Shown here piece by piece: positions 1 to 64,000 of a stretch of 64,000 nt of DNA. The position numbers were made by a program, and so were the translations under genes. Within the stretch, counting starts at the first letter, position 1. Each line of letters opens with the position of its first letter. Origin of the DNA: Leadbettera azotonutricia ZAS-9 (lineage in GTDB: Bacteria; Spirochaetota; Spirochaetia; Treponematales; Breznakiellaceae); assembly GCF_000214355.1 (NCBI RefSeq), contig NC_015577.1, forward strand, positions 558,001 to 622,000, in the 5' to 3' direction. The notes under the pieces are model-generated. The model was not told the origin of the DNA, ran no database searches, and saw nothing but the letters and a program-made list of their open reading frames with translations.

Positions 1-704
1 CCCTTGATGCGGGCAGAGGCGGGGTGCACTGCGTTGTCCAATGCGAGAGGTCCGTCAACAATGCAATTGGCGATGCGGCCCCTGCGGTTCATTTGAGTGA
101 GTATGGCGGCATCGGCGGTACAGGGCATACGCTCGGGGTTTACCTGCTCCAGGGCTGCAAGGACGGCGACCTTTGGGGTGGGGATGCCCAAGTCCCTGGC
201 AAGGCCCACGGCGTTTTCGATGATGCCGATTTTTTCGTTCAAGGTGGGGGCTATATTGAGGGCGCCGTCGCTTATAAAAAGCAGCTTGGGGTAGAATGCG
301 GATTCAACCACCCCAACATGGGAGATGAGCTTCCCTGTATTGAGACCCCCTTCCTTTTTCATTACCGCCTTAAGGAAGATTGCGGTTTCGACGAGGCCCT
401 TCATGGGGAGTTGAGCCTTGCCTTCACGGACAAGTCCAGCTGCCTTTGCGGCTGCGGCAGAGTGGCTGGGCTCATGCAGGATTTCGAAGCCGCTTATGTC
501 AATGTTGCTTTCCTTGGCGGTTCTCTCGATATCCCCCTTGTTTCCTATCAACACGGCATTGCCCAGGCCTTGTTTTTTCGCTGCTGCAAGGCTTGCCAGG
601 GTGGAGGCATCGGCGGCGGAGGCTGCCGCGATGAAGGGCATTTCTTTCCCTGAATCTTTAAGGGCTTTTACTGCGGCTGCGCTGATCTCGGCTATGGTTT
701 TCAT
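1..704 (-). CDS. ptb: Phosphate butyryltransferase (partial, 3' end outside window)
   Basis: Translating the minus strand from the ATG at 704-702 gives 234 open codons that run off the left edge. The protein fits the PTA_PTB fold: MKGLVETAIFLKAV, then HVGVVE, ISDGALNIAPTL, ALEQVNP, and CIVDGPLALDNAV, the pattern of phosphate butyryl/acetyltransferases of the Ptb type, usually about 300 residues. The known reaction swaps acyl-CoA plus phosphate for acyl phosphate plus CoA, so it normally pairs with a butyrate or acetate kinase, which would lie to the left. An AGGAAA ribosome site precedes the start. It is divergent from the oxidoreductase at 764, with 59 bp between the start codons for both promoters. 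Ptb is preferred over Pta because of the DGPLALDNA segment. Confidence 0.85.
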   Translation of the reverse strand, partial: MKTIAEISAAAVKALKDSGKEMPFIAAASAADASTLASLAAAKKQGLGNAVLIGNKGDIERTAKESNIDISGFEILHEPSHSAAAAKAAGLVREGKAQLPMKGLVETAIFLKAVMKKEGGLNTGKLISHVGVVESAFYPKLLFISDGALNIAPTLNEKIGIIENAVGLARDLGIPTPKVAVLAALEQVNPERMPCTADAAILTQMNRRGRIANCIVDGPLALDNAVHPASARIK

Positions 705-763
705 TATTTTCCTATTTTAACGGATATGCTATACTATTGCTATGAAGTATCGAAGGGGGACTT

Positions 764-1936
764 ATGATAGAAAGCAGCGCCAATATTGAGTTCAAGCCTC
801 GGCTGCGCTACGGCATGGTGGGCGGAGGGCAGGGCTCCTTTATCGGGGATGTGCACCGCAAGTCCATTGCCCTTGACGGCATGGCCGAAATTGCAGCGGG
901 CTGTTTCTCCCGTTCCGCAGACAACACCCTGGCAACCGGCGCGGCCCTGGGAATCAAGCGGGAAAGGCTCTATGCAACCTACGAGGAAATGGCCGAGGAA
1001 GAATCGAAGCGTGCCGACAAGATCGATTTTGTGGTGATTGTAACGCCGAACTATGCCCATTATGGGGCCGCCAAGGCTTTTTTAAGCCGGGGAATTCCTG
1101 TGGTCTGCGACAAGCCCCTCTGCATCGAAGCTTCCGAAGCCCGGGAACTGCAAGAGCTTGCCGAAAAGAACAAGCTCCTTTTTTGCGTGACCTACACCTA
1201 TTCGGGGAACCCTGCGGTAAAACACGGAAAGGCACTCATCAAAAAAGGCGAGATAGGAAAGATTCATTTTATCACCGGCGAGTATCCCCAGGAATGGCTT
1301 TTGGCTCCCTCCGAAAAACAGGGGAACAAGCAGGCAGTCTGGAGGACAGATCCCAAGCTGGCAGGTAAGTCCAACAGCGTGGGGGATCTGGGTTCCCACA
1401 TCGAGAACCTTGTGCATTACTTCACCGGCCTCAAGATAAAGTCCCTCTGCGCCCGGCTCGACAAGATAGGCCCTGGCAGGGTGCTGGACGATAACGCGAC
1501 AATCATGGTGGAATACGATAATGGTGCCAAAGGCGTTTACTGGAGCAGCCAGGTGGCGTCAGGTTATGATAATGCCCTCAAGGTGAGGATCTTCGGCGAC
1601 AAGGGTGCGGTGGAATTTAACGAAGAGGAATGCAACTACATCAAGTTTTCCCAATTCGGTAAACCCACCACGGTGCTGTCCCGTGGGCGGGATCCTTTTG
1701 ATCCCCATGCGCAGGGTTTTTCCCGCATCCCTTCGGGGCATCCTGAAGGCTACTTTGAGGCTCTGGCAAATATCTACAAGACCTTCATCACGGCCCTTGC
1801 AAAGCAGAAAGAAGGGAAGCCATTGACCGAAGATGATTTGGACTTCCCCACGGTAGAGGATGGGTTGAACGGTGTTGTTTTTATCGGCAAGTGTGTCGAA
1901 AGCTCTGACAAGGGCGCTGTTTGGGTTAATTTATAG
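764..1936 (+). CDS. Gfo/Idh/MocA family oxidoreductase
   Basis: A 390-residue cytoplasmic NAD(P)-dependent sugar or polyol dehydrogenase. The N-terminal Rossmann fold is visible (GMVGGGQGSFIG near residues 18-29), followed by CDKPLCIE near 111-118, the family's EKP motif with D for E, and the C-terminal alpha/beta substrate domain with GDLGSHIENLVHYF carrying the usual catalytic His region. The start ATG follows GGGGGA. The next gene, a TIM-barrel isomerase/epimerase, begins 8 bp downstream of the stop, and the AGGAGG for that gene touches this stop codon, so they are one operon. The pairing suggests oxidation and isomerisation of a cyclitol or rare sugar (inference); the substrate cannot be read from sequence. 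Confidence 0.88.
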   Translation: MIESSANIEFKPRLRYGMVGGGQGSFIGDVHRKSIALDGMAEIAAGCFSRSADNTLATGAALGIKRERLYATYEEMAEEESKRADKIDFVVIVTPNYAHYGAAKAFLSRGIPVVCDKPLCIEASEARELQELAEKNKLLFCVTYTYSGNPAVKHGKALIKKGEIGKIHFITGEYPQEWLLAPSEKQGNKQAVWRTDPKLAGKSNSVGDLGSHIENLVHYFTGLKIKSLCARLDKIGPGRVLDDNATIMVEYDNGAKGVYWSSQVASGYDNALKVRIFGDKGAVEFNEEECNYIKFSQFGKPTTVLSRGRDPFDPHAQGFSRIPSGHPEGYFEALANIYKTFITALAKQKEGKPLTEDDLDFPTVEDGLNGVVFIGKCVESSDKGAVWVNL

Positions 1937-1944
1937 GAGGAACT

Positions 1945-2937
1945 ATGAGCAGACCAGTTACTTTATTTACCGGACAATGGGCGGACCTGCCCTTTGAAAC
2001 TTTGTGCGCCAAAGCAAAAACCTTTGGCTACGACGGCCTCGAAATTGCCTGCTGGGGGGATCACATGGACCCCGCCAAAGGCGCTTCGGACCCTTCGTAC
2101 ATCGAAAACCGCAAGGCTATTCTTGCCAAAAACGGCCTCAAGTGTTGGGCAATTTCGGGGCACCTTCCCGGACAGTGCGTGGGCGACCTCTGGGACCCGC
2201 GGCTTGACGGATTCGCCCCTTCAAAATTTTCCGGCAACCCCGAGAAGATACGCGAGTGGGCCATTGCGGAGATGAAGCTCATTGCTAATACCGCAAAGAA
2301 TCTGGGCGTCAAAGTGGTTACGGGCTTTATGGGAAGCCCTATATGGAAGTATTGGTACTCCTTCCCCCAGACCTCCGAGGACATGGTGGATAAAGGTTTC
2401 AAAGAAATTGTAAAACTGTGGACTCCCATTTTTGACGAGTACGATAAGTGCGGAATTAAATTCGCACTGGAAGTGCACCCCACGGAAATCGCCTTTGATT
2501 ATTATTCCGCCGAGCGGCTTCTCAAGGAATTCGATTATCGCCCCACCTTGGGCTTCAACTTCGATCCTTCCCACCTTATCTGGCAGGGCGTGAGCCCCCA
2601 CCTGTTCCTCAGGGATTTTAAGGACAGGATCTACCATGTGCACATGAAGGACGCGGCAGTAACCCTGGACGGCAAGGCCGGCATACTCGGTTCCCACATC
2701 ACCTTCGGCGATACCCGCAGGGGCTGGAACTTCCGTTCCCTGGGACACGGGGACGTGGATTTCGAGAACATCATCCGCGAACTCAACGCCATGGATTATC
2801 AGGGCCCCCTCTCGGTGGAATGGGAAGATTCGGGCATGGAGCGGGAATTCGGCGCAACCGAAGCCTGCGCTTTTGTGCGCAAGACCGACTTTGCCCCCTC
2901 CAACGTGGCCTTTGACGATGCGCTGAAAAAGGACTAG
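1945..2937 (+). CDS. Sugar phosphate isomerase/epimerase (xylose isomerase-like TIM barrel)
   Basis: A 330-residue member of the AP endonuclease 2 / xylose isomerase-like TIM-barrel family. Metal-ligand strands are visible: FALEVHPTEIAFDYY (Glu), GFNFDPSHLIWQG (Asp, His), YHVHMKDA (His) and LSVEWEDSG near the C-terminus (Glu). There is no signal peptide, so it acts in the cytoplasm. It starts with an ATG 4 nt after AGGAGG and follows the Gfo/Idh/MocA gene in the same operon. Such pairs commonly handle inositol-like or keto-sugar substrates (family knowledge); the specific reaction is not determined. Confidence 0.86.
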   Translation: MSRPVTLFTGQWADLPFETLCAKAKTFGYDGLEIACWGDHMDPAKGASDPSYIENRKAILAKNGLKCWAISGHLPGQCVGDLWDPRLDGFAPSKFSGNPEKIREWAIAEMKLIANTAKNLGVKVVTGFMGSPIWKYWYSFPQTSEDMVDKGFKEIVKLWTPIFDEYDKCGIKFALEVHPTEIAFDYYSAERLLKEFDYRPTLGFNFDPSHLIWQGVSPHLFLRDFKDRIYHVHMKDAAVTLDGKAGILGSHITFGDTRRGWNFRSLGHGDVDFENIIRELNAMDYQGPLSVEWEDSGMEREFGATEACAFVRKTDFAPSNVAFDDALKKD

Positions 2938-2983
2938 CTTTCTGGGCTTTTTATCCAAAGCAAGGGTTACAAAATCCGGCATT

Positions 2984-3997
2984 TTGGAACCCCCTCGATT
3001 CTTTCCCGTAATAGCTGTTTTTGCCCTGGCCCTGTTTTGGTCAGCTCCCCTCTTTGCAAAGGGGGAGGCCGAAGCGGAGCCTATACGGGCAAAGTTCGGC
3101 GTGCTTCTTCCGTCACAAGATCGGCCCTGGCATACCGCCCTGTATCAGGAGGCTGTGCAGGCTACGGCCCTTGCGGCCATGGAATCCCTGGGCAATTTTG
3201 AATTCCGTATTCTCACTGCTTCTGCTCCCGAAGAGCAGCTTGCCCAAATCACCGGCCTTGAGGAATGGGGCATGGGCTGGCTTTTGATATTGCCCCTGGA
3301 TTTTAGCACTATTACACTTAAATTAAAAGAACTTCACAGTAAAAGTGTGAGAATCGTGGTCATAGATCAGAGTCTGGGAAATGCAGGTTTTGGGTATGCC
3401 GATATTTCCGGCGATTATGCGGCCATGGGCTCAATAAGCGGTCAATGGCTTGCCAAAAAGATGAAGGCGGCTTTTATGACCAATTACCTCTGCCTGGGCG
3501 GCAGGTCAAGCCTCTCAGAGACCGAGCTGATGGATACCTTTTTCGGGGAAATGTCGAAAGAACCTTCGCTTGTGAATGTGCTGGGTGAGGGGCAATACAA
3601 ATCAATCGCCCTGAATGCCGAATCGGCATACAAGGAGACCGCCGCTCTGTTGCGGCGTTTTCCCAAGATTGACGCTCTGTTCTGCCAGGATGACGATATC
3701 CTCACCGGTGTTTTGAAAGCGGTAAAAGAATCGGGCCGCAAGGACATACGGTTGCTTCTGGGAGGCGGGGGATCAAGAGAAACCTTGAGGCTTATACGTG
3801 ATAATGACCCTCTGGTGAAGGCAACGACCCTCTATTCGCCGAAAATTGCCGCCGAGGCCATAGGCTTTGCGGTCTCCTCTGCACGGAACCCCGAGGGCGA
3901 TGGGTTCCATGAGGGTACTGAGCAGCTTAAAGTGAGGATCCCCACGGTGTTGATAGACAAGTCTAATGTGGGACGGTATTTTAACGGGGCTTTTTAG
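2984..3997 (+). CDS. Periplasmic sugar-binding protein (RbsB/LacI-type fold)
   Basis: A 337-residue exported solute-binding protein. The signal sequence is FFPVIAVFALALFWSAPLFA with cleavage after AKG or just before; the mature part has the type-1 periplasmic binding fold (FGVLLPSQDRPWHTALYQ, IVVIDQSLG, ALFCQDDDILTGVLKAVKESG, LLLGGGGSRET). The only start giving the whole signal peptide is the TTG at 2984, because no ATG or GTG precedes it in frame after the previous stop; the ribosome site is poor. It lies 46 bp after the isomerase gene and probably feeds the same catabolic unit, but no ABC permease or ATPase gene accompanies it, so it may serve a transporter elsewhere or act as a chemosensory receptor (inference). 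Confidence 0.78.
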   Translation: MEPPRFFPVIAVFALALFWSAPLFAKGEAEAEPIRAKFGVLLPSQDRPWHTALYQEAVQATALAAMESLGNFEFRILTASAPEEQLAQITGLEEWGMGWLLILPLDFSTITLKLKELHSKSVRIVVIDQSLGNAGFGYADISGDYAAMGSISGQWLAKKMKAAFMTNYLCLGGRSSLSETELMDTFFGEMSKEPSLVNVLGEGQYKSIALNAESAYKETAALLRRFPKIDALFCQDDDILTGVLKAVKESGRKDIRLLLGGGGSRETLRLIRDNDPLVKATTLYSPKIAAEAIGFAVSSARNPEGDGFHEGTEQLKVRIPTVLIDKSNVGRYFNGAF

Positions 3998-4063
3998 TTT
4001 TTACAAATTTTAAATTTTCTTTCATTTTCCTGTTGCCTAAGACAAGCAAATTTGTTATCTTCT

Positions 4064-4087
4064 ATGTTAACGAACGGTCGGTAACAT
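4064..4087. promoter_or_regulatory. TetR-type palindromic operator abutting the tetR start codon
   Basis: A 24-bp interrupted palindrome (ATGTTA.CGA.CG.TCG.TAACAT) ends 2 bp before the ATG at 4090. Its core, AACGAACGGTCGGT, has the spacing of operators bound by TetR repressors of efflux pumps. Binding here would block transcription or early elongation of the regulator and the pump genes behind it, so autoregulation is the simple reading. Confidence 0.75.
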
Positions 4088-4089
4088 AG

Positions 4090-5331
4090 ATGACAAACGA
4101 AGATATAACCAGGACCGCCTTCAAGGTATGGGGGCGGGAACTGTACAAAACAACTAGCCTCACCAGCATAGCCAGGGAACTGGGGGTAAGCAAGCCCGCC
4201 CTGTACCGGCATTTTAAGGACAAGCAGGCCCTGCTGGACGCCATGTACTCAAGCTTTTTCGATGAGTATGCGGCCTTTATCAAGGGGAGCTATGAAAAAG
4301 CTCTAATGACCAAGGATAAAGGGGAGCGCTTTTATATCATGATGAGGGCCATAACCGAGTATTATATACGGAACAAGGATGCCTTCCTCTTTTCCCTGCT
4401 CCAGGTTTACAGCAGCCTGGAAATGCGGGCCATGGCTGAAAGGCTCGCTGCCAATGGTATTAATTTGGTGAAGCTGGCCAGGGAGGCCGATGATTCCGGC
4501 ATGTATCCGTCCAGGTCCCAGTTCATTTTTGTAACCGGTATCTTCTGGGTAGCCCATTTTCACCGCAATATCCACAAAGGGGAAGGGGCGCCTGAGGAAA
4601 AACTGGTGGCCGGTACGCTTGCGGATATGGAAAAGCGTATTCGGCACGGCCTGGGACTCAAGGTGCAAAAAATAGCCGCTTTGGACTTTAATATGCTGGA
4701 GGCTGCTGCTGCGGGTAGTTATGAGAAAGAAACCGAGGATAACAAGCTCCTTCAGGCTGTAGCAGGGGCAGTGGCCCAGGCAGGGCCCTGGAATGCCTCT
4801 ATGGAGATGGTGGCAAAGCGTTCGGGCCTGTCCAAAAGCGGCCTTTATGCCCACTTTAAAAGCCGTCAGGATATGCTGGGCCGTCTTTTTCTCACTGAAT
4901 TTGACCGTATTATAGATTATGCGGGGGCCAAGGTGAATACTTCCAGGGTTCCTGAGGCGCAGCTGTACCTGGCTATTTTTTCCATTGTGGATTATCTCAG
5001 ATCCAAGCCTGAGATTCTTATTGCCCTGGATTGGTTCAAAACAAGAAGGCTGGAACTTGGGGCGGAGGTTCCTGCCCGGATTTACGACCCCATTACGAAT
5101 ATCAAACTTGATGTTTTTGCCAAGGCTGGGGATGACAGTACTCACGAAGCCCAGTGGATACTCTTTATGATCGTGAATATGCTGGTACGCTGGATTCCGG
5201 GAAACAAGGGCGATACAGCCTGGCCAGAGGAGAAGAAAAATGAAAGGTTCAAGGAAATCAGGAATATTTCGAATGAAAGCGCCAGGATTCTATATAAATT
5301 TATAGTCCTGGGGCTGGAGGGTTTATCCTGA
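4090..5331 (+). CDS. Tandem TetR-family regulator (two TetR repressor units fused)
   Basis: This 413-residue protein is about twice the usual TetR length. The first helix-turn-helix is at residues 22-50 (TSLTSIARELGVSKPALYRHF followed by KDKQALLDAM). A second full DNA-binding segment begins near residue 238 (MEMVAKRSGLSKSGLYAHF, KSRQDMLGRLF). Each is followed by a helical stretch of the ligand/dimer type. A single chain could therefore act as a pseudo-dimer on the palindrome at 4064-4087, which overlaps its translation start; there is no clear Shine-Dalgarno before this ATG. The stop overlaps the next small ORF (TGATG), followed by tolC, adaptor and RND genes, so it most likely controls this efflux operon. 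Confidence 0.85.
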   Translation: MTNEDITRTAFKVWGRELYKTTSLTSIARELGVSKPALYRHFKDKQALLDAMYSSFFDEYAAFIKGSYEKALMTKDKGERFYIMMRAITEYYIRNKDAFLFSLLQVYSSLEMRAMAERLAANGINLVKLAREADDSGMYPSRSQFIFVTGIFWVAHFHRNIHKGEGAPEEKLVAGTLADMEKRIRHGLGLKVQKIAALDFNMLEAAAAGSYEKETEDNKLLQAVAGAVAQAGPWNASMEMVAKRSGLSKSGLYAHFKSRQDMLGRLFLTEFDRIIDYAGAKVNTSRVPEAQLYLAIFSIVDYLRSKPEILIALDWFKTRRLELGAEVPARIYDPITNIKLDVFAKAGDDSTHEAQWILFMIVNMLVRWIPGNKGDTAWPEEKKNERFKEIRNISNESARILYKFIVLGLEGLS

Positions 5332-5483
5332 TGAGCAAAATGCGCTATATTACAGGTAATTGCATCAAACGGCATAAAGCCGTAAAAAGCCGCGCGTATT
5401 GCGGGCTTATCCATTGTGTCTGCGGGCTTGGGGTTTCGGCGGGAGCCGCGTTTCCCCAAGGCCGCTATAGGAGTTGCGTATGA
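5331..5483 (+). CDS. Small 50-codon ORF coupling tetR to tolC
   Basis: The ATG at 5331 shares its A with the tetR stop (TGATG), and the ORF stop at 5481-5483 overlaps the tolC start (ATGA). GGAGGG lies about 9 nt upstream. The 50-residue product is basic and Cys-rich at its centre (CGLIHCVCGLGV) with no signal peptide or domain I recognise. Double overlap plus a ribosome site suggests it is translated, either as a functional microprotein or only to couple translation of the regulator to the pump. A small hairpin (5369-5383) lies within it. It could also be accidental, since the region is only 148 bp long. Confidence 0.45.
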   Translation: MSKMRYITGNCIKRHKAVKSRAYCGLIHCVCGLGVSAGAAFPQGRYRSCV

Positions 5484-6862
5484 TCCGATTTCGTCCCCTT
5501 ATCCTGGCTTTGCTGCTGGTTTGCGGTGCTGTTGCCGCCCACAGCCAGGATATAGTCCGCCTGACCCCTGATGACGCGGTGGATCTGGCGATTAAAAACA
5601 ACCTTAGTTTGGAGTCCGCCCGGGTAACCCTGGATACAAAGAAGCGCAAGTCCGATCTGGTGTGGAACCAGTTTCTTCCTTCGATAGATGCCAGAGGCAC
5701 TCTTGCGCGGGATAACTGGGCGTCCACCAGTCAAAGTCTGGATTATACGGCCCTTCCAAGTATCGTCATGACTTCCACCACCCTGCCCCAATGGCATGTG
5801 AATGCCAACATTTCGGCTGCTATAACTTTTAGCTTTGCTTTGGTAGAAGGGATAAAGAGCATCAAGCTGGACTATCAGACAGGGCTTGTTACCCTCGAAA
5901 AGGCCAGGCTCCAGACCGAGCGGGATGTGCGCAAAAGTTATAACCAGATACTTCTGCTCCATGAAACCGTTGCCCTTCAGCAGAAAAGCCTTGCCACTGC
6001 GGAGCGCCGTTACAATATGGCGGAAGCCAATTACAAGGCCGGCCTCGTGCCAAGGCTGAGTGCTCTCCAGGCTCAGGTAGCTTTGGAAAACATGAAACCT
6101 TCCATAAATGAGCTTGAGAATAATCTCAAGGCCCTGGAAGCCAGTTTTGCCATGAGCCTTGGGCTGCCCTACGAAACCCAGTTTGAGCTTGCGCCGATGA
6201 CAGGGGGCGATTTTTATATCCCCCTGGACGTGGCGGAGCTTATCTCAAAAGCTGCATCAGGCAAGCCCGATATTCTTGAACTGCAGAAAAGCATTCAGGC
6301 CCTCCGGAGCGGGAGAAAGGCCCTGGCCCTGCAGCTTTACACTCCTTACCTCGCTTTTGCGTGGAACATATCTTCCATGTATAGTCCCATGCTGGATCCT
6401 TTTAAGGATAAATTATTTACTACTGATAACTGGAACAAGGGCGGTACTTTTTCTGTCACTCTTGGAATGAGCCTTAATAGTCTTTTGCCTTTTACCAAGG
6501 AAGGCCAGAGCCTGAAGGACATGGACAACAATGTCCGCAGCCTTAACATAGGACTTGCCCAGGCCATACGGGGAACAGAACTTGAGATTTACAATAAAGT
6601 TAATTCTCTTGAAAAAACCAGAACCACTGCAGAAGCCCAGAAGCTGACTGTTGATATGGCGCAGCAATCCTACCAGTTAACCGAGGAAGCTTACCGAGCG
6701 GGGCTTCAGGATTTTCTTGAGGTGCAGAACGCAGCCCTGTCTTTGAATCAAGCCGAGCTGCAGCTTCTGACCCAACAGTTTAACTACTTGAGCGATCTCA
6801 TCGATCTTGAATATGCCACAGGGGTTCCCTTTGGAACCTTGAGCTCCAAAAACGGAAACTAA
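5480..6862 (+). CDS. Outer-membrane efflux channel, TolC family
   Basis: A 460-residue TolC-like protein. The ATG at 5480 is chosen over the TTG at 5474 because AGGAG sits 6 nt upstream of it. The signal peptide is MIRFRPLILALLLVCGAVAA, then the OEP repeats: DAVDLAIKNNLSLESARVTL at the start of the first and NMAEANYKAGLVPRLSALQAQ, with the second ending in LTEEAYRAGLQDFLEVQNAALSLNQAEL, the canonical coiled-coil hairpins. It forms the outer-membrane exit duct for the adaptor and RND pump encoded immediately downstream (13 and 9 bp spacings). Confidence 0.92.
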   Translation: MIRFRPLILALLLVCGAVAAHSQDIVRLTPDDAVDLAIKNNLSLESARVTLDTKKRKSDLVWNQFLPSIDARGTLARDNWASTSQSLDYTALPSIVMTSTTLPQWHVNANISAAITFSFALVEGIKSIKLDYQTGLVTLEKARLQTERDVRKSYNQILLLHETVALQQKSLATAERRYNMAEANYKAGLVPRLSALQAQVALENMKPSINELENNLKALEASFAMSLGLPYETQFELAPMTGGDFYIPLDVAELISKAASGKPDILELQKSIQALRSGRKALALQLYTPYLAFAWNISSMYSPMLDPFKDKLFTTDNWNKGGTFSVTLGMSLNSLLPFTKEGQSLKDMDNNVRSLNIGLAQAIRGTELEIYNKVNSLEKTRTTAEAQKLTVDMAQQSYQLTEEAYRAGLQDFLEVQNAALSLNQAELQLLTQQFNYLSDLIDLEYATGVPFGTLSSKNGN

Positions 6863-6875
6863 GAGAGGTAAGTAT

Positions 6876-7844
6876 ATGAAAATCAAGGCTTTGCAAAATA
6901 CTGCTTTTTTCGCAGTAATGATGATAACAGTTTTTAGCTTCTCGGGCTGCCAGCGCATTAAAGATACGTACGGCAAGTTGACGGATAAAGCAGCTCCGGG
7001 CGGTCCGGGCCAGGATGCCCCGGTTTTTGCGGTGAACACCATGGATGCGGTGCAGGGACAGATAAGTGATTATCTGGCGCTTTCAGGCGATCTTGTTGCT
7101 GCTTCCACTGTTGACGCGTATTCGGAAGCAGCAGGAAAAGTGAGCAGAATCATGGTATCCATTGGAAGTTATGTAAACAAAGACGCTCCCATTGCGGAAG
7201 TTGATCCCTCGCGGCCCGGCATGCAGTACGAAGTCAACGTAGTTAAAGCTCCAGTATCGGGAACCATTGTCGCTCTTCCTGCCCAGCTGGGCATGACGGT
7301 GAGTCAGGCAGTTCCCCTGGCCCGCATTGCCAGCGGGGTGGGCCTTGAGATACGTCTCTATGTGGCTGAACGTTTTATTTCCAGGGTCAGTCTGCGCCAA
7401 AGTTGTGAGATAAGCCTCGACGCATACCCTGGCGAAGTATTTCACGGGAGGATCACTGAAATAAGCCCTGTAGTGGATCCTTCGTCCCGTACCATGGAAG
7501 TTCGCATTGGGGTTGATTCAGCTTCAAAGTTAAAGGCAGGTATGTTCGCCAAGGTGAGGATCATCACGGAGCATAAGAACAACATCGTAAAGATACCTTC
7601 ATCGGCCCTTATCCAGCGTTTTGGTGAGGATTATGTATTTGTTGCAGAGACTGATCCCGATAACGCTGAAGGTTTTGTTGCGGTAAAAAAGATAGTGGCC
7701 CCCGGTATACTTATAGACGGGGTGCTGGAAATTCAACAGGGGCTTAAACCTAACGATGCGGTTATAGTCCGGGGCCAGAGCCTGCTTAACGATGGAGCCA
7801 AAGTCAATGTGGTTGACCGGATCGCTCCCCTGAGCGCGAATTAA
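6876..7844 (+). CDS. RND efflux periplasmic adaptor (membrane fusion) lipoprotein
   Basis: A 322-residue HlyD/AcrA-like adaptor. The N-terminus is a lipoprotein signal (FFAVMMITVFSFSGC, lipidated Cys at residue 26). The half-lipoyl parts are ASTVDAYSEAAGKVSRIMVSIGSYV and VKAPVSGTIVALPAQLGMTV, joined by a very short linker rather than a long coiled-coil, followed by beta-barrel (EVFHGRITEISPVVDPSSRT) and membrane-proximal domains (VKIPSSALIQRFGEDYVFVAE). The short hairpin is typical of compact adaptors. It bridges the TolC-like and RND proteins on either side. AGAGAGG precedes the start. Confidence 0.9.
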   Translation: MKIKALQNTAFFAVMMITVFSFSGCQRIKDTYGKLTDKAAPGGPGQDAPVFAVNTMDAVQGQISDYLALSGDLVAASTVDAYSEAAGKVSRIMVSIGSYVNKDAPIAEVDPSRPGMQYEVNVVKAPVSGTIVALPAQLGMTVSQAVPLARIASGVGLEIRLYVAERFISRVSLRQSCEISLDAYPGEVFHGRITEISPVVDPSSRTMEVRIGVDSASKLKAGMFAKVRIITEHKNNIVKIPSSALIQRFGEDYVFVAETDPDNAEGFVAVKKIVAPGILIDGVLEIQQGLKPNDAVIVRGQSLLNDGAKVNVVDRIAPLSAN

Positions 7845-7853
7845 GGAGCGAGT

Positions 7854-10800
7854 ATGAGTTTAGCTAAATCAGTTGTATCACGGCCCACAACCGTATTTAT
7901 TATTTTTGTTCTGCTTATCATGTTGGGGGTTTTTGCGTTTATCAATCTTCCTATTGACCTCATGCCGGAAATAAACCCCCCGTACCTGGTTGTTTATACC
8001 AGTTACCCCGGAGCAGGTCCCGAGGAAGTTGAACGATCTGTAACCCGTCCCCTGGAAGCCGCACTTTCAAGCGCATCAAGTTTGGAAAAGGTAACCTCCA
8101 CCTCATCGAAGGGAACGAGCATGGTGATCATGCAGTTCACCTATGGTACGGACCTTGCGGATGCGTCCAATTCGGTACGCGATTCTCTGGAGCGCACCAG
8201 AAACTACATGCCTACAGGCGCGCAGTCTCCCATGATCTTCAAATTCGATCCTTCCATGATCCCCATCATGGGGCTTATGGTAACTGGGAACCGTTCGCCC
8301 GAAGAGCTGCGGCAAATTGCAGAAGATACTATTGTTCCCCGTATTGAGCAGACCCCCGGTGTGGCGACTGCCTCTGTTTCAGGGGGCCGCGAAAAGATCA
8401 TCAGGGTTGAAATACCCCAGTCCCGCCTTGAGGCTTACGGCCTTACCGTGACTGCCATTCAGCAGATGCTGGCTGCCCAGAACGCTCAAGTTGCGGCAGG
8501 TACCATCACGGAGGACGGCCTTTCCTATCTTCTTACCACCATGGGCGAATATACTTCCCTCGACCAGATACGGAATACCGTTATTTCCTACAAGGCTGTT
8601 TCCAGCGGGCAGGAGCTGCCCCGTTCTGTATACTTGAGGGACATTGCCAATGTGTATGAAGGCTACCGGGACGAGACTAGTATAGTCTATGTTAACGGTG
8701 TATCCGCAGTAATGCTGATGGTTCAGAAGCAGAGCGGAAAAAACTCTGTTCAAACTGCAAAGGATCTCAGGGTAAGGTTGGAAAGGATCGCCAGGGAAAT
8801 CCCCCAGGATATTAAGATATCCGAGCTTTTTAACACTACCGATCAGATTGAAAATTCAATAAACCAGGTAGGTTCAACTGCAGTTTCAGGCGCGCTCCTC
8901 GCAGTAATAGTACTGTTTATTTTCCTTCGTTCCATAAAGCCTACCTTGATAATAGGCATCAGTATTCCTGTGTCCATCATCATTACCATTATGTTGATGT
9001 ACTTTGCCCACCTCACCTTAAACCTCATGACCCTTGCGGGACTCATATTGGGGGTCGGTATGCTGGTAGATAACTCCATCGTTATTTTGGAGAATATCTA
9101 CCATTACCGTGAAAAAGGCGCAAAACTTTCCACCGCGTCGGTTATCGGTACCCAGGAAATGATAGTCGCCATCGTGGCTTCTACCCTCACTACCATCTGC
9201 GTATTTGCGCCATTGGTAATGTTCCAGGGCCTCCTTGAAATGGCAGGTGAAATGTTTTCGGGCCTCGCTTTTACGGTTGTAATTTCGCTGACCTCTTCGC
9301 TCCTCATAGCCATGTTCCTGGTGCCGGTTCTTTCAAGTCATTACCTTCCCCTGGTTACGCGCAAACAAAAACCGCTGAAAAGTTTTCTTGCTCCTGTAGA
9401 CAGGGCTTTTGAAAATTTCTTTACCCGCCTTGATAATAATTATCGCAAGGCCGTAGCATGGGTGCTGCATCACAAGGCCATTACTATCGGATTTTTGGCG
9501 GCACTCCTGGTAGGGAGCATTGCCCTGATTCCCGTCATTGGCTGGGTCTTTATGCCCGAGCAGGAAGCGGATTCAGTTTCTGTCAATGTAACCCTTCCCA
9601 TGGGAACTCCCCTGGCTGAAACCGAAGCTACCCTGCAGCAGATCCAGCGTATCGTTGAGCGGGAAGTTCAGGGATATGACAGGATTATGCTTAACGCCGG
9701 CGGCAGCGGCGGTATGATGGGCAGCGGGGGTGCCAATTCAGGTTCAGTCAGAATCAACCTCCCCAAATTCGAAGAACGTATAGACAGCGCCGATGAAATT
9801 AAAGCCAAGATCAGGACTCACTTCAACGAATTCCCCGGGGTAACCATTTACTTCAGCGCTGGAGGTATGTCGATGGGATCGGGAAACCCGGTGGATGTAA
9901 TACTCCGCACCGATAACCTTGTAAAAGGCAAGGTAATGGCAGACCAGATAGCAAAACTTTTAAAGGATAACCTGCCCGATATTACCGAACCTCGTGTTGA
10001 TCTGCAGGACGGCCTTCCCCAGATCGAAATAGAGCTTGACCGTGAGAGAATTTATGCCTTGGGCCTTAACACCTATACCATCGGCAATGAGATTAAAGCT
10101 GCAGTAGACGGCGTTACTGCTACCCGTTACAAGGAGGGCGGCACCGATTACGATGTAATACTGATATTGGCGGAAGCTGACCGGAGTACAAAGCCTGCGC
10201 TGGATCACATTTTTGTGAACAGCCAGGTTGCAGGCAAGGTACCGCTTTCCAACTTTGCCCGTTATGTAGAAGGTACGGGCCCCATGACTATCAGGCGTGA
10301 AAACCAGAGCCGTGTAATTCACATAACCGCCGGCGCCCAGCCGGGGACCAAGCTTAATCAGATTGAAGAAAGGGTAAGAAATATCATCACCGCCAATGTT
10401 CCTGCCGATGACGAAGTGCTGATTGAATACGGCGGGGACAATGCAGAAATGATGAAGATGATGAAGAACTTTGCGCTTATTCTTGTAGTTGCAGCTTGTC
10501 TCGTCTTCGGGGTCATGGCGTGTCTCTTTGAATCATTCAGGGATCCCTTCATCGTTATCTTTACTATTCCACTCTCGGTGATTGGTATTGTTGCTATCTA
10601 TCTCATAACAGGAGATGCCTTCAATATACTTACCGCCGTAGGGCTTCTGGTTCTGGTAGGTGTAATTGTAAACAACGGTATCGTACTTGTAGACTATACC
10701 AACCTTTTGAGAAAACGGGGCTACTCACTCCATGACGCCTGCGTTGAAGCTGCGGGCAACCGCTTACGGCCCATACTCATGACCACCCTTACCACAGTCC

Positions 10801-11108
10801 TTGGCCTTCTGCCCATGGCTTTCCTTCCCGGCGAAGGATCCGAACTGGTCGCGCCTATAGGAAAGACAGTCCTCGGAGGCCTCTCCTTTGGCACCCTGAT
10901 GACTCTGTTCCTCATGCCCACCGTTTATTTCCTGATGAACCGCAGTTCGGATCAGCGGGCTGCAAAAGCTGAGGCCAAGCGCGAAAGGATAGCCGCAGGG
11001 CTTTCCCGCAAAGAGGCAAAAGCAAAGGCTTCTTCCTCAGAAGGTACTGATACAGAAGCAGCAAAAGTAATTGATGGTGATGTTCAACCAGAGGGAGCCG
11101 GAATATGA
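7854..11108 (+). CDS. RND efflux pump inner-membrane transporter (HAE1/AcrB type)
   Basis: At 1084 residues it has the full AcrB-family length. The first TM segment (TTVFIIFVLLIMLGVFAFINLPIDLMPEINPPYLVV), the periplasmic porter loops (SYPGAGPEEVERSVTRPLE), the TM4 proton-relay segment GLILGVGMLVDNSIVILENIYHYREKG (the DN of the proton relay) and the second set of TM helices (GVIVNNGIVLVDYTNLLRKRGY) are all visible. A Gly/Met-rich loop (GGSGGMMGSGGANSGS) lies near residues 620-635, and the C-terminal tail is charged. It would export lipophilic or metal substrates by proton antiport; the substrate is not evident. Its stop overlaps the PII-like gene by ATGA. Confidence 0.94.
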   Translation: MSLAKSVVSRPTTVFIIFVLLIMLGVFAFINLPIDLMPEINPPYLVVYTSYPGAGPEEVERSVTRPLEAALSSASSLEKVTSTSSKGTSMVIMQFTYGTDLADASNSVRDSLERTRNYMPTGAQSPMIFKFDPSMIPIMGLMVTGNRSPEELRQIAEDTIVPRIEQTPGVATASVSGGREKIIRVEIPQSRLEAYGLTVTAIQQMLAAQNAQVAAGTITEDGLSYLLTTMGEYTSLDQIRNTVISYKAVSSGQELPRSVYLRDIANVYEGYRDETSIVYVNGVSAVMLMVQKQSGKNSVQTAKDLRVRLERIAREIPQDIKISELFNTTDQIENSINQVGSTAVSGALLAVIVLFIFLRSIKPTLIIGISIPVSIIITIMLMYFAHLTLNLMTLAGLILGVGMLVDNSIVILENIYHYREKGAKLSTASVIGTQEMIVAIVASTLTTICVFAPLVMFQGLLEMAGEMFSGLAFTVVISLTSSLLIAMFLVPVLSSHYLPLVTRKQKPLKSFLAPVDRAFENFFTRLDNNYRKAVAWVLHHKAITIGFLAALLVGSIALIPVIGWVFMPEQEADSVSVNVTLPMGTPLAETEATLQQIQRIVEREVQGYDRIMLNAGGSGGMMGSGGANSGSVRINLPKFEERIDSADEIKAKIRTHFNEFPGVTIYFSAGGMSMGSGNPVDVILRTDNLVKGKVMADQIAKLLKDNLPDITEPRVDLQDGLPQIEIELDRERIYALGLNTYTIGNEIKAAVDGVTATRYKEGGTDYDVILILAEADRSTKPALDHIFVNSQVAGKVPLSNFARYVEGTGPMTIRRENQSRVIHITAGAQPGTKLNQIEERVRNIITANVPADDEVLIEYGGDNAEMMKMMKNFALILVVAACLVFGVMACLFESFRDPFIVIFTIPLSVIGIVAIYLITGDAFNILTAVGLLVLVGVIVNNGIVLVDYTNLLRKRGYSLHDACVEAAGNRLRPILMTTLTTVLGLLPMAFLPGEGSELVAPIGKTVLGGLSFGTLMTLFLMPTVYFLMNRSSDQRAAKAEAKRERIAAGLSRKEAKAKASSSEGTDTEAAKVIDGDVQPEGAGI

Positions 11109-11401
11109 TGCGTATTGAAGTAGTAGCAAACCATTCGGTCGAAGAAAATATTCTCGAATCTCTCAAGGCAGAAGGCGTGGCAAAATTCTACACCAAATAC
11201 CCCAGCGTCTTTGGTGTAGGCTCCACAGGTCCCCGCATGGGAGACGCCATCTGGCCTGAAGAAAACTTCGCCCTTGTTATGTGGTGCGAGGAGGACGAAG
11301 CCAGAGGTATTGCCCGCGCGGTATCCCGTGTCAAGGAACACTTCCCCGATGAGGGCATCAAGGTTTTTGGCCTACCGCCTGAGCCTTCACCTTTAGTCTG
11401 A
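11105..11401 (+). CDS. PII-like small protein coupled to the RND pump
   Basis: A 98-residue protein whose ATG overlaps the stop of the RND gene (ATGA), implying translational coupling. The layout fits a ferredoxin-like PII-type fold: an initial strand (MRIEVVANHSVEENILESLKAEG), a variable T-loop-like part, NFALVMWCEEDEARGIARAVSRVKEHFP, then a Pro-rich end. It lacks the conserved Tyr-51 region of GlnB. Proteins of this shape occur next to RND and cation efflux genes and are thought to sense a small ligand or metal (family knowledge at superfamily level). It may gate or report on this pump (inference). Confidence 0.6.
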   Translation: MMRIEVVANHSVEENILESLKAEGVAKFYTKYPSVFGVGSTGPRMGDAIWPEENFALVMWCEEDEARGIARAVSRVKEHFPDEGIKVFGLPPEPSPLV

Positions 11402-11444
11402 ATTGTGGTAGCTTTAGCTATCTTCGATTTAAATGGAGGCCAAA

Positions 11445-11651
11445 ATGGCTGGCGGTTTGAATGTGGGCTGGATCCCCAATGTGATCCTTACGATTTTCTT
11501 TGATCCCCTTTGGCAGGGTATTAACCGGATACTTAGAGGCAAGCTGATCATCGGCCTACTGTGGATCATCACAGGCGGGATCTTCGGTATTGGCTGGATT
11601 ATCGATATTGTCACGGTGATCCTTAACAAGGATATCAGGATACTCGCCTAA
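11445..11651 (+). CDS. TM2-domain-like small membrane protein
   Basis: A 68-residue protein starting at the ATG 5 nt after GGAGG; an in-frame ATG 12 nt upstream would overlap that ribosome site and is rejected. Two hydrophobic helices (VILTIFFDPLWQGINRIL and GLLWIITGGIFGIGWIIDIVTVIL) are joined by a short basic turn. GIFGIGWIIDI matches the second helix of the TM2 domain (GxxGxWxxD). The function of bacterial TM2 proteins is largely unknown. It is the last gene before the terminator of the efflux operon. Confidence 0.65.
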   Translation: MAGGLNVGWIPNVILTIFFDPLWQGINRILRGKLIIGLLWIITGGIFGIGWIIDIVTVILNKDIRILA

Positions 11652-11672
11652 GTTAGCATTTTTCATCTAAAC

Positions 11673-11704
11673 AAAAAAACCCGCCTTGATGCGGGTTTTT
11701 TTGT
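11673..11704 (+). terminator. Rho-independent terminator of the efflux operon
   Basis: The hairpin AACCCGC-CTTGAT-GCGGGTT is followed by eight T residues and preceded by an A-run, so it can work on both strands. It separates the tetR-tolC-RND operon from the minus-strand PilZ gene that ends at 11723. Confidence 0.9.
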
Positions 11705-11722
11705 GCTTTACAGGTGTAAACC

Positions 11723-12496
11723 CTATTTAAACTGGCTGTCCATTTTTCCCTGAAAATTTGACTGTATGTACTTGCGTATCCTGGTCCGCACTTCGGGATC
11801 AATGCGCTGGGTAAAGAGCACGACGTAGATTTTATTGCTTCCGTCTATGCGGGAACCGAAGACTATGCCCTCGGCCTTGATGAGCATGGTCTGGAGCTTT
11901 ATCTGTATATCCTGAAAAAGAGTGTTTTTGACCAGTTCGGGATCAGCGTCAAAAGCGCAGGAAAAGCCCACCACCGAAATATCCTTAATAGCCCCGTTTA
12001 CGAAAGTCCCATTGATGGGGAAATTGACCGTAGTATTGGTTTCTGTTTCTGTAGTGGCCCGGATATATTTGCGCCTTCCCTTGGCATCGGCAGCCTTGAG
12101 TATATCCATGAGCTGCCTGATGGCAATGGAAAGATCCGATTTGACCACTGTATAGCCGCAACGGATCTTAACCTGGCCCAGGTACTTGCGCTTAAGGTTT
12201 TCATCCTCTCCCGAGCAGATTATCCCAATGCCGACACCTGAGGTTTCAGGATCGCCCATAACCCCCCGTATCCAGGCTTCCCATTCCGATTCGCTCATTC
12301 CATCGTTGATGTTGGCAAACACTATGGAAGATGGATATTTTTTGAGTATGCGCCGGAGTTTGGAATGGTCTTTTATGATATAGACCTCATATTCCTGCTG
12401 GATAAGTTCAGCAGCTACCTGGTTTTGGATAACCGCCGATGGGTAGAGGAAAAAGAGCTTCTTCCCCAGGATGTCTTCATTGCCTTCATTAGCCAT
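11723..12496 (-). CDS. PilZ-domain protein with receiver-like N-terminus
   Basis: A 257-residue cytoplasmic protein. Residues 12-130 look like a CheY-like alpha/beta fold (KLFFLYPSAVIQNQVAAELI, SIVFANIND, GVGIGIICSGED) but lack the standard acidic pocket and phospho-Asp pattern, so it is probably a degenerate receiver. The C-terminal part is a PilZ domain: GRRKYIRA (RxxxR) near 140 and IKDISVVGFSC near 168 (D/NxSxxG), the residues that contact cyclic di-GMP. It probably transmits c-di-GMP signals to motility or the envelope (inference). No partner gene is adjacent. The ends on both sides are separated from neighbours by 50 bp or less. Confidence 0.8.
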   Translation of the reverse strand: MANEGNEDILGKKLFFLYPSAVIQNQVAAELIQQEYEVYIIKDHSKLRRILKKYPSSIVFANINDGMSESEWEAWIRGVMGDPETSGVGIGIICSGEDENLKRKYLGQVKIRCGYTVVKSDLSIAIRQLMDILKAADAKGRRKYIRATTETETNTTVNFPINGTFVNGAIKDISVVGFSCAFDADPELVKNTLFQDIQIKLQTMLIKAEGIVFGSRIDGSNKIYVVLFTQRIDPEVRTRIRKYIQSNFQGKMDSQFK

Positions 12497-12550
12497 AATG
12501 TTATTCTAGACGATATTTGAGGATTTTGCAAAGACTCTTGTGGGATAAAA

Positions 12551-13606
12551 TCACTTGATCTTTACCAATTCCAGCTCAAAAACCAAAAAGCTGTTTGGGG
12601 GTATGGCGCCATTTCCTGCGCCGCGCTCGCCATAAGCAAGTTCCGGCGGGATAATGACGGTGCGTTTTTCACCGGGAGCCATGTCGAGGAGGGCCTCGTC
12701 CATGCCGGGAATGATGCGCCGTACGCCGACCTGGAAATCTGTGGCTCCACCGTGCACATCGGAATTGTCAAAGACCTCGCCCGAGAGGAACATGCCTTTA
12801 TATTTGGCGGAAACGGTCTTGCCTGCTGTGGGTTTCGCGCCTGAACCTTGCTTTTGCACAATGTACTTGAGGCCCGAGGCGGTTGTCACAGCGCCGGGAT
12901 ATTTTTTTTCTATCTCTGCCAGGGCCGCGCTTTTTTGGGATGAAAGTTTGGAAGTTTTGGCAGCGCTGGCGTTCCGCAGCAGTGCGTCAAAAGCAGCCTG
13001 ATCAGCCTTAAACGCATTAGCCTGGGGACCGTTGCGGATTATAGTTACCCGTTCGATACGGTCGCCCTGCCGTATGGCATTGACTACCTGCTGGCCCTGG
13101 ACGACCCGGCCAAACACGGTGTGGTGATCATCCAGGTGGGGGGTCGCAACATGGGTAATAAAGAACTGGCTGCCGTTGGTATCGGGGCCTGCATTGGCCA
13201 TGGAAAGGACCCCTGGGCCGTTGTGGCGCAGGCTGGGATCGAATTCATCGGGGAATTTGTACCCTGGGCCGCCTGTGCCATTCCCCACGGGATCGCCCCC
13301 CTGGATCATAAAATCCGCAATGACCCGATGAAAGGTGAGGCCATCGTAATAGCGTTTGCCCCCCGCAGTAGTCATTTTCCCTTCGGCGAGGGCCACGAAA
13401 TTGCAGACCGTGAGGGGCACTTTTTGATACTCCAGGCGTATCACAATATCGCCCTTTGCAGTGGTGATGCGGGCAAAAAGGCCATCCCCAAGAGCTGCAT
13501 CATCGGAGGCGGCGAAAGCTGATTCGGCCATCAATACCAACAAGAGACCGCCTAACCCTGCGCAGAGTGGGCGTTTAAAATTCAATTTTTTTGTAGAAAC
13601 ATTCAT
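12551..13606 (-). CDS. Exported dual-family immunophilin: cyclophilin-FKBP fusion
   Basis: A 351-residue peptidyl-prolyl isomerase with a signal peptide ([21 protein letters not shown]). Residues 42-200 are a cyclophilin domain ([45 protein letters not shown]), then a linker, then residues 245-351 an FKBP domain ([60 protein letters not shown]). Both catalytic pockets look intact. Dual-family immunophilins in both orders are described, including in treponemes; here the order is cyclophilin first. It should assist folding of periplasmic or outer-membrane proteins. Confidence 0.92.
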
Positions 13607-13702
13607 AATTCATTTTAGCATAAAGGCGCCTGACAGTAAACAGCGAAGCTCAGCCGAGGCACAGAGTACCGGAATTTCCCCTCCGGAGGCGCCTGATAAA
13701 AA

Positions 13703-14872
13703 CTATTCCGCCGCGATCCGGTAAATGGCTTCGACATCCCCGGCGTCCAGTTTCTTAAAGTTGCCTACAGGGCCGAATTTTACCGCCCTTTTGGCCATCT
13801 CGTTGATCCTGTCGGTTCCCAGTTTCGCATCGGCAAAGCTGACGGGAAGGCCGATGGAACGGAAGAAATTTTTGAGACGGAATATTCCCTCCAGGGCCGC
13901 CTGCTCGGGGTCATAAAAAGAACCATCCACTCCCCAAACCTTTTTGGCAAACCGGGCAAAACGCATGACATCTCCCTTAAGGTTATACTTGATCCAGGCG
14001 GGGAACACGATGGAAAGCCCTGCGCCGTGGGCTATGTCGTAGACGGCTGAAAGCTCATGCTCGATCACGTGGCTGGCCCAGTCCCCTATCCGGCCGGTAC
14101 TGAGAAGGTTGTTGTGGGCAATGGAACCGGCCCACATGATCTCCGCCCGGGCGTCGTAATCTTTTTCGCCCCCAGAGAACACTTTCCGGGCATTGCGGAT
14201 AATTGTCCGCATGGCTCCTTCGCAGAGTTCGTCGGTAAGCTCCACATGGGGTTCCTTGGTAAAGTATCGTTCCATAATATGGGCCAGCATATCCGCCACC
14301 CCGCAGGCGGTCTGGTAGGGGGGCAGGCTGTAGGTAAACTCGGGGTTAAGGATGGAAAACACCGGCCTGATGCATTCCTCGTCCACCGACTGCTTCCAGG
14401 GCCCCTTCTCATTGGTAATCACCGAGCTGACGCTGCTTTCGCTCCCCGCCGCAGGGATGGTCAGTACCGTAGCTACCGGCAAGGCAAGGGTGGCTGTTTT
14501 TTTATGATCGTAAAAATCCCACACGTCCCCGTCGTAAAGTGCGCCGATGGCAATGGCCTTGGCGGAATCAATTACCGAACCGCCCCCTACCGCCAAAATG
14601 AATTCAAGCTTTTCTTTTTTAACAATCTCTATCCCTTCGTAGACCTTGGAAAGCCGGGGATTGGGCTTGACCCCATCCAGTTCCACCCAGGAAACACCTG
14701 CCTTTTTGAGGCTGTCCTTGACGGAATCCAGAATCCCCGACTTGGCGGCATGGCCCCCTGAATGGTGGAGCAATACCCTTTTGGCGTATTTGGCAGTTTC
14801 GTCCCCTGCCTGTTTTTCTGTTCCCTTGCCGAAGATGATCTTGGTCCGGTTATAATATTCAAAATTTTGCAT
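13703..14872 (-). CDS. Iron-containing (butanol-type) alcohol dehydrogenase
   Basis: A 389-residue group III alcohol dehydrogenase. The start ATG at 14872 follows AGGAG; an upstream in-frame start at 14956 only adds unrelated residues. Dinucleotide binding is at ILAVGGGSVIDSAKAIAIGA near residue 90, and the metal ligands are in ACGVADMLAHIMERYF, IGDWASHVIEHELSAVYDIAHGAGL, the YqhD/BdhA arrangement. It would reduce aldehydes to alcohols with NAD(P)H, consistent with a fermentative organism. It is separated by about 25 bp from recR, which lies upstream on the same strand. Confidence 0.92.
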   Translation of the reverse strand: MQNFEYYNRTKIIFGKGTEKQAGDETAKYAKRVLLHHSGGHAAKSGILDSVKDSLKKAGVSWVELDGVKPNPRLSKVYEGIEIVKKEKLEFILAVGGGSVIDSAKAIAIGALYDGDVWDFYDHKKTATLALPVATVLTIPAAGSESSVSSVITNEKGPWKQSVDEECIRPVFSILNPEFTYSLPPYQTACGVADMLAHIMERYFTKEPHVELTDELCEGAMRTIIRNARKVFSGGEKDYDARAEIMWAGSIAHNNLLSTGRIGDWASHVIEHELSAVYDIAHGAGLSIVFPAWIKYNLKGDVMRFARFAKKVWGVDGSFYDPEQAALEGIFRLKNFFRSIGLPVSFADAKLGTDRINEMAKRAVKFGPVGNFKKLDAGDVEAIYRIAAE

Positions 14873-14897
14873 GATTCTCTCCTTTATTCGTAGATTA

Positions 14898-15506
14898 TTA
14901 TAGCTTAATCCTGCCTCTGAAACTACGGGACAGGGTGAGCCTGTCTGCATATTCAAGGTCGCCCCCTACAGGAAGGCCCGAAGCCAGGCGGGTGATTTCG
15001 AGGGGGGAGCCTTTCAGTTTTTCTTTTAAAAATTGCTGCAGGTAGAGGGCTGTGGTGTCCCCCTCAATCGTGGGGTTAAGGGCAAGGATAAGTTCCCGGG
15101 TTCCCTCTTCCTGAATGCGGCTTGCGAGTTTCCCGATGGAAAGATCCCCGGGGCCAACGCCTTCGAGGGGGGCAATGAGGCCGCCGAGCACATGGAAGAG
15201 GCCACGGTATTCGCGGGATTCTTCGATGACCCGCAGATCCTGGGCCCGCTCTACCACGCATAAAAGCGCGCGGTCACGGCTTGGGTCGGAGCATATAGGG
15301 CAGGGGTCGCTTTCGGTGTAAGCCCCGCAGCGTGAACAGCGTTTTATGGCATCGTGAAGGTTGTCAAGTTCGGAGGCTAGGGAATGGGCGTATGCGGGAT
15401 CAGTATCAAGTATATGATAGGCAAGACGGCCCGCGGTTTTTTTCCCGATTCCCGGGAGCCTTGAAAGGAGGGCAGTGAGCCTGTCGAGGGCATTCCCCGG
15501 TGTCAT
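14898..15506 (-). CDS. recR: Recombination mediator RecR
   Basis: A 202-residue protein of normal RecR length. The N-terminal helix-hairpin-helix is RLPGIGKKTAGRLAYHIL, the four-Cys zinc finger is CSRCGAYTESDPCPIC, and the Toprim domain includes LCVVERAQDLRVIEES and FHVLGGLIAPLEGVGPGDL. With RecO it loads RecA on SSB-coated gaps. Its start overlaps the ybaB stop by 4 bp, and the order dnaX-ybaB-recR is the widespread bacterial arrangement. Confidence 0.97.
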   Translation of the reverse strand: MTPGNALDRLTALLSRLPGIGKKTAGRLAYHILDTDPAYAHSLASELDNLHDAIKRCSRCGAYTESDPCPICSDPSRDRALLCVVERAQDLRVIEESREYRGLFHVLGGLIAPLEGVGPGDLSIGKLASRIQEEGTRELILALNPTIEGDTTALYLQQFLKEKLKGSPLEITRLASGLPVGGDLEYADRLTLSRSFRGRIKL

Positions 15507-15841
15507 TGCACCCCCGGTACCACGCCAGGGAAACCGCCAGGCGGGAAGCCGCCAGGCATGCCGGCAAGAGCGCCCATTTCGCGGTTCACGGTTTCGCGCG
15601 CTTTCTCGAGGGCGCTGTTGAAGGCGGCGGCTATAAGATCCTGAAGCATGTCGCGGTCTTCCATGGCCTCGGGGCTGATGCTTATCTGAAGCACTTCCAT
15701 GCGGCCGTTCATCGCAATCGTAACCATGCCGCCCCCCGAAGATCCTTCGATTCTGAGGCCGCCAAGCTTTTCCTGGAAAGCCCCCATTTGTTCCTGTATC
15801 TTCTGGGCATTTTTCAGTATGTCAAAAGGGTTGATGTTCAT
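15503..15841 (-). CDS. ybaB: YbaB/EbfC nucleoid-associated protein
   Basis: A 112-residue YbaB/EbfC protein. The core is visible (NPFDILKNAQKIQEQMGAFQ, GGGMVTIAMNGRMEVLQISISPEAM, LQDLIAAAFNSALEKARE) and the C-terminus ends in a Pro/Gly-rich tail (PGGFPPGGFPGVVPG). The homodimer binds DNA and, in Borrelia, EbfC is known to bind and bend it. It overlaps recR by 4 bp and starts 2 bp after the dnaX stop, indicating one transcript. Confidence 0.95.
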   Translation of the reverse strand: MNINPFDILKNAQKIQEQMGAFQEKLGGLRIEGSSGGGMVTIAMNGRMEVLQISISPEAMEDRDMLQDLIAAAFNSALEKARETVNREMGALAGMPGGFPPGGFPGVVPGVQ

Positions 15842-15842
15842 T

Positions 15843-17255
15843 TTATTCCGTCCCGCTTTTTATGATAGTTCCATTGAACAGTTTTAGCACTGTTTGTACG
15901 TCTGCGCTGAGATGGGGCTGGACAGGCGGCACAGCGGGCATTGCCGACAATGCAGCGGCTTCCCGTTCTTTTGCAGCCTTGTACGCTTTAAAGCCTTCAG
16001 ATAAAAACCCTTTCTGGCCGGGTTTGATTTCATCCCTTATCTCCCGCTGCGCAGGGGATGGGATTTCAACCCTGGGGCTTTCCGCCCCTTGCGCTAAAGG
16101 GCGGCTTACATCCCCTTTGAGGACAGCCCCTGCCCTGTTCACTGCCTCTGCAAGCTCGGCAGGGGAAATCCAGCGGTCGAGCCAACAGAGTTTCGATGCC
16201 AATGTTTCAAGCTCGAACCTGGGCGAAACTGAGTAGCGTATATCCCTGTGAAGATCAAAGAGCAGCTCCCCTGCATGGGCCAGCTTTTGGGTATCCAGCT
16301 TTTCCAGCACCTTTGCCGAGAAGCGTTCCGGCGGATAGCCGAGGAGGGATTCCCGCGTAACCCCTGCCTTAAGAAGATAGAGGCTGTGGTAGTAGCCCGC
16401 AAGATCGGTAACAAATTGTTCTACTGCGACACCGTCGCCAATGAGTTCATCAATTTTGGCAAGCGCCCCGGCAACATCGTTGGCCGCGCAGGCATCGGCA
16501 AATTCATTGAGCCTGTCGAGGCCCACAAGGCCGAGCTTTTCCCTGATAATATCGGACTGTATATTCCCATCAGAAAATGAAACCACCTGATCGAAAAGGG
16601 TGTATGCGTCCCGGAGGCTGCCGGTAGATTCTCTGGCAATCCAGAAGAGGGCCTCGTCCTCGGCTTCAATTTCCATTTCCCTGCAAGCCTGGGCCAAAAG
16701 GCTTTTGATGGTCTCGATGGGGATGAGCCTGAAATTGAACTGCTGGCACCGGCTCTTGATGGTAGCAGGCACCTTTTGGAGTTCGGTGGTGGCAAAAATA
16801 AAAATGACGCTTGGCGGCGGCTCTTCAATGGTTTTGAGGAGGGCGTTGAAGGCATTGTTCGAGAGCATGTGGACTTCGTCGATGATGTAAATCTTGAAGC
16901 GGCCCGAAGTGGGGGGGAAGAGGACTTCCTCCTTGATCTGCCGCACGTCATTGACGCCGGTGTTGGATGCCCCGTCTATCTCGATGACATCCATGCTGGA
17001 ACCCCTGGCTATTTCCTCGCACTGGGGGCAGCGGCCGCAGGGTGTGGGCGTGGGCCCTCTCTCGCAGCGGAGAGAGCGGGCAAGGATGCGGGCGGCGCTG
17101 GTCTTGCCGCAGCCCCTGGGGCCGGAAAAGAGGTAGGCATGGGCAATATGTCCGGTTTCCAGGGAGTTTTTGAGGGTAGCAGCCACAAATTCCTGGCCTG
17201 CCAGTTCATCAAAAGTCTTGGGCCGCTTCCGGGTGGCGGTTACTTCATAGGCCAT
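15843..17255 (-). CDS. dnaX: DNA polymerase III subunit gamma/tau
   Basis: A 470-residue clamp-loader ATPase. The Walker A motif is SGPRGCGKTSAARILARSL near residue 45, the zinc module is CGRCPQCEEI, Walker B/DExx is YIIDEVHMLS near 126, and sensor I is FATTELQKVPATIKSRCQ. The C-terminal tau extension is short and Ala/Pro-rich. The start ATG encodes MAYEVTATRKRP, the typical N-terminus. It heads the dnaX-ybaB-recR operon, with the SRP RNA gene just upstream on the same strand. Confidence 0.96.
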   Translation of the reverse strand: MAYEVTATRKRPKTFDELAGQEFVAATLKNSLETGHIAHAYLFSGPRGCGKTSAARILARSLRCERGPTPTPCGRCPQCEEIARGSSMDVIEIDGASNTGVNDVRQIKEEVLFPPTSGRFKIYIIDEVHMLSNNAFNALLKTIEEPPPSVIFIFATTELQKVPATIKSRCQQFNFRLIPIETIKSLLAQACREMEIEAEDEALFWIARESTGSLRDAYTLFDQVVSFSDGNIQSDIIREKLGLVGLDRLNEFADACAANDVAGALAKIDELIGDGVAVEQFVTDLAGYYHSLYLLKAGVTRESLLGYPPERFSAKVLEKLDTQKLAHAGELLFDLHRDIRYSVSPRFELETLASKLCWLDRWISPAELAEAVNRAGAVLKGDVSRPLAQGAESPRVEIPSPAQREIRDEIKPGQKGFLSEGFKAYKAAKEREAAALSAMPAVPPVQPHLSADVQTVLKLFNGTIIKSGTE

Positions 17256-17293
17256 AGCTTAAGTATACCCCAAAGGAGGCAAAAAAGAAAATG

Positions 17294-17400
17294 CCCCGCA
17301 GCCAGGAAATCCACGGCGCAGCGGTCAACCGCTTACCGTTGCTTCCTTCCGAACCTGGCGGAGTTAGGCGGCGGCCGCTCGCATGGCTCCTGGCTGTAGG
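17294..17400 (-). ncRNA. ffs: Small bacterial signal recognition particle RNA (4.5S type)
   Basis: Read on the minus strand, the segment has the SRP domain IV hallmark GCCAGGTTCGGAAGGAAGCA followed by ACGGTAAGCGG, with the GGAA tetraloop and the A-rich asymmetric bulge. The outer ends CAGCCAGGA (17388-17396) and TCCTGGCTG (17299-17307) pair to close a single hairpin of about 100 nt. It lacks an Alu domain. The exact 5' and 3' ends are estimated from pairing. Location beside dnaX is common. Confidence 0.93.
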
Positions 17401-17557
17401 ACAAGTGCATACTACTTAACCGCAGTATGGTTGTCAAGGGGCCATCCTGTCTTCTCAGCGGCCAAATCGTGCGTAAATTACTCATGACAGAGGGAAATGC
17501 AGTATTTTATACTATTTTAAACGCGGAACATGAAAACCGCAAAAATGAGTTTCGGGT

Positions 17558-18067
17558 ATGAAGAAAAACAGGTTTTTCATTTTGGGAATGTTGGCGGCAG
17601 CGCTGGCATTCGGACTGGTTCTGGCGGGGTGCAGTGATGGATCGAGCGAAGATCCGCCTGCGGAAACGACTTACAGGGTTAATGGTATTACTGACAAACA
17701 ATTGGTCAACGGCACCTGGACTGCACGAATCTCTGTAACAATGGGAAATGGCAGCTCATGGTATGTTAATGGGGCTCCGGCGGGGGCCGTTATAGACCCC
17801 AGTCCTTTTGTATTCACTCCCGATGTCCTGACAATATCCGGCACGATAAGTACCAACAGCACGATTGATTATGGCGATGGTATCCGTCACCCTGTAGTAT
17901 TGGCTACCAGTACTATTTCCATACCCGTGTCGTTGAAATCAGGTGTTGATCCCGATACGGTCAGTTCAGTCAGGGTTACGATAAAAGATTGTCCCATCAA
18001 CACAGGCGGCAGAGTTCATTTCAATCTCGAAGCCGATAAGACCGACACGGTTGATTTTCAGAATTAG
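17558..18067 (+). CDS. Hypothetical lipoprotein
   Basis: A 169-residue exported protein. The signal ends in a lipobox (FGLVLAGCSDGSSEDPP, lipidated Cys at residue 25), followed by an acidic and Pro-rich tether. The rest is beta-rich and Thr/Ser/Val-rich (ISVTMGNGSSWYVNGAPAG, LTISGTISTNSTIDYGDG, SVRVTIKDCP) with no domain I recognise; a beta-sandwich surface domain is plausible. It stands alone, convergent with the AbiEii gene across a perfect hairpin at 18080-18128. Confidence 0.75.
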   Translation: MKKNRFFILGMLAAALAFGLVLAGCSDGSSEDPPAETTYRVNGITDKQLVNGTWTARISVTMGNGSSWYVNGAPAGAVIDPSPFVFTPDVLTISGTISTNSTIDYGDGIRHPVVLATSTISIPVSLKSGVDPDTVSSVRVTIKDCPINTGGRVHFNLEADKTDTVDFQN

Positions 18068-18079
18068 CATAAAGACATT

Positions 18080-18128
18080 ACTACGCTCAACTGCGCATAT
18101 TTTTAAAAAGTGCGCAGTTGAGCGTAGT
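18080..18128. repeat. Perfect 18-bp inverted repeat between convergent genes
   Basis: Arms at 18080-18097 and 18111-18128 are exact reverse complements with a 13-nt AT-rich loop. It may terminate transcription from both sides. Its right arm and flank (18105-18135) are repeated imperfectly at 19418-19448, on the far side of the AT-rich toxin-antitoxin-like cassette. Confidence 0.85.
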
Positions 18129-18152
18129 TTGAAAATCCGGCTATTATCAGCT

Positions 18153-18800
18153 TTATTTATATAGATATTTTTTATCATATTCAATTATTTTGTCAATAAT
18201 TGTTTTTTTTATTTTATTTACCGTTGGTTTGTTTTTTATTATTCTTACTTCTTCCCAGCTTTCATCGGGAACATCATCAAAATATCCAAGACTTCTTTTT
18301 ACACTATTTATATCAGCTGCACTATATTTTTTCCTGTAATAGTCAAACATGTTTTCCAATGAAATTTCTTTCAATAAATAATAAATATCAACAAAATCCT
18401 TAGCACGGTTTCCGCTGTTTTCAATCGCCCGTAATTTCATGGCCGCAATATCTTTTTTCCCTAAATACCGTATATCGTCATTTTCTTTTACAGGTTCGAC
18501 CAAATTATAGGGGTGTTTGACAAAATCGACTTTTATATCATTTATTTTTACCTGGTAAATAATACTTTGGCTGTTTATTACAAGAACCTTGCCTTTATAA
18601 TTGTCAAATAAAAATGCCCCTATCATTTCTTTATCTATTTCGTTTTGTGTAAAAAGATCAATGTCATCTGAACGTCTGTGTCCCATTTGTAATGCCAGGG
18701 ATGTGCCGCCAACCAAAAAATAATCTCTGAAAATATCAGATTCTTGAAGTTCTTTGAGCAATATTAATAAAGATTTTGATACACATTCTTTCTGAAGCAC
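18153..18800 (-). CDS. AbiEii/AbiGii-family nucleotidyltransferase (toxin-like)
   Basis: A 215-residue protein with the AbiEii pattern: FLVGGTSLALQMGHRRSDDIDLFT near residues 28-51 (GG..S/T..L plus RxSxDIDL, the catalytic acidic pair), then IKVDFVKHPYNLV (third acidic residue), LGKKDIAAMKLRAIENSGNRAKDFVDIYYLL. Known AbiEii toxins are nucleotidyltransferases that abort phage infection. It overlaps the upstream DUF6922-like gene by 37 bp. Base composition is far more AT-rich than its surroundings, which suggests recent acquisition. The start within the overlap (ATG at 18800) is likely. Confidence 0.85.
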   Translation of the reverse strand: MLQKECVSKSLLILLKELQESDIFRDYFLVGGTSLALQMGHRRSDDIDLFTQNEIDKEMIGAFLFDNYKGKVLVINSQSIIYQVKINDIKVDFVKHPYNLVEPVKENDDIRYLGKKDIAAMKLRAIENSGNRAKDFVDIYYLLKEISLENMFDYYRKKYSAADINSVKRSLGYFDDVPDESWEEVRIIKNKPTVNKIKKTIIDKIIEYDKKYLYK

Positions 18801-19045
18801 GAAAACCTTCTTTTTGGAATTTTGAATGTAAAGCTCAAATAATTAATGGTTTTTTTATCGAGTACCTTTATTTTCACTATTTCTTTTTTTATAGTGTCTA
18901 TTCCATAATATCGTACCACCTCCCGAACATCATCCTCTGTTCCCATGCTGAATACCCTTTCAAGAATGAAATTTACCCTTTTATCATAATCGAGCTTTTC
19001 TTGACTGCAATCCCAAAAAAGGAAATTTGATAATACCGGTTTCAT
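18764..19045 (-). CDS. DUF6922-like small protein, probable AbiEii partner
   Basis: A 93-residue protein (LSNFLFWDCSQEKLDYDKR, FILERVFSMGTEDDVREVVRYYG, LDKKTINYLSFTFKIPK) resembling the DUF6922 family found immediately upstream of AbiEii-type genes. It overlaps that gene and shares its AT-rich composition. By position it would be the antitoxin or a cofactor of the nucleotidyltransferase (inference). The family call rests on recognition of the N-terminal LFWD and the central RV...G pattern; no search was run. Confidence 0.6.
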   Translation of the reverse strand: MKPVLSNFLFWDCSQEKLDYDKRVNFILERVFSMGTEDDVREVVRYYGIDTIKKEIVKIKVLDKKTINYLSFTFKIPKRRFSCFRKNVYQNLY

Positions 19046-19113
19046 ATATTTTATCCTACCGCGTTTCCGTTAGATTGTCAACTTTTTGCGTTTATGGCGT
19101 AGCCACTGTGTTT

Positions 19114-19491
19114 TTACAATTCTTCAAAGGCTTTTTTTACGGTTTCGGCGACAGTCTTTGACAATGAGGTCACAAGTTCTTTTTTTACTCTGGTTTTTCT
19201 TACCGAATAATCTTCAAAAGGAGATTCATTCCCGGTATTTGGATCTTCATAGAGAAGCTGCCATGTGTCTATCTTCAAGGCTCCGGCAACTTTAACGAGG
19301 AATTTTATGGAAGGTGAACGATTTCCAATTTCTATCTGCCGAATATAAGCCGGGGCAGTCCCGCAAAGATTGGCAAGTTTTTCTTGCGATAATCCTGCTT
19401 GTTTTCGCCATTTTTTGAAAAAGTTCGCAGTTGAGCATATTTCAAAAATGCGAGAATTTTTTTTCCAAATCCATACTATCAAAAAAGGCAA
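19114..19491 (-). CDS. XRE-family helix-turn-helix regulator
   Basis: A 125-residue ORF with a Cro/CI-type HTH (FFKKWRKQAGLSQEKLANLCGTAPAYIRQIEIGNRSPSIKFLVKVAGAL). The C-terminal tail is Lys/Glu-rich. The first 25 codons overlap the direct repeat at 19418-19448, so the true start is uncertain; the ATG at 19491 is the only one available, but the original N-terminus may have been replaced when the cassette inserted. It lies 68 bp upstream of the DUF6922-like/AbiEii pair on the same strand and could regulate it. Confidence 0.72.
   Translation of the reverse strand: MPFLIVWIWKKNSRIFEICSTANFFKKWRKQAGLSQEKLANLCGTAPAYIRQIEIGNRSPSIKFLVKVAGALKIDTWQLLYEDPNTGNESPFEDYSVRKTRVKKELVTSLSKTVAETVKKAFEEL
19418..19448. 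repeat. Right-hand direct repeat flanking the AbiEii cassette
   Basis: Compared with 18105-18135, this segment shares AAAAAGT, then CGCAGTTGAGC, then scattered matches through the following A-rich part; about 26 of 32 positions agree by eye. The two copies are in the same orientation and enclose the HTH, DUF6922-like and AbiEii genes. Here the inverted partner arm is missing. Confidence 0.6.
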
Positions 19492-19512
19492 TAGGAAAGG
19501 GATAGCCGATTT

Positions 19513-20004
19513 TTACGGGGCTTCGACCTGCTTTACAAAGATCTTGAGGCCCTGTAGGCCCAGGAGCATTACTGAAGTTACAATGGCCCCCGCTATGACA
19601 ACTCCCAAAATGACTGCCAGGAGGGTGCGGCGTTTGCTGATGCCAAGAACCCAGGCGCCCAGGGTGCCTGTCCATGCGCCGGTGATGGGAAGGGGAATGG
19701 CGACAAAAATGGTAATGCCGAGCCAGCCCCATTTTTCAACTTTTTCGTGGAGCTTGGCCCTGGCGCTTTCGATGAAGCGGTCGAAGAATTTCTTGTACCA
19801 CTCCATTTTGAGAAAAAGACGGTTCAAAGTCGAGAGGAAAATCCAGCAGACCGGCGCCACCATGGCGTTGAGCAATGCCGCGAAGGGAAAGGCGATATAC
19901 CAGGGGATTTGATGGGCCATGGCAAAGGGTATGGCCCCCCGCAATTCTGAAATCGGCAGAAATGCCAAAAATGCCGTGATGAACCAAACTATGCTGCCGC
20001 TCAT
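19513..20004 (-). CDS. COG2426-type small membrane protein (putative small multidrug export)
   Basis: A 163-residue membrane protein. The ATG at 20004 is preferred over a TTG at 20037. Helices are visible at IVWFITAFLAFLPISELRGAIPFA, IAFPFAALLNAMVAPVCWIFL, WLGITIFVAIPLPITGAWTGTLGAWVLGI and LLAVILGVVIAGAIVTSVMLLG. SELRGAIPFA and PLPITGAWTG are the two signature re-entrant segments of the COG2426 family. The annotated drug-export role in this family is weakly supported. It is a single gene, divergent from the Nim-type gene at 20102. Confidence 0.82.
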   Translation of the reverse strand: MSGSIVWFITAFLAFLPISELRGAIPFAMAHQIPWYIAFPFAALLNAMVAPVCWIFLSTLNRLFLKMEWYKKFFDRFIESARAKLHEKVEKWGWLGITIFVAIPLPITGAWTGTLGAWVLGISKRRTLLAVILGVVIAGAIVTSVMLLGLQGLKIFVKQVEAP

Positions 20005-20101
20005 AGAATCAGTTCCCAGTAGCCCACGTCGAGCCAACGTATCATCATAAACCTCATTGCCACTATATGCTATTTGATGCCTTCTATGCTATACTCTCCC
20101 C

Positions 20102-20572
20102 ATGCGTGAAATGCGGAGAAAAGACCGGGAAATGCCCCGGGAATTTGCGGAAGCGGTTGTGGATAAATGTCGCTTCTCGGTGTTGGCTATGGTGAATCCT
20201 GACGGGACGCCTTATTGTGTCCCCCTGTCCATGGCCCGTGACGGCGAGCTGCTTTATTTCCATGGCGCAAAGGAAGGCCAGAAGACAGACTGCCTCCGCC
20301 ATCAGAACCAGGTCTGCATTTCCTGCGTGGGCGATACCAATCTGCCCCTGGATCATTTCACTATCGAATTCGAGTCGGCCGAAATTTTTGGGAAGGCTTT
20401 TGAGGTTACCGAAAAGGAAGAAAAGATCCATGCCCTGCGCCTCATTTGCCAGCGTTATACCCCGGCAAACATGGGCGAGTTTGACAAATCCATCGAGAGG
20501 AGCCTTGATGTGACCGCTATCTGGAAAATCCATATTGACGGCATCAGCGGCAAACAGAGGAAGCCGCATTAG
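20102..20572 (+). CDS. Pyridoxamine 5'-phosphate oxidase-fold flavoprotein (NimA type)
   Basis: A 156-residue split-barrel FMN protein. The N-terminal RREMRRKDREM-like helix and CRFSVLAMVNPDGTPYCVPLSMARDGELLYFHGAKEGQKTDCLR match the NimA/PNPOx-like family, with a later RYTPANMGEFDKSIERSLDVTAIWKIHIDGISGK tail. Family members reduce nitroimidazoles or other small molecules, but most are uncharacterised. It is a monocistronic plus-strand gene preceded by a TATACT-like -10 box. Confidence 0.88.
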   Translation: MREMRRKDREMPREFAEAVVDKCRFSVLAMVNPDGTPYCVPLSMARDGELLYFHGAKEGQKTDCLRHQNQVCISCVGDTNLPLDHFTIEFESAEIFGKAFEVTEKEEKIHALRLICQRYTPANMGEFDKSIERSLDVTAIWKIHIDGISGKQRKPH

Positions 20573-20613
20573 CAGCATTACTACTAGCTAGTTAATACTA
20601 TTACTGCTAATGC
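20566..20613. terminator. Possible bidirectional hairpin between convergent genes
   Basis: GCATTAGCAG (20566-20575) and CTGCTAATGC (20604-20613) are exact complements with a 28-nt loop containing CTAGCTAG. It spans the gap between the Nim-type gene and araD, whose ends it overlaps. No strong T-run follows, so terminator function is tentative. Confidence 0.35.
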
Positions 20614-21347
20614 TATTTCTTTTTTTGACCGTAATATGCGTTGGGGCCGTGCTTCCTCTCCCAGTGTTTCCTGATAAGGTGCTCAGGCAAGGGCTTGGCA
20701 TGGGGATCAAGGGCCAGGGTAAGGTGGGCCATTTTGCACACCTCTTCCAACACTGCGGCATGGTAAACTGATTGGGCGGCGTCCTTCCCCCAGGCAAAGG
20801 GACCGTGGCCTGCTACGAGTATCATGGGCATGTGGAGGGGGTTCTTGTTCTGCTTTTTAAATGTATCCACAATGAGGTTCCCGGTTTCAAGTTCGTAGTT
20901 GTTCTGCACTGCCTCGGCATCCATATATTCGGTGCAGGGGATTTCCTCTGCCCCATGGTCGGCATGGGTGGTGCCAAAAACCAGGACTGGCCTTTTAGCC
21001 TGGGCAAAGGCCACCGCGTAAGTTGAGTGGGTGTGGGTTATGCCTTTTATGGCGGAACTCCCTGCGGAAGCAAGGCGCACGAATTCGCGGTAGAGGACGC
21101 GGTGGGTTTCGGTATCCGACGAAGGGTTGAGTTTTCCGTCCGCCACCTTTCCTTCAAGATCCACTACTACAAGATCTTCTGCTTTTAACACATCGTATGC
21201 AACGCCCGAGGGCTTTATCGCAAAGACAGCCCTGGCAGGATCAAAGGCCGATACATTGCCCCAGGTATAAATCGCAAGGCTGCGCCTGGGGATTTCCATG
21301 TTTGCTTCCCAGGCTTCTTCTTTAAGAGTCTTGTAAATGTCGGCCAT
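20613..21347 (-). CDS. araD: L-ribulose-5-phosphate 4-epimerase
   Basis: A 244-residue class II aldolase-fold epimerase. Visible motifs are GNVSAFDP, IKPSGVAYDVL, SSDTETHRVLYREF, ITHTHSTYAVAFAQ (zinc His), GTTHADHGAEEIPCTEYM (zinc His), and LVAGHGPFAWG, all matching AraD/UlaF. It converts L-ribulose-5-P to D-xylulose-5-P for the pentose phosphate route; a transketolase gene is in this window. Its start overlaps the araB stop (TGATG), so kinase and epimerase are coupled. UlaF or SgbE is an alternative, but the araB partner favours arabinose. Confidence 0.93.
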   Translation of the reverse strand: MADIYKTLKEEAWEANMEIPRRSLAIYTWGNVSAFDPARAVFAIKPSGVAYDVLKAEDLVVVDLEGKVADGKLNPSSDTETHRVLYREFVRLASAGSSAIKGITHTHSTYAVAFAQAKRPVLVFGTTHADHGAEEIPCTEYMDAEAVQNNYELETGNLIVDTFKKQNKNPLHMPMILVAGHGPFAWGKDAAQSVYHAAVLEEVCKMAHLTLALDPHAKPLPEHLIRKHWERKHGPNAYYGQKKK

Positions 21348-23026
21348 CAGTTTTTCTCCACAAACGCGCCAAGCTTGCGGTATTCGGCGTAAAGCTTATT
21401 GTAGATTTCGACTTCCCTTGCTTTGGGGGTATAGGTCTTTTCGATAGGCGAACAGATGGCTTTCTGCGCCGTGGGTATATCAGCGTAGATGCCTGCTACA
21501 ACAGCGGCGAATATGGCCGCCCCCAGGGCCACGGGCTGATCCCCTGCGGGAACACTGATGGGCATATTAAGCACATCCGCGATTATCTGCATCACAAAAG
21601 GCGATTTGCGGGCAACGCCGCCCACGCCTATGATCCCTTCGATGGCAACGCCTTCTTCCCTGAATCGTTCCACTATTGCCCTCGCGCCAAAGGCGGTTGC
21701 TTCTGCCAATGCGCGGTACACCCTGGGCGCGTCCGAGCCGAGGGTAAGGCCCGAGATGGCGCCCTTTAAAAGCTGGTTCGCATCGGGGGTACGCCTGCCG
21801 TTGAGCCAGTCCAGGGCAGTGATGCCGGTACTGGCAGGATCGATAGCGGCGGCGGTTTTTTCCAATTCGGGAATCGCTTTTTTGGAAAGCTCTTTTGCGA
21901 TTTTTTCTTTTGTGGCGGCGTCTATGCCTTCTATATTGGGAAGCAGGGCATCGATGGGCCACATGATGAGTTTTTTGAACCAGGCATACACATCGCCAAA
22001 TGCGCTCTGGCCTGCTTCGTAACCCAGCATGCCGGGGACTACCGAGCCGTCTACCTGGCCGCAGATCCCGTTTACGAGTTTTTCGCCCCCCGAGGGTTTG
22101 GGGGCAACAATGACATCGCAGGTTGATGTTCCCATCACCCGGATGAGCCAGCCTTCGCGCACGCCGCCGCCGACTGCGCCCATGTGGGCATCGTAAGCGC
22201 CCATTGCCACCGGGATGCCTGCGGGAAGGCCGAGCCTCGATGCCCATTCCTGGGAGAGGCCCCCCGCGCTCTGGTCGCTGGTATAGGTTTGCGTGCCCAG
22301 GCTTTTCCGTATAGCCACCAGCCTTGGATCAAGGCGGGAAAGAAAATCTTCAGAGGGGTAGCCGCCAAAATCCGCATGCCACATGGCTTTGTGCCCCATG
22401 GCGCAGCGGCTGTGCTTTATCGAAGCAATATCCCTTGTGCCTGTGAGCAGGGCAGTCATCCAGTCGCAGTGCTCAAGAACGGAGACGGTTTTTTCCGCTA
22501 CTTTTTTATCTTCTGCAAAGACCCGCAGTATCTTTGACCAGAACCACTCGGTAGAATAAGTGCCCCCCTCGTATTTGGTGTAGTCCTCGCCGCCCCAGGT
22601 TTTTGCAAGCTTGTTGATTTTTGCGGCCTCCGCAATAGCGGTGTGATCCTTCCAGAGAACGAACATGGCGCTGGGGTTTTCGGCGAATTCGTCCAGCATG
22701 GCCAGGGGGGTTCCTGTGGCGTCAACCGCGCAGGGAGTTGAGCCTGTGGTGTCAATGGCAATGCCCTTGATTTTTGCGGCAACATCCTTTCCTGCCTTGG
22801 CAAGCGCTTCTTTCACCGTCCCTTCGAGAGTGTCGATATAATCCCGAGGATGCTGGCGGAACTGGTTGGCCGCAGGATCGCAGTAGAGCCCCTTGGCCCA
22901 ACGGGGATAATACATGACGCCCCCTCCTGCCTCGCTCCCGTCAGAAGCATCGATGAGCACTGCCCTGCAGGAATCTGAACCGTAGTCCAGCCCCAACACG
23001 TACGCTTCGCCTTTTTTTACCGCCAT
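21347..23026 (-). CDS. araB: Ribulokinase
   Basis: A 559-residue FGGY-family kinase. The phosphate-1 motif is LGLDYGSDSCRAVLIDASDG at the N-terminus; GIAIDTTGSTPCAVD, the substrate region WKDHTAIAEA, and IIGVGGVARKSPFVMQIIADVLNMPI with DQPVALGAAIFAAVVAG (adenosine motif) follow. The W-K-D-H and C-D-W-M residues are typical of AraB. It phosphorylates L-ribulose. No araA or transporter lies here, so the L-ribulose source is encoded elsewhere or uses another entry sugar. Confidence 0.94.
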   Translation of the reverse strand: MAVKKGEAYVLGLDYGSDSCRAVLIDASDGSEAGGGVMYYPRWAKGLYCDPAANQFRQHPRDYIDTLEGTVKEALAKAGKDVAAKIKGIAIDTTGSTPCAVDATGTPLAMLDEFAENPSAMFVLWKDHTAIAEAAKINKLAKTWGGEDYTKYEGGTYSTEWFWSKILRVFAEDKKVAEKTVSVLEHCDWMTALLTGTRDIASIKHSRCAMGHKAMWHADFGGYPSEDFLSRLDPRLVAIRKSLGTQTYTSDQSAGGLSQEWASRLGLPAGIPVAMGAYDAHMGAVGGGVREGWLIRVMGTSTCDVIVAPKPSGGEKLVNGICGQVDGSVVPGMLGYEAGQSAFGDVYAWFKKLIMWPIDALLPNIEGIDAATKEKIAKELSKKAIPELEKTAAAIDPASTGITALDWLNGRRTPDANQLLKGAISGLTLGSDAPRVYRALAEATAFGARAIVERFREEGVAIEGIIGVGGVARKSPFVMQIIADVLNMPISVPAGDQPVALGAAIFAAVVAGIYADIPTAQKAICSPIEKTYTPKAREVEIYNKLYAEYRKLGAFVEKN

Positions 23027-23050
23027 ATCATCCTTCCTTTTTCAGCTAGA

Positions 23051-23962
23051 TTATTTCCACAAGGGAGATGGATACACTCCCTGGGTGGTGAGGGCATTGA
23101 GCCGCTTTATTGCTGCTTCCCTGTCTTCCTTGTAGGTTACGCCGAACCATTCTGAATCGGCAGTGATGGCCTTGATACGGGTATAGCCGTTCTTGATGAA
23201 CCAGTCGGCAGCTTTTGGCAGGAAACATTCGCTCTTGAGTTCCTTGCCCGAAACCGCGATGAAGTCATCAAAATATTTTTTTAAGTGCGGAAGTACACTC
23301 AATGGGAAACCCCAGAAATTCATGGACACCGGCGAATCCGCAGCCAGCTTCCTTTTGGCTCCGTCAGGGGCAGTGTTGAAGATGGCGCCATTTTCTTTTC
23401 CGATGGCTGTCAGTTCTTCTACTTGCGAAAGATAGCCATCCTTGATTTCGCAGACACCCCGGGCTACAGTCCCCTGGGGGCTCAGGGTAGGTTCAAGCTT
23501 ATAGGGGACTATGGCTGAATCCTTGAGATCAGAGCTGGAGAGGAATTTGCCAATGGCGTCAAAGGCTTCGCGGCCGTAGAAGTCATCGGCGTTCAGCACC
23601 GCAAAGGGGGCGTCCAGTTTGTCCGCAGCGCAGAGCAGGGCGTGGGCCGTGCCCCAGGGTTTGGTCCTGCCTGCTTTTTTCGCTTCAGCGTAGATCGCGG
23701 GGGGAATGAGGGTATCCAGATCCTGGAAAGCCAGATCATACTTTACCTTCCCCTCCATGCGGGAAAGCACGATTTCCCTGAAATCCTTTTCGATATCGTG
23801 GCGGATAATGAAAACAACCTTCTCAAACCCACCCCGAAGGGCATCGAAGACCGAGTAATCCAGGAGGACTTCCCCGGCTTTGCCGAATTTTTCCATCTGC
23901 TTAAGCCCGCCATAGCGGCTTCCCATGCCTGCGGCGAGTACTGCTAAAATAGGCTTTTTCAT
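23051..23962 (-). CDS. Sugar nucleotidyltransferase-like protein
   Basis: A 303-residue NTP-transferase fold protein. The N-terminus has the nucleotide-binding loop AVLAAGMGSRYGGLKQMEKFG (LxxGxGxRxxxxxxK), then GTAHALLCAADKLDAPFAVLNADDFYGR with the metal-binding NADDF. It resembles UTP-glucose-1-phosphate uridylyltransferases but lacks the usual C-terminal half of GalU, and homologues are annotated only as nucleotidyltransferases. It lies 24 bp upstream of araB on the same strand and may share its transcript; a link to arabinose use is not obvious. Confidence 0.75.
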   Translation of the reverse strand: MKKPILAVLAAGMGSRYGGLKQMEKFGKAGEVLLDYSVFDALRGGFEKVVFIIRHDIEKDFREIVLSRMEGKVKYDLAFQDLDTLIPPAIYAEAKKAGRTKPWGTAHALLCAADKLDAPFAVLNADDFYGREAFDAIGKFLSSSDLKDSAIVPYKLEPTLSPQGTVARGVCEIKDGYLSQVEELTAIGKENGAIFNTAPDGAKRKLAADSPVSMNFWGFPLSVLPHLKKYFDDFIAVSGKELKSECFLPKAADWFIKNGYTRIKAITADSEWFGVTYKEDREAAIKRLNALTTQGVYPSPLWK

Positions 23963-24033
23963 GCTGTAAATCCTTAAATGATTGTTGATTCATTATTGAC
24001 GGAAAGGGCAGAAAAAACAAGCCACTGGCAAAA

Positions 24034-24870
24034 TTAAAGCTGCCTGCCGCTCTTTAGCTTTTCCTCAAAGCGTTCAAGGTGTTTTCCTGTAAGGCCCGGG
24101 GCTTCCCCCGCCAGGCGGCGCTTCAGTTCCGCAAGCTCATCTTTGGAAAAATTCACTCCCCCAAGCATATGGCGCCCGAAGGATTCGCAGCACAAGGGCG
24201 CCACTTTTTTGGCCATATCCAGAAGCACCCCCGCATAGAGGCGTATTTCCTTTTGGGCATGGGTATCCAGGCGAAGCTCCAGAAAGTGGAAGAGGTTGTG
24301 GAGATCTATCTGCCAGTACCATTCGGTGTAAAGCGAAAGGGGCAGGTTGATGCGGGCCAGCTCCCGCGCAATGCCCTCGTTGATGAGGGCTGAATAATCC
24401 GCATAGGATCGCTGCTGGCCCTTGTCAAGAAGGCCGATAATTTCGGCGGCCCTTGCCTCGTCAACGGCTTCGGGCGATCTCCCCTGCTTGTTGTCAGGGC
24501 TTTGAAGCGCCACATCGGCAGGGTCCGGCACATAGAAATCATCCTTCAGCACTGAATAGCGGCCGGAAATTTCGTTGAGCCTTGCGGTACGGTGCCTGAT
24601 CCACTGGCGGGCTATAAAGACGGGAAGCTTGATATGAAAGGTGAGTATCACCTGTTCAAAAGGGCTGGTGTGCCGGTTCCTCAAAAGGTAGTCGATGAGG
24701 CCCGCATCTTCGCGGTAGCTTTTTGTGCCCTCCCTATAGGAAACACGCGCGGACTGCACCACCCGTTTGTCTCCCCCGAGGTAATCCACAAGCCGGACAA
24801 AACCCTTGTCCAGCACCTTGAATTCTTTGTCCAATATTGCTTCTGCTTCGTCTGTTGCGCAATGAGCCAT
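24034..24870 (-). CDS. thyX: Flavin-dependent thymidylate synthase
   Basis: A 278-residue ThyX. The signature RHR-x7-S is present as RQWIRHRTARLNEISGRYS, with PFEQVILTFHIKLPVFIA before it and RINLPLSLYTEWYWQIDLHNLFHFLELRLD for the FAD/dUMP pocket. It methylates dUMP using methylene-THF and FAD, replacing ThyA. It is 16 bp downstream of the 114-residue secreted protein gene on the same strand. Confidence 0.97.
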   Translation of the reverse strand: MAHCATDEAEAILDKEFKVLDKGFVRLVDYLGGDKRVVQSARVSYREGTKSYREDAGLIDYLLRNRHTSPFEQVILTFHIKLPVFIARQWIRHRTARLNEISGRYSVLKDDFYVPDPADVALQSPDNKQGRSPEAVDEARAAEIIGLLDKGQQRSYADYSALINEGIARELARINLPLSLYTEWYWQIDLHNLFHFLELRLDTHAQKEIRLYAGVLLDMAKKVAPLCCESFGRHMLGGVNFSKDELAELKRRLAGEAPGLTGKHLERFEEKLKSGRQL

Positions 24871-24886
24871 AATCCTTCCTTGGTAG

Positions 24887-25231
24887 TTATTCTACTAATG
24901 TGATTTTCCGCAGGAAACGCCGGACACCCGCATTCTCCCCATTGGCTAAAATAATATCCTGGTATTCTGTTGTCCCCTTTACCTTGACAACCCGCTGTTC
25001 CCTGCGGGAAAGTTTTTCCCTGTCCTCGCCTTCTATATACCAATCCCGATCCTGATCATCGGTGATAACCAGCCGCGAAAAGGTGGCAGTTCCAACAAGG
25101 CGCACCCTGCCCGAGACGGTTATCCTGCCTTTGGGATAATCCGTATCCTTCTGCCCCAGGGCCATAAGCCCGCTTGCGGCGATTACGGCAAAGAAAATCA
25201 TCAGGAAAACACTTTTTTTCGTGGGCTGCAT
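24887..25231 (-). CDS. Hypothetical secreted protein with OB-like core
   Basis: A 114-residue protein with a signal peptide (FLMIFFAVIAASGLMALG). The mature part has alternating strands (GRITVSGRVRLVGTATFSRLVITDD, WYIEGEDREKL, QRVVKVKGTTEYQDIIL) that look like a small OB-type barrel. I do not recognise a named family. It begins directly at the stop of the metallopeptidase-like gene (adjacent bases), so the two are one transcript and may work together at the envelope. Confidence 0.6.
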   Translation of the reverse strand: MQPTKKSVFLMIFFAVIAASGLMALGQKDTDYPKGRITVSGRVRLVGTATFSRLVITDDQDRDWYIEGEDREKLSRREQRVVKVKGTTEYQDIILANGENAGVRRFLRKITLVE

Positions 25232-26947
25232 TTATTTCCGGCCTTTTAAAGGAAGCTTCGGTTTATTCCTGTCAAAGAAATACCGCGCCCCATCCCATTC
25301 GTAGAGCTGGGGCGGGGTGTATGCTTCCCCTGAAGGAAGCGCTGCTCTTGCCGTATCTTCAGAAAGCTCTATATTGGTAACATAGCCGATTTCACTATTG
25401 CTGTTGCTAGTCGAATTAGTGTTGGTGTTGAAGGTCAGGAGATAATTGCCCCCTGACGCCGGCGGAGCGGAATTAATTGTTTCGGCGGTTTTGTTGATAA
25501 CCGCATAGCGTATGTTGTTGCCGTACGGGGCGCCCGAAGGCAGGGTCAGGGATGATGCAAGAGGGCTGAATACCCCCTCCCCCGGCGCCAGATTCCAATG
25601 GTGGGTTTTGCGGTAATCATTTGGAAGCTCTTTGGTATTCAGATCGTTATACCTGATTTGTCCTTTATAGCCGACATATTTATTTGCATTGTTGCTGCAG
25701 ATTAGGTTGGCGGCATACCAGGTACTGAGGAGAGTGTTCCAGTCGGAAAGACTGTTGTTAATTCGGGAGGAAGCGGCCTGGGTAACCGCCCGGTAATCAG
25801 TCTCCGAAGAATTAATTATATTTTTATAAATTTCTACATCATTGGAGGCATGGATCCTGAGCCATTGGAAGAAAAGGTAGTCTGTCGCATAATTCGCCAG
25901 AATATCATCTATCCATTCATCCTCCCATACAAAAAAATTATTGCCCTGGACAATGGAGCCGAAGGGATCTTGTTTGAAATACTCAATCCGGTCTTTCTGG
26001 CTGCCCCCGTAGATATATTCCGCCGCGCTTGCAAGCCCTTCATCGATCCACAAGTCCATCGCGTTTTTGCCCGGACTTGCCCCGCGATGGAGGGAAAAAT
26101 TTATCAGGTGCTGCAGCTCGTGGGCCATGGTGCTATAGGTTTGGGACATATTTTCACTGATGCCTACCTTAGCCGGCCAGGTATCGATATAGAGCATATC
26201 CGCCTTATTGGAATGTTCGTCGTTTAGAAGCATATCAATCTCGTAGAAAAAACCCGCCGTATACGCGTTGGATGTCTTCCCGTCGTAGCCGTCCTGGATA
26301 TCCAGCATCAGGAGGATGACCTTATTGTTGCTGTCCACGTCCCTGGGAGCGCCAAAGGCGCCGGTGATTTTGCCGTAAATGTTATTATCAAATTCATTTG
26401 CGATTTTTCCGGCCAGCTCGCTGTTGATTTCGGGAGCATTGTTCGTGTAATCGGATATTTCAGCGTAGACTATGCAATGCTGCCCGGTTTTTGCTTTTTT
26501 TGCCCAGGTTTTGTAGAAGCTGCCTTCGGCGGTTAAATCCGCGGCCCAAAAAGCTGTATCCCCGGCGTCCGTGTCAGGGGTGCGGCATTGAACAGCGGCA
26601 GACTGGCTGCTGGTTCCCGTATTGTTGCGGGCTGCTATTTTATAACGATAAATTGTATTTTTTATCCGGCCTGCATCAGTATAGGATGTCCCGGTCAAGG
26701 TTTGGATCTCCTCGAAAGGTCCGAATGATCCATTGAGTTTGGCGGATCGGTACAGCATATATTCGGATGTCCCAAAGACATTATTCCAGTGAAGTTTGAC
26801 GACGGTCTCTGAATCAGCATAGGCCCTGAGGCCGCCGGGAGCAGCAGGCGTGAATTCCGGTGGAGATATTTCGCAGGAACTGAATGCCAGGGCCAGGGCT
26901 GCCAAAGCGGGCAGGAAGAACCATGAAAGTTTATGAGTATCCATCAC
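25232..26947 (-). CDS. Lipoprotein with FN3 domain and M30-like metallopeptidase domain
   Basis: A 571-residue putative lipoprotein (lipobox LAFSSCE, Cys near residue 25). Residues 35-123 form a fibronectin type III domain (PGGLRAYADSETVVKLHWNN, YMLYRS, TSYTDAG, YRYKIAARN). Residues 130-480 resemble the hyicolysin-like M30 peptidases, with the zinc motif HELQH at about 276-280 and a downstream DEGLASAAEYIYGG carrying the third ligand (Glu near 303). It probably acts at the cell surface on host or dietary protein (inference). It is followed directly by the small OB-like gene. Confidence 0.72.
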   Translation of the reverse strand: MMDTHKLSWFFLPALAALALAFSSCEISPPEFTPAAPGGLRAYADSETVVKLHWNNVFGTSEYMLYRSAKLNGSFGPFEEIQTLTGTSYTDAGRIKNTIYRYKIAARNNTGTSSQSAAVQCRTPDTDAGDTAFWAADLTAEGSFYKTWAKKAKTGQHCIVYAEISDYTNNAPEINSELAGKIANEFDNNIYGKITGAFGAPRDVDSNNKVILLMLDIQDGYDGKTSNAYTAGFFYEIDMLLNDEHSNKADMLYIDTWPAKVGISENMSQTYSTMAHELQHLINFSLHRGASPGKNAMDLWIDEGLASAAEYIYGGSQKDRIEYFKQDPFGSIVQGNNFFVWEDEWIDDILANYATDYLFFQWLRIHASNDVEIYKNIINSSETDYRAVTQAASSRINNSLSDWNTLLSTWYAANLICSNNANKYVGYKGQIRYNDLNTKELPNDYRKTHHWNLAPGEGVFSPLASSLTLPSGAPYGNNIRYAVINKTAETINSAPPASGGNYLLTFNTNTNSTSNSNSEIGYVTNIELSEDTARAALPSGEAYTPPQLYEWDGARYFFDRNKPKLPLKGRK

Positions 26948-26956
26948 TTTAGTATA

Positions 26957-27904
26957 TTAGATTTTCAGGCCCGCATCAAGAAAATCGTAGGCGGCCTTTT
27001 TTATTTCATCAGGGAATGAATGGCCTCCCTCGAAAAGCTGGGCTTTGAAGTTTTCCCCGTATCCCGCTTTCTCATAGCTTTCCTTTGCGGCGGAGGCTAT
27101 GGCCTCGGTCCCGTCCCTGGGGAATATGGCGTCATTGGCCCCGTTAGTCATCATAAAGCGCCGGGGGCAGATCTCCGATACCAGGGCAGGCAGATCCCCT
27201 GCTTCAAGCATCCCGGGAGTGAACATGGCAAAGTTGTGGTTTATCCTGTCCCGGAGTATGGCGGAGAGCCGGGATATGCCGCAGGAACAAACCGCCGCTT
27301 TTATCCGGGAATCGTAGAAGGCGAGCCAGGCGGTTTCTTGTCCGCCCAAAGAATGGCCTATAGCCCCGATCCTGCCGGGGTCCACTTCTTCCATCCCCGA
27401 AAGGATGCCCACCGCGCAGACAAGGTCGTGGAGATATTTTGCCTGCAAGGTAGAACCTTCCAGGATCAGTTTGCAGAACATGAAGCGTTCGTAATTCTCG
27501 CCATCCAAAACCTTGTTTTCCATCCGCCTGTATTCCGGCGGGCGGCGATCCTCAAAACAGAGATGATCCGGGCAAATGACGACATAACCCCTTTTGCAGA
27601 GATCCTTGCCGTAATGGTACATGGTGTTGCTGCTTAACCCCGCCGGCTCTGATTTGCCCACATAATATTCCCCCGCATGCTGGTGGGAGGCCACAATCCC
27701 CGGGTTTTTCCCCTGCCTGAAATTTTCAGGGTACAATAGATACGCAGCGACCCGCTCATCCTTTTCTACCTGGTACGAAACGGTCCCTATAAAGTATCCG
27801 TCTCGTTTCTCCATCCCGCTAAACACCGGGTCCAGTGCAGCCCCTTCAGGCATTTTTCCCAAGGTCTTGATTATCTTTTCCCTGGTTGATCTCGGCCCTT
27901 CCAT
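26957..27904 (-). CDS. Alpha/beta hydrolase (dienelactone/acetyl-xylan esterase-like)
   Basis: A 315-residue cytoplasmic hydrolase without a signal peptide. The nucleophile elbow is IGAIGHSLGGQETAWLAF near residue 192, preceded by GYVVICPDHLCFEDRR and followed by MTNGANDAIFPRDG (Asp) and LFEGGHSFPDEI (His), so the catalytic triad is complete. The fold resembles esterases of the dienelactone hydrolase or abhydrolase_7 type; the substrate is unknown. It ends 9 bp upstream of the M30-like gene. Confidence 0.82.
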   Translation of the reverse strand: MEGPRSTREKIIKTLGKMPEGAALDPVFSGMEKRDGYFIGTVSYQVEKDERVAAYLLYPENFRQGKNPGIVASHQHAGEYYVGKSEPAGLSSNTMYHYGKDLCKRGYVVICPDHLCFEDRRPPEYRRMENKVLDGENYERFMFCKLILEGSTLQAKYLHDLVCAVGILSGMEEVDPGRIGAIGHSLGGQETAWLAFYDSRIKAAVCSCGISRLSAILRDRINHNFAMFTPGMLEAGDLPALVSEICPRRFMMTNGANDAIFPRDGTEAIASAAKESYEKAGYGENFKAQLFEGGHSFPDEIKKAAYDFLDAGLKI

Positions 27905-27954
27905 GTTGCCACCTCTGGTTTGTTTTAATCAGATGGGGATTTATAGAATTGTTA

Positions 27955-28039
27955 CGGAGCAAGGGGGATTCGAACCCCCGGTACCTTGCGGCACAACGGT
28001 TTTCAAGACCGCCTCCTTCAACCACTCGGACATCGCTCC
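27955..28039 (-). tRNA. tRNA-Ser(UGA)
   Basis: Acceptor GGAGCGA/TTGCTCC, anticodon loop CTTGAAA, a long variable arm, and T-loop TTCGAAT. It is 85 nt and carries no encoded CCA. It is the last of three tandem serine tRNAs on the minus strand. Confidence 0.96.
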
Positions 28040-28051
28040 AAAAATAACCTA

Positions 28052-28138
28052 CGGAGAGAGAGGGATTCGAACCCTCGGTACTCTTTCAAGCACACACGCC
28101 TTCCAAGCGTGCACCTTCGACCACTCGGACATCTCTCC
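28052..28138 (-). tRNA. tRNA-Ser(GGA)
   Basis: Anticodon stem CACGC/GCGTG with loop TTGGAAG, class II variable arm TGTGCTTGAAAGAGTAC, and T-arm GAGGGTTCGAATCCCTC. Length is 87 nt with no encoded CCA. A 12-bp spacer separates it from tRNA-Ser(UGA). Confidence 0.96.
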
Positions 28139-28172
28139 AAAAATACCCATCTTTTGGCTGTAGATGCTTTTA

Positions 28173-28259
28173 CGGAGAGAGAGGGATTCGAACCCTCGGA
28201 GCCCGTAAGGGCTCTACGGTTTTCGAGACCGTCCGATTCGACCGCTCTCGCATCTCTCC
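28173..28259 (-). tRNA. tRNA-Ser(CGA)
   Basis: Anticodon loop CTCGAAA in stem ACGGT/ACCGT, variable arm with GAGCCC/GGGCTC, and the same acceptor and T-arm as tRNA-Ser(GGA). Length is 87 nt with no encoded CCA. It is first in the three-gene serine cluster. Confidence 0.96.
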
Positions 28260-28381
28260 AACACTGAAAATAAGGCATTTCTGTCCTATCCTGCTAAATT
28301 TAGCCATTCATCAGGGTATTTTGTTATATCACATTGGTTTCCAGCGTGTAAAGAGGCAGAAAGGGGATGCTTCCGGGACAA

Positions 28382-28570
28382 TTAGCGGTAAACTTCTATG
28401 CTGAATTTGTTGAGGTCCCCGCGGTAGCGGGCTATGGAAAATTCCACCGGCGAGGGGGCGTCGTCGGCATAGGCCACGGTTTTTACCAGGCTCAGGGCTT
28501 TGTTCTTGGCGATTTGCAGCAATTCGGCGGTTTGCTTGGGTGCGTTGATGGAAGTAAATGCGTTATCCAT
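28382..28570 (-). pseudogene. Remnant of a GntR-family regulator (C-terminal UTRA end)
   Basis: A 62-codon ORF whose C-terminus (PVEFSIARYRGDLNKFSIEVY) matches the last strands of the UTRA effector domain of GntR/HutC regulators, preceded by AELLQIAKNKALSLVKTVAYADDA, the usual segment before it. The DNA-binding half and most of the effector domain are missing. AAGGAG lies about 9 nt upstream of the ATG, so a truncated product could still be made. It follows eda by 23 bp on the same strand and is probably the stump of that operon's regulator. Confidence 0.6.
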
Positions 28571-28593
28571 GCCTGATGCTCCTTGATTGTCTA

Positions 28594-29241
28594 TTACTGA
28601 CGCTTTTGCTTTATTATCTCAACTGATTGTGCGCATATTTTTGTAACTAGTGAATAATCTCCGTCATTTATGGCCATGCGGTCACAAAGCCAGCCGCCGC
28701 CAACAGCCAACACCTGTGGAATACTGTATTCTGCCAGATTATTTAGATCAATACCACCGGTAGGGATGAATTTTACATGCGGAAAGGGACCTGAAAGGGC
28801 TTTTATCGCCTTAATGCCCCCGTATACATTGGCAGGGAAAAATTTGACCACGCTGAGCCCTTTATTGAGGGCCATGGTAATTTCTGTGGGAGTAACGCAG
28901 CCGGGGAATACGGATACATTGTTTTTCAGGCAGTATTCGACAATAACCGGATCAAACCCGGGGGATACTATAAATGCCGCTCCCCGGGAAATGGCTTCTT
29001 TGCATTTTTCCAGGGAAAGCACGGTGCCTCCCCCCACGAGGATATCCGGACAGGCAGCGGCTGTTTTTTCAATAGCCGCAAGGCCGGCGGGGGTTCGCAG
29101 GGTTATTTCCATAATATCAACACCTCCGGCGGCCATAGCCTTTGCAGTATCCACTGCCCGTCCCGCATCATCCATGACCACCACCGGGATCAAACCGGTG
29201 GCCGCAATCCGTTCTGTTACGGTTAAATTATTTTCTTTCAT
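28594..29241 (-). CDS. eda: KDPG/KHG aldolase
   Basis: A 215-residue class I aldolase. The ATG at 29241 shares a base with the stop of the preceding ORF (TAATG); an ATG at 29253 would add four residues. Motifs are GLIPVVVMDD, MEITLRTP (catalytic Glu), ILVGGGTVLSLEKC, FIVSPGFDPVIVEYC, VFPGCVTPTEI, VVKFFPANVYGG (Schiff-base Lys) and FIPTGGID. It splits 2-keto-3-deoxy-6-phosphogluconate to pyruvate and glyceraldehyde-3-P. Both neighbours are gene fragments, so it is the survivor of a decayed sugar-acid operon. Confidence 0.93.
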   Translation of the reverse strand: MKENNLTVTERIAATGLIPVVVMDDAGRAVDTAKAMAAGGVDIMEITLRTPAGLAAIEKTAAACPDILVGGGTVLSLEKCKEAISRGAAFIVSPGFDPVIVEYCLKNNVSVFPGCVTPTEITMALNKGLSVVKFFPANVYGGIKAIKALSGPFPHVKFIPTGGIDLNNLAEYSIPQVLAVGGGWLCDRMAINDGDYSLVTKICAQSVEIIKQKRQ

Positions 29242-29498
29242 TATTGCACCCATTTAGGATTATCTATCATTTGCGGCTTGCCGTCACTGCCTTCGACCAC
29301 AAGTTTGCGATATCCCTTTGTTTCGATGGTGGCGTAATTATGGCCGGCATCTCCGCGGAAGACAAAAAAAGAAACCATGGGAATTTTCCCGGTATTTATG
29401 CTGCGGTGGGCATAACTGCTACAGGCTAAGCCCTCTAGAAGAACTGGATAGTAAAGACCTGGGGCTGTTGGAAATTTGGTAAACTGATTATACAGTAA
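29241..29498 (-). pseudogene. 3' fragment of an unidentified gene upstream of eda
   Basis: On the minus strand 85 sense codons stay open from an upstream TAG to the TAA that overlaps the eda ATG. The product looks protein-like (FPTAPGLYYPVLLEGLACSS, MVSFFVFRGDAGHNYATIE, GYRKLVVEGSDGKP) but has no start codon or ribosome site near its 5' end; the first ATG is at 29378. The coupled stop implies it was once a complete operon gene. I do not recognise the family. Its 5' side is cut about 50 bp from tRNA-Arg(GCG). Confidence 0.5.
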
Positions 29499-29549
29499 CT
29501 ATTCGCATATCTGTGAGCTAATTCTTCACGACGTAACAAATTAGTTTAA

Positions 29550-29623
29550 TGAGGCTGACACGATTCGAACGTGCGACCTGCAGATCCGCAATCTGCTGCT
29601 CTATCCATCTGAGCTACAACCTC
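29550..29623 (-). tRNA. tRNA-Arg(GCG)
   Basis: Acceptor GAGGTTG/CAGCCTC with discriminator A, D-arm GCTC-AGATGGATA-GAGC with the Arg-typical A20, anticodon stem GCAGA/TCTGC with loop TTGCGGA, T-arm GCACG-TTCGAAT-CGTGT. Anticodon GCG reads CGC and CGU. Most bacteria instead use A34 edited to inosine (ICG), so the G34 is unusual. Length is 74 nt with no encoded CCA. Confidence 0.93.
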
Positions 29624-29628
29624 TAATT

Positions 29629-29678
29629 GAGTTTTGCAAGGCAAAACTCACAAACCAAAAATCCACAGGATTTTTGGT
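29629..29678. repeat. Two perfect hairpins between tRNA genes
   Basis: GAGTTTTGC-AAG-GCAAAACTC occupies 29629-29649, and an 11-bp stem (ACCAAAAATCC / GGATTTTTGGT) with a 3-nt loop occupies 29654-29678. They fill the spacer between tRNA-Ser(GCU) and tRNA-Arg(GCG), both on the minus strand. They may be processing or termination structures; neither has a convincing T-run. Confidence 0.7.
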
Positions 29679-29680
29679 AA

Positions 29681-29768
29681 CGGAGCAGGGGGGATTCGAA
29701 CCCCCGGTACCCGGTGAAGGTACGACGGTTTAGCAAACCGTTGGTTTCGGCCACTCACCCACCGCTCC
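29681..29768 (-). tRNA. tRNA-Ser(GCU)
   Basis: Acceptor GGAGCGG/CTGCTCC, anticodon stem ACGGT/ACCGT with loop TTGCTAA, a long variable arm (CGTACCTTCACCGGGTAC) and T-arm GGGGGTTCGAATCCCCC. It reads AGC/AGU. Together with the three genes at 28 kb it completes the serine set in this window. Length is 88 nt with no encoded CCA. Confidence 0.96.
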
Positions 29769-29866
29769 AAAGATAGATATTTACGATAATGGAAAATTGG
29801 CTTGATGTCAAGGCAGGGGAGAGGGTACACTTTAGGGGATTGTAATGTATTTAATGGAGGGAAACT

Positions 29867-30853
29867 ATGCTGAATGTGGGGTTGATCAGTTCCTGGCATG
29901 TGCATGCTGAAGGGTATGCCAAGGAGTTGGCGGCGAGCGGAAAGGCGAAGAATGTGGTGCTTTGGGACGAAAATCCTGAGAAGGGAAGGGCCAAGGCTGC
30001 TACATGGAAGGTTGAATTCGAGGCGGATTATGACAAATTCATAGCCCGCAAGGATTTTAGCGCCGTGGTGTGCGGTTCTCCGACCACTATGCACCCCAGT
30101 TTGCTGTCAAAAGCGGCGGCGGCGGGGAAGGATATATTCACCGAGAAGCTTTTGGCGGTCACAACGGCGGATGCCGAGAAGCTGGCAGCCGAAATTAAGA
30201 AGGCGGGGGTGGTTTTCACCATTTCCCTGCCTCTCAGGGCGAATCCTGCGGTACTTTACGTGAAGAAGCTTGTGGATTCGGGCAGCCTGGGCAGGGTAAC
30301 CGGGGCAAGGTTCCGCCGCAGCCACAGCGGGGTGAGCGACCGCTGGCTTCCTGATTACTGGTTTGATGTTTCCAAGACCGGGGGCGGGGCCATGATGGAT
30401 CTGGGGGCCCACCCGGTGTATTTGCTTTCTTTCCTTTTCGGCGCGCCGAAACGGCTCACCGCCCTGACATCGAAGCCTTTCAATACCTCATCCGACGAGA
30501 ACGCCATCGGGATTGCGGAATTCAAGGATGGGATTCTGGGTATGATGGAGACTGCTTTTGTTACTTACGGGGTGCCCGATCTCCTTGAAGTGTACGGAAC
30601 CGAGGGGTCGGTGTTCATGGAAGGGTCCGAGGTGCGGGTTACTACCAAGGCCCTGGACGCCATTGCGTACGCCGATGCCAAGCCAAAGACGCTTCCGCCG
30701 GCCAATCCCACGCCGCTCATGCAGTTCGTGGACGCCTGTATAAACCGTACCGGAAGCCCTGAATATTTTGGATTGGATGATGCGGTACTTATGACCCGGA
30801 TGATCGAAGCGGTGTACCGCTCCGACCAGTCCGGGCAGACGATTGTTTTCTAG
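29867..30853 (+). CDS. Gfo/Idh/MocA family oxidoreductase with variant EKP motif
   Basis: A 328-residue protein with the family Rossmann fold (MLNVGLISSWHVHAEGYAKEL) and C-terminal domain (GGGAMMDLGAHPVYLLSFLFG). The glycine pattern is degenerate: SSWHVHAEG replaces GxGxxG/A. The catalytic EKP is EKL (FTEKLLAVTTADAEKLA), so Pro is lost while the Lys is kept. This divergence suggests altered cofactor handling or loss of dehydrogenase activity. GGAGGG precedes the ATG. It stands alone, convergent with the transketolase gene. Confidence 0.82.
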   Translation: MLNVGLISSWHVHAEGYAKELAASGKAKNVVLWDENPEKGRAKAATWKVEFEADYDKFIARKDFSAVVCGSPTTMHPSLLSKAAAAGKDIFTEKLLAVTTADAEKLAAEIKKAGVVFTISLPLRANPAVLYVKKLVDSGSLGRVTGARFRRSHSGVSDRWLPDYWFDVSKTGGGAMMDLGAHPVYLLSFLFGAPKRLTALTSKPFNTSSDENAIGIAEFKDGILGMMETAFVTYGVPDLLEVYGTEGSVFMEGSEVRVTTKALDAIAYADAKPKTLPPANPTPLMQFVDACINRTGSPEYFGLDDAVLMTRMIEAVYRSDQSGQTIVF

Positions 30854-30884
30854 ATTCTTCTATAAAAGATTCACGATTGTCAGT

Positions 30885-32855
30885 CTAGCGGCTGATAATC
30901 GCAGCCAGGGCCGCTGATGTGAAGCCCAGGTGTTCCGCCACTTTCGGGGCGGGGCCTGATTCGCCGAAGCGGTCTATGCTGAGTATGTCTTCGCTCTTTG
31001 CCCAGCGTTCCCAGCCTTGGCTGATGCCTGCTTCGCAGACTATGACCCGTGCGCCGGGGGGGACTATCGCGTCCCTGATAGCAGCGGGTTGGGACTCAAA
31101 GAGTTCCCTGCTGATCATCGAAACCACCTGAACCTTTTTCCCTGATTTCTCGGCCGCCTCAAGGGCGAGGCTCACCTCGGAACCGGTGGCTATGACCACC
31201 GCGTCAGGTTTGCCTGCGGCTTTTTTGGCGATGTACGCGCCGGTGCGGATGGAGTTTTTCCATTCCGGGTCGTCCTTGACAAAGACCGTGAGGTTCTGGC
31301 GGGAGAGGGCAAGGCAAATGGGGCCGTCTGTCCGTTCCATGGCCATGGCCCAGGCTTCGGCGGTTTCTTCGGCGTCCGCAGGGCGGAGCACCCGCACATT
31401 GGGGATGGCCCTGAGAGCCGCCAGATGTTCAATGGGCTGGTGGGTGGGGCCGTCCTCGCCGACATAGATGGAGTCGTGGGTAAGGACGTAAATTACGGGC
31501 TGCTTCATCAGGGCTGAAAGGCGCAGTGCAGGGCGAAGGTAATCCGAGAACACCATGAAGGTTGCGCAGAAGGAGCGGAAACCACCGTGAAGGGTGATGC
31601 CGTTGGCAATGGCCGCCATGCCGAATTCCCTGATGCCGAAGTGAAGATATCTGCCGCCCCTGTCAGAGGCTGAATAGGCGGTGGTATTGGGGAGGCCCAC
31701 GGCGTTGGGGCCCTTGAGGTCTGCGGCGCCGCCCACGAGGTTGAGGTTTGTATTGGCGATTGCCGCCAGGGCTTTGTTGCCCGCAGTACGGGTGGCGATC
31801 TTATCGCCTATGGCAAAGCTGGGGAGGCTTGCGGCGGCAGCCTTTCCTGAATAGAAGGCGTCCCATTCCTTTTTCTTGTCCGGGTTTTCTTTGGCCCAGG
31901 CGTCAAAATTGACCTGCCACTTTTCGCGGGTCTTTTTCCATTCATCCTGTTTGGCTTTGAAGTAGGATTGGGCCTCCGGGGCAACGTAGAATTCGCCCCC
32001 AGGGCCTTCGGGGATGCCCAGGGCTTTTTTCGCCGCCGCAATTTCCTCGGGCCCAAGGGGCGCGCCGTGTATGTCGGCGGTGTTCTGCTTGGTGGGGGCC
32101 CCTTTTCCGATGATGGACGTGAGTATGATGAGGCTGGGCTTTTTGGTTTCTGCCTTGGCCTGGGCGGTGAGCTTGGCAATGCCGTCAAAATCGTACATGG
32201 AACCTTTAAGCACCTGCCAGCCGTAGGCTTCGTAGCGTTTGGCCGCATCTTCGGTGAATGAAAGTTCAGTACTGCCGTCTATGGTGATCTTGTTGGAATC
32301 ATAAAACACGATGAGCTTGCCCAGGCCCAGGTGGCCAGCCAGGGAAGAGGCTTCGGCGGAGACTCCTTCCTGGAGACAGCCGTCCCCTGCCAGCGCGTAG
32401 GTGTAATGATCCACGATGGTGTGATTTGAGGTGTTGAACCGGGCTGCCAGCATGGTTTCGGCGATGGCCATGCCAACAGAGGTGGCAAGACCCTGGCCCA
32501 GGGGGCCGGTGGTCATTTCGATACCCTCGGCAGCGCCGTATTCGGGGTGGCCTGCGGCGGCGGAACCCACCTGCCTGAAGCTCTTAATCGCGTCTATGCC
32601 CATGCCCTTGTAACCCGAAAGGTGAAGCAGGGAATAGAGGAACATGGAGCCATGCCCGGCCGAGAGTACGAAGCGATCCCGGTCGGGCCATTTTGGCGAC
32701 GAGGGATCGTGGCGGAGCAATTCGCCGTAGAGGATTGCGCCCAGCTCCGCTGCGCCCAAAACAACCCCGGGGTGGCCTGAATTGGCCTTCTGAATGGCGT
32801 CCATCGCCAGGCCCCGTATCGAAAGGGCAACCTTTTCCAATGCTTTAGTGTCCAT
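30885..32855 (-). CDS. tkt: Transketolase
   Basis: A 656-residue thiamine diphosphate enzyme of full length. The TPP motif is [23 protein letters not shown]...YDSN near 155-190; the pyrimidine domain has [19 protein letters not shown], the transketolase signature with the catalytic Glu, and [22 protein letters not shown]. It moves two-carbon units in the pentose phosphate pathway, taking the xylulose-5-P made by AraB/AraD. The gene ends 50 bp after the PtsN-like gene on the same strand. Confidence 0.96.
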
Positions 32856-32905
32856 GTCATTACTCCTTGTAACGTTGTTATTTTAAAAGAAATCGGCGGG
32901 CTTTT

Positions 32906-33391
32906 CTATTTCCAGTCCCGTTCCGTATCTTTAATGAACTTGATGATATCCTCTTTGGGAACCCTCTTTTTGAGGAGTTTCAAAAATGCATCCTGCTGGC
33001 AGAAGAAGGTGATTTTTGAAAGCGTGTGGAGATGAAGCTTTGCAGAGGCTGAAACAATGAGTATCAGGGTGTCAACGGGCCTGCCGTCCAGGGCATTCCA
33101 ATCCACAGGATGCTCCAGAAAGGCCAGGGCCGCAAATTGATCTTCGCTTTTGCTGACAGCCGGGTTCCTCGGATGGGGCAGGGCAATACCCCTGCCTATA
33201 GAAGTGGACATGAGGGCTTCCCGCTCCAGCACCGCGTTGAGGAGGGTTTCGTTTTGTATTGCTTCCTGGCGAGGCAGAAACCCAATAAGGGCTGTGAGCG
33301 CTTCCTTTGGATTGGCGCCTGGCACCTTATAGTAGATTCCTCCGTGTTCAATTAGTTCTCCAAAGCTTTCGCCGTTTTCTGAAATCCCCAT
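32906..33391 (-). CDS. PTS EIIA (Fru/Ntr) domain protein
   Basis: A 161-residue PTS_EIIA type-2 protein. The phospho-His lies in GRGIALPHPRNP, with DTLILIVSASAKLHLHTLSKITFFC after it. The ATG at 33391 follows GGGAGG; longer in-frame starts would run into the neighbouring gene. The N-terminal 35 residues (GESFGELIEHGGIYYKVPGANPKEALTALI) fit the usual EIIA-Ntr beginning. With no EIIB/C beside it, it is more likely regulatory (PtsN-like) than transport related. Confidence 0.85.
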   Translation of the reverse strand: MGISENGESFGELIEHGGIYYKVPGANPKEALTALIGFLPRQEAIQNETLLNAVLEREALMSTSIGRGIALPHPRNPAVSKSEDQFAALAFLEHPVDWNALDGRPVDTLILIVSASAKLHLHTLSKITFFCQQDAFLKLLKKRVPKEDIIKFIKDTERDWK

Positions 33392-33404
33392 TTTATCCTC
33401 CCTG

Positions 33405-35381
33405 TCAATCACGCCTTTTTGAGGCCAGCCCCGAATTGAGCCTCTGGTTGCAGGCTTCCAAATCAAAATCTTCGGGTTTGAAATCCCTCCCCAGTTCCTC
33501 TGCCGCCCCCTTGCGTTCGGCGTCATTCCCCCCTTCAAGGGCGGAGATGAACCTCCTGAACCGTAAAGGGCCACCTATGTACTCGGGGGGGGCTGCCCCC
33601 TCACCCGCAACGCATCGGATCGGTTTCTTCTCGCCTGTCTCATACCGCGAAAGGAGCATGACCCTCACTGTCCACTTGGTTCCGTATTCGTAGAGGAGCT
33701 CCTTGACCCCCAGATCCCCCAGCTCTTTTATCGAAGGGTTGGTATCCATGACTTTTTCCGAGCTGAACTGGTGGATCTGGGAATTCTTCCAGCCAAAGAT
33801 AACCTGGATGATGCGGTGGAGGTCTTCAAGCCTCGAAGCCTCAGTGACGATGACCCGCCGCCAGACTTCGGTGCCGCCAACGCTAAGCTGGATGAGCCGT
33901 TCAGATCCAAGGACGCTTCCGGGCCTTACGAGGGTAAGCTTGTTCCGCCTGAAGCTTTCGAGGGCTTCGTCAATGAGTTCCCGTATATCTTCATAGGTCT
34001 CGATCATGGAGTCCAGTGAATTATCCATGGCTTCAAGCTCGTCATCGGGAGGGGGATCGTCAATATCAAGATCTTCCATTACCCCTGCCGCATGGCTTTG
34101 TATTTGCGAAAGCACGATGAAGGTATGCTTGGGGAGCCAGGATTGATCCACATCCCCCCGGCTGAGTTTTGCGGCCAGGTCTATTACCGCGGTATGGAGT
34201 TCGCCCACACGCTGGCGTATGGGCGCCATTGCCTTATCGGTAAAGGGGTTGTAATTGCTGCGGAATTCTTCTTCCACATGGGCAAAGTAGTTTTCGAGCT
34301 TTTTCCGCTCTTTGGCTTCCATCCCCACGCTGGGCGGCACGAGCCGCTCTATAAGAGCGGAAAAGTTTTTTTCCCCCCTGTAGAAGGAATCGCGTATATA
34401 GGATTGTATGACATATTCGGAAACAGGGATCTTCTTTTCCCAGAGAAGATCCTCAACCCCGGTTCTGTCGGGCCTGGCCTGGGTAGTATCCAGATCTTTT
34501 CGGTCCGGGATTTCCCTGCCCGCATACCAGAAGCGGGTTTCTATGCCGTAAGCGGCAGTCTCGATTTTGTCGGTTTTTTCGTAGAGGAATTCTTCCAGGG
34601 AATAGGCGGGCACTTCTCTCATGCGCCGGCCCCCGCACCAGTAGGCAAAGGCTATCTGATCCTCAGTGCTCGGCCCGGGGCCCAGGGTACGGAAAGATTC
34701 CTCGAAGCCCGCTTCGGCCGCTTCAAACCATGCATAGAGATCCCCAGCAGCCCATTCGTCTTTATTCGCCTTTTCCAGGGTAAAGCTCCCCTTTCGCCAA
34801 TCCAGGGTTCTGGCTACAAAACGGTCCCCGGGGACAAAGGACGTTTCACGGTATATGTTCCGCATGTCCAGGGTACGGATAGAAACCTCGGCAGGATCAT
34901 CATAGGGGTCCGAGTTGAAGGCCTCTTCGTTTTCGGGATTGTCCCTGGCAATGTACTGGGGGGCGTACTCCTCCCCAAAGATGCTGTAATAAGGATAGAA
35001 TTCCTCAGGTTCTCCTTCAGTATTGGTGAAGGGGATGGCTGCGCCATTCCAGGAAAAGCTATAGTCCTGGGGCAAAATTTCCGGATTGGCAAAAGGCAGG
35101 CAGCGGTGCCCGGGAATCAGTATGCCGTTGAGGAGTTCGAGCCTGGTGGGGCTTATCACAAAAGACGCGCCCTCGAAACAGCCCCGCCTGGAGAGCCACT
35201 GCCGCTCCTGCGTCCGGAAAGCCAGGCGCCTGGATTCCAGAAAGGCCGCTGTTTCGTCCGCGAGTCTGCTGGGCCGCTTGGGATCGACCATGCGGACAAA
35301 GGCCACCACCTCTTCAAGATCGAAGGGTTCGGTGGTGTTGTCGAGAAAATCGTAGAGGGCGTCTTCCTGGCTATAGGTCAT
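33405..35381 (-). CDS. Plasmid pRiA4b ORF-3-like domain protein
   Basis: A roughly 658-residue acidic cytoplasmic protein. The last 170 residues match the pRiA4b ORF-3/IS1096 TnpR-like fold: LIQLSVGGTEVWRRVIVTEASRLEDLHRIIQVIFGWKNSQIHQF, LLYEYGTKWTVRVMLLSR, CVAGEGAAPPEYIGGP. The remaining 480 residues contain helical Glu/Asp-rich segments and are not recognised. The ATG at 35381 is chosen, but a TTG at 35453 (682 residues) is possible; neither has a good ribosome site. The domain is not evidence of a transposon. It ends 14 bp before the PtsN-like start. Confidence 0.65.
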   Translation of the reverse strand: MTYSQEDALYDFLDNTTEPFDLEEVVAFVRMVDPKRPSRLADETAAFLESRRLAFRTQERQWLSRRGCFEGASFVISPTRLELLNGILIPGHRCLPFANPEILPQDYSFSWNGAAIPFTNTEGEPEEFYPYYSIFGEEYAPQYIARDNPENEEAFNSDPYDDPAEVSIRTLDMRNIYRETSFVPGDRFVARTLDWRKGSFTLEKANKDEWAAGDLYAWFEAAEAGFEESFRTLGPGPSTEDQIAFAYWCGGRRMREVPAYSLEEFLYEKTDKIETAAYGIETRFWYAGREIPDRKDLDTTQARPDRTGVEDLLWEKKIPVSEYVIQSYIRDSFYRGEKNFSALIERLVPPSVGMEAKERKKLENYFAHVEEEFRSNYNPFTDKAMAPIRQRVGELHTAVIDLAAKLSRGDVDQSWLPKHTFIVLSQIQSHAAGVMEDLDIDDPPPDDELEAMDNSLDSMIETYEDIRELIDEALESFRRNKLTLVRPGSVLGSERLIQLSVGGTEVWRRVIVTEASRLEDLHRIIQVIFGWKNSQIHQFSSEKVMDTNPSIKELGDLGVKELLYEYGTKWTVRVMLLSRYETGEKKPIRCVAGEGAAPPEYIGGPLRFRRFISALEGGNDAERKGAAEELGRDFKPEDFDLEACNQRLNSGLASKRRD

Positions 35382-35473
35382 TACTGGTTCATAATGCCTT
35401 GAAACGGGAAAATCTGCAAGCTTGTAATTCGTGCCATTGTTGGAAAAACGCAAAGGGAACCGGCTCTAAAAGC

Positions 35474-35518
35474 AAAAAAATACGGGCTGCCTGGAAAATG
35501 CTTCCCGGACAGCCCGTA
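35474..35518 (-). terminator. Terminator of the CnaB lipoprotein gene
   Basis: Arms TACGGGCTG (35481-35489) and CAGCCCGTA (35510-35518) enclose a secondary CTGG/CCGG stem. On the minus strand the hairpin is followed by a seven-T run (35474-35480), so it ends transcripts arriving from 35572. Confidence 0.8.
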
Positions 35519-35571
35519 AACTGGCGCTATGCGCCCTTGCGCGCCCCCGGCGGGGGCGGCTCACTAATGGC

Positions 35572-37089
35572 CTACTTAACCAGCTTGTTCTGGAAGATTA
35601 CCACGTAATAGAAGGCGTTGTTGTAATACTCGATAACTCCGTTGTACGCGCTGTATTCCACGCCCTTGCTGTACCGGTCGATCTTCACCTGGCTGTAGTC
35701 CCCTTCGGTAACCATGCCGGCCCGGTTCGATTCCCAGGGAAGGTACACTTCGTACCCTGCGGGCACCACTTCTTCGACGATGTATTCGATGGGGTTCTCT
35801 TTGGTTCCTATGGGGATGTTAAGGAACTGGTACAGATCCCGGCTGTCCGCATTGGAATAGTCCCAAACAAGGCTGTTGCGGGCATCGTAGGCGGAAAGCA
35901 GCGGGACGCCGGCTATGTCCGGCGAATCCTTGGTCGCGCAGGGCTCTTCCGATTTCACGCCATTGATCACCTGGTAGACATTGATCGTTATTTTCGTTTT
36001 CGGGCTGGTGCCCCAGTCTTTCTTGACCCAGAGATTCTTGACCTCGCCGATGGCGACCGGGGGGACAGGGGGCTCATCGGAATACGCGTTGGTAAGGGTG
36101 ATGGTGTTCCCCTCGGGGACTATGCTCTTCAGCACATAATTGGCAGGGATGGCTTCGGTCACGGAGTAGCTGACAGGCTCGCCGGCTTCGTTCACCGCGG
36201 GCAGATCGCTGATGGCAAGGGTCCAGGGGGCGCTCAGGGCGTAGGCGCCATAAGCTTCGCCATCGGCCTTCAGGGTCACCGAGATGGACTCAGGCCTCAG
36301 CTCGGAGAAGTCGTTATTGTCGTCCCAGACCTTGCTGATCGTCAGGGAGACCTTTTCAGGGGCCTTGATGTTTTCGAGGCGGACCACATAGTAGAAATCG
36401 CTTCCCCCGGAAACCAGGCCCTTGGCAAATTCGACCCTTTCGGTCGATTCGGTAATCGTTACCCTGCCCCCGGCGAGGTTGGCCTGGTCGATTTCCGAGT
36501 ACCGGGCGACATAGCCTTCGGGAACGGCTTCTTTAACGGAATAGACGTATTTCGCGCCCTGGCTGTCATACACGGGAAGATTGGCGAAGGAATAAAGGCG
36601 GCGGCCGGGCACGGAAGCCTTCTCAAAATAGGGCTTGTCCGCATCGTCGTATTTCAGGGCGGGTATGCTGCCCTGGCCGGTTCCGGTCTCGGTTTTGTAG
36701 AGGACATCGTTCTGGTACAGCTGGATGCTTATCGATTGGGGGGTTTCGTTGCCCCAGTCCTTCTTTACCCAGACATTGATCGTGGGCTTGTCCTTGGCAG
36801 GGCGGGCGCAGAACGTGGCGAACTGGGCGTAATAAGACTTGGGAAGGGATGAAATATCGGGAACCTGCTTCCAGATAGGGTCGGCCAAGGCCGTCTCGAG
36901 CCAGTTGTAGGCAAAGTCCTCAGGCTCCACCAGGGAGAGTCCCGCTTCGGACTGCCTGGGGGCGGGGGGAACAAACCCCAGACTGGAGGAGCTCTCCTCC
37001 GGAAGGGATGCGAGACTATTGGCGCATCCGCCAAACAGCAGGCCGAAGGCCGCCAAAACCGCAATCAGGAATAAGGTTGTCTTTTTCAT
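35572..37089 (-). CDS. Lipoprotein with three CnaB-type repeats
   Basis: A 505-residue surface lipoprotein (lipobox LLFGGCANS, Cys near 22). After a linker come three Cna protein B-type beta-sandwich repeats beginning at INVWVKKDWGNETPQSISIQLYQ (~108), LTISKVWDDNNDFSELRPESISVTL (~248) and LWVKKDWGTSPKTKITINVYQ (~360), each ending with a YSVKEAVPEGY / YSVTEAIPANY / YIVEEVVPAGY segment. CnaB units can form internal isopeptide bonds; the Lys in VKKDW/SKVW and Glu in the VKEAVP/VTEAIP strands fit. It is transcribed from a consensus sigma-54 promoter at 37135-37150, with AGGAG before the ATG. Confidence 0.85.
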   Translation of the reverse strand: MKKTTLFLIAVLAAFGLLFGGCANSLASLPEESSSSLGFVPPAPRQSEAGLSLVEPEDFAYNWLETALADPIWKQVPDISSLPKSYYAQFATFCARPAKDKPTINVWVKKDWGNETPQSISIQLYQNDVLYKTETGTGQGSIPALKYDDADKPYFEKASVPGRRLYSFANLPVYDSQGAKYVYSVKEAVPEGYVARYSEIDQANLAGGRVTITESTERVEFAKGLVSGGSDFYYVVRLENIKAPEKVSLTISKVWDDNNDFSELRPESISVTLKADGEAYGAYALSAPWTLAISDLPAVNEAGEPVSYSVTEAIPANYVLKSIVPEGNTITLTNAYSDEPPVPPVAIGEVKNLWVKKDWGTSPKTKITINVYQVINGVKSEEPCATKDSPDIAGVPLLSAYDARNSLVWDYSNADSRDLYQFLNIPIGTKENPIEYIVEEVVPAGYEVYLPWESNRAGMVTEGDYSQVKIDRYSKGVEYSAYNGVIEYYNNAFYYVVIFQNKLVK

Positions 37090-37134
37090 ATCTAAATCGC
37101 TCCTTTAGTGAATGTCTCACTATGGCAATATATA

Positions 37135-37150
37135 AGCAAACCTCGTGCCA
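37135..37150 (-). promoter_or_regulatory. Sigma-54 (-24/-12) promoter of the CnaB lipoprotein gene
   Basis: The minus strand reads TGGCACGAGGTTTGCT, an exact match to TGGCACGNNNNTTGCW with GG-N10-GC spacing. The start point would be near 37124, about 35 nt before the ATG at 37089. RpoN promoters need a distant activator; candidate sites lie at 37279-37378. Confidence 0.85.
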
Positions 37151-37278
37151 ACCTTTGAGTGGCTTTGGCTGGATACCGTAATTCGTTGCTGGATAAGGAA
37201 TTACGAGATGGCCTGATTTTTGGCGGGACACCTGGGCCTTCAATGTGTATTATTTTATATTCATTTTCTTGATATGGG

Positions 37279-37378
37279 TGTATGAAAAACAACACAAATT
37301 TTATATTCTTATTGCAAGGGTATGAAAAATAATACAATTATCGTATTTTCTATTATTTGATGTATGGAAAATGATACA
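37279..37378. promoter_or_regulatory. Three TGTAT..ATACA motifs, candidate sigma-54 enhancer sites
   Basis: Related 18-bp imperfect palindromes start at 37279 (TGTATGAAAAACAACACA), 37319 (GGTATGAAAAATAATACA) and 37361 (TGTATGGAAAATGATACA), 40 and 42 bp apart, which is about four helical turns. They are 130-230 bp upstream of the sigma-54 promoter at 37135-37150. A cleaner version occurs twice at 59856-59912 upstream of the hsp20 promoter. Confidence 0.6.
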
Positions 37379-37909
37379 TCTTTTGGTAACGGGCGGCAGA
37401 TGGATTGATTTTAAAAAACCGCTGGTAACTAATATCGAAAATCGTAAAGTATTAAAGGGACAGTTCGCCGGATCGTAAGAGGATGCTGTCCAGCAGGGAA
37501 CGGGAGAAATAGCGGCCTTGGGTGAGTAGTTCTGCGAAAAGGGGGCGGAGACTGGGAATAAGACCTTTCTCCGCTGGAGGACCCTCAGCGGCAAAAAAGG
37601 GCGCTGGGGAGGAATTTTCAGCGCTACTGTAGCATAAGAGAGCTGCCCTTTCTGCCACCGCCACGCGGCGTACCCAGGCGCAAATAGTTGGTGAACTGGT
37701 ACACAAAGAGTTAGCAACCGGATAAGGAAACTCCGGCGGACATCATTGATTGCCGTTGTACGGTATATCAAAATATTTCTTCGCAACCCGCAATAAATTC
37801 GTTCATCTCATCTTCTGATGCAAAATCCTCATACAGGGCCGCGGCCGGGGGGCCTTTCACAGGGAAGCTTTATTTTATAGAATCAAATGTAAGGAAAGGA
37901 ATAGAAGAA
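37379..37909. other. Intergenic stretch without a confident gene
   Basis: About 530 bp. Minus-strand reading frames such as 37452-37706 (GLIPSLRPLFAELLTQGRYF, SLLDSILLRSGELSL) and a GTG-started 30-codon frame ending EDEMNEFIAGCEEIF near 37770-37860 look faintly protein-like and may be gene remnants. None has a ribosome site or a family I recognise. The last 50 bp hold the AAGGAAAGG leader of dctP. Confidence 0.4.
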
Positions 37910-38923
37910 ATGAAAAAATTTTGGTATGCGGTGTTTTTTTGCCTTGTGTGTTTTTGCGTGGTCAGCCCCGAGTCTGCTTTTGCGCAGCGGCGGAAGATTA
38001 CCATCAAACTGGCGTCTCTGGTTCCGGAGAATACACCCTGGGGCTCGGCTTTGAACCGGATGGCCCGGGATTGGGCTGCGGCAACCAACGGCGAAGTGTC
38101 TTTGCAGATTTACCACAACGGCAGCGCGGGGAGCGAGGCGGATGTGCTCCGGAAGCTCAAGGGAAACCAAATCCAGGCGGCGATTTTGAGTTCCTTTGGC
38201 TTGAATACCATTACCCCGGAAATCATGACCCTGAGCTGCCCCTTCCTTATCAGGGATAATACAGAACTGGATCTGGTGCTGAATGAGCTGAAGCCGGAAC
38301 TGGAACGGCTGATCAACGAAAAGGGTTTTTATACCCTGGCCTGGTCAAAGGCGGGCTGGGTCAAATTTTTCTCCAAGCAGCCGGTCTATACCCCGGCCGA
38401 CATGAAACGGCAGAAACTGGGCACCAACGAAAACGAGCCTGCCTTGATGGACGCCTTCAAGGCCATGGGCTACCAGATGGTGCCGGTGGCCATGAACCAG
38501 GTATTGGTATACCTTAACGGCGGCATGATAGACGCAGTGTACCAGAGCCCGGTCAATGTGGGAGGGCTGCAAATTTTCGGCGTGGCGAAGAATATGTCGA
38601 GCATCAACATAGCGCCTTTCATGGGGGGCATCGTGCTGAACCAGGCTGCCTGGCGATCCATCCCTGACCAGTACAAACCGGAGCTGATCCGGATTGCCAA
38701 GAACCTGGAGAAGACCCTGGATACCTCCATTCAGGAGCTTGAGGCGAGCGCCATCGAGACCATGCGCAATTACGGGCTGATAGTGAATCAGGCTACCCCG
38801 GCCCAGCAGCAGCTCTGGTATGATGATGTGAACCGCATTGTCCCCACCCTTTTGGGCAAAACTTTTGACCGGGCCATGTACACAAGGATCGAGGGGATCC
38901 TTAAAACCCGCCGGGGACAATAA
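37910..38923 (+). CDS. TRAP transporter substrate-binding protein (DctP family)
   Basis: A 337-residue periplasmic binding protein with signal peptide FWYAVFFCLVCFCVVSPESAFA. DctP features are ITIKLASLVPENTPWGSALNRMA, the conserved Arg region after FLIRDNTELDLVL, and QVLVYLNGGMIDAVYQSPVNVGGLQ. The bound acid is not predictable. The stop overlaps the start of the fused permease gene (TAATG). Confidence 0.92.
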   Translation: MKKFWYAVFFCLVCFCVVSPESAFAQRRKITIKLASLVPENTPWGSALNRMARDWAAATNGEVSLQIYHNGSAGSEADVLRKLKGNQIQAAILSSFGLNTITPEIMTLSCPFLIRDNTELDLVLNELKPELERLINEKGFYTLAWSKAGWVKFFSKQPVYTPADMKRQKLGTNENEPALMDAFKAMGYQMVPVAMNQVLVYLNGGMIDAVYQSPVNVGGLQIFGVAKNMSSINIAPFMGGIVLNQAAWRSIPDQYKPELIRIAKNLEKTLDTSIQELEASAIETMRNYGLIVNQATPAQQQLWYDDVNRIVPTLLGKTFDRAMYTRIEGILKTRRGQ

Positions 38924-40788
38924 TGGAAGCAAACAAGACAAGCCCCTTATGGATCGTTGAGCAGGCGCTTTGCTATTTCTCCCTTGTCTGCCTTGCCCTC
39001 CTGCCTGCTGCGGAAACCATACTCCGGGTGTTTTTCAATTCACGGGTTCCCGCTTCTCCGGGGCTTATTGCCCATCTCCTCCTGGTACTGGGGCTGCTTT
39101 CCGGCATGAGCGCTACCAGAAACGGGGATCACCTTTCCATAGGGCTGGTTGAGTATTTCCACAACGAAAAAGCCAAAAATATAATTACCTCGGGCACGGG
39201 GCTTATCTCTGCGTTTATTGTAACAATTTTCGCCTGGTGTTCCGCTTCGTTCATCAAAATCTATCTTTCGCCCTGGCAAATTGTCGGGTTTATCCCGGAT
39301 CAGGTTTTTGCGCTGGTGATGCCCATAGGCTATGGGGTCATGGCCTTCCGCTTTGCCCGGCTGACGCCCCTGAAAGGAAAACTGCGGATTCTTCCGGTTC
39401 TGGCGATAGTCCTGGGAACACTGTGCTCCCTGCCGGTCATTTTCAAGCTTATTTGGGGCTTTGATCTTCCGGACTTTGCCTTTTCCGTTACCGATTGGTT
39501 TGCGAATCTGGCATGGCTTTTAAAGACGCCGGTGTTTATCCTGCTTATCCTTGCGGCGTTCGCAGGGACGCCCTTGTTTGCGGTTATCGGCGGCATGGCC
39601 CTCATCCTGATTCAGGCGTCCTGGGGGGAAATTGATGTTGTTTCAAACCAGGTGTACACCGCGCTGACCCAAAACAATATGGTTGCCATTCCCCTCTTTA
39701 CCCTTACGGGCTTTATCCTTTCGGAAAGCAAGGCCGGGGTACGGCTGGTGAATACCTTCAAAAGCCTTTTCGGCTGGCTGCCCGGGGGCTTGATCATTGC
39801 CACGGTGATTATCTGCGCCTTCTTCACTTCCTTTACCGGCGCTTCCGGAGTAACGATCCTTGCCCTGGGGGGCATACTCTACACGGTGCTCACGGAAAAT
39901 TCACGGTATTCCGAAAAATTTTCCATCGGGCTTTTAACCGCGTCCGGCAGCATCGGTCTCCTCTTCCCCCCGAGCCTTGCCATATTCCTGGTGGGGGCTA
40001 CCACCCGGACCAATACGATCCACCTCTTTCTGGGAGGGTTTATCCCCGGACTAATCCTGATTCTGGCCACCATAATTTTCGGCATTGTCATTTCGGTTAA
40101 AACAAAAGTTCCTGTGGAGCCTTTTAGCCTGAAAAAAGCGGGCAAGGCGCTTAAGGAATCATTGCTGGAAATACTGCTGCCTTTCCTGCTTATTGCAGGC
40201 TATTTTTCCGGGATTTTGTCCCTGGTGGAAATTGGGGCTGCGGCGGCGATCTACGTCTTTGTGGCGGAGGTCTTTGTGTACAAGGATATCAAGCTCTCGG
40301 AGATTGTCCAGGTTTTTAAGAAAGCCATACCCATCATCGGCGGCATACTTTCGATACTCGCCCTGGCCCAGGCCCTGTCTTATTATATCGTCGATACCCA
40401 GGTGCCTTACCGCTTTGCCCAATGGATAGAGGCCGCCATTTCCTCGAAATACGTCTTCCTTTTGATCCTCAATTTAGCCCTGCTGATATTGGGCTGCCTG
40501 GTGGATATTTTCTCTGCGATTCTGATTGTGCTGCCCCTGATCATGCCCCTGGGCGCGATCTACGGCATAGACCCGGTTCACCTTGGGATCATCTTCCTTG
40601 TCAACATGGAAGCAGGCTTCCTTACCCCTCCGGTGGGGCTCAACCTGTTCCTTGCCAGTTATCGTTTCGGCAAACCCTTCCTCGAAACCTCCCGGAATGT
40701 ATTGCCTTTCCTGGTAATTCAGCTGGCAGTGGTGTTCATTGTGACCTATATTCCCATTCTTACCACTTTCCTTACGAGATTATACTAA
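38923..40788 (+). CDS. TRAP transporter fused permease (DctQ-DctM)
   Basis: A 621-residue inner-membrane protein. Residues 1-190 form the four-helix DctQ part (AHLLLVLGLLSGMSATRNGDHLSIGL), and residues 200-621 the DctM part (FTSFTGASGVTILALGGILYTVL, FPPSLAIFLVGATTRTNTIHLFLGGFIPG, NMEAGFLTPPVGLNLFLASYRF). Q-M fusions are a recognised TRAP variant. It is driven by a sodium gradient and partners with the DctP protein just upstream. Confidence 0.92.
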   Translation: MEANKTSPLWIVEQALCYFSLVCLALLPAAETILRVFFNSRVPASPGLIAHLLLVLGLLSGMSATRNGDHLSIGLVEYFHNEKAKNIITSGTGLISAFIVTIFAWCSASFIKIYLSPWQIVGFIPDQVFALVMPIGYGVMAFRFARLTPLKGKLRILPVLAIVLGTLCSLPVIFKLIWGFDLPDFAFSVTDWFANLAWLLKTPVFILLILAAFAGTPLFAVIGGMALILIQASWGEIDVVSNQVYTALTQNNMVAIPLFTLTGFILSESKAGVRLVNTFKSLFGWLPGGLIIATVIICAFFTSFTGASGVTILALGGILYTVLTENSRYSEKFSIGLLTASGSIGLLFPPSLAIFLVGATTRTNTIHLFLGGFIPGLILILATIIFGIVISVKTKVPVEPFSLKKAGKALKESLLEILLPFLLIAGYFSGILSLVEIGAAAAIYVFVAEVFVYKDIKLSEIVQVFKKAIPIIGGILSILALAQALSYYIVDTQVPYRFAQWIEAAISSKYVFLLILNLALLILGCLVDIFSAILIVLPLIMPLGAIYGIDPVHLGIIFLVNMEAGFLTPPVGLNLFLASYRFGKPFLETSRNVLPFLVIQLAVVFIVTYIPILTTFLTRLY

Positions 40789-40800
40789 AGGGAGCCTTCA

Positions 40801-41625
40801 ATGAAATCCGAAAAATCCGAGTCTGGCCCTTATGTACCGAATGTGGGGATACAATACCCTGCAAACCCTGATGAGCACCTGAACCTGGGGCCCAAGCTGG
40901 TGGAGGTAACCCTGGATGAGCATTACCCCTTCCTCGATAAATCCCTTAAGTTTAAACTGTGGAGCGGCCTCATCTATCTGGGGATCTTTACCCTGGTTTT
41001 TTTCCTTTTGCAGCTCCGCTTTGGCCTTAAGATTGAAGGCCGCAGCATCCTGAAAAAGAACCGGAAGCTGTTCAAAGATGGGGCTATGACCGTATCGAAC
41101 CATATGCTGCGCTGGGATTTCCTCGCTGTGCTCAAGGCGGTCCGGTGGAGGCGGCTCTGGTTCCCTGCGTGGAAAGAGAATATCTCCGGCCCCGACAGGC
41201 ATGTCATCCGTGCTGCGGGGGGCATTCCGGTTCCCACGGAGATTCACGTGATCAAATACTTCAATCAGGCTTTTGATGAACTCCACCAGCGCAGAAAGTG
41301 GTTCCACGCCTTTCCCGAGGGCAGCAATTGGCACTTCTATCAGCCGATTCGGCCCTTCAAGAAAGGGGTGTTCACCATGGCTTATAAATACAATCTTCCC
41401 TGTATCCCCATGGCGTTTTCCTACCGGAAACCCACGGGCCTATTTAAGCTGTATATAAAGAGCCACCCCCTGATCACCCTGCGCATCGGGGAGCCGATTA
41501 TGCCTGACCTGACTCTGCCCCGCAAAGAGGCGGTGGTCCTTCTGCGCCAGCAATGCCACAAAAAAATTGTGGAGCTGGCCGGTATCAAGGAAGGGGAAAA
41601 TCCCTATCCGTGCGAAGGGGATTGA
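40801..41625 (+). CDS. 1-acyl-glycerol-3-phosphate acyltransferase (PlsC)-like
   Basis: A 274-residue membrane-associated acyltransferase. A TM helix (LWSGLIYLGIFTLVFFLLQL) precedes the HX4D catalytic motif VSNHMLRWDFLAVL near residue 100, RAAGGIPVPTE, and the glycerol-phosphate site FPEGSN near 175. The N-terminal 50 residues are an unusual soluble extension. It lies 12 bp after the TRAP permease in the same operon, so the cluster may link import of a carboxylate with lipid remodelling (inference). Confidence 0.87.
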   Translation: MKSEKSESGPYVPNVGIQYPANPDEHLNLGPKLVEVTLDEHYPFLDKSLKFKLWSGLIYLGIFTLVFFLLQLRFGLKIEGRSILKKNRKLFKDGAMTVSNHMLRWDFLAVLKAVRWRRLWFPAWKENISGPDRHVIRAAGGIPVPTEIHVIKYFNQAFDELHQRRKWFHAFPEGSNWHFYQPIRPFKKGVFTMAYKYNLPCIPMAFSYRKPTGLFKLYIKSHPLITLRIGEPIMPDLTLPRKEAVVLLRQQCHKKIVELAGIKEGENPYPCEGD

Positions 41626-41653
41626 AAAGAGGAAACTCTTAAAAGGATGTGAT

Positions 41654-43600
41654 ATGAAAAAGCCCGCCAAGCCGCTGATTGCCTTTTGTGCTTGCATACT
41701 CGTCGTGATCCTGTCCATGTGCTTTGCCGCATTGGTGCAGACCGGTTTCGGCAAGATCCGGGTGAGTACCGGTTCTTTTGAAAACATGGCGGGGGGCGTC
41801 CCCGGCAGTATAGCCTATAAACTCTATGTCCCTGCCGGGGCTGACAAGGATCATCCTGTGCCGGCAGTGCTGGTCATGCACGGCTATCAGAATGACAAGG
41901 AAACCTCCGCCGCCTACGGCATCGAGCTTGCCAGGCGGGGCATCGCAGCCCTGTCGGTGGATCTCTACGGCCATGGCGACAATTCCCTGGGTATGCGTTT
42001 CAGGGGCTGGGGCAAGGCGAAGCTCACCAACCTGGACAAAAAAGTGTCCGGCCCCCAGCGTTTTCTTATCATGATGACTTTCAGCATCCTGGACTTCTTT
42101 AAGCCTGCTATTTCGGAAGGCGTTAAGGATAGCTCCATGGGCGGCAAGGATGCCTACCGCTATCTCCAGTCCCTGGATTTTGTGGACCCGGGCAGGATCG
42201 GCATTACCGGCCATTCCATGGGAACCTGGGCATCCTGGTCTACCGGAGCGGCTTTCCCCGGCCACAAGGCAATTGTGCTGCAATGCGGGGAGCTGCTGTC
42301 TCCCGATTATTACGATGCCGCTGCCAACAAATTCAACAATGTGCTGCTGCTTCAGGCCCGGTACGACGAGTTCGACTATTTTCGGGATTACCAGAAGAAT
42401 GTCATCGGCCTTGAAAAAACGCCCCTGCGGTACCGGGACTTCATGGGGCAGACTTCCCCTGTGGAATGGAACCGTACCTATGGCTCGTTTGCCGATGGCA
42501 CAGCCCGCCGTATGGAGCTGCTGCAGACTAACCACCGTCTTGCCACCCACGACGGCCATGCCCTGACAACAGCCATGTACTGGTTTACCAATGCCCTGGA
42601 TGTAAAGCCTTCCCTTGCCGACAGTAATCATATTTATATGATCAAGGAAGTTCTGGCGCTGCTCGCCATGCTGGCTGCCCTGGCATCCATGCTTCCCCTT
42701 TGTCTGCTTTTTGCCCGGCTGCCTTTCTTTGCGCCCATTGTGCAAGGTTTGGAAACGTCGAACTTAAAGCTGGTTTCCCCCAAAGGCAGGCGGAAAGTTG
42801 CCATTATTGCCATATTGGTAAGCGGTCTTACCTTCCCCTTCCTGGGACAGCTCGGCCATGGGCTTATGCCGGTGCCGGAAAATATTTTCCGCATGACCAT
42901 AGGCAACGGCTTTATCACCTGGCTTACCTTTTTGATGCTGGTTTCCCTCTTCATGCTTTTGCACTGGTACAAAAAAGGTGAGGGCAAACGCATTGGTGCG
43001 ACCCTCTACGATCTTGGACTTGGGGACAAAGCCGCGCCGGACAGGCTTAATTGGCAGGTCATAGGCAAATCGGTTTTGCTTGCTTTTATCCTGACCGGGA
43101 TTATGTATATCCTGGTATGTGTCTGCGTGACGGTTTTTCAGCTGGACTTCCGGTTTATCTGGCCTTTCTTCAGGCCCTTTACGTTTAACCGGCTGGGACA
43201 ATTTTTCGTTTACCTTCCCTTCTATGCCGCTTTCTTTACCGTGAACGCCGGGGTCAGGCTCTACGGTCAGCTGCGGCTGCCGGAAAAAAGTTCTCCTGCC
43301 AAAACCCAACTGGCCTGGTGGGGCTACAGTGTCTTTATCATGCTTGGGGGCGTGTTCCTTATTGTCCTTATCGAGTATATTCCCTTCTTTTTAGGCTTTG
43401 GCCCCGGCGCGGATCTGCTCTTTTCGTCCCTCTTTGGAGGGCCTTTTATGTCGGTAATGATACTGCTTATCCCGCAGTTTGCGGTTTTCTTCTTCCTCTC
43501 CACTTGGCTCTACCGCAAAACCGGCCGCATATACCTGGGCTCCTTTATTGTGGCAATACTGGCAAGCTGGGTACTGGCCGGGGGATCGGCGATGTTTTGA
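41654..43600 (+). CDS. Alpha/beta hydrolase with C-terminal membrane domain
   Basis: A 648-residue protein starting at the ATG behind AAAGGATG; the in-frame start at 41567 would lie inside the acyltransferase gene. A signal anchor (LIAFCACILVVILSMCFAALV) leads to a periplasm-facing hydrolase with VLVMHGYQNDKET (oxyanion region), ITGHSMGTWASWSTGAAFPGHK (nucleophile) and THDGHALTT (His). From about residue 330 to the end there are roughly seven or eight hydrophobic helices. I know no named family with this build; it may be a lipid or ester hydrolase. It is the last gene of the TRAP operon. Confidence 0.78.
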   Translation: MKKPAKPLIAFCACILVVILSMCFAALVQTGFGKIRVSTGSFENMAGGVPGSIAYKLYVPAGADKDHPVPAVLVMHGYQNDKETSAAYGIELARRGIAALSVDLYGHGDNSLGMRFRGWGKAKLTNLDKKVSGPQRFLIMMTFSILDFFKPAISEGVKDSSMGGKDAYRYLQSLDFVDPGRIGITGHSMGTWASWSTGAAFPGHKAIVLQCGELLSPDYYDAAANKFNNVLLLQARYDEFDYFRDYQKNVIGLEKTPLRYRDFMGQTSPVEWNRTYGSFADGTARRMELLQTNHRLATHDGHALTTAMYWFTNALDVKPSLADSNHIYMIKEVLALLAMLAALASMLPLCLLFARLPFFAPIVQGLETSNLKLVSPKGRRKVAIIAILVSGLTFPFLGQLGHGLMPVPENIFRMTIGNGFITWLTFLMLVSLFMLLHWYKKGEGKRIGATLYDLGLGDKAAPDRLNWQVIGKSVLLAFILTGIMYILVCVCVTVFQLDFRFIWPFFRPFTFNRLGQFFVYLPFYAAFFTVNAGVRLYGQLRLPEKSSPAKTQLAWWGYSVFIMLGGVFLIVLIEYIPFFLGFGPGADLLFSSLFGGPFMSVMILLIPQFAVFFFLSTWLYRKTGRIYLGSFIVAILASWVLAGGSAMF

Positions 43601-43604
43601 GTGC

Positions 43605-43638
43605 CATCCCAAGGGATGTACGCAATATTCATCTGTCC
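43605..43638. repeat. Left direct repeat of the DUF4062/TPR island
   Basis: This 34-bp segment matches 55611-55644 at 30 positions by eye (shared blocks CATCCCAA, GATGTACGCAAT and TTCATCTGT), in the same orientation. It begins 5 bp after the hydrolase stop and includes the stop codon of the membrane RyR-like gene. The pair encloses the 12-kb island. Confidence 0.75.
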
Positions 43639-45746
43639 GCCCAGCTCACAATTTTGTATTTTGTGTTTTTAAGATTGCCTTCAAGGCAATCCATTAGATC
43701 GCAATCATAGTGCATGGTATCGATTTTTTTTAGGGTAGTTGGATAATCCAAATTTGGATTGTCTTTGCATTTCAGTTCTGCCTGCAGTTTGGTTAATTCG
43801 TCCAGGCCTTCAAAGGTGGTGATGCAGGCATGCTCTTTTGTCTGTCTATTTTGCCTCAAGTCTGCACGAACCATATCTTTTGGCATTGGCGCCCAGCCCC
43901 TTACAAAATGGAAGGCATTCCACCGCTGGTGTTCAAGCCGGGCAAGGTTATTGCGGATGGTATCTGCAATTTTTCCGTCGGCATCCCGTTCCAATTCCTC
44001 TGCCTCCCGCAATTTTTGCGCCTGTGGAAATCCGTAGACCTGCCTCCATTTTTCGCTGGCATCCTGAATTTCCGGTTTGTCATACACAAGGTCAAAGCCC
44101 ATCATGTTTAGTTTTATACGGATCGAAAGGGCGGCAGAGATGTTTGATTCACGCTTGAAGTTGCCGATTTTACCCCATTTGAGGTTGATAAGTTCATCTA
44201 TTTTTTCAGCCGGATCTTTAATTCCGGTACCCGCATAGTTTACGGCAATGTGCTTTGCAAGGAGGTCCATATCCCCATTCTCAATATGGTCAAAGGTAAG
44301 AATTGCATCTTCAAAACCAAAAGGTTCTATCCTGATTGCGGCTTCTCCATTGAGCACATCCTCGGCAATAATGGGGGAAAAATATTTTGTGTGGGTAAAA
44401 AGGGCTATACCTTCCTTTATGCGCTCCTCGTAGCACCGCTGGCGAAATTCCATGGCAATTTCTGCGCTTAACTGGACATCCCCTAAAGCAACAATTACCG
44501 ACGAAGCGTCAGCATTTTTAACACGGTTTATTACCGTATCATACATTTCTCTTGAAAGGGCGCTGCATTCCATAAATTCAATTCTGTATTTTTCCTTTGG
44601 CGCAGGGAAATATTTTTCATTGTCCTTGTCTTCTCCACCTGCAAAAATTCCACGGCACTGGTTCATAAAGATGCTTTGACTATCTTTTATATCTTTATCA
44701 ATTACCAGGGCATGGTAATCTATTCCCAGGATTTGGTTTACTGCTATGCTCTGTTTAAGGAATTCACGGTTTATTTTCCCAAAGCCTATAAAGACATGCA
44801 GAAAATCAAATGTACCTTTTACCAGAGCCTTTTCGGCGTCTATACGTTCAAGGGGAATGAATTTGGTAATAGGGTTGTCGAATAAAAAGGAACGCACGGT
44901 GATTTCGTAAGGGTTAAAAAAGCGAATCTTTCCGCCTGCATTTTCGCTAAACATAAAATGTTCCACCCTTTCAATGTTGGTATACATAATGTGGGCAGTA
45001 AAACGCAATTTTTCACCGGCGTTACCCGAAGAGGTGTTAAGATGCTCTGTTATGGTTCTGGCTATTTCAAGATTTTTAACATCATCTTCGGAAACAGCAA
45101 TAAGGGTTGTTTCCTTTGAATTAAAGAAACCGGTTTTTTTAAGCAGCGCTGCACTAAATTTTCCATTGAGGACTAAAAAACCATGGCCAATATATTCTTT
45201 TTTTTCTTCCTCGCTGCCCTCATTGGGGATTATAATGGTACTGCTTCTTTGTTCAGGTGTAAGGCTTGCAAGGAGGGTTTCCTGATGGACACTCTTTCCG
45301 GCAATGATCCATCTTTTCCTGGATGAGCATTTAAGGAAGAATATGGATAAGGTGTTCCAAAGATTCTTGAGGAATAAGTGTACGGCAAACAGCACGGTAC
45401 AAAGCACAGCGGAGCTAAAGCAGAGAGTGATGGCAATACTGTAGAACATCTCTTCCCTTGCCAGTGCAGACCATATCTCCCGATCCCAATAAAAACTAAA
45501 CATTCTTAAAGTGATGCTAAGTATCATGCCAAAATTATAAATGCGGTCCGGGCTCTTGCCTTCACGGTAGAAATAACTAACACCCGCCCAATTGAGCATC
45601 AGTCCTGCAATAAAAACAGCGGCAAAAAATACTATACGGGGAAGCTCTTTTGTAACACCCTTTGCCGGCTTATAGAAAAAATAAAAAAAGCCCCCGAATA
45701 GGACGAGGGCGATGGCGATTAGGCTTACCAGTGTTTCTGTAATCAT
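43629..45746 (-). CDS. Four-helix membrane protein with RyR-like C-terminal domain (putative effector)
   Basis: A 705-residue protein. Hydrophobic helices are at residues 6-26, 38-60, 70-88 and 103-128. Next is a Rossmann-like soluble region (RWIIAGKSVHQETLLASL, STIIIPNEGSEEEKKEYIGHGF, TLIAVSEDD, SSVIVALGDVQLSAEIA). The last 110 residues (IRNNLARLEHQRWNAFHFVRGW, HACITTFEGLDEL, LDYPTTLKKID) resemble the RyR domain, known from ryanodine receptors and from prokaryotic signalling proteins. Its ATG overlaps the stop of the DUF4062-NTPase-TPR gene (ATGA), so the two products are made together. A membrane-acting partner of that protein is a fair inference; the RyR call is by pattern only. Confidence 0.68.
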   Translation of the reverse strand: MITETLVSLIAIALVLFGGFFYFFYKPAKGVTKELPRIVFFAAVFIAGLMLNWAGVSYFYREGKSPDRIYNFGMILSITLRMFSFYWDREIWSALAREEMFYSIAITLCFSSAVLCTVLFAVHLFLKNLWNTLSIFFLKCSSRKRWIIAGKSVHQETLLASLTPEQRSSTIIIPNEGSEEEKKEYIGHGFLVLNGKFSAALLKKTGFFNSKETTLIAVSEDDVKNLEIARTITEHLNTSSGNAGEKLRFTAHIMYTNIERVEHFMFSENAGGKIRFFNPYEITVRSFLFDNPITKFIPLERIDAEKALVKGTFDFLHVFIGFGKINREFLKQSIAVNQILGIDYHALVIDKDIKDSQSIFMNQCRGIFAGGEDKDNEKYFPAPKEKYRIEFMECSALSREMYDTVINRVKNADASSVIVALGDVQLSAEIAMEFRQRCYEERIKEGIALFTHTKYFSPIIAEDVLNGEAAIRIEPFGFEDAILTFDHIENGDMDLLAKHIAVNYAGTGIKDPAEKIDELINLKWGKIGNFKRESNISAALSIRIKLNMMGFDLVYDKPEIQDASEKWRQVYGFPQAQKLREAEELERDADGKIADTIRNNLARLEHQRWNAFHFVRGWAPMPKDMVRADLRQNRQTKEHACITTFEGLDELTKLQAELKCKDNPNLDYPTTLKKIDTMHYDCDLMDCLEGNLKNTKYKIVSWADR

Positions 45747-47640
45747 CGTTTTTCTCCTATTAGCTTATGCAGATCGGCAATACATTGAACTACCTTCACC
45801 GTATCAGGATGATCTTTGCCAAGAACTTTTTCAAAAATGGCAAGGGCTTTTTGGTGGAATTCCAGCGCCTTTTCATGGTTTCCCATGCGGCCGTATGCCA
45901 CGCCTATGTTGCTATACGATGATGCGGTAGAAGGATGCTCAGGGACAAGAACTTTTTCCCTAATGGCAAGGGCTTTTTGGTGGAATTCCAGCGCCTTTTC
46001 ATGGTTTCCCATGTCGCTGTATTCCACGCCTATGTTGTTATACGATGATGCGATAGAAGGATGCTCAGGGACAAGAACTTTTTCCCTAATGGCAAGGGCT
46101 TTTTGGTGGAATTCCAGCGCCTTTTCATGGTTTCCCATGTCGCTGTATTCCACGCCTATGTTGTTATACGATGATGCGATAGAAGGATGCTCAGGGACAA
46201 GAACTTTTTCCTCAATGGCAAGGGCTTTTTGGTGGAATTCCAGCGCCTTTTCATGGTTTCCCATGCGGCTGTATGCCGCGCCTATGTTGCCATACGATAA
46301 TGCGGTATCAGGATGCTCAGGGACAAGAACTTTTTCCCTAATGGCAAGGGCTTTTTGGGAGAATTCCAGCGCCTTTTCATGGTTTCCCATGTTGCCGTAT
46401 TCCACGCCTATGTTGCTATACGATGATGCGGTAGAAGGATGCTCAGGGACAAGAACTTTTTCCCTAATGGCAAGGGCTTTTTGGTGGAATTCCAGCGCCT
46501 TTTCATGGTTTCCCATGCGGCTGTATGTCCCGCCTATGTTGTTATACGATGATGCGGTATCAGGATGCTCAGGGACAAGAACTTTTTCCCTAATGGCAAG
46601 GGCTTTTTGGGAGAATTCCAGCGCCTTTTCATGGTTTCCCATGTCGCCGTATTCCACGCCTATGTTGTTATACGATGATGCGATAGAAGGATGCTCAGGG
46701 ACAAGAACTTTTTCCTCAATGGCAAGGGCTTTTTGGTGGAATTCCAGCGCCTTTTCATGGTTTCCCATGCGGCTGTATGCCGCGCCTATGTTGCCATACG
46801 ATAATGCGGTATCAGGATGCTCAGGGACAAGAACTTTTTCCCTAATGGCAAGGGCTTTTTGGTGGAATTCCAGCGCCTTTTCATGGTTTCCCATGCGGCT
46901 GTATGTCCCGCCTATGTTGTTATACGATGATGCGGTATCAAGATGCTCAGGGACAAGAACTTTTTCCCTAATGGCAAGGGCTTTTTGGGAGAATTCCAGC
47001 GCCTTTTCATGGTTTCCCATGTCGCTGTATGCCATGCCTATGTTGCTATACGATAATGCGGTATCAGGATGCTCAGGGACAAGAACTTTTTCAAAAATGG
47101 CAAGGGCTTTTTGGTGGAATTCCAGCGCCTTTTCATGGTTTCCCATGTCGCTGTATGTCCCGCCTATGTTGTTATACGATGATGCGGTATCAGGATGCTC
47201 AAGGCCAAGAACTTTTTCCCTAATGGCAAGGGCTTTTTGGTGGAATTCCAGCGCCTTTTCATGGTTTCCCATGCCGCCGTATGCCCCGCCTATGTTGCCA
47301 TACGATAATGCGGTATCAGGATGCTCAGGGACAAGAACTTTTTCCCTAATGGCAAGGGCTTTTTGGTGGAATTCCAGCGCCTTTTCATGGTTTCCCATGT
47401 TGCCGTATGCCACGCCTATGTTGCTATACGATGATGCGGTAGAAGGATGCTCAGGGACAAGAACTTTTTCCTCAATGGCAAGGGCTTTTTGGTGGAATTC
47501 CAGCGCCTTTTCATGGTTTCCCATGCGGCTGTATATAATGCCTATGTTGTTATACAATGATGCGGTATTGGGATGCTCAGGGACAAGAACTTTTTTACAA
47601 ATGGCAAGGGCTTTTTGGTGGAATTCCAGTGCCAGAACGT
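45743..47640. repeat. Fifteen near-identical 126-bp tandem repeats coding the TPR array
   Basis: The 3' half of copy 1 is built of 126-bp units differing at few bases, mostly in three variable patches (the codons for R/E/F-EKV, S/D plus I/T before AS/LSY, and the residues around Y[SG]xMG). Whole blocks are repeated: units 7-9 and 11-12 carry the same combinations. This indicates recent unequal exchange or gene conversion; array length is likely to vary between strains. Confidence 0.9.
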
Positions 47641-49720
47641 AATCCGCCAATACATTACTGACAAAATTCCCAATATCATTGTAGTAGTACCTTATAGCTT
47701 CTCTATCTGTACCGTCTTTTTCAAGATCAAGATATTTTGCCGGCGAATACTTTTCCTTATTCTCCTTCTGCAAAGCATGCCAGTATTCTCCCAGCTCATA
47801 TTCATTCTTTCTATAGATATAATCAAACACATCAAAATCAAGCAGGAAAGCGTACATTTTGTCCCATTCTTTTAGATCAAAATACTGGCGGGACAGTTCA
47901 TCAGACTTTCGGTTAGAAGCAATATCAGAAGCTGTTTCCATGTAGGAAACGATGCGGCGGCGGTATTCCTCTCCGCCGTCTTTCATGCGCTTTGTAACGG
48001 CCTCTTGTATAAACCAATTATCGAATACGATAAGCCCATTTCGTTTGGAAAGATGCCCGGACATTCCGTTATATAGCTGCGACCAGTAGAGCGGGGCGGC
48101 TTTGGTTATCCCCAAAATCTCAGACTCGCTTAAACCGGCGCGGGAAGATACTAATAACCCAAGGACTTCACCGGTAAAATTCGGTATACTGTGGCCGTCT
48201 TTGTTGCGGGCATCACAGTACGTTTTTTCCAGGCGGTCAACAACCATGTCGTAGAAGTCTTCCAAATTCTGTGCAGAAAGATAAACGTTAAGACGGGCGT
48301 CAATTTCCTCGTGTACCCCGAAGACCCGAAGCTCGTCCAAAAGCACCCGCAGGGCAAGGGTGTTTTCACTTTCCTTGTCCCGGATAATGCGCTCAATTTG
48401 TTCGGGTTTTAGCTTCTTTGCATAAGACGCAAGATAATCGGTGATGAGGGTTTTCCGCTCTTCCATCGGGAGGGTTTCAACTTCGATACAGGGGTAGTTC
48501 CGGCGTTTGAAGACCTCCATGGTTTTGTCATCCGGTTGTGTGGAAAAAACAACATGTACATTCGGGGGAAAGGCAGGGAGCCAGTTGAGAAGCTTCGCGT
48601 TGTCAATATCAGCAAGTTTATCCATGCCGTCAAGGACCAGGATAAGTTTTTCCTTTTTCGCCGCTGTCCAGAGCAGGTTTTGTAGATTATCTTTAAGGTT
48701 ATCGGCCCCCTTTGGCGCATCGCTATCCATGCGATCTTCATCAGGGGGAAGCCCGGTGATTTGCGTAATTTCGTTGATGAGGCGTTCGCTTATTTTGCGG
48801 TAATCACCTTCGGAAATGGAATTGCCGATAAAATGATACACAATTTTATCGTGTTGTTTCTTCCTGCGCTGTATCCAGTTGGCGATAAGGGCGCTTTTCC
48901 CCATGCCCCTTTTCCCGGTAACTACCATGGTTCGGTCCGCTTCTTCCCCTGACGCATTTGCAAAATCGTCCAGCTTCTGCAGGGTATCCCCATTGGGAAC
49001 ATACACATTGGTGCGGCTTTTTAAGAAGGCTTTCTGTTCCAGCCGTTCTTTTTCAAGAAGCGACAGGGCGCCCTGGGGCCAGAGTGTATCTACCAGGGTT
49101 TTGAAATCCTTTTCAATCATTTCGCCTAGGTTTTCAATAGAACGGTAATCCTTTACTGGGTAGTCTTTCTTTTTACGCAATGTTTTTTTAAGGGCGGAAA
49201 GTTTCTTCTTCGCAGGGCTTCCCCTATCTTCTCTAAATTCAGCGGGGGTTTCCATTTCAGGGGAACGGAAATAAAAATAGGCGTTTATTTTTTCTTTTAT
49301 CCGCAGTACCCCCTGCTGGATTTCCATTTCGGTGATACTGGCGCCTTTGTCCAGTTCACCGCCTACCCAGGGGTATTCCGTAAAAACACCGGTGTTGTCT
49401 CTTATCAGGCGGCGCTCCTCAGGGGAAGGAACCCAACCGTAGCGTTCCCCTAAAAGGCCGATAAAAAAAGGAGTGGTTTTTTCAATTTCCTTTAGGCAAA
49501 TATCCACAACCTTTCCCTGTTTTGACTCCTCTTCGCTGATGCCCCAGCGGAGGTCAAGCTCAAGAAAGGAGATGTCCCGCTCTTCGCAGTAGCGGCGAAT
49601 GGAGGGGAATATCTTCATCACAAGGTAATCCCGCTCGGCCTGCATGTCCCGGAATGTTGACGAGATGAACACACGGATCTGGCGTTCTTCGATTTGGTTT
49701 GTTTTTCTTGCATCGGTCAT
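45743..49720 (-). CDS. DUF4062 - P-loop NTPase (STAND/NACHT) - TPR giant protein, copy 1
   Basis: A 1325-residue cytoplasmic protein. Residues 13-100 are DUF4062 (RQIRVFISSTFRDMQAERDYL, FLELDLRWGISEEE, FIGLLGERYGW). The NTPase core has Walker A VVTGKRGMGKSA at 267-277, Walker B LILVLDGMDKL at 359-369, and VVFSTQPD as sensor 1, followed by winged-helix-type STAND segments (SSRAGLSESEILGITKAAP). From about residue 695 there are 15 TPR-like units of 42 residues (NHEKALEFHQKALAIREKV.., NNIGxxYSxMG) that are almost identical to one another. The layout matches nephrocystin-3/NLR-like sensors, where TPRs bind a trigger and the NTPase oligomerises. It is coupled to the membrane RyR-like gene. Confidence 0.85.
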   Translation of the reverse strand: MTDARKTNQIEERQIRVFISSTFRDMQAERDYLVMKIFPSIRRYCEERDISFLELDLRWGISEEESKQGKVVDICLKEIEKTTPFFIGLLGERYGWVPSPEERRLIRDNTGVFTEYPWVGGELDKGASITEMEIQQGVLRIKEKINAYFYFRSPEMETPAEFREDRGSPAKKKLSALKKTLRKKKDYPVKDYRSIENLGEMIEKDFKTLVDTLWPQGALSLLEKERLEQKAFLKSRTNVYVPNGDTLQKLDDFANASGEEADRTMVVTGKRGMGKSALIANWIQRRKKQHDKIVYHFIGNSISEGDYRKISERLINEITQITGLPPDEDRMDSDAPKGADNLKDNLQNLLWTAAKKEKLILVLDGMDKLADIDNAKLLNWLPAFPPNVHVVFSTQPDDKTMEVFKRRNYPCIEVETLPMEERKTLITDYLASYAKKLKPEQIERIIRDKESENTLALRVLLDELRVFGVHEEIDARLNVYLSAQNLEDFYDMVVDRLEKTYCDARNKDGHSIPNFTGEVLGLLVSSRAGLSESEILGITKAAPLYWSQLYNGMSGHLSKRNGLIVFDNWFIQEAVTKRMKDGGEEYRRRIVSYMETASDIASNRKSDELSRQYFDLKEWDKMYAFLLDFDVFDYIYRKNEYELGEYWHALQKENKEKYSPAKYLDLEKDGTDREAIRYYYNDIGNFVSNVLADYVLALEFHQKALAICKKVLVPEHPNTASLYNNIGIIYSRMGNHEKALEFHQKALAIEEKVLVPEHPSTASSYSNIGVAYGNMGNHEKALEFHQKALAIREKVLVPEHPDTALSYGNIGGAYGGMGNHEKALEFHQKALAIREKVLGLEHPDTASSYNNIGGTYSDMGNHEKALEFHQKALAIFEKVLVPEHPDTALSYSNIGMAYSDMGNHEKALEFSQKALAIREKVLVPEHLDTASSYNNIGGTYSRMGNHEKALEFHQKALAIREKVLVPEHPDTALSYGNIGAAYSRMGNHEKALEFHQKALAIEEKVLVPEHPSIASSYNNIGVEYGDMGNHEKALEFSQKALAIREKVLVPEHPDTASSYNNIGGTYSRMGNHEKALEFHQKALAIREKVLVPEHPSTASSYSNIGVEYGNMGNHEKALEFSQKALAIREKVLVPEHPDTALSYGNIGAAYSRMGNHEKALEFHQKALAIEEKVLVPEHPSIASSYNNIGVEYSDMGNHEKALEFHQKALAIREKVLVPEHPSIASSYNNIGVEYSDMGNHEKALEFHQKALAIREKVLVPEHPSTASSYSNIGVAYGRMGNHEKALEFHQKALAIFEKVLGKDHPDTVKVVQCIADLHKLIGEKR

Positions 49721-49739
49721 CTTTTACACCCCCTAACAA

Positions 49740-50084
49740 TTTACCCAATACCAAACGATAGCCATCTGTTATTAGTATCGCCGAATTAACGGCCCTTAAC
49801 TAATGAATTAAGTTCGTTGAAGGCGTTGTCTATTTCTTTTTTCCTATAGTTCAGTCCAAGGTAGCCCGGCCTTCCCCAGGGCTAGCCTTTAATCCCGCAG
49901 CCGCCGTTCAAAAATGGCATCGTCTATGTCATCAATAACTTACTCAGAACATCTCCCTGATATGCAAGCCCCGCATTGACACTAAATACATTCAATACGG
50001 CGAATTCTTCCCTATCCATATTGACAACACTTTATATTATCAATAATTCTCTGGCAAGCCGTTTTCAATTAACATCAGGTAAGC
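49740..50084. other. Degenerate spacer with coding remnants
   Basis: The minus strand holds short protein-like frames without full genes: a 31-codon frame starting MDREEFAVLNVFSVNAGL near 50010, and the end of another, RKKEIDNAFNELNSLVKGR, stopping near 49790. They suggest one or two further genes lost between the giant paralogues. I do not recognise the families. Confidence 0.4.
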
Positions 50085-50378
50085 CCGTTCCGTTCGGCAA
50101 GGTACTCCGACATGCCGTTGTATAATTGAGACCATGAGAGCGGATCGGCGCCGCTTATCCCCAAAATTTCAGGCGCGCTTAAACCGGCGCGGGAAGGCGG
50201 GGAGCCAGTCGAGGAGTTTTGCATTGTCCGTATCATCAATATTTTCCATGCCCTCAAGGACCAGAATCAGTTTTTTTTTCGCCGCAGCCCAGAGCAGGTT
50301 TTGCAGATTTTCTGTAAGTGCATCGGCTCCCATTGGCGCATCTCCATCCAGGATGGACAGGTCCCCCTCAGGGGGAAG
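50085..50378 (-). pseudogene. Internally deleted fragment of a third DUF4062-NTPase-TPR gene
   Basis: The minus strand encodes LPPEGDLSILDGDAPMGADA, NLQNLLWAAAKKKLILVLEG, DNAKLLDWLPAFP, matching residues 324-386 of copy 1, then jumps to RAGLSAPEILGISGADPLSW and LYNGMSEYLAERNGLT from over 100 residues further on. The jump falls at a CGGGAAG sequence that occurs at both corresponding places in copy 2, so a short-repeat deletion is the likely cause; the frame is shifted there. Nothing before the Walker region or after RNGLT remains. Confidence 0.85.
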
Positions 50379-50460
50379 CTAGGTATTACCTGTTAGCTTA
50401 TGCAGATCGGCTATTCGTTGAAATACCTGCACCGTATCAGGATGATCTTTGCCCAAAAAC
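50379..50460 (-). pseudogene. Frameshifted C-terminal tail of copy 2
   Basis: If one G of the GGG at 50452-50454 (minus strand) is ignored, copy 2 continues in frame as FGKDHPDTVQVFQRIADLHKLTGNT and stops at 50379-50381. This is the same tail as copy 1 (GKDHPDTVKVVQCIADLHKLIGEKR). The extra base makes the product end early as FGQRSS. Confidence 0.85.
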
Positions 50461-53400
50461 CTTTTCCTGAATGGCAAGGGCTTTTTTATTAAATTTCAAC
50501 GCCTCTTCTTTGTTTCCCAGGTCTCTGTATACCAGGCCGAGGTTGCTATACGATGCTGCAGTAGCAGAATGCTCAAAGCCAAAAACTTTTTCCCTAATAG
50601 CAAGGGCTTTTTGGAAGAATTCCAGCGCCTCCTTATAATTTCCCATGGCGCCGTATATTAGGCCTATGTTGTTATAGGAATCTGCAGTAGAAGGATGCTC
50701 AAAACCAAAAACTTTTTCGTGAATGGCAAGGGTTTTTTGAAAGAATTCCAGCGCCTTTTCATTGTTTCCCATGTCCCGGTATACCGCGCCTATGGTGGTA
50801 TAGGATGTTGCAGTATCGGGGTGCTCAAGGCCAAGAACTTTTTCCTGAATGGCAAGAGCTTTTTGGTAGAATTCCAGTGTTTTTTCTTTGTTTCGCATGT
50901 CGCTGTATACCATGCCTATATTGTTATAGGCTCTTGCAGTATCAGGATGATTAAGACCAAGAACCTTTTCCCGAATGACAAGGACTTTTTGGTAGAATTC
51001 CAGCGTCTTTTCATAGTTTCCCATGACATGGTATGTTATGCCTATGCTGTTATACGATGCTGCAGTATCAAGATGTTCAAGGCCAAAAACTTTTTCGTGA
51101 ATGGCAAGGGTTTTTTGAAAGAATTCCAGCGCCTTTTCATAGTTTCCCATGCTCCAATATACCCCGCCTATGCTGTAATACGATGCTGCAGTACGATTAT
51201 GTCCAAGGCCAAAAACTTTTTCGAAAACAACAAGGGCTTTTTGATGGAATTCAAGCGCCCTTTCATTGTTTCCCATGTCGCTGTATACCACGCCTATGTT
51301 GTAATACTCTGCTGCAGTATAAGGATGCTCAGGACCATTAACTTTTTCACTAATAGCAAGGGATTTTTGGTAAAATTCCAGTGCCTTTTCTTTATTTCCC
51401 AAATTGTTGTATACCGATCCTATGGCATCATAGGCTGCCGCATGAGAAGGATGCCCAAGGCCAAAAACTTTTTCCCGAATGACAAGAGCTTTTTGGTAGA
51501 ATTCCAGTGCCTTTCCGTGGTTTCCCATGGCTTCGTATATCACGCCTATGTTGCTATACGATCCGGCAGTATCAAGATGCTCAAGGCCAAATATTTTTTC
51601 CTTACTGGCAATGGCTTTTTGGTAGAATTCCAACGCCTTCTCATTGTTTCCCATGGTGCGGTATATCACACCGATGTTGTTATAGGATCCTGCGGTATCA
51701 GGATGTTCAGAGCCAAGAACTTTTTCCTGAATGACAAGGGCTTTTTGGTAGAATTCCAACCCCGTCTCTTTGTTTTCCATATTAAGGTATACCGACCCTA
51801 TGTTATTATATGCTGTTGCAGTAGAAGGGTGCTCAGGGCCAAAAATCTTTCCCCTGATGGCAATGTCTTTTTGGAAGAATTCCAGAGCCCTTTCATAGTT
51901 TTTCATATCCCGGTATACCAAAGCTACGCTGTTATACGAATCTACGACAGAGGGATGATTAAGGCCAAAAACTTTTTCTCTAATGGCAAGGGCCCTTAGA
52001 AAGAATTCCAGCGCCTTTTCATAATTTCCCATGTTCCTGCATTCCAGACCTATGTTGAAATAGGATGTTGCAGTATTGGGGTGCTCAAGGCCAAAAACTT
52101 TTTCATAAATCTCAAGGGATTTTTGGTGGAATTCCAGCGCCTTTTCATTATTCCTCATGCCCCCATATACCACGCCCATATTGTTATAGGATGCTGCAGT
52201 ATCGAGGTGTCCAAGACCCAGAATTTTTTCCCTAATTACAAGGGCTTTTTGGTAAAAATCCAGAGCCTTTTCATTGTTTCCCCTGATGTAGTATACATCG
52301 CCTATGCTGGCATAGGATGCTGCAGTATCAGGATGCTCAAGACCAAAAACTTTTTCATAAACGTCAAGGGCTTTTTGGTAGAATTCCAGTGCTTTTTCAT
52401 AGTTTCTCATCCTGTTGTATACCACGCCTATGTTGTTATAGGATGCTGCAGTATTAGGATGCTCAAGCCCCAGAACTTTTTCCCTAACGGTAAGAGCCCT
52501 TTGGAAGAATTCCAACGCCTTTTCATTGTTTCCCCTGATGTAGTATACCTCACCTATGCTGGCATAGGATGCTGCAGTATCAGGATGCTCAAGCCCCAGA
52601 ACTTTTTCCCTAACGGTAAGAGCCCTTTGGTAGAATTCCAGCGCTTTTTCATAGTTTCTCACCCTGTTGTATATCACGCCTATGGTGTTATAGGATATTG
52701 CGGTAGAAGGATGTCTAGGGCCAAAATATTGTTCCCTGACGGCAAGGGATTTTTGGTAGAATTCCAGCGCCTTTTCATAGTTTCCCATGCTCCAATATAC
52801 CAGGCCCATGTTGTCATACGATCCTATTTTATCAGGATGCTCAAGGCCAAGAGTTTTTTCCTGAATAGCAAGGGCTTTTTGGTGGGATTCCAACGCTTTT
52901 TCACGGTTTCCCATTTCCCTGTATACCAAGCCAATGTTGTTATACGATCCCGCAGTAGAAGGATGCTCAAGTCCAAATGCTTTTTCCCTGATAACAAGGG
53001 CCTTTTTTTGAACATAAAGTGCCGTTTCATGGTTTCCCATGTCTCTGAATACCATTCCGATGCTGTCATACGATAATGCAGTACCAGGATGCTCAGGACC
53101 AAAGACTTTTTCCTTAATTGCAAGAGCTCTTTGTAAGTATTGCCGCGCCTTTTCTTTGTTTCCCATATCACTGTATACCAAGCCTATGTTGGTATAGGAT
53201 GCTGCAGTTTCAGGATGCTCAGATCCAAGAACTTTTTCCCGAATGGTAAGAACTTTTTGATGGATTTCCAGCGCCTTTTCATGGTTTCCCATTTTCCAAT
53301 ATACCACGCCAATGTTGTTATAGGAGGCTGCAGTATCAGGATGTTCAGCGCCAAAAACTTTTTCCCTAATGACGATAGCTTTTTGTAAGAATTCCCGCGC

Positions 53401-55578
53401 CTTTTCATAGCTTCCCATGCCGCTGTATACCAAGCCTATGTTGGTATAGGATGCTGCAGTTTCAGGATGCTCAGGACTAAGAACGTTTTCTTTAATGGCA
53501 AGAGATTTTTGAGAGAATTCCAGGGCTAAAACATAATCCCCCAATACTTTAATGATAAAAACTCCAATATCATTGTAGTATCCACTAATAGCTTTTCTAT
53601 CTATATGGCCATCATCGAGGTCAAGATACTTTGCAGGCGAATACTTTTCCTTGTTCTCCTTTTGCAAGGCGCGCCAGTATTCCCCCAGCTCATATTCATC
53701 CTTTATATTGATATAATCAAAAACCGTAAAATCAAGCAGGAAGGCATAGAGTTTGTCCCATTCTTTTAGCGCAAAATACTGGTATGGCAGTTCATCACAC
53801 TTCCGCTTGAAGGAAATATCAGGGGTGGTTTCCATGTAGGAAACGATATGGCGGCGATATTCCTCCTTGCCGTTTTTCAGGCGCCTTGTAACTGTCTCTT
53901 GTATAAACTGGTTGTCAAATAGTATGAGCCCGTTCCGTTTGGCAAGATGCCCGGACATACCGTTGTATAACTGCGACCAATAGAGCGGAGCGGCACCGGT
54001 TATCTCCAAAATCTCAGACTCGCTTAAACCGGCGCGGGAAGACGCCAAGAACGCGAGGACATCACCCGCAAAGCTTTTGCTATCACCGGAGGCGGCGGTG
54101 TAGGTTTTTTCTATACGGTCAATGACCTTGCCGTAGAAGCTTTCCAAATCCGGCGCGGTAAGATAGTTGTCAATGCGGGCGTCAATTTCCTCATGCACCC
54201 CAAAGACCCGCAGTTCGTCCAAAAGTGTCCGCAGGGCAAGAGTGTTTTCACTTTCCTTGTACTGAACAATGCGCTCAATTTGATCGGGCCTTAACTTCTT
54301 TGCATAAGACGCTAGATAATCGGTGATGAGGGTTTTCCGCTCTTCCACCGTAAGAGCCTCAATTGCGATATTGGGGTAGTTCTGGCGTTTGAAGACCTCC
54401 ATGGTTTTATCTCCGGCTTTGGTGGAAAAAATAACCCGTAGATCCGGCGGGAAGGCGGGGAGCCAGTTAAGGAATTTCGTATTGTCGATATCGTCAAGTT
54501 TGTCCATGCCGTCAAGGACCAATATCAGTTTTTCCTTTTCTGCCGCTGTCCAGAGCAGGTTTTGCAGTGTTTCTGTCAGCTTATCTTCCTTGGGCGTTTC
54601 CTCAAGCGGCAGAAGCCCGCAGATTTCGATAATACCGTTGATCAGGTATTTTATTATTTTGCGGTAATCTCCTTCGGAACTTGAATTGCCGATAAAGTGA
54701 TACACAATTTTATCGTGCTGCTTCTCCCTGCGCTGTATCCAATTGGCGATAAGGGCGCTTTTCCCCATGCCCCTTTTTCCGGTAACTACCAGAAACCGGT
54801 CTGCCGTTTCCTCTGGTGCGTTTACAAAATCGTCAAGTTTCTGCGGGGCATCTCCGCTGGGGACATAGACTTTGGTACGGCTCTTTAAAAAGGATTTCTG
54901 TTCCAGCCGTTCTTTTTCAAAAGCAGAAATCGCCCCTTGCGGCCAGAGCTTATCAACAAGGGCCTTAAAGTTCTTTTCAATCATTTCGCCTAAGTTTTCA
55001 ATAGAACGGTAGTCCTTCACCGGGTAGTCTTGCTGCTCCTGCAGCGTTTTTTTAAGAGAGGCGAGTTTTTTCTCCTCATGGCTCCCAGTCTTTTCCCTGA
55101 ATTCGGCCTTTGTTTCCATTTCTGGAGAACGGAAATAAAAATAGGCGTTTATTTTTTCTTTTATCCGCAACACCCCCTGCTGGATTTCCATTTCGGTAAT
55201 ACTGGCGCCTTTGTCCAGTTCACCGCCTACCCAGGGGTATTCCGTAAAAACACCGGTGTTTTCTCCTATCAGGCGGCGCTCCTCAGGGGAAGGAACCCAG
55301 CCGTAGCGCTCCCCTAAAAGGCCGATAAAAAAGGGGGTGGTCTTTTCAATTTCCTTTAGGCATATATCCACAACCTTCCCCTGTTTTGACTCCTCTTCGC
55401 TGATTCCCCAGCGGAGGTCAAGCTCAAGAAAGGAAATATCCCGATCTTCGCAATAGCGGCGAATGGAGGGGAATATCTTCATCACAAGGTAATCCCGCTC
55501 GGCCTGCATATCACGGAATGTGGACGAGATGAATACACGGATCTGGCGTTCTTCGATTTGGTTTGTTGGCATAGTCAC
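50437..55578 (-). CDS. DUF4062 - P-loop NTPase (STAND/NACHT) - TPR giant protein, copy 2
   Basis: A 1713-residue paralogue of the gene at 45743. The DUF4062 and NTPase halves share long identical stretches with copy 1 (IRVFISSTFRDMQAERDYLV, Walker A VVTGKRGMGKSALIANWIQR, Walker B LILVLDGMDKL). The TPR array has 25 units of 42 residues, but unlike copy 1 they are clearly diverged (NYEKALEFYQRALTVREKVL, ASIGEVYYIRG, and so on). A 1-base insertion removes the last 25 residues or so. It has no coupled membrane gene of its own; the position corresponding to one is filled by the pseudogene remnant. It is probably still functional, since the NTPase and nearly all TPRs are intact. Confidence 0.85.
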   Translation of the reverse strand: MTMPTNQIEERQIRVFISSTFRDMQAERDYLVMKIFPSIRRYCEDRDISFLELDLRWGISEEESKQGKVVDICLKEIEKTTPFFIGLLGERYGWVPSPEERRLIGENTGVFTEYPWVGGELDKGASITEMEIQQGVLRIKEKINAYFYFRSPEMETKAEFREKTGSHEEKKLASLKKTLQEQQDYPVKDYRSIENLGEMIEKNFKALVDKLWPQGAISAFEKERLEQKSFLKSRTKVYVPSGDAPQKLDDFVNAPEETADRFLVVTGKRGMGKSALIANWIQRREKQHDKIVYHFIGNSSSEGDYRKIIKYLINGIIEICGLLPLEETPKEDKLTETLQNLLWTAAEKEKLILVLDGMDKLDDIDNTKFLNWLPAFPPDLRVIFSTKAGDKTMEVFKRQNYPNIAIEALTVEERKTLITDYLASYAKKLRPDQIERIVQYKESENTLALRTLLDELRVFGVHEEIDARIDNYLTAPDLESFYGKVIDRIEKTYTAASGDSKSFAGDVLAFLASSRAGLSESEILEITGAAPLYWSQLYNGMSGHLAKRNGLILFDNQFIQETVTRRLKNGKEEYRRHIVSYMETTPDISFKRKCDELPYQYFALKEWDKLYAFLLDFTVFDYINIKDEYELGEYWRALQKENKEKYSPAKYLDLDDGHIDRKAISGYYNDIGVFIIKVLGDYVLALEFSQKSLAIKENVLSPEHPETAASYTNIGLVYSGMGSYEKAREFLQKAIVIREKVFGAEHPDTAASYNNIGVVYWKMGNHEKALEIHQKVLTIREKVLGSEHPETAASYTNIGLVYSDMGNKEKARQYLQRALAIKEKVFGPEHPGTALSYDSIGMVFRDMGNHETALYVQKKALVIREKAFGLEHPSTAGSYNNIGLVYREMGNREKALESHQKALAIQEKTLGLEHPDKIGSYDNMGLVYWSMGNYEKALEFYQKSLAVREQYFGPRHPSTAISYNTIGVIYNRVRNYEKALEFYQRALTVREKVLGLEHPDTAASYASIGEVYYIRGNNEKALEFFQRALTVREKVLGLEHPNTAASYNNIGVVYNRMRNYEKALEFYQKALDVYEKVFGLEHPDTAASYASIGDVYYIRGNNEKALDFYQKALVIREKILGLGHLDTAASYNNMGVVYGGMRNNEKALEFHQKSLEIYEKVFGLEHPNTATSYFNIGLECRNMGNYEKALEFFLRALAIREKVFGLNHPSVVDSYNSVALVYRDMKNYERALEFFQKDIAIRGKIFGPEHPSTATAYNNIGSVYLNMENKETGLEFYQKALVIQEKVLGSEHPDTAGSYNNIGVIYRTMGNNEKALEFYQKAIASKEKIFGLEHLDTAGSYSNIGVIYEAMGNHGKALEFYQKALVIREKVFGLGHPSHAAAYDAIGSVYNNLGNKEKALEFYQKSLAISEKVNGPEHPYTAAEYYNIGVVYSDMGNNERALEFHQKALVVFEKVFGLGHNRTAASYYSIGGVYWSMGNYEKALEFFQKTLAIHEKVFGLEHLDTAASYNSIGITYHVMGNYEKTLEFYQKVLVIREKVLGLNHPDTARAYNNIGMVYSDMRNKEKTLEFYQKALAIQEKVLGLEHPDTATSYTTIGAVYRDMGNNEKALEFFQKTLAIHEKVFGFEHPSTADSYNNIGLIYGAMGNYKEALEFFQKALAIREKVFGFEHSATAASYSNLGLVYRDLGNKEEALKFNKKALAIQEKVFGQRSS

Positions 55579-55610
55579 TACCTTTTATAGCATTATGTCG
55601 CACCCGGATA

Positions 55611-55644
55611 CATCCCAACTGATGTACGCAATTTTCATCTGTTC
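55611..55644. repeat. Right direct repeat of the DUF4062/TPR island
   Basis: This segment matches 43605-43638 at 30 of 34 positions (mismatches at GG/CT, A/T and C/T). It lies between the copy 2 start and the HAD gene stop. On the minus strand both copies read like a gene start (ATG-AAA/AAT-ATT-GCG-TAC-ATC), so they could also be duplicated remnants of a gene's 5' end. Confidence 0.75.
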
Positions 55645-56293
55645 AGGACGCGAGGTTAAGACTCTTTAGAAATTCTTCCCAATCCCCGCCAGTTTCTATC
55701 TTGAAAAAGCTCATGCCCGCTGCCGCTGCTCCTGCCCCGTCGCTGTCCTCCCGGTCGCCTACAACCAGCGTTTCCTTGGGAGGGACATTCATTGCCTCTG
55801 CGATGGACAGGAAGGGCCGGGCTGCCGGCTTCTGGGCGCCGAAATTTTCGGGGCCGAATATCAAGCCGCAGCTTTCCGGGTTCAGGCCCAGGGAATGCAG
55901 GCGTTCTGCCACCATGGGATAATCGGAATAGACGGCGAATTTCAGCCCTTTGCGGGCGAGTGTTTTGAACAGTTCGGGCAGCCCCGGCCGATGCTGGTAA
56001 TGCTTTTTTAAAACCTTGCACATCCGCGGCATAAAGGAATCAAAGTACCAGGAGCGGAGGAAGGGCTCCGGTTTACGGGTGGCCAAAGACAGGCGGGAAA
56101 GAAACTCATGGTAATAAGTTTCGCTCCCGCCGTAATCGCATCCTGCCAGGGACTTCCGGGTTTTGCGTTCAGCCAGAAGGAGGGGAGCCTCCCAGGGGCA
56201 AGCCAAAACAAGCCGCGCGCCGATATGCCTGGAATCGTACAGGGTTCCGTCAAGATCGAAGATAAATCCCCGAACCCCGTCAAGCGGCTTTAC
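55643..56293 (-). CDS. HAD-family hydrolase with no canonical start codon
   Basis: A HAD phosphatase of about 215 residues. Motif I is FIFDLDGTLYDS (56243-56266 for FIFDLDGT), motif II is FAVYSDYP, motif III Lys lies in FGPENFGAQKPAARPF, and motif IV is LVVGDREDSDGAGAAAAGM, so the enzyme core is complete. However, no ATG, GTG or TTG lies upstream of motif I in this frame before a stop within the GH3 gene; the first possible start (TTG, 56206) would delete the nucleophile Asp. Either a rare start codon within 56270-56293 (overlapping the GH3 stop at 56290) or an indel is involved. It may be coupled to the GH3 gene upstream. The given right end is an estimate. Confidence 0.65.
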   Translation of the reverse strand, partial: VKPLDGVRGFIFDLDGTLYDSRHIGARLVLACPWEAPLLLAERKTRKSLAGCDYGGSETYYHEFLSRLSLATRKPEPFLRSWYFDSFMPRMCKVLKKHYQHRPGLPELFKTLARKGLKFAVYSDYPMVAERLHSLGLNPESCGLIFGPENFGAQKPAARPFLSIAEAMNVPPKETLVVGDREDSDGAGAAAAGMSFFKIETGGDWEEFLKSLNLAS

Positions 56294-57990
56294 CGTACCA
56301 GTTCCTTGAACAGGGCGTGGCGTTTTTCATCCTGCATGAGGAGGTTTACCTTGAACTGGCCATCCCGGTAGCCTTTGTCGATGCAGGTAGCTTTGAACTT
56401 TTCAAAGGATTCGTTCACCAGAAGTGCAGTCTCCGGGTATTTGAGGCGGTTCGAAGAACGCTTGGACTCGTACTCAATATTGTACTTTTTAAGGTACTCG
56501 TCCAGGACCTGGGTAAAGTTCTCGGCTTTTTCCTGGGTGATATCGGCGTTGACAAATTCGTAGTAGAACCGGTAGGTCGGCTTGGTCACATCGGCAAAAC
56601 CGATAAAGAAGGCTACCCGGTTGCCTGTGTCCCGTTCCGCATCATGCACTGCTTCGATAAACTGGGTCTCGTGGAGTTTCTCGCCCGTAAGGTTTACTGT
56701 GCCGTTCACCTTCTGGATCAGCTTGAGTGTGGGGAATTGGTTGACAAAACCGGTGATTTCAATCAGGTCGTTCATATTGTACCGGTACAGCCCTGCGGAG
56801 GTGGTCACGATCATGCAGTAGCGCTGGCCCCGTTTCACTTCGTACATCTGGTAGATGCGGGGGTTTTCGCTTTCCAGCTCCGACTCATGGATAAATTCAA
56901 TATACACCTTGTTGCCAAAAATAACGGTGTCCGGGCAATTGCTTTTAAGCACAATTCCGGGCCTGCATTCGGTGGAATTGTAGCCCATTTCATGGAACAC
57001 ACAGCTTTCGGGGAAGGAATCCCGCACTTTTTTGAAGAACACCTCGGTGTTGCCGCAAAACCAGGTGTTGACTGCCTGCATATTGGGCCAGTAATGCCTG
57101 GGCATTACATTTCCGTGCCGCACCCTTAAGGCGCGCAGTTCATCCGCCCGCTTCGGGTTCGGTTTGAGCCTCGCTTCCACGGCTTTGCGGATTTCATCGG
57201 AGATGGGGAATTTTTGGCTCAGGGTTCCTTGTTCAATGTCCTCTACGTAATCATCATAGAATTCATTGGCGTTGTTCTGCATTTCCACCAGAGTACTGGG
57301 ATTTGCGGTGATGATCAGGGTACAATCCTGTTCGATGCCCATCCGCATGATCGTATAATACCGGGCCTTGTAATCGGTGATGCCGAAAACATCCGCCGGA
57401 GCGGTGTGGAGTACCTTCATGAATTTAGGGATATCGCGCTGGCCGATTCCCCCGACAGAACCGTATACTGTCCCATCCGGGGCAGCCCCTTCTATGGCTT
57501 TGCCCACGATGGAAAGGGTCTTGCCGTAAAACACCTTGGGCTTGTTCATGACCATGCCGTAAAACCAAAGCTGGTTCATCACCTTGTATACTTCCTGGTA
57601 GTACTGCTCGGTGATAGGTATCCATTTGGGTTCCTTGGTAGTGCCGCTGGTGGTGGCGTACATCTTTGGCTTGCCGGGGAACAGGATATTCGCCTCCCCA
57701 TGCTTGTGCCGCTCGATATAGGGCTTGAAGTTTTCGTAATCGCCGATGGGCACTTCTTTCCTGTACCGTTCAAACAGATCCAATGCGGTGGTTGCTTCAA
57801 GAATGGTGTCAAAATGATGTTCCTTGCCGTACACCGTATCCCGTGCTGTGGTAAGGAAGCCGCGCAAGGTCTGTTCCTGGGATCGTATAGCGTTTTTGGA
57901 CGCCTTCGTCATCTTCCCGATGCCAACCTTGCCAATGATAGTCAGTGCCAAGCGGATTAACCACCAGCCTTTCACTTTCTTTATAGCCAT
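56290..57990 (-). CDS. GH3-family acyl-adenylating enzyme, copy A
   Basis: A 566-residue GH3-like protein, the family of plant jasmonate/auxin-amido synthetases also found in bacteria. Adenylation motifs are YATTSGTTKEPKWIPIT near 110-126, GYNSTECRPGI (YxxTE) near 335, and YRYNMNDLIEITGF near 400. It should activate a carboxylic acid with ATP and join it to an acceptor; the substrates are unknown. AAAGGAG precedes the ATG. It lies 38 bp after copy B, and its stop abuts the HAD frame. A hydrophobic N-terminal patch (WWLIRLALTIIG) suggests membrane association. Confidence 0.88.
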   Translation of the reverse strand: MAIKKVKGWWLIRLALTIIGKVGIGKMTKASKNAIRSQEQTLRGFLTTARDTVYGKEHHFDTILEATTALDLFERYRKEVPIGDYENFKPYIERHKHGEANILFPGKPKMYATTSGTTKEPKWIPITEQYYQEVYKVMNQLWFYGMVMNKPKVFYGKTLSIVGKAIEGAAPDGTVYGSVGGIGQRDIPKFMKVLHTAPADVFGITDYKARYYTIMRMGIEQDCTLIITANPSTLVEMQNNANEFYDDYVEDIEQGTLSQKFPISDEIRKAVEARLKPNPKRADELRALRVRHGNVMPRHYWPNMQAVNTWFCGNTEVFFKKVRDSFPESCVFHEMGYNSTECRPGIVLKSNCPDTVIFGNKVYIEFIHESELESENPRIYQMYEVKRGQRYCMIVTTSAGLYRYNMNDLIEITGFVNQFPTLKLIQKVNGTVNLTGEKLHETQFIEAVHDAERDTGNRVAFFIGFADVTKPTYRFYYEFVNADITQEKAENFTQVLDEYLKKYNIEYESKRSSNRLKYPETALLVNESFEKFKATCIDKGYRDGQFKVNLLMQDEKRHALFKELVR

Positions 57991-58028
57991 ATAGTACTCC
58001 TTTAATCCTTGTTCTCCATGTATCAGAT

Positions 58029-59729
58029 CTACCGTACCAGTTCCTTGAACAGGGCGTGCCGTTTTTCATCCTGCATAAGAAGATTAACCTTAAATTGACC
58101 GTCACGGTAGCCCTTGTCGATGCAGGTTGCCTTGAACTTTTCGAAGGACTCGTTCACCAAAAGGGCAGTCTCGGGCTGCTTGAGCCGGTTCGATGCGCGC
58201 TTTGACTCGTATTCGATGTTGTACTTTTTCAGGTATTCATCCAGGACCCGGGTAAAGTTCTCGGCCTTTTCCTGGGTAATGTCGTGATTGACAAATTCGT
58301 AGTAGAATCGGTAGGTGGGCTTGGTCACATCCGCGAAGCCCACGAAGAAAGCCACCCTGTTGCCCGTGTCCCGTTCCGCTGCGTGCACCGCTTCGATAAA
58401 CTGCCGCTCGTGGAGCTTTTCGCCGGTGATGTTCACCGTGCCGTTCACCTTCTGGATCAGCTTGAGGGTAGGGAATTGATTTATGAACCCGGTAATTTCA
58501 ATCAGATCGTTCATGTTGTACCGGTACAGCCCTGCGGAGGTGGTCACAATCAGGCAGTACCGTTCGCCTTTTTTCACCTCGTACATCTGGTAGACCCGAG
58601 GATTTTCGCTTTCCAGTTCCGATTCATGGACAAATTCGACATATACCTTGTGGCCGAAAACGACCGTATCCGGGGTATTGCTTTTCAGCACAATGCCGGG
58701 CCGACATTCTGTGGCAAAGTAGCCAAATTCATGGAAAACGCAGGTCTTGGGGAAGGAATCTTTGACCTTCTCCAGGAATATCCCGGTGTTGCCGCAAAAC
58801 CAGACATTGACTGCCTGCATATTGGGCCAGTAATGCCTGGGAAGGACATTCCCATACTGGGCCTTTAAGCGCCGCAGTTCCGCTGCCCGTTCCGGGTTCG
58901 GCTTGAGACGCTCCGCCAGGACTGCGCGGATTTCGTCGGGGATGGGGAATTTCCGGCTCAGGGTTCCCTTTTCAATATCCTCTACATAGTCGTCATAAAA
59001 TTCATTGGCGTTGTTCTGCATTTCTACCAGGGTGCTGGGATTGGCGGTGATGATCAGGGTGCAGTCCTGCTCAATGCCCATGCGCATAATTGTATAATAC
59101 CTGGCCTTGTAATCGGCGATGTTGAAAATATCCGCCGGCGCGGGGTGCAGCACCTTCATAAAGCCGGGAATGTCCCGCTGGGAGATGCCGGAAATAGAGC
59201 CAAAAACTGTCCCGTCCGGGGCCGCCCCTTCTGTGGCCTTGCCCACGATGGAAAGGGTCTTGCCGTAGAACACCTTGGGTTTGTTGGTGATCATGGCGTA
59301 GAACCAGAGCTGGTTCATCACCTTATACACTTCCTGATAGTACCGCTCGGTGATAGGTATCCATTTGGGTTCCTTGGTTGTGCCGCTGGTGGTTGCGTAC
59401 ATCTTGGGCTTGCCGGGGAACAGGACGCCCGCCTCGCCCTGCTTGTGCCGCTCCACGTAAGGCCGGAGATCTTCGTAATCATTGATGGAAACTTCTTTCC
59501 GGTACCGCTCGAACAAATCCTGGGGGCTGGACGCCGCAAGAACCTCATCAAAATGATGCTCCTTGCCGTAAACCGTATCTTTTGATGCGCTAAGGATATT
59601 GCGAAGGGTCTGTTCCTGGGCTTTTATGGCATTCTTCGAAGCCTTCTTAAGCTCCCCGATGCCCTTTTTCCCAACAATAGTCAGTGCAAGGCGGATTAGC
59701 CACCAGCCCTTCACCTTCTTTATGCCCAT
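58029..59729 (-). CDS. GH3-family acyl-adenylating enzyme, copy B
   Basis: Same length (566 residues) and nearly the same sequence as copy A, with long identical blocks such as YATTSGTTKEPKWIPIT and QDCTLIITANPSTLVEMQNN. Differences cluster in the loop before the second motif (GYFATECRPGI instead of GYNSTECRPGI) and the N-terminal helices, consistent with a tandem duplication whose copies have begun to differ in substrate. The ATG at 59729 follows AGGAG; an in-frame ATG at 59903 would translate the AT-rich regulatory region. Confidence 0.88.
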   Translation of the reverse strand: MGIKKVKGWWLIRLALTIVGKKGIGELKKASKNAIKAQEQTLRNILSASKDTVYGKEHHFDEVLAASSPQDLFERYRKEVSINDYEDLRPYVERHKQGEAGVLFPGKPKMYATTSGTTKEPKWIPITERYYQEVYKVMNQLWFYAMITNKPKVFYGKTLSIVGKATEGAAPDGTVFGSISGISQRDIPGFMKVLHPAPADIFNIADYKARYYTIMRMGIEQDCTLIITANPSTLVEMQNNANEFYDDYVEDIEKGTLSRKFPIPDEIRAVLAERLKPNPERAAELRRLKAQYGNVLPRHYWPNMQAVNVWFCGNTGIFLEKVKDSFPKTCVFHEFGYFATECRPGIVLKSNTPDTVVFGHKVYVEFVHESELESENPRVYQMYEVKKGERYCLIVTTSAGLYRYNMNDLIEITGFINQFPTLKLIQKVNGTVNITGEKLHERQFIEAVHAAERDTGNRVAFFVGFADVTKPTYRFYYEFVNHDITQEKAENFTRVLDEYLKKYNIEYESKRASNRLKQPETALLVNESFEKFKATCIDKGYRDGQFKVNLLMQDEKRHALFKELVR

Positions 59730-59855
59730 ATACGCACTCCTTTGCAAAGAATTAGTGATACTGTTTACATATATAATATCCAAATTCGCATGATATTCAA
59801 GGTCTCGGCATGGCTGCGTCAATAAGCCCTGGTTTAAGCCTGTAGAAGGGTTGAT

Positions 59856-59912
59856 TGTATCAAAATGATACACTGTATAGTCAAAATAGGCCTCATGTAT
59901 CATTTTGATACA
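59856..59912. promoter_or_regulatory. Paired TGTATCA-N3-TGATACA palindromes, candidate activator sites
   Basis: TGTATCAAAATGATACA at 59856-59872 and TGTATCATTTTGATACA at 59896-59912 are perfect dyads, the second being the reverse complement of the first, with a 40-bp repeat distance. They are 160-216 bp upstream of the hsp20 sigma-54 promoter and 127-183 bp upstream of GH3 copy B. No other gene lies in 59730-60217; the rest is AT-rich leader. Confidence 0.7.
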
Positions 59913-60071
59913 ACCGAGTGAAAAGCATCTCCTTTTGGATGAAAATGCGTGTTTTTCGCAGAGGGGTTAAATGGGTCTTCAATAATTGATGATTCGATAA
60001 TTCATTGTATTATAAAGAGTTAGCTTTGCAAGGAGCAGATTCCTCAAGAATTCTTTCGAATCCGGCAAACT

Positions 60072-60087
60072 TGGCACGGATTTTGCT
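60072..60087 (+). promoter_or_regulatory. Sigma-54 (-24/-12) promoter of hsp20
   Basis: TGGCACGGATTTTGCT matches TGGCACGNNNNTTGCW at every fixed position with GG-N10-GC spacing, preceded by T. Transcription should start near 60098, giving a leader of about 120 nt before the ATG at 60218. Confidence 0.88.
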
Positions 60088-60132
60088 AATATATAGATGT
60101 TGGCTGGATAATCCAGAACCCGATGCCTTTAG

Positions 60133-60162
60133 AGGCTGTCAGCCTTTGAGGTCAAAGACCTC
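60133..60162 (+). promoter_or_regulatory. Two hairpins in the hsp20 5' leader
   Basis: AGGCT-GTC-AGCCT (60133-60145) and GAGGTC-AAA-GACCTC (60148-60162) lie side by side in the predicted leader, 55 nt before the ribosome site TAGGAG. Heat-shock leaders often fold into RNA thermometers, but here the visible stems do not cover the ribosome site directly. Confidence 0.45.
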
Positions 60163-60217
60163 AGGATTGGGTCTGAGAAATAACCTGCCAGACGAAATTA
60201 TTATAGGAGACAAGATT

Positions 60218-60667
60218 ATGAAAGCTGTAACTTTGTATCGCCCTGCAGTCCTTGAGAACGCCCTCAGCGGTTTTGACCGCTACATGGATTCCTTCTTTGG
60301 GGATAACTTCCTTAGCCCCGCAGACAGGATCTTCAGCCATCTTCCTGCCATGGACGTGCGTGAAACCGAAAAGTCCTATGTGCTGGAAGCCGAGCTCCCC
60401 GGCTACGACGAGAAGGAAATCGAAGTCCACCTGGACAACAACACCCTGACCATCGAGTCCAAGAGGGAAGAGGAAAAGAAAGAAGAGAAGAACGACAATT
60501 ACATGATCCGGGAACGCCGGTCCTCTTCCTTCGCCCGCTCCTTCAAGCTCCCCGAAAACGCCGACCCCGAAGGCATCAGCGCATTGTTCAAAAATGGCGT
60601 ACTCACCCTGGAGATCAGCAAGAGGGCCGAAGCCCAGAAAAAAGTGATCCAGATTTCTAGGAACTAA
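60218..60667 (+). CDS. Small heat shock protein, Hsp20/alpha-crystallin family
   Basis: A 149-residue chaperone. The ATG at 60218 follows TAGGAG; in-frame codons back to 60005 cover the promoter and leader and are not coding. The alpha-crystallin domain spans MDVRETEKSYVLEAELPGYDEKEIEVHLDNNTLTI to GISALFKNGVLTLEISK, and the C-terminal motif is KKVIQISRN (I-x-I). The inserted EEEKKEEKNDNY loop is a common variant. It holds unfolding proteins for refolding. It is transcribed from a sigma-54 promoter. Confidence 0.94.
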   Translation: MKAVTLYRPAVLENALSGFDRYMDSFFGDNFLSPADRIFSHLPAMDVRETEKSYVLEAELPGYDEKEIEVHLDNNTLTIESKREEEKKEEKNDNYMIRERRSSSFARSFKLPENADPEGISALFKNGVLTLEISKRAEAQKKVIQISRN

Positions 60668-60684
60668 AGTTCCTTTGAACTAAT

Positions 60685-60730
60685 TTTCAGCAAGCTGAAA
60701 CAAGGCCCGGGCGAGAGTCCGGGCTTTTTA
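60685..60730 (+). terminator. hsp20 terminator (double hairpin)
   Basis: A first perfect stem, TTTCAGC-AA-GCTGAAA (60685-60700), is followed by GCCCGG-GCGAGAGT-CCGGGC and TTTTTAT (60705-60730), a standard intrinsic terminator. Confidence 0.88.
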
Positions 60731-60743
60731 TAGCCCGATTGTT

Positions 60744-63686
60744 TTACAATTCTGCAGAAACATAAATACCCCAGGCAAAGTCGTTCCAACCTATGCCGTT
60801 TTGTGCGCCTGAAATTTTGAATGCACCCCAGAGCTCAGGCTTAACGGTTACGGGCAGGGCTGTTACAAATACTGTGGAAAGGGCTGCGCCGAAACGCAGT
60901 ACTGCTGACTGGGCAAGGCGATAATCATCCCAGAGGGGATTGCCCTGGGGTATATTAACACTTTTACTGTCATAAAAAGCGCCTCTGTAGGCAAGAGAAC
61001 CAAAGATGCGATTGTAATAAACATGGGAGAGGTTCTTTTTGATGTCCACAGAAAAGAGCCTCCATTCAATTTCCCCGCCCCCCATCCATTTGAAGCCCGA
61101 ACTGTCAAAGCTTGAATATTCTGTCGAAGCGATTGGGGCGAAAAGGGATGTGTCGTAAGATCTTGAATAGCCTGCCAGGTTAAGGCCGTCAGAATCCCAG
61201 ACGCCATAGAAACCGAATCTCAAGGGGAAGGGATCAAAGGCTGCCTTGAAGAGCCCTTCGTAGCGGGGTGCGGCTTCGGGGAAGGAGAAACGGCTGTAGA
61301 ATGCTGCCGAGAAACCGCTGCCAAAAAGCTCCCAGGCGCTCCTTTTCAGGCTGGTCAGCTCAATGCCGAATATGAGTGAGCTGCCATGGGTTTCGTATTC
61401 CCAGGTGTAGGCGGAAGATCCGTCTTCGGGATCAAAGGCAAACCAGGCCATGCCTATCCCTGCCTGGAAATTCAGCCTGACGAGTTCTCCCCCCAGGCCA
61501 TGGCCAATTATCGCGGTGATTGTCCCCTGGGTGCGGCGGTAATCTATTTCCCAACTCCGGTCCATATCGTCAGAAAAAGTAATTTGCAGGGGAAAGCCCA
61601 GGCTGCGGTTTGTCCACTGGAGGTCGAAAACCCCCATAAGGTTCCTGGCATCCATGTAAGCTGATAAAAATATGAAATTGGTGTCTGCAGGGTCTGCCAT
61701 AAACGAAAAGAACCCGCCCCCGTCTATGCTGATGCTGCTTTCGTGACGCCTCAGCAGGGGCAGGGGTATCCAGAGCTTAAAAGGGTTGAGGTATTTGAGG
61801 GGGAAGTATAGTTTGCTGTCAGCGCTCTGTTCCCCGGCGGAAGGTTCCCGGGGTGTTTGCTGAACCGGGGGCTGTATTTGCCTGAGTCCCGCAGCAATGC
61901 TGTCTTCCTCGGGCCAGGGCTCAAGGTGCAGGCCGCTGATTGCCAGCGGAGCTTCCCGCAGGGACTCTGCCTCATCAGGGTATTTCATAATCGCATCCCA
62001 GGTGGAGAATGCGCCGCGATAGTAGATATCCCCGTTGAGCAGTACGGGCAGGAAGATGCCGCCTGAGAAATCAGTGTTGGAAAGAACCGCAGTGATGCTG
62101 CTCTCGTTCAGGGCAGAATGGTTTGCGGGAAGTATTATGACCCCCAGTTTATACATCCTGTCATTATGGTTATAGCTAAAAAGGAGGCGGCCTTCTGAAT
62201 AGGAAAGCCCCCGCATATAACGCCAGATGTTTTCATTGTCATCAAGGGCCGAAACCAGGGTATAGGCCTGGCGGGTATCATAATTGAAAAGGCAGAGTTC
62301 CCGCTTTCCTTTCTTTAGCGCAATGAACGCAATCCACTCGTCATCAATGGGGCTGGGGCGGGAATAGAGAAGCTCGGCATTCCCTTTGAGAAGTATCTCC
62401 TCGCCTTTTTTCCCCGGCTTGCTGCGGTATACTAAATTGTTTGTATGCCGATCGGAGCTTATCCCTACCGCCCCTTCCCTAAAAAAACGCCCATGGTAAA
62501 GACCGGGCCAGGTTCTGCCTGTTTTATTGCCATTGCCGCTGTACTCGGTAACCATGGCCTGGGAAAGATTCCCCCCATAACGGTAGGAGGAAATTAAAAA
62601 GCTGCCGTTGTTCGTCGCATCAATATCGTAAGCCGAACTGTCTATGGAGGCCAGCTTTTTAATAGCCCCTGGACTTCCGCCGGAACCCCCTGCGGATGTA
62701 GGATTATATTTCAGCACTTTTTCTGCGACACTATCAATGAATATAACACTATTACTGTCGGAAGTGACAGCATTTATAATAACTTTGTCTTTTTGATTCC
62801 CGCCGTATACAAATCCATCATTATTTTTTTTGATGCCTTCAAGGCGCCAGCTTTCCTTAAAGACATTCCAGGCTTCTTCAAAACTCAATCCATAAATTTT
62901 TTTGAATGAGTAATAAAAGCCGTTGTTGTAAAACCAAAAGGAAAAGTGATAACCCGTTCCCATGTCCTTCCAGAGTCCGGCATACTTTTCCATGCCGTAG
63001 GTTTTCTGAAGCCATGCGGAAAAGAGGCCGCCATAATCGTAATAGGCATTCCCCTGGGGCGGGTATTCATATATGCCCGAAGCCTGGAAGCCGGTAAGGA
63101 AATTATCTTCGTGCACGGCCTGAGAGAGCTTTTCTTTGATGAGGGGATCGTTGGCCCTGCCAAAACCTTCCAAGCTTTCAAAGCTTACCGTAACCCCCTC
63201 GACCATGAACATGGGGGCTGTAAGCCCTGTGGGGTATACCCAGCCGCCGAAAATAGTGTGAAGAACCTGGAAGCCCTTGCCCCTGGAACTCAGGGAAATT
63301 GCATGAGTCAGCTCATGGAAGAAAAGGCTCTCCAGGGAATTTTCGTAGGCTGTCCATTCAGGATCCATGGGGGTGTCGAAGAGGACTATGTGCGGGTAGG
63401 GCAGGGGGTTCATATATCCGTTGAACTCGTCTGTGTGCGGGGTGATGGCAACCGGGATCCTGTCCTTCACGGTTATGCCTAAAAGCTTTGACGCTTTCTT
63501 ATAGCTTTGATCCGCAAAGAGGGAAAGAGCCCGTGCGGTTGCTTCAGATTCAGCGGGGTAAATGATTTCAAAATGTTCGGTTTTTATTGCACGAAGCAAG
63601 ATGAAAGGCTTGAAATTCTGGGCGCTGACAGACACTGCCCCCAGGAGGCAAAGGGACAGGCTTATGAGCAGGCGGCGCAGATACAT
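60744..63686 (-). CDS. Large HExxH protein with propeller-like middle and beta-barrel C-terminus
   Basis: A 980-residue exported protein (signal LLISLSLCLLGAVSVSAQ). Residues 28-290 form a peptidase MA-like region (FEIIYPAESEATARALSLFAD) with the zinc motif SLFFHELTHAISLSSRG near 128 and MFMVEGVTVSFE near 182 carrying the likely third ligand Glu. Residues 310-620 contain repeats of beta-strand pairs like a WD40/TolB-type propeller (DKVIINAVTSDSNSVIFID, GSFLISSYRYG, EWIAFIALKKG). From about 680 to the end, alternating aromatic-rich strands (FSFMADPADTNFIFLSAYMD, RSAWELFGSGFSAAFYSRFSF) suggest an outer-membrane barrel. It probably sits in the outer membrane as a protease or a degraded scaffold. 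It is divergent from murA. Confidence 0.7.
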   Translation of the reverse strand: MYLRRLLISLSLCLLGAVSVSAQNFKPFILLRAIKTEHFEIIYPAESEATARALSLFADQSYKKASKLLGITVKDRIPVAITPHTDEFNGYMNPLPYPHIVLFDTPMDPEWTAYENSLESLFFHELTHAISLSSRGKGFQVLHTIFGGWVYPTGLTAPMFMVEGVTVSFESLEGFGRANDPLIKEKLSQAVHEDNFLTGFQASGIYEYPPQGNAYYDYGGLFSAWLQKTYGMEKYAGLWKDMGTGYHFSFWFYNNGFYYSFKKIYGLSFEEAWNVFKESWRLEGIKKNNDGFVYGGNQKDKVIINAVTSDSNSVIFIDSVAEKVLKYNPTSAGGSGGSPGAIKKLASIDSSAYDIDATNNGSFLISSYRYGGNLSQAMVTEYSGNGNKTGRTWPGLYHGRFFREGAVGISSDRHTNNLVYRSKPGKKGEEILLKGNAELLYSRPSPIDDEWIAFIALKKGKRELCLFNYDTRQAYTLVSALDDNENIWRYMRGLSYSEGRLLFSYNHNDRMYKLGVIILPANHSALNESSITAVLSNTDFSGGIFLPVLLNGDIYYRGAFSTWDAIMKYPDEAESLREAPLAISGLHLEPWPEEDSIAAGLRQIQPPVQQTPREPSAGEQSADSKLYFPLKYLNPFKLWIPLPLLRRHESSISIDGGGFFSFMADPADTNFIFLSAYMDARNLMGVFDLQWTNRSLGFPLQITFSDDMDRSWEIDYRRTQGTITAIIGHGLGGELVRLNFQAGIGMAWFAFDPEDGSSAYTWEYETHGSSLIFGIELTSLKRSAWELFGSGFSAAFYSRFSFPEAAPRYEGLFKAAFDPFPLRFGFYGVWDSDGLNLAGYSRSYDTSLFAPIASTEYSSFDSSGFKWMGGGEIEWRLFSVDIKKNLSHVYYNRIFGSLAYRGAFYDSKSVNIPQGNPLWDDYRLAQSAVLRFGAALSTVFVTALPVTVKPELWGAFKISGAQNGIGWNDFAWGIYVSAEL

Positions 63687-63722
63687 TGTTCAAGATTAGT
63701 ATAATGGTTTAAAGTCTTCAAT

Positions 63723-64000
63723 ATGAATCAGTATCTTATTGAGGGCGGCAGCCCCATCTCCGGGACCATCAGGGCCAGCGGCAACAAAAACGCTGCCCTG
63801 CCCTGCATTGCAGCAGCCCTTTTAACCGGAGCGCCGGTGGTTCTGCGCAATATCCCCGATATCGAAGATGTTCAGGTCATGTTTGAAGTGTACCGTTCCC
63901 TTGGGGGCGAGACTGAACCCCTGGGGCCCAATGCCTGGAAGATGAAGCTGGGAGATATAAAAAATTCCGAGATCCCCCAGGAGCAGGCAAGGAAGATACG
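63723..64000 (+). CDS. murA: UDP-N-acetylglucosamine 1-carboxyvinyltransferase (partial, 3' end outside window)
   Basis: The first 92 codons of MurA: LIEGGSPISGTIRASGNKNAALPCIAAALLTGAPVVLRNIPDIEDV, containing the family GNKNAALP loop with its catalytic Lys-Asn and IPDIEDV. It makes the first committed step of peptidoglycan synthesis, adding enolpyruvate to UDP-GlcNAc. The active-site Cys/Asp (near residue 115) lies beyond the window. It is divergent from the gene at 60744, with 36 bp between starts. Confidence 0.95.
   Translation, partial: MNQYLIEGGSPISGTIRASGNKNAALPCIAAALLTGAPVVLRNIPDIEDVQVMFEVYRSLGGETEPLGPNAWKMKLGDIKNSEIPQEQARKI

Follow-up and report, generated by a model that had tools for sequence, protein, structure and literature searches.

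What do two neighbouring genes that resemble the acyl-acid amido synthetases of plants do in a spirochaete? The question arises from a stretch of 64,000 nucleotides of the genome of Leadbettera azotonutricia ZAS-9 (NC_015577.1, positions 558,001 to 622,000; hereafter the window), in which two such genes of the GH3 family lie one behind the other.

Two GH3 paralogues of old divergence

The two genes, here called GH3a and GH3b, are read from the same strand:

56290..57990, minus strand: GH3a, acyl-acid amido synthetase-like protein of 566 residues (Pfam domains, AlphaFold model, Foldseek)
58029..59729, minus strand: GH3b, paralogue of GH3a, 566 residues (84% identity to GH3a, same three Pfam domains)

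As the first-pass annotation had it, these are tandem GH3 paralogues of 566 residues each; they share 477 of 566 residues in an ungapped alignment and are separated by 38 bp. The reading frame of GH3b stays open up to 59903, and the ATG at 59729 matches the start of GH3a in the alignment. Both proteins score far over the cut-offs of PF03321 (GH3) and of PF23571 and PF23572 (GH3_M and GH3_C). A Foldseek search with the predicted structure of GH3a (AlphaFold, pLDDT 85.6) returned plant GH3 chains at ranks 1–16, with TM scores of 0.75–0.81 (0.76–0.80 on query length), while some further plant GH3 chains aligned more poorly (TM about 0.6, rmsd 13). Residues S115, G116, T117, K122, Y337, E341, G400, R403, Y404 and D408 are invariant in all 96 members of the GH3 clade described below, and position 340 is S or T in each of them (96/96). 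Judged by domains, motifs and predicted fold, the assignment of both proteins as GH3-type amido synthetases is well supported, upholding the identity originally proposed.

The earlier claim that most of the divergence between the copies sits around the second adenylation motif, on the other hand, did not survive: the 89 differences are spread along the protein, the densest 20-residue window (residues 31–50, 8 differences) being matched in 59% of 2000 shuffles, and residues 330–350 carry only 3 of them. Even so, Asn338, directly after the motif-II Tyr, occurs in GH3a alone (1 of 96 clade members), the other 95 having F, V, L, Y, I or M. With dN 0.095 and dS 0.85 between the copies, the duplication is old, and both genes look to be under purifying selection; a recent tandem duplication is ruled out by this dS together with the branching of GH3b before the split between GH3a and its counterpart in the related genome G037 (supports 0.92 and 0.82). 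The singular residue 338 and the longer tree branch of GH3a (0.13 vs 0.07 for GH3b) could mean that GH3a is decaying or neofunctionalised, with the ancestral role left to GH3b alone. This we consider improbable, given that the remaining checked motif residues are retained, that dN/dS against the G037 copy is about 0.10, and that this copy and the first copy of MS495-87 group with GH3a, not GH3b. A third GH3 copy in the genome (C1:2414772, 67% identity to GH3a) has no HAD gene directly behind it. By its relatives, the genome itself falls within the spirochaetes.

Upstream of GH3b, a genome-wide pattern search brought out two further features:

59856..59872, no strand: perfect 7+3+7 palindrome upstream of GH3b, a possible operator
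59896..59912, no strand: the palindrome again, at a distance of 40 bp

With up to one mismatch allowed, the 3.86-Mb genome contains no other such site. A clade-wide operator was rejected, none being present upstream of GH3 in seven close relatives, and the palindrome was not found elsewhere in the GH3 loci searched.

A separate clade of GH3 proteins

In a phylogenetic tree from which OlsH, a bacterial GH3 enzyme discussed below, is absent, the window-type GH3 proteins constitute a clade of their own (support 0.985), separate from the ordinary Bacteroidota GH3s. The phylogeny proposed as a check on the first-pass annotation placed them in no family with a settled bacterial function; against the NCBIfam model of OlsH, GH3a and GH3b score 108.8 and 111.5 bits, under the cut-off of 620, and membership of that family was rejected. 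The clade comprises Spirochaetota, Bacteroidales and one member of the Fibrobacteraceae, and, according to record titles, it includes Bacteroidales and treponemes derived from ruminants and horses.

We surveyed the gene neighbourhoods of the best 80 of 265 GH3 loci found, many of which are closely related to each other, by six-frame translation, which detected GH3 in 84/84 loci. The window entered this survey cut to 45000-64000, such that its own PlsC and TRAP genes lie outside the counts given below.

A HAD-family gene is a conserved partner of GH3

Directly behind GH3a lies a gene of the HAD superfamily:

55643..56293, minus strand: HAD-superfamily phosphatase-like gene (PF00702 if translation is begun at the GTA of 56293)

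Upstream of the codons for the catalytic DLDGT, as far back as the in-frame stop, the sequence contains no ATG, GTG or TTG, and the lack of a canonical start codon for this HAD is a point against the lipid-assembly reading set out below. A broken gene was nonetheless ruled out: the listed open reading frame begins past the catalytic Asp, yet the frame continues unbroken upstream of it, and dN lies well below dS (0.21 and 0.99, respectively, against genome G037). The superfamily motifs (DxDGT, Ser, Lys, GD...D) are all present, and catalytic residues D13, D15, S123, K155, G179, D180 and D185 are invariant in 34 aligned members. The predicted structure (pLDDT 95.7) gives HAD-IA-like matches; as to substrate, structure searches returned general HAD-IA enzymes only, with no pointer to a lipid phosphate.

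The suggestion that the HAD gene belongs with GH3 was borne out by the survey. Among the best 80 of 265 loci, counting those with at least 800 bp downstream, HAD lies directly 3' of GH3 on the same strand in 61/79, vs 0/29 mainstream Bacteroidota loci and 0/7 distant spirochaete GH3 loci searched with the same profiles. By record titles, and again within the best 80 of 265, the pair occurs in 38/50 loci of the termite type and its allies, 16/20 of Bacteroidales, 6/8 of other treponemes and the single locus of Fibrobacteraceae (1/1). The remaining 18 of these 79 loci have no HAD directly behind GH3, four of them having one elsewhere nearby. In a sister GH3 family, HAD follows GH3 in 7 of 11 loci, two of which (L078 and L079) are already represented in the 84-locus set, as L175 and L158. 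HAD is thus a conserved partner of the clade's GH3.

A PlsC-type acyltransferase co-occurs with GH3

The third member of the module is encoded at some distance, next to a gene of less certain relevance:

40801..41625, plus strand: PlsC/LPLAT-family acyltransferase (PF01553)
41567..43600, plus strand: alpha/beta-hydrolase-like protein adjoining PlsC (weak abhydrolase matches)

The window PlsC gene is convergent with the GH3-HAD genes, about 14 kb away, and its product is 68% identical to the PlsC that adjoins GH3-HAD in locus L105. PlsC lies within 7 kb downstream of GH3 in 37/64 loci of the best 80 of 265, but near GH3 in only 5/19 Bacteroidales loci of that set. In L177 the order is PlsC-GH3-GH3-HAD, all in one direction, and in two loci (L134 and L140; Pfam confirms L134) a HAD-PlsC fusion stands immediately behind GH3. 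Across 145 genomes, 41 have both GH3 and PlsC, 4 GH3 alone, 10 PlsC alone and 90 neither (Fisher p 5e-22, in a test that ignores shared ancestry and with a PlsC threshold chosen after a gap was seen in the scores). The alpha/beta-hydrolase-like gene probably begins further downstream than 41567, since its open reading frame overlaps PlsC. A similar protein is encoded beside PlsC in L101; membership of the window gene in the module is doubtful.

The acceptor motif of PlsC, a lysophosphatidic acid acyltransferase, is FPEG-x-RS, from which the module PlsC departs. It retains HxxxxD, with dN well under dS. The acceptor motif of most members reads FPE[S/G/E][S/C/A][R/N/S]W, compared with FPEGHRS in the other PlsC of the genome. 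In the 42 of 44 matches scored (the two omitted both derive from a single, divided gene in L137), the Gly of the motif after FPE is kept in 13/42 and its Arg in 18/42, with Trp at the last position in 36/42. Against PDB sequences, no acyltransferase was matched up to E 1, and two weak matches were to another kind of protein.

These neighbourhoods bear on two other explanations of the locus. First, HAD might act within the GH3 reaction, on pyrophosphate, AMP or an amine substrate that carries a phosphate; PlsC would then be only loosely tied, and the cell would export a free N-acyl amino acid to serve as signal or surfactant. Of the GH3 partners, HAD does lie closest and occur most widely, PlsC is often not nearby in Bacteroidales, and HAD-IA pyrophosphate and nucleotide phosphatases exist, with NCBIfam matches that are weak and far under cut-offs here; we regard this explanation as quite unlikely in view of the two HAD-PlsC fusions and the co-occurrence of PlsC with GH3. 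Second, GH3 may couple small acids of the gut (wood aromatics, indole acids and others) to amino acids as the plant enzymes do, in order to detoxify, store or signal, and the lipid genes would then be neighbours by chance. The nearest relatives among solved structures are GH3 enzymes that conjugate plant hormones, and plant material abounds in the host gut. This too appears rather unlikely, as the partnership with HAD and PlsC is kept across phyla and the two partners are mutually fused in two loci, the clade extends to ruminant and horse Bacteroidales and treponemes (record titles), and the plant enzymes are just about 22% identical. The initial comparison with plant GH3 proteins stands for family and predicted fold, but as a guide to function it is probably misleading, because the conserved neighbours point to lipid assembly.

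A TRAP transporter beside PlsC

Immediately upstream of PlsC, two genes encode a transporter:

37910..38923, plus strand: TRAP solute-binding protein (DctP family), TatP-like (PF03480)
38923..40788, plus strand: TRAP fused membrane subunits DctQM (PF06808, PF04290)

The nearest solved structures to the binding protein are those of Tp0957, and Gly replaces the carboxylate-binding Arg, as it does in 20/20 neighbours of its type. TRAP binding proteins without this Arg have been tied to hydrophobic ligands in the available parts of a review and a paper, and the ligands of TatP-type transporters are described as unknown in the accessible text of PMC4646407. No TatT-type TPR lipoprotein was seen among the open reading frames adjoining 37910-40788, where the Pfam scan covered part of the neighbours. 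In relatives, a DctQM-type gene stands beside or near PlsC; it lies within 8 kb downstream of GH3 in 15/55 loci with at least 6 kb of sequence (best 80 of 265), in the termite lineage.

A possible role in membrane-lipid assembly

Taken together, the GH3-HAD-PlsC set is conserved, its catalytic motifs are intact, and GH3, HAD and PlsC all show dN well under dS. We see about an even chance that GH3a and GH3b belong to a clade of gut bacteria whose ATP-dependent acyl-acid amido synthetases act in membrane-lipid assembly. In such a scheme, the free carboxylic acid adenylated by GH3 would most likely be a long-chain fatty acid, and GH3 would pass its acyl group to an amino compound, yielding an N-acyl (amide) lyso-lipid; the PlsC-type enzyme would then attach a second acyl chain to a hydroxyl, and HAD would strip the phosphate from an intermediate. 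In the termite-gut species, the TatP-like TRAP transporter by PlsC may import the hydrophobic acid or a lyso-lipid.

Several observations run counter to this lipid-assembly reading: PlsC is patchy in Bacteroidales, and, in the best 80 of 265 loci, 18/79 have no HAD directly behind GH3 and only 15/55 have DctQM within 8 kb. Moreover, import of fatty acid would not be needed, because the genome has a FabH-type protein. The fully specified version, which we put forward tentatively and think unlikely to be correct throughout, is an amide-lipid route common to gut Spirochaetota, Bacteroidales and Fibrobacteraceae, in which a phosphorylated amino compound would receive a free fatty acid through GH3 and a second chain through PlsC, HAD would dephosphorylate, and a TatP-type importer would feed the termite symbionts.

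With its three conserved genes, the set places this GH3 clade of gut anaerobes in a candidate pathway that can be tested, and the predicted lipid could be sought directly in cultured strains; a lipid module would also supply metabolic context for the TatP-type transporter.

Comparison with known systems

Our literature search found OlsH as the sole characterised bacterial GH3 amido synthetase, and no account of GH3 with HAD, a lysophospholipid acyltransferase or Treponema lipids; the spirochaete literature listed showed nothing on GH3. IaaL of Pseudomonas savastanoi, an IAA-lysine synthase, was considered as a bacterial GH3 and left uncounted, as the portion of the source available gives it as an ANL-domain enzyme. 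According to the available text of PMC12493201, bacterial GH3 proteins are widespread, and OlsH of Singulisphaera acidiphila (NF052613) uses a fatty acid, ATP and ornithine to form N-acyl ornithine. GH3a and GH3b resemble it in GH3 family and three-motif ATP site and, if the lipid reading holds, in a lipid pathway where an O-acyltransferase acts next. They differ in partners: OlsH shares an operon with OlsI, an alpha/beta hydrolase, and OlsG, a methylase, whereas the partners here are HAD and a PlsC-type protein. No alpha/beta hydrolase gene lies directly beside GH3; the alpha/beta-hydrolase-like gene adjoins PlsC instead.

A divergent OlsH could accordingly be paired with a PlsC-type, OlsA-like O-acyltransferase in an ornithine-lipid pathway. 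PF13444, the OlsB-type family, has no match in the genome at E 0.001, the OlsH model matches weakly, and N-acylation followed by O-acylation is the established logic of ornithine lipids (PMC12493201, available text). This identity is very unlikely, since 109 and 111 bits stand against a cut-off of 620, the ornithine-lipid pathways in that text show no HAD enzyme, and for bacteria other than planctomycetes its authors anticipate amino acids different from ornithine.

Plant GH3 enzymes (JAR1/AtGH3.11, GH3.5, GH3.6 and GH3.12) are alike in full-length predicted fold, motifs I-III and size, and differ in an identity of about 22% or less. Mainstream Bacteroidota GH3 proteins (about 505-540 residues) share PF03321 but fall in a separate clade and have HAD behind in 0/29 loci. 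The TPAT-type TRAP of Treponema pallidum provides the closest solved binding protein (Tp0957), which likewise has no carboxylate Arg; it has Ala where the window protein has Gly, and the window genes adjoin PlsC.

If the fully specified version is true, the GH3-PlsC-HAD route would be an amide counterpart of the route from phosphatidic acid to diacylglycerol. In the OlsBA and GlsBA pathways, whose O-acyltransferases belong to the PlsC family, N-acylation is likewise followed by O-acylation; here, a GH3 ligase would stand in for the N-acyltransferase, with HAD as an additional enzyme.

Tandem GH3 genes of the window

The window, positions 558001-622000 of a 3,855,671-bp genome in one contig, contains the following features.

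37910-38923, plus strand: DctP, binding protein of a TRAP transporter
38923-40788, plus strand: DctQM, TRAP membrane subunits
40801-41625, plus strand: PlsC, divergent PF01553 acyltransferase
55643-56293, minus strand: HAD, phosphatase-like gene
56290-56293: GTA overlapping the GH3a stop codon (GTAA) in the HAD frame, with no canonical start
56290-57990, minus strand: GH3a, amido synthetase-like, 566 aa
58029-59729, minus strand: GH3b, amido synthetase-like, 566 aa
59855-59913: in the interval from GH3b to an HSP20 gene, two perfect palindromes 40 bp apart, TGTATCAAAATGATACA and TGTATCATTTTGATACA

As the first-pass annotation had proposed, two 566-residue GH3 paralogues stand in tandem, both on the minus strand, separated by 38 bp and identical at 477/566 residues; all three GH3 Pfam domains were found in each, and a third copy at C1:2414772 is 67% identical to GH3a. 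The further proposal that the paralogues differ mainly near the second adenylation motif fails as a statement on where the differences lie, since the 89 differences are spread, being commoner in residues 21–100 and 261–340, with none in the last 46 residues and three at residues 330–350 (motif II region); the densest 20-residue stretch (residues 31–50, n = 8) lies elsewhere and is matched by 59% of 2000 shuffles. Asn338 of GH3a, adjoining the invariant motif-II Tyr, occurs in no other member of the GH3 clade described below (n = 96).

The pair has diverged with dN 0.095 and dS 0.85. GH3b splits off first in the tree, and GH3a clusters with the first copy of strain MS495-87 and with the copy of G037 (supports 0.92 and 0.82), which suggests that the duplication predates these species. 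G037 is a genome of 4,059,867 bp from the same family, probably that of Treponema primitia ZAS-2. Our locus set comprised the best 80 of 265 relatives from one scan (L101–L180) plus the window and L053–L055, 84 in all, no two with identical GH3 DNA; same-strand GH3 frame pairs occur in six of these 84 (window, L101, L135, L140, L174 and L177), that of L140 looking like one GH3 gene in two ORFs.

The palindromes upstream of GH3b are the only two such sites genome-wide at up to one mismatch, and none was found upstream of GH3 in seven relatives; the pair is possibly the operator of a dedicated regulator. Beyond the HSP20 gene, a 980-aa protein (60744-63686) has no Pfam match at E 0.001.

A distinct GH3 clade with a conserved HAD partner

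Phylogenetic comparison with plant and bacterial GH3s, as the first-pass annotation had suggested, was performed with FastTree, rooted on one plant sequence and without the lyso-ornithine lipid synthetase OlsH. It placed 96 GH3 sequences, drawn from spirochaetes of the termite gut, other treponemes, Bacteroidales of the gut and a single Fibrobacteraceae MAG, in a clade of their own (support 0.985) and kept 29 mainstream Bacteroidota GH3s separate. GH3 genes are present in 45/145 genomes of the same family, and a phylum-wide draw of 296 genomes yielded 34 with GH3 at E 0.001, 31 of them above cut-off.

The HAD gene noted directly behind the pair is indeed there, and the same arrangement, on the same strand, was found by six-frame profile searches in 61/79 loci with at least 800 bp behind GH3 (from the best 80 of 265 relatives plus four added); as in all counts here, loci and genomes are non-independent samples. 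Grouped by record titles within this set, the arrangement occurs in termite-type and allied loci (38/50), Bacteroidales (16/20), other treponemes (6/8) and Fibrobacteraceae (1/1). A sister family from the phylum-wide search gave 7/11, or 7/9 new loci, as two were genes already counted, both without HAD at that position. The same profiles found HAD behind none of the 29 mainstream Bacteroidota GH3s and none of seven distant spirochaete GH3s for which 600 bp or more was available (another four had too little sequence), nor behind that of L073, the outermost clade member (0/1).

Every catalytic motif is present in HAD, and its predicted model is confident, with structural matches of HAD-IA type. 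Among 63 loci read, 56 have ATG, GTG or TTG between the in-frame stop and DxDGT, and the window and six others have none; in five of these seven, a triplet overlaps the GH3 stop (GTAA in the window and L055, CTGA in two, ATAG in one), which suggests translation by coupled re-initiation on a degenerate start. Between the window's genome and G037, HAD shows dN 0.21 against dS 0.99, so it is probably in use.

PlsC as a third member

Within the same set, 37/64 loci with at least 4 kb available have a PlsC-family gene no more than 7 kb downstream of GH3; for Bacteroidales loci the count is only 5/19. A single frame behind GH3 carries both HAD and PlsC in L134, confirmed by Pfam, and L140, whereas L177 has PlsC, two GH3 genes and HAD as a co-directional series that fits within ~5 kb. 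Across 145 family genomes, 41 have GH3 and a strong PlsC match (E below 1e-90; next matches near 1e-29), 4 GH3 alone, 10 PlsC alone and 90 neither (Fisher p 5e-22, uncorrected for ancestry or incomplete genomes). FPEG-x-RS is the PlsC acceptor motif; the genome's other PlsC has FPEGHRS, and the module PlsC retains HxxxxD but mostly lacks FPEG-x-RS, a hint that its acceptor is not ordinary lysophosphatidic acid.

In G037 (L055), TRAP, PlsC, HAD and GH3 adjoin one another; in the window they are spread out, TRAP and PlsC on the plus strand and HAD-GH3a-GH3b on the minus, with ~14 kb between PlsC and HAD holding an alpha/beta-hydrolase-like gene, a gene without assigned function and two DUF4062-TPR genes. 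The latter (45743-49720, 1325 aa; 50437-55578, 1713 aa) encode long TPR arrays with nearly identical N-termini, the first with a NACHT match; the adjoining 705-aa protein (43629-45746) has no Pfam match at E 0.001.

Other loci vary: L132 (termite Treponema MAG) has a 615-aa glycosyltransferase family 4-PlsC fusion just upstream of GH3 (8003-9850), and in L137 (Brucepastera parasyntrophica) the PlsC adjoining GH3 is split into two frames. A CrtI-like FAD oxidoreductase adjoins GH3 in some loci (L123:11701-13200, L127:2573-4081, L146:7168-8634), in L123, where family matches were obtained, between GH3 and HAD.

A putative lipid pathway and its relation to known systems

Plant GH3 structures match the predicted GH3 model (pLDDT 85.6) along its whole length at ~22% identity, and a plant-like small-molecule role, though possible, has poor support from the neighbour genes. 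Since the three genes are kept together across phyla, and some are fused, the best reading of this set, with its acyl-amide-capable ligase, lipid acyltransferase and phosphatase, is a single lipid pathway. We give about even chances to a model in which PlsC and HAD would complete an amide-linked acyl precursor made by GH3, the substrate, step order and end product being putative. The genome encodes a FabH-type protein and has no match to the OlsB-type family PF13444 at E 0.001.

Against the NCBIfam OlsH model, GH3a and GH3b score 109 and 111 bits (cut-off 620). OlsH is reported to use fatty acid, ATP and ornithine as substrates, yielding N-acyl ornithine, with other amino acids suggested outside planctomycetes (PMC12493201); the main text of that paper contains neither 'spiroch' nor 'Treponema'.

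A second TatP-like TRAP locus of the genome (L229, G000:C1:1520117) has Ala at the Arg position of classical DctP, and an adjoining frame resembles, by eye, a TatT-type lipoprotein. The window's TRAP binding protein has Tp0957 of Treponema pallidum as its closest solved structure and carries Gly, as do 20/20 neighbour proteins of this type, at the position that Arg occupies in a classical DctP from this genome. Tp0957 is described as having Ala there and a hydrophobic pocket whose ligands are given as unknown (PMC4646407, PMC5812351).
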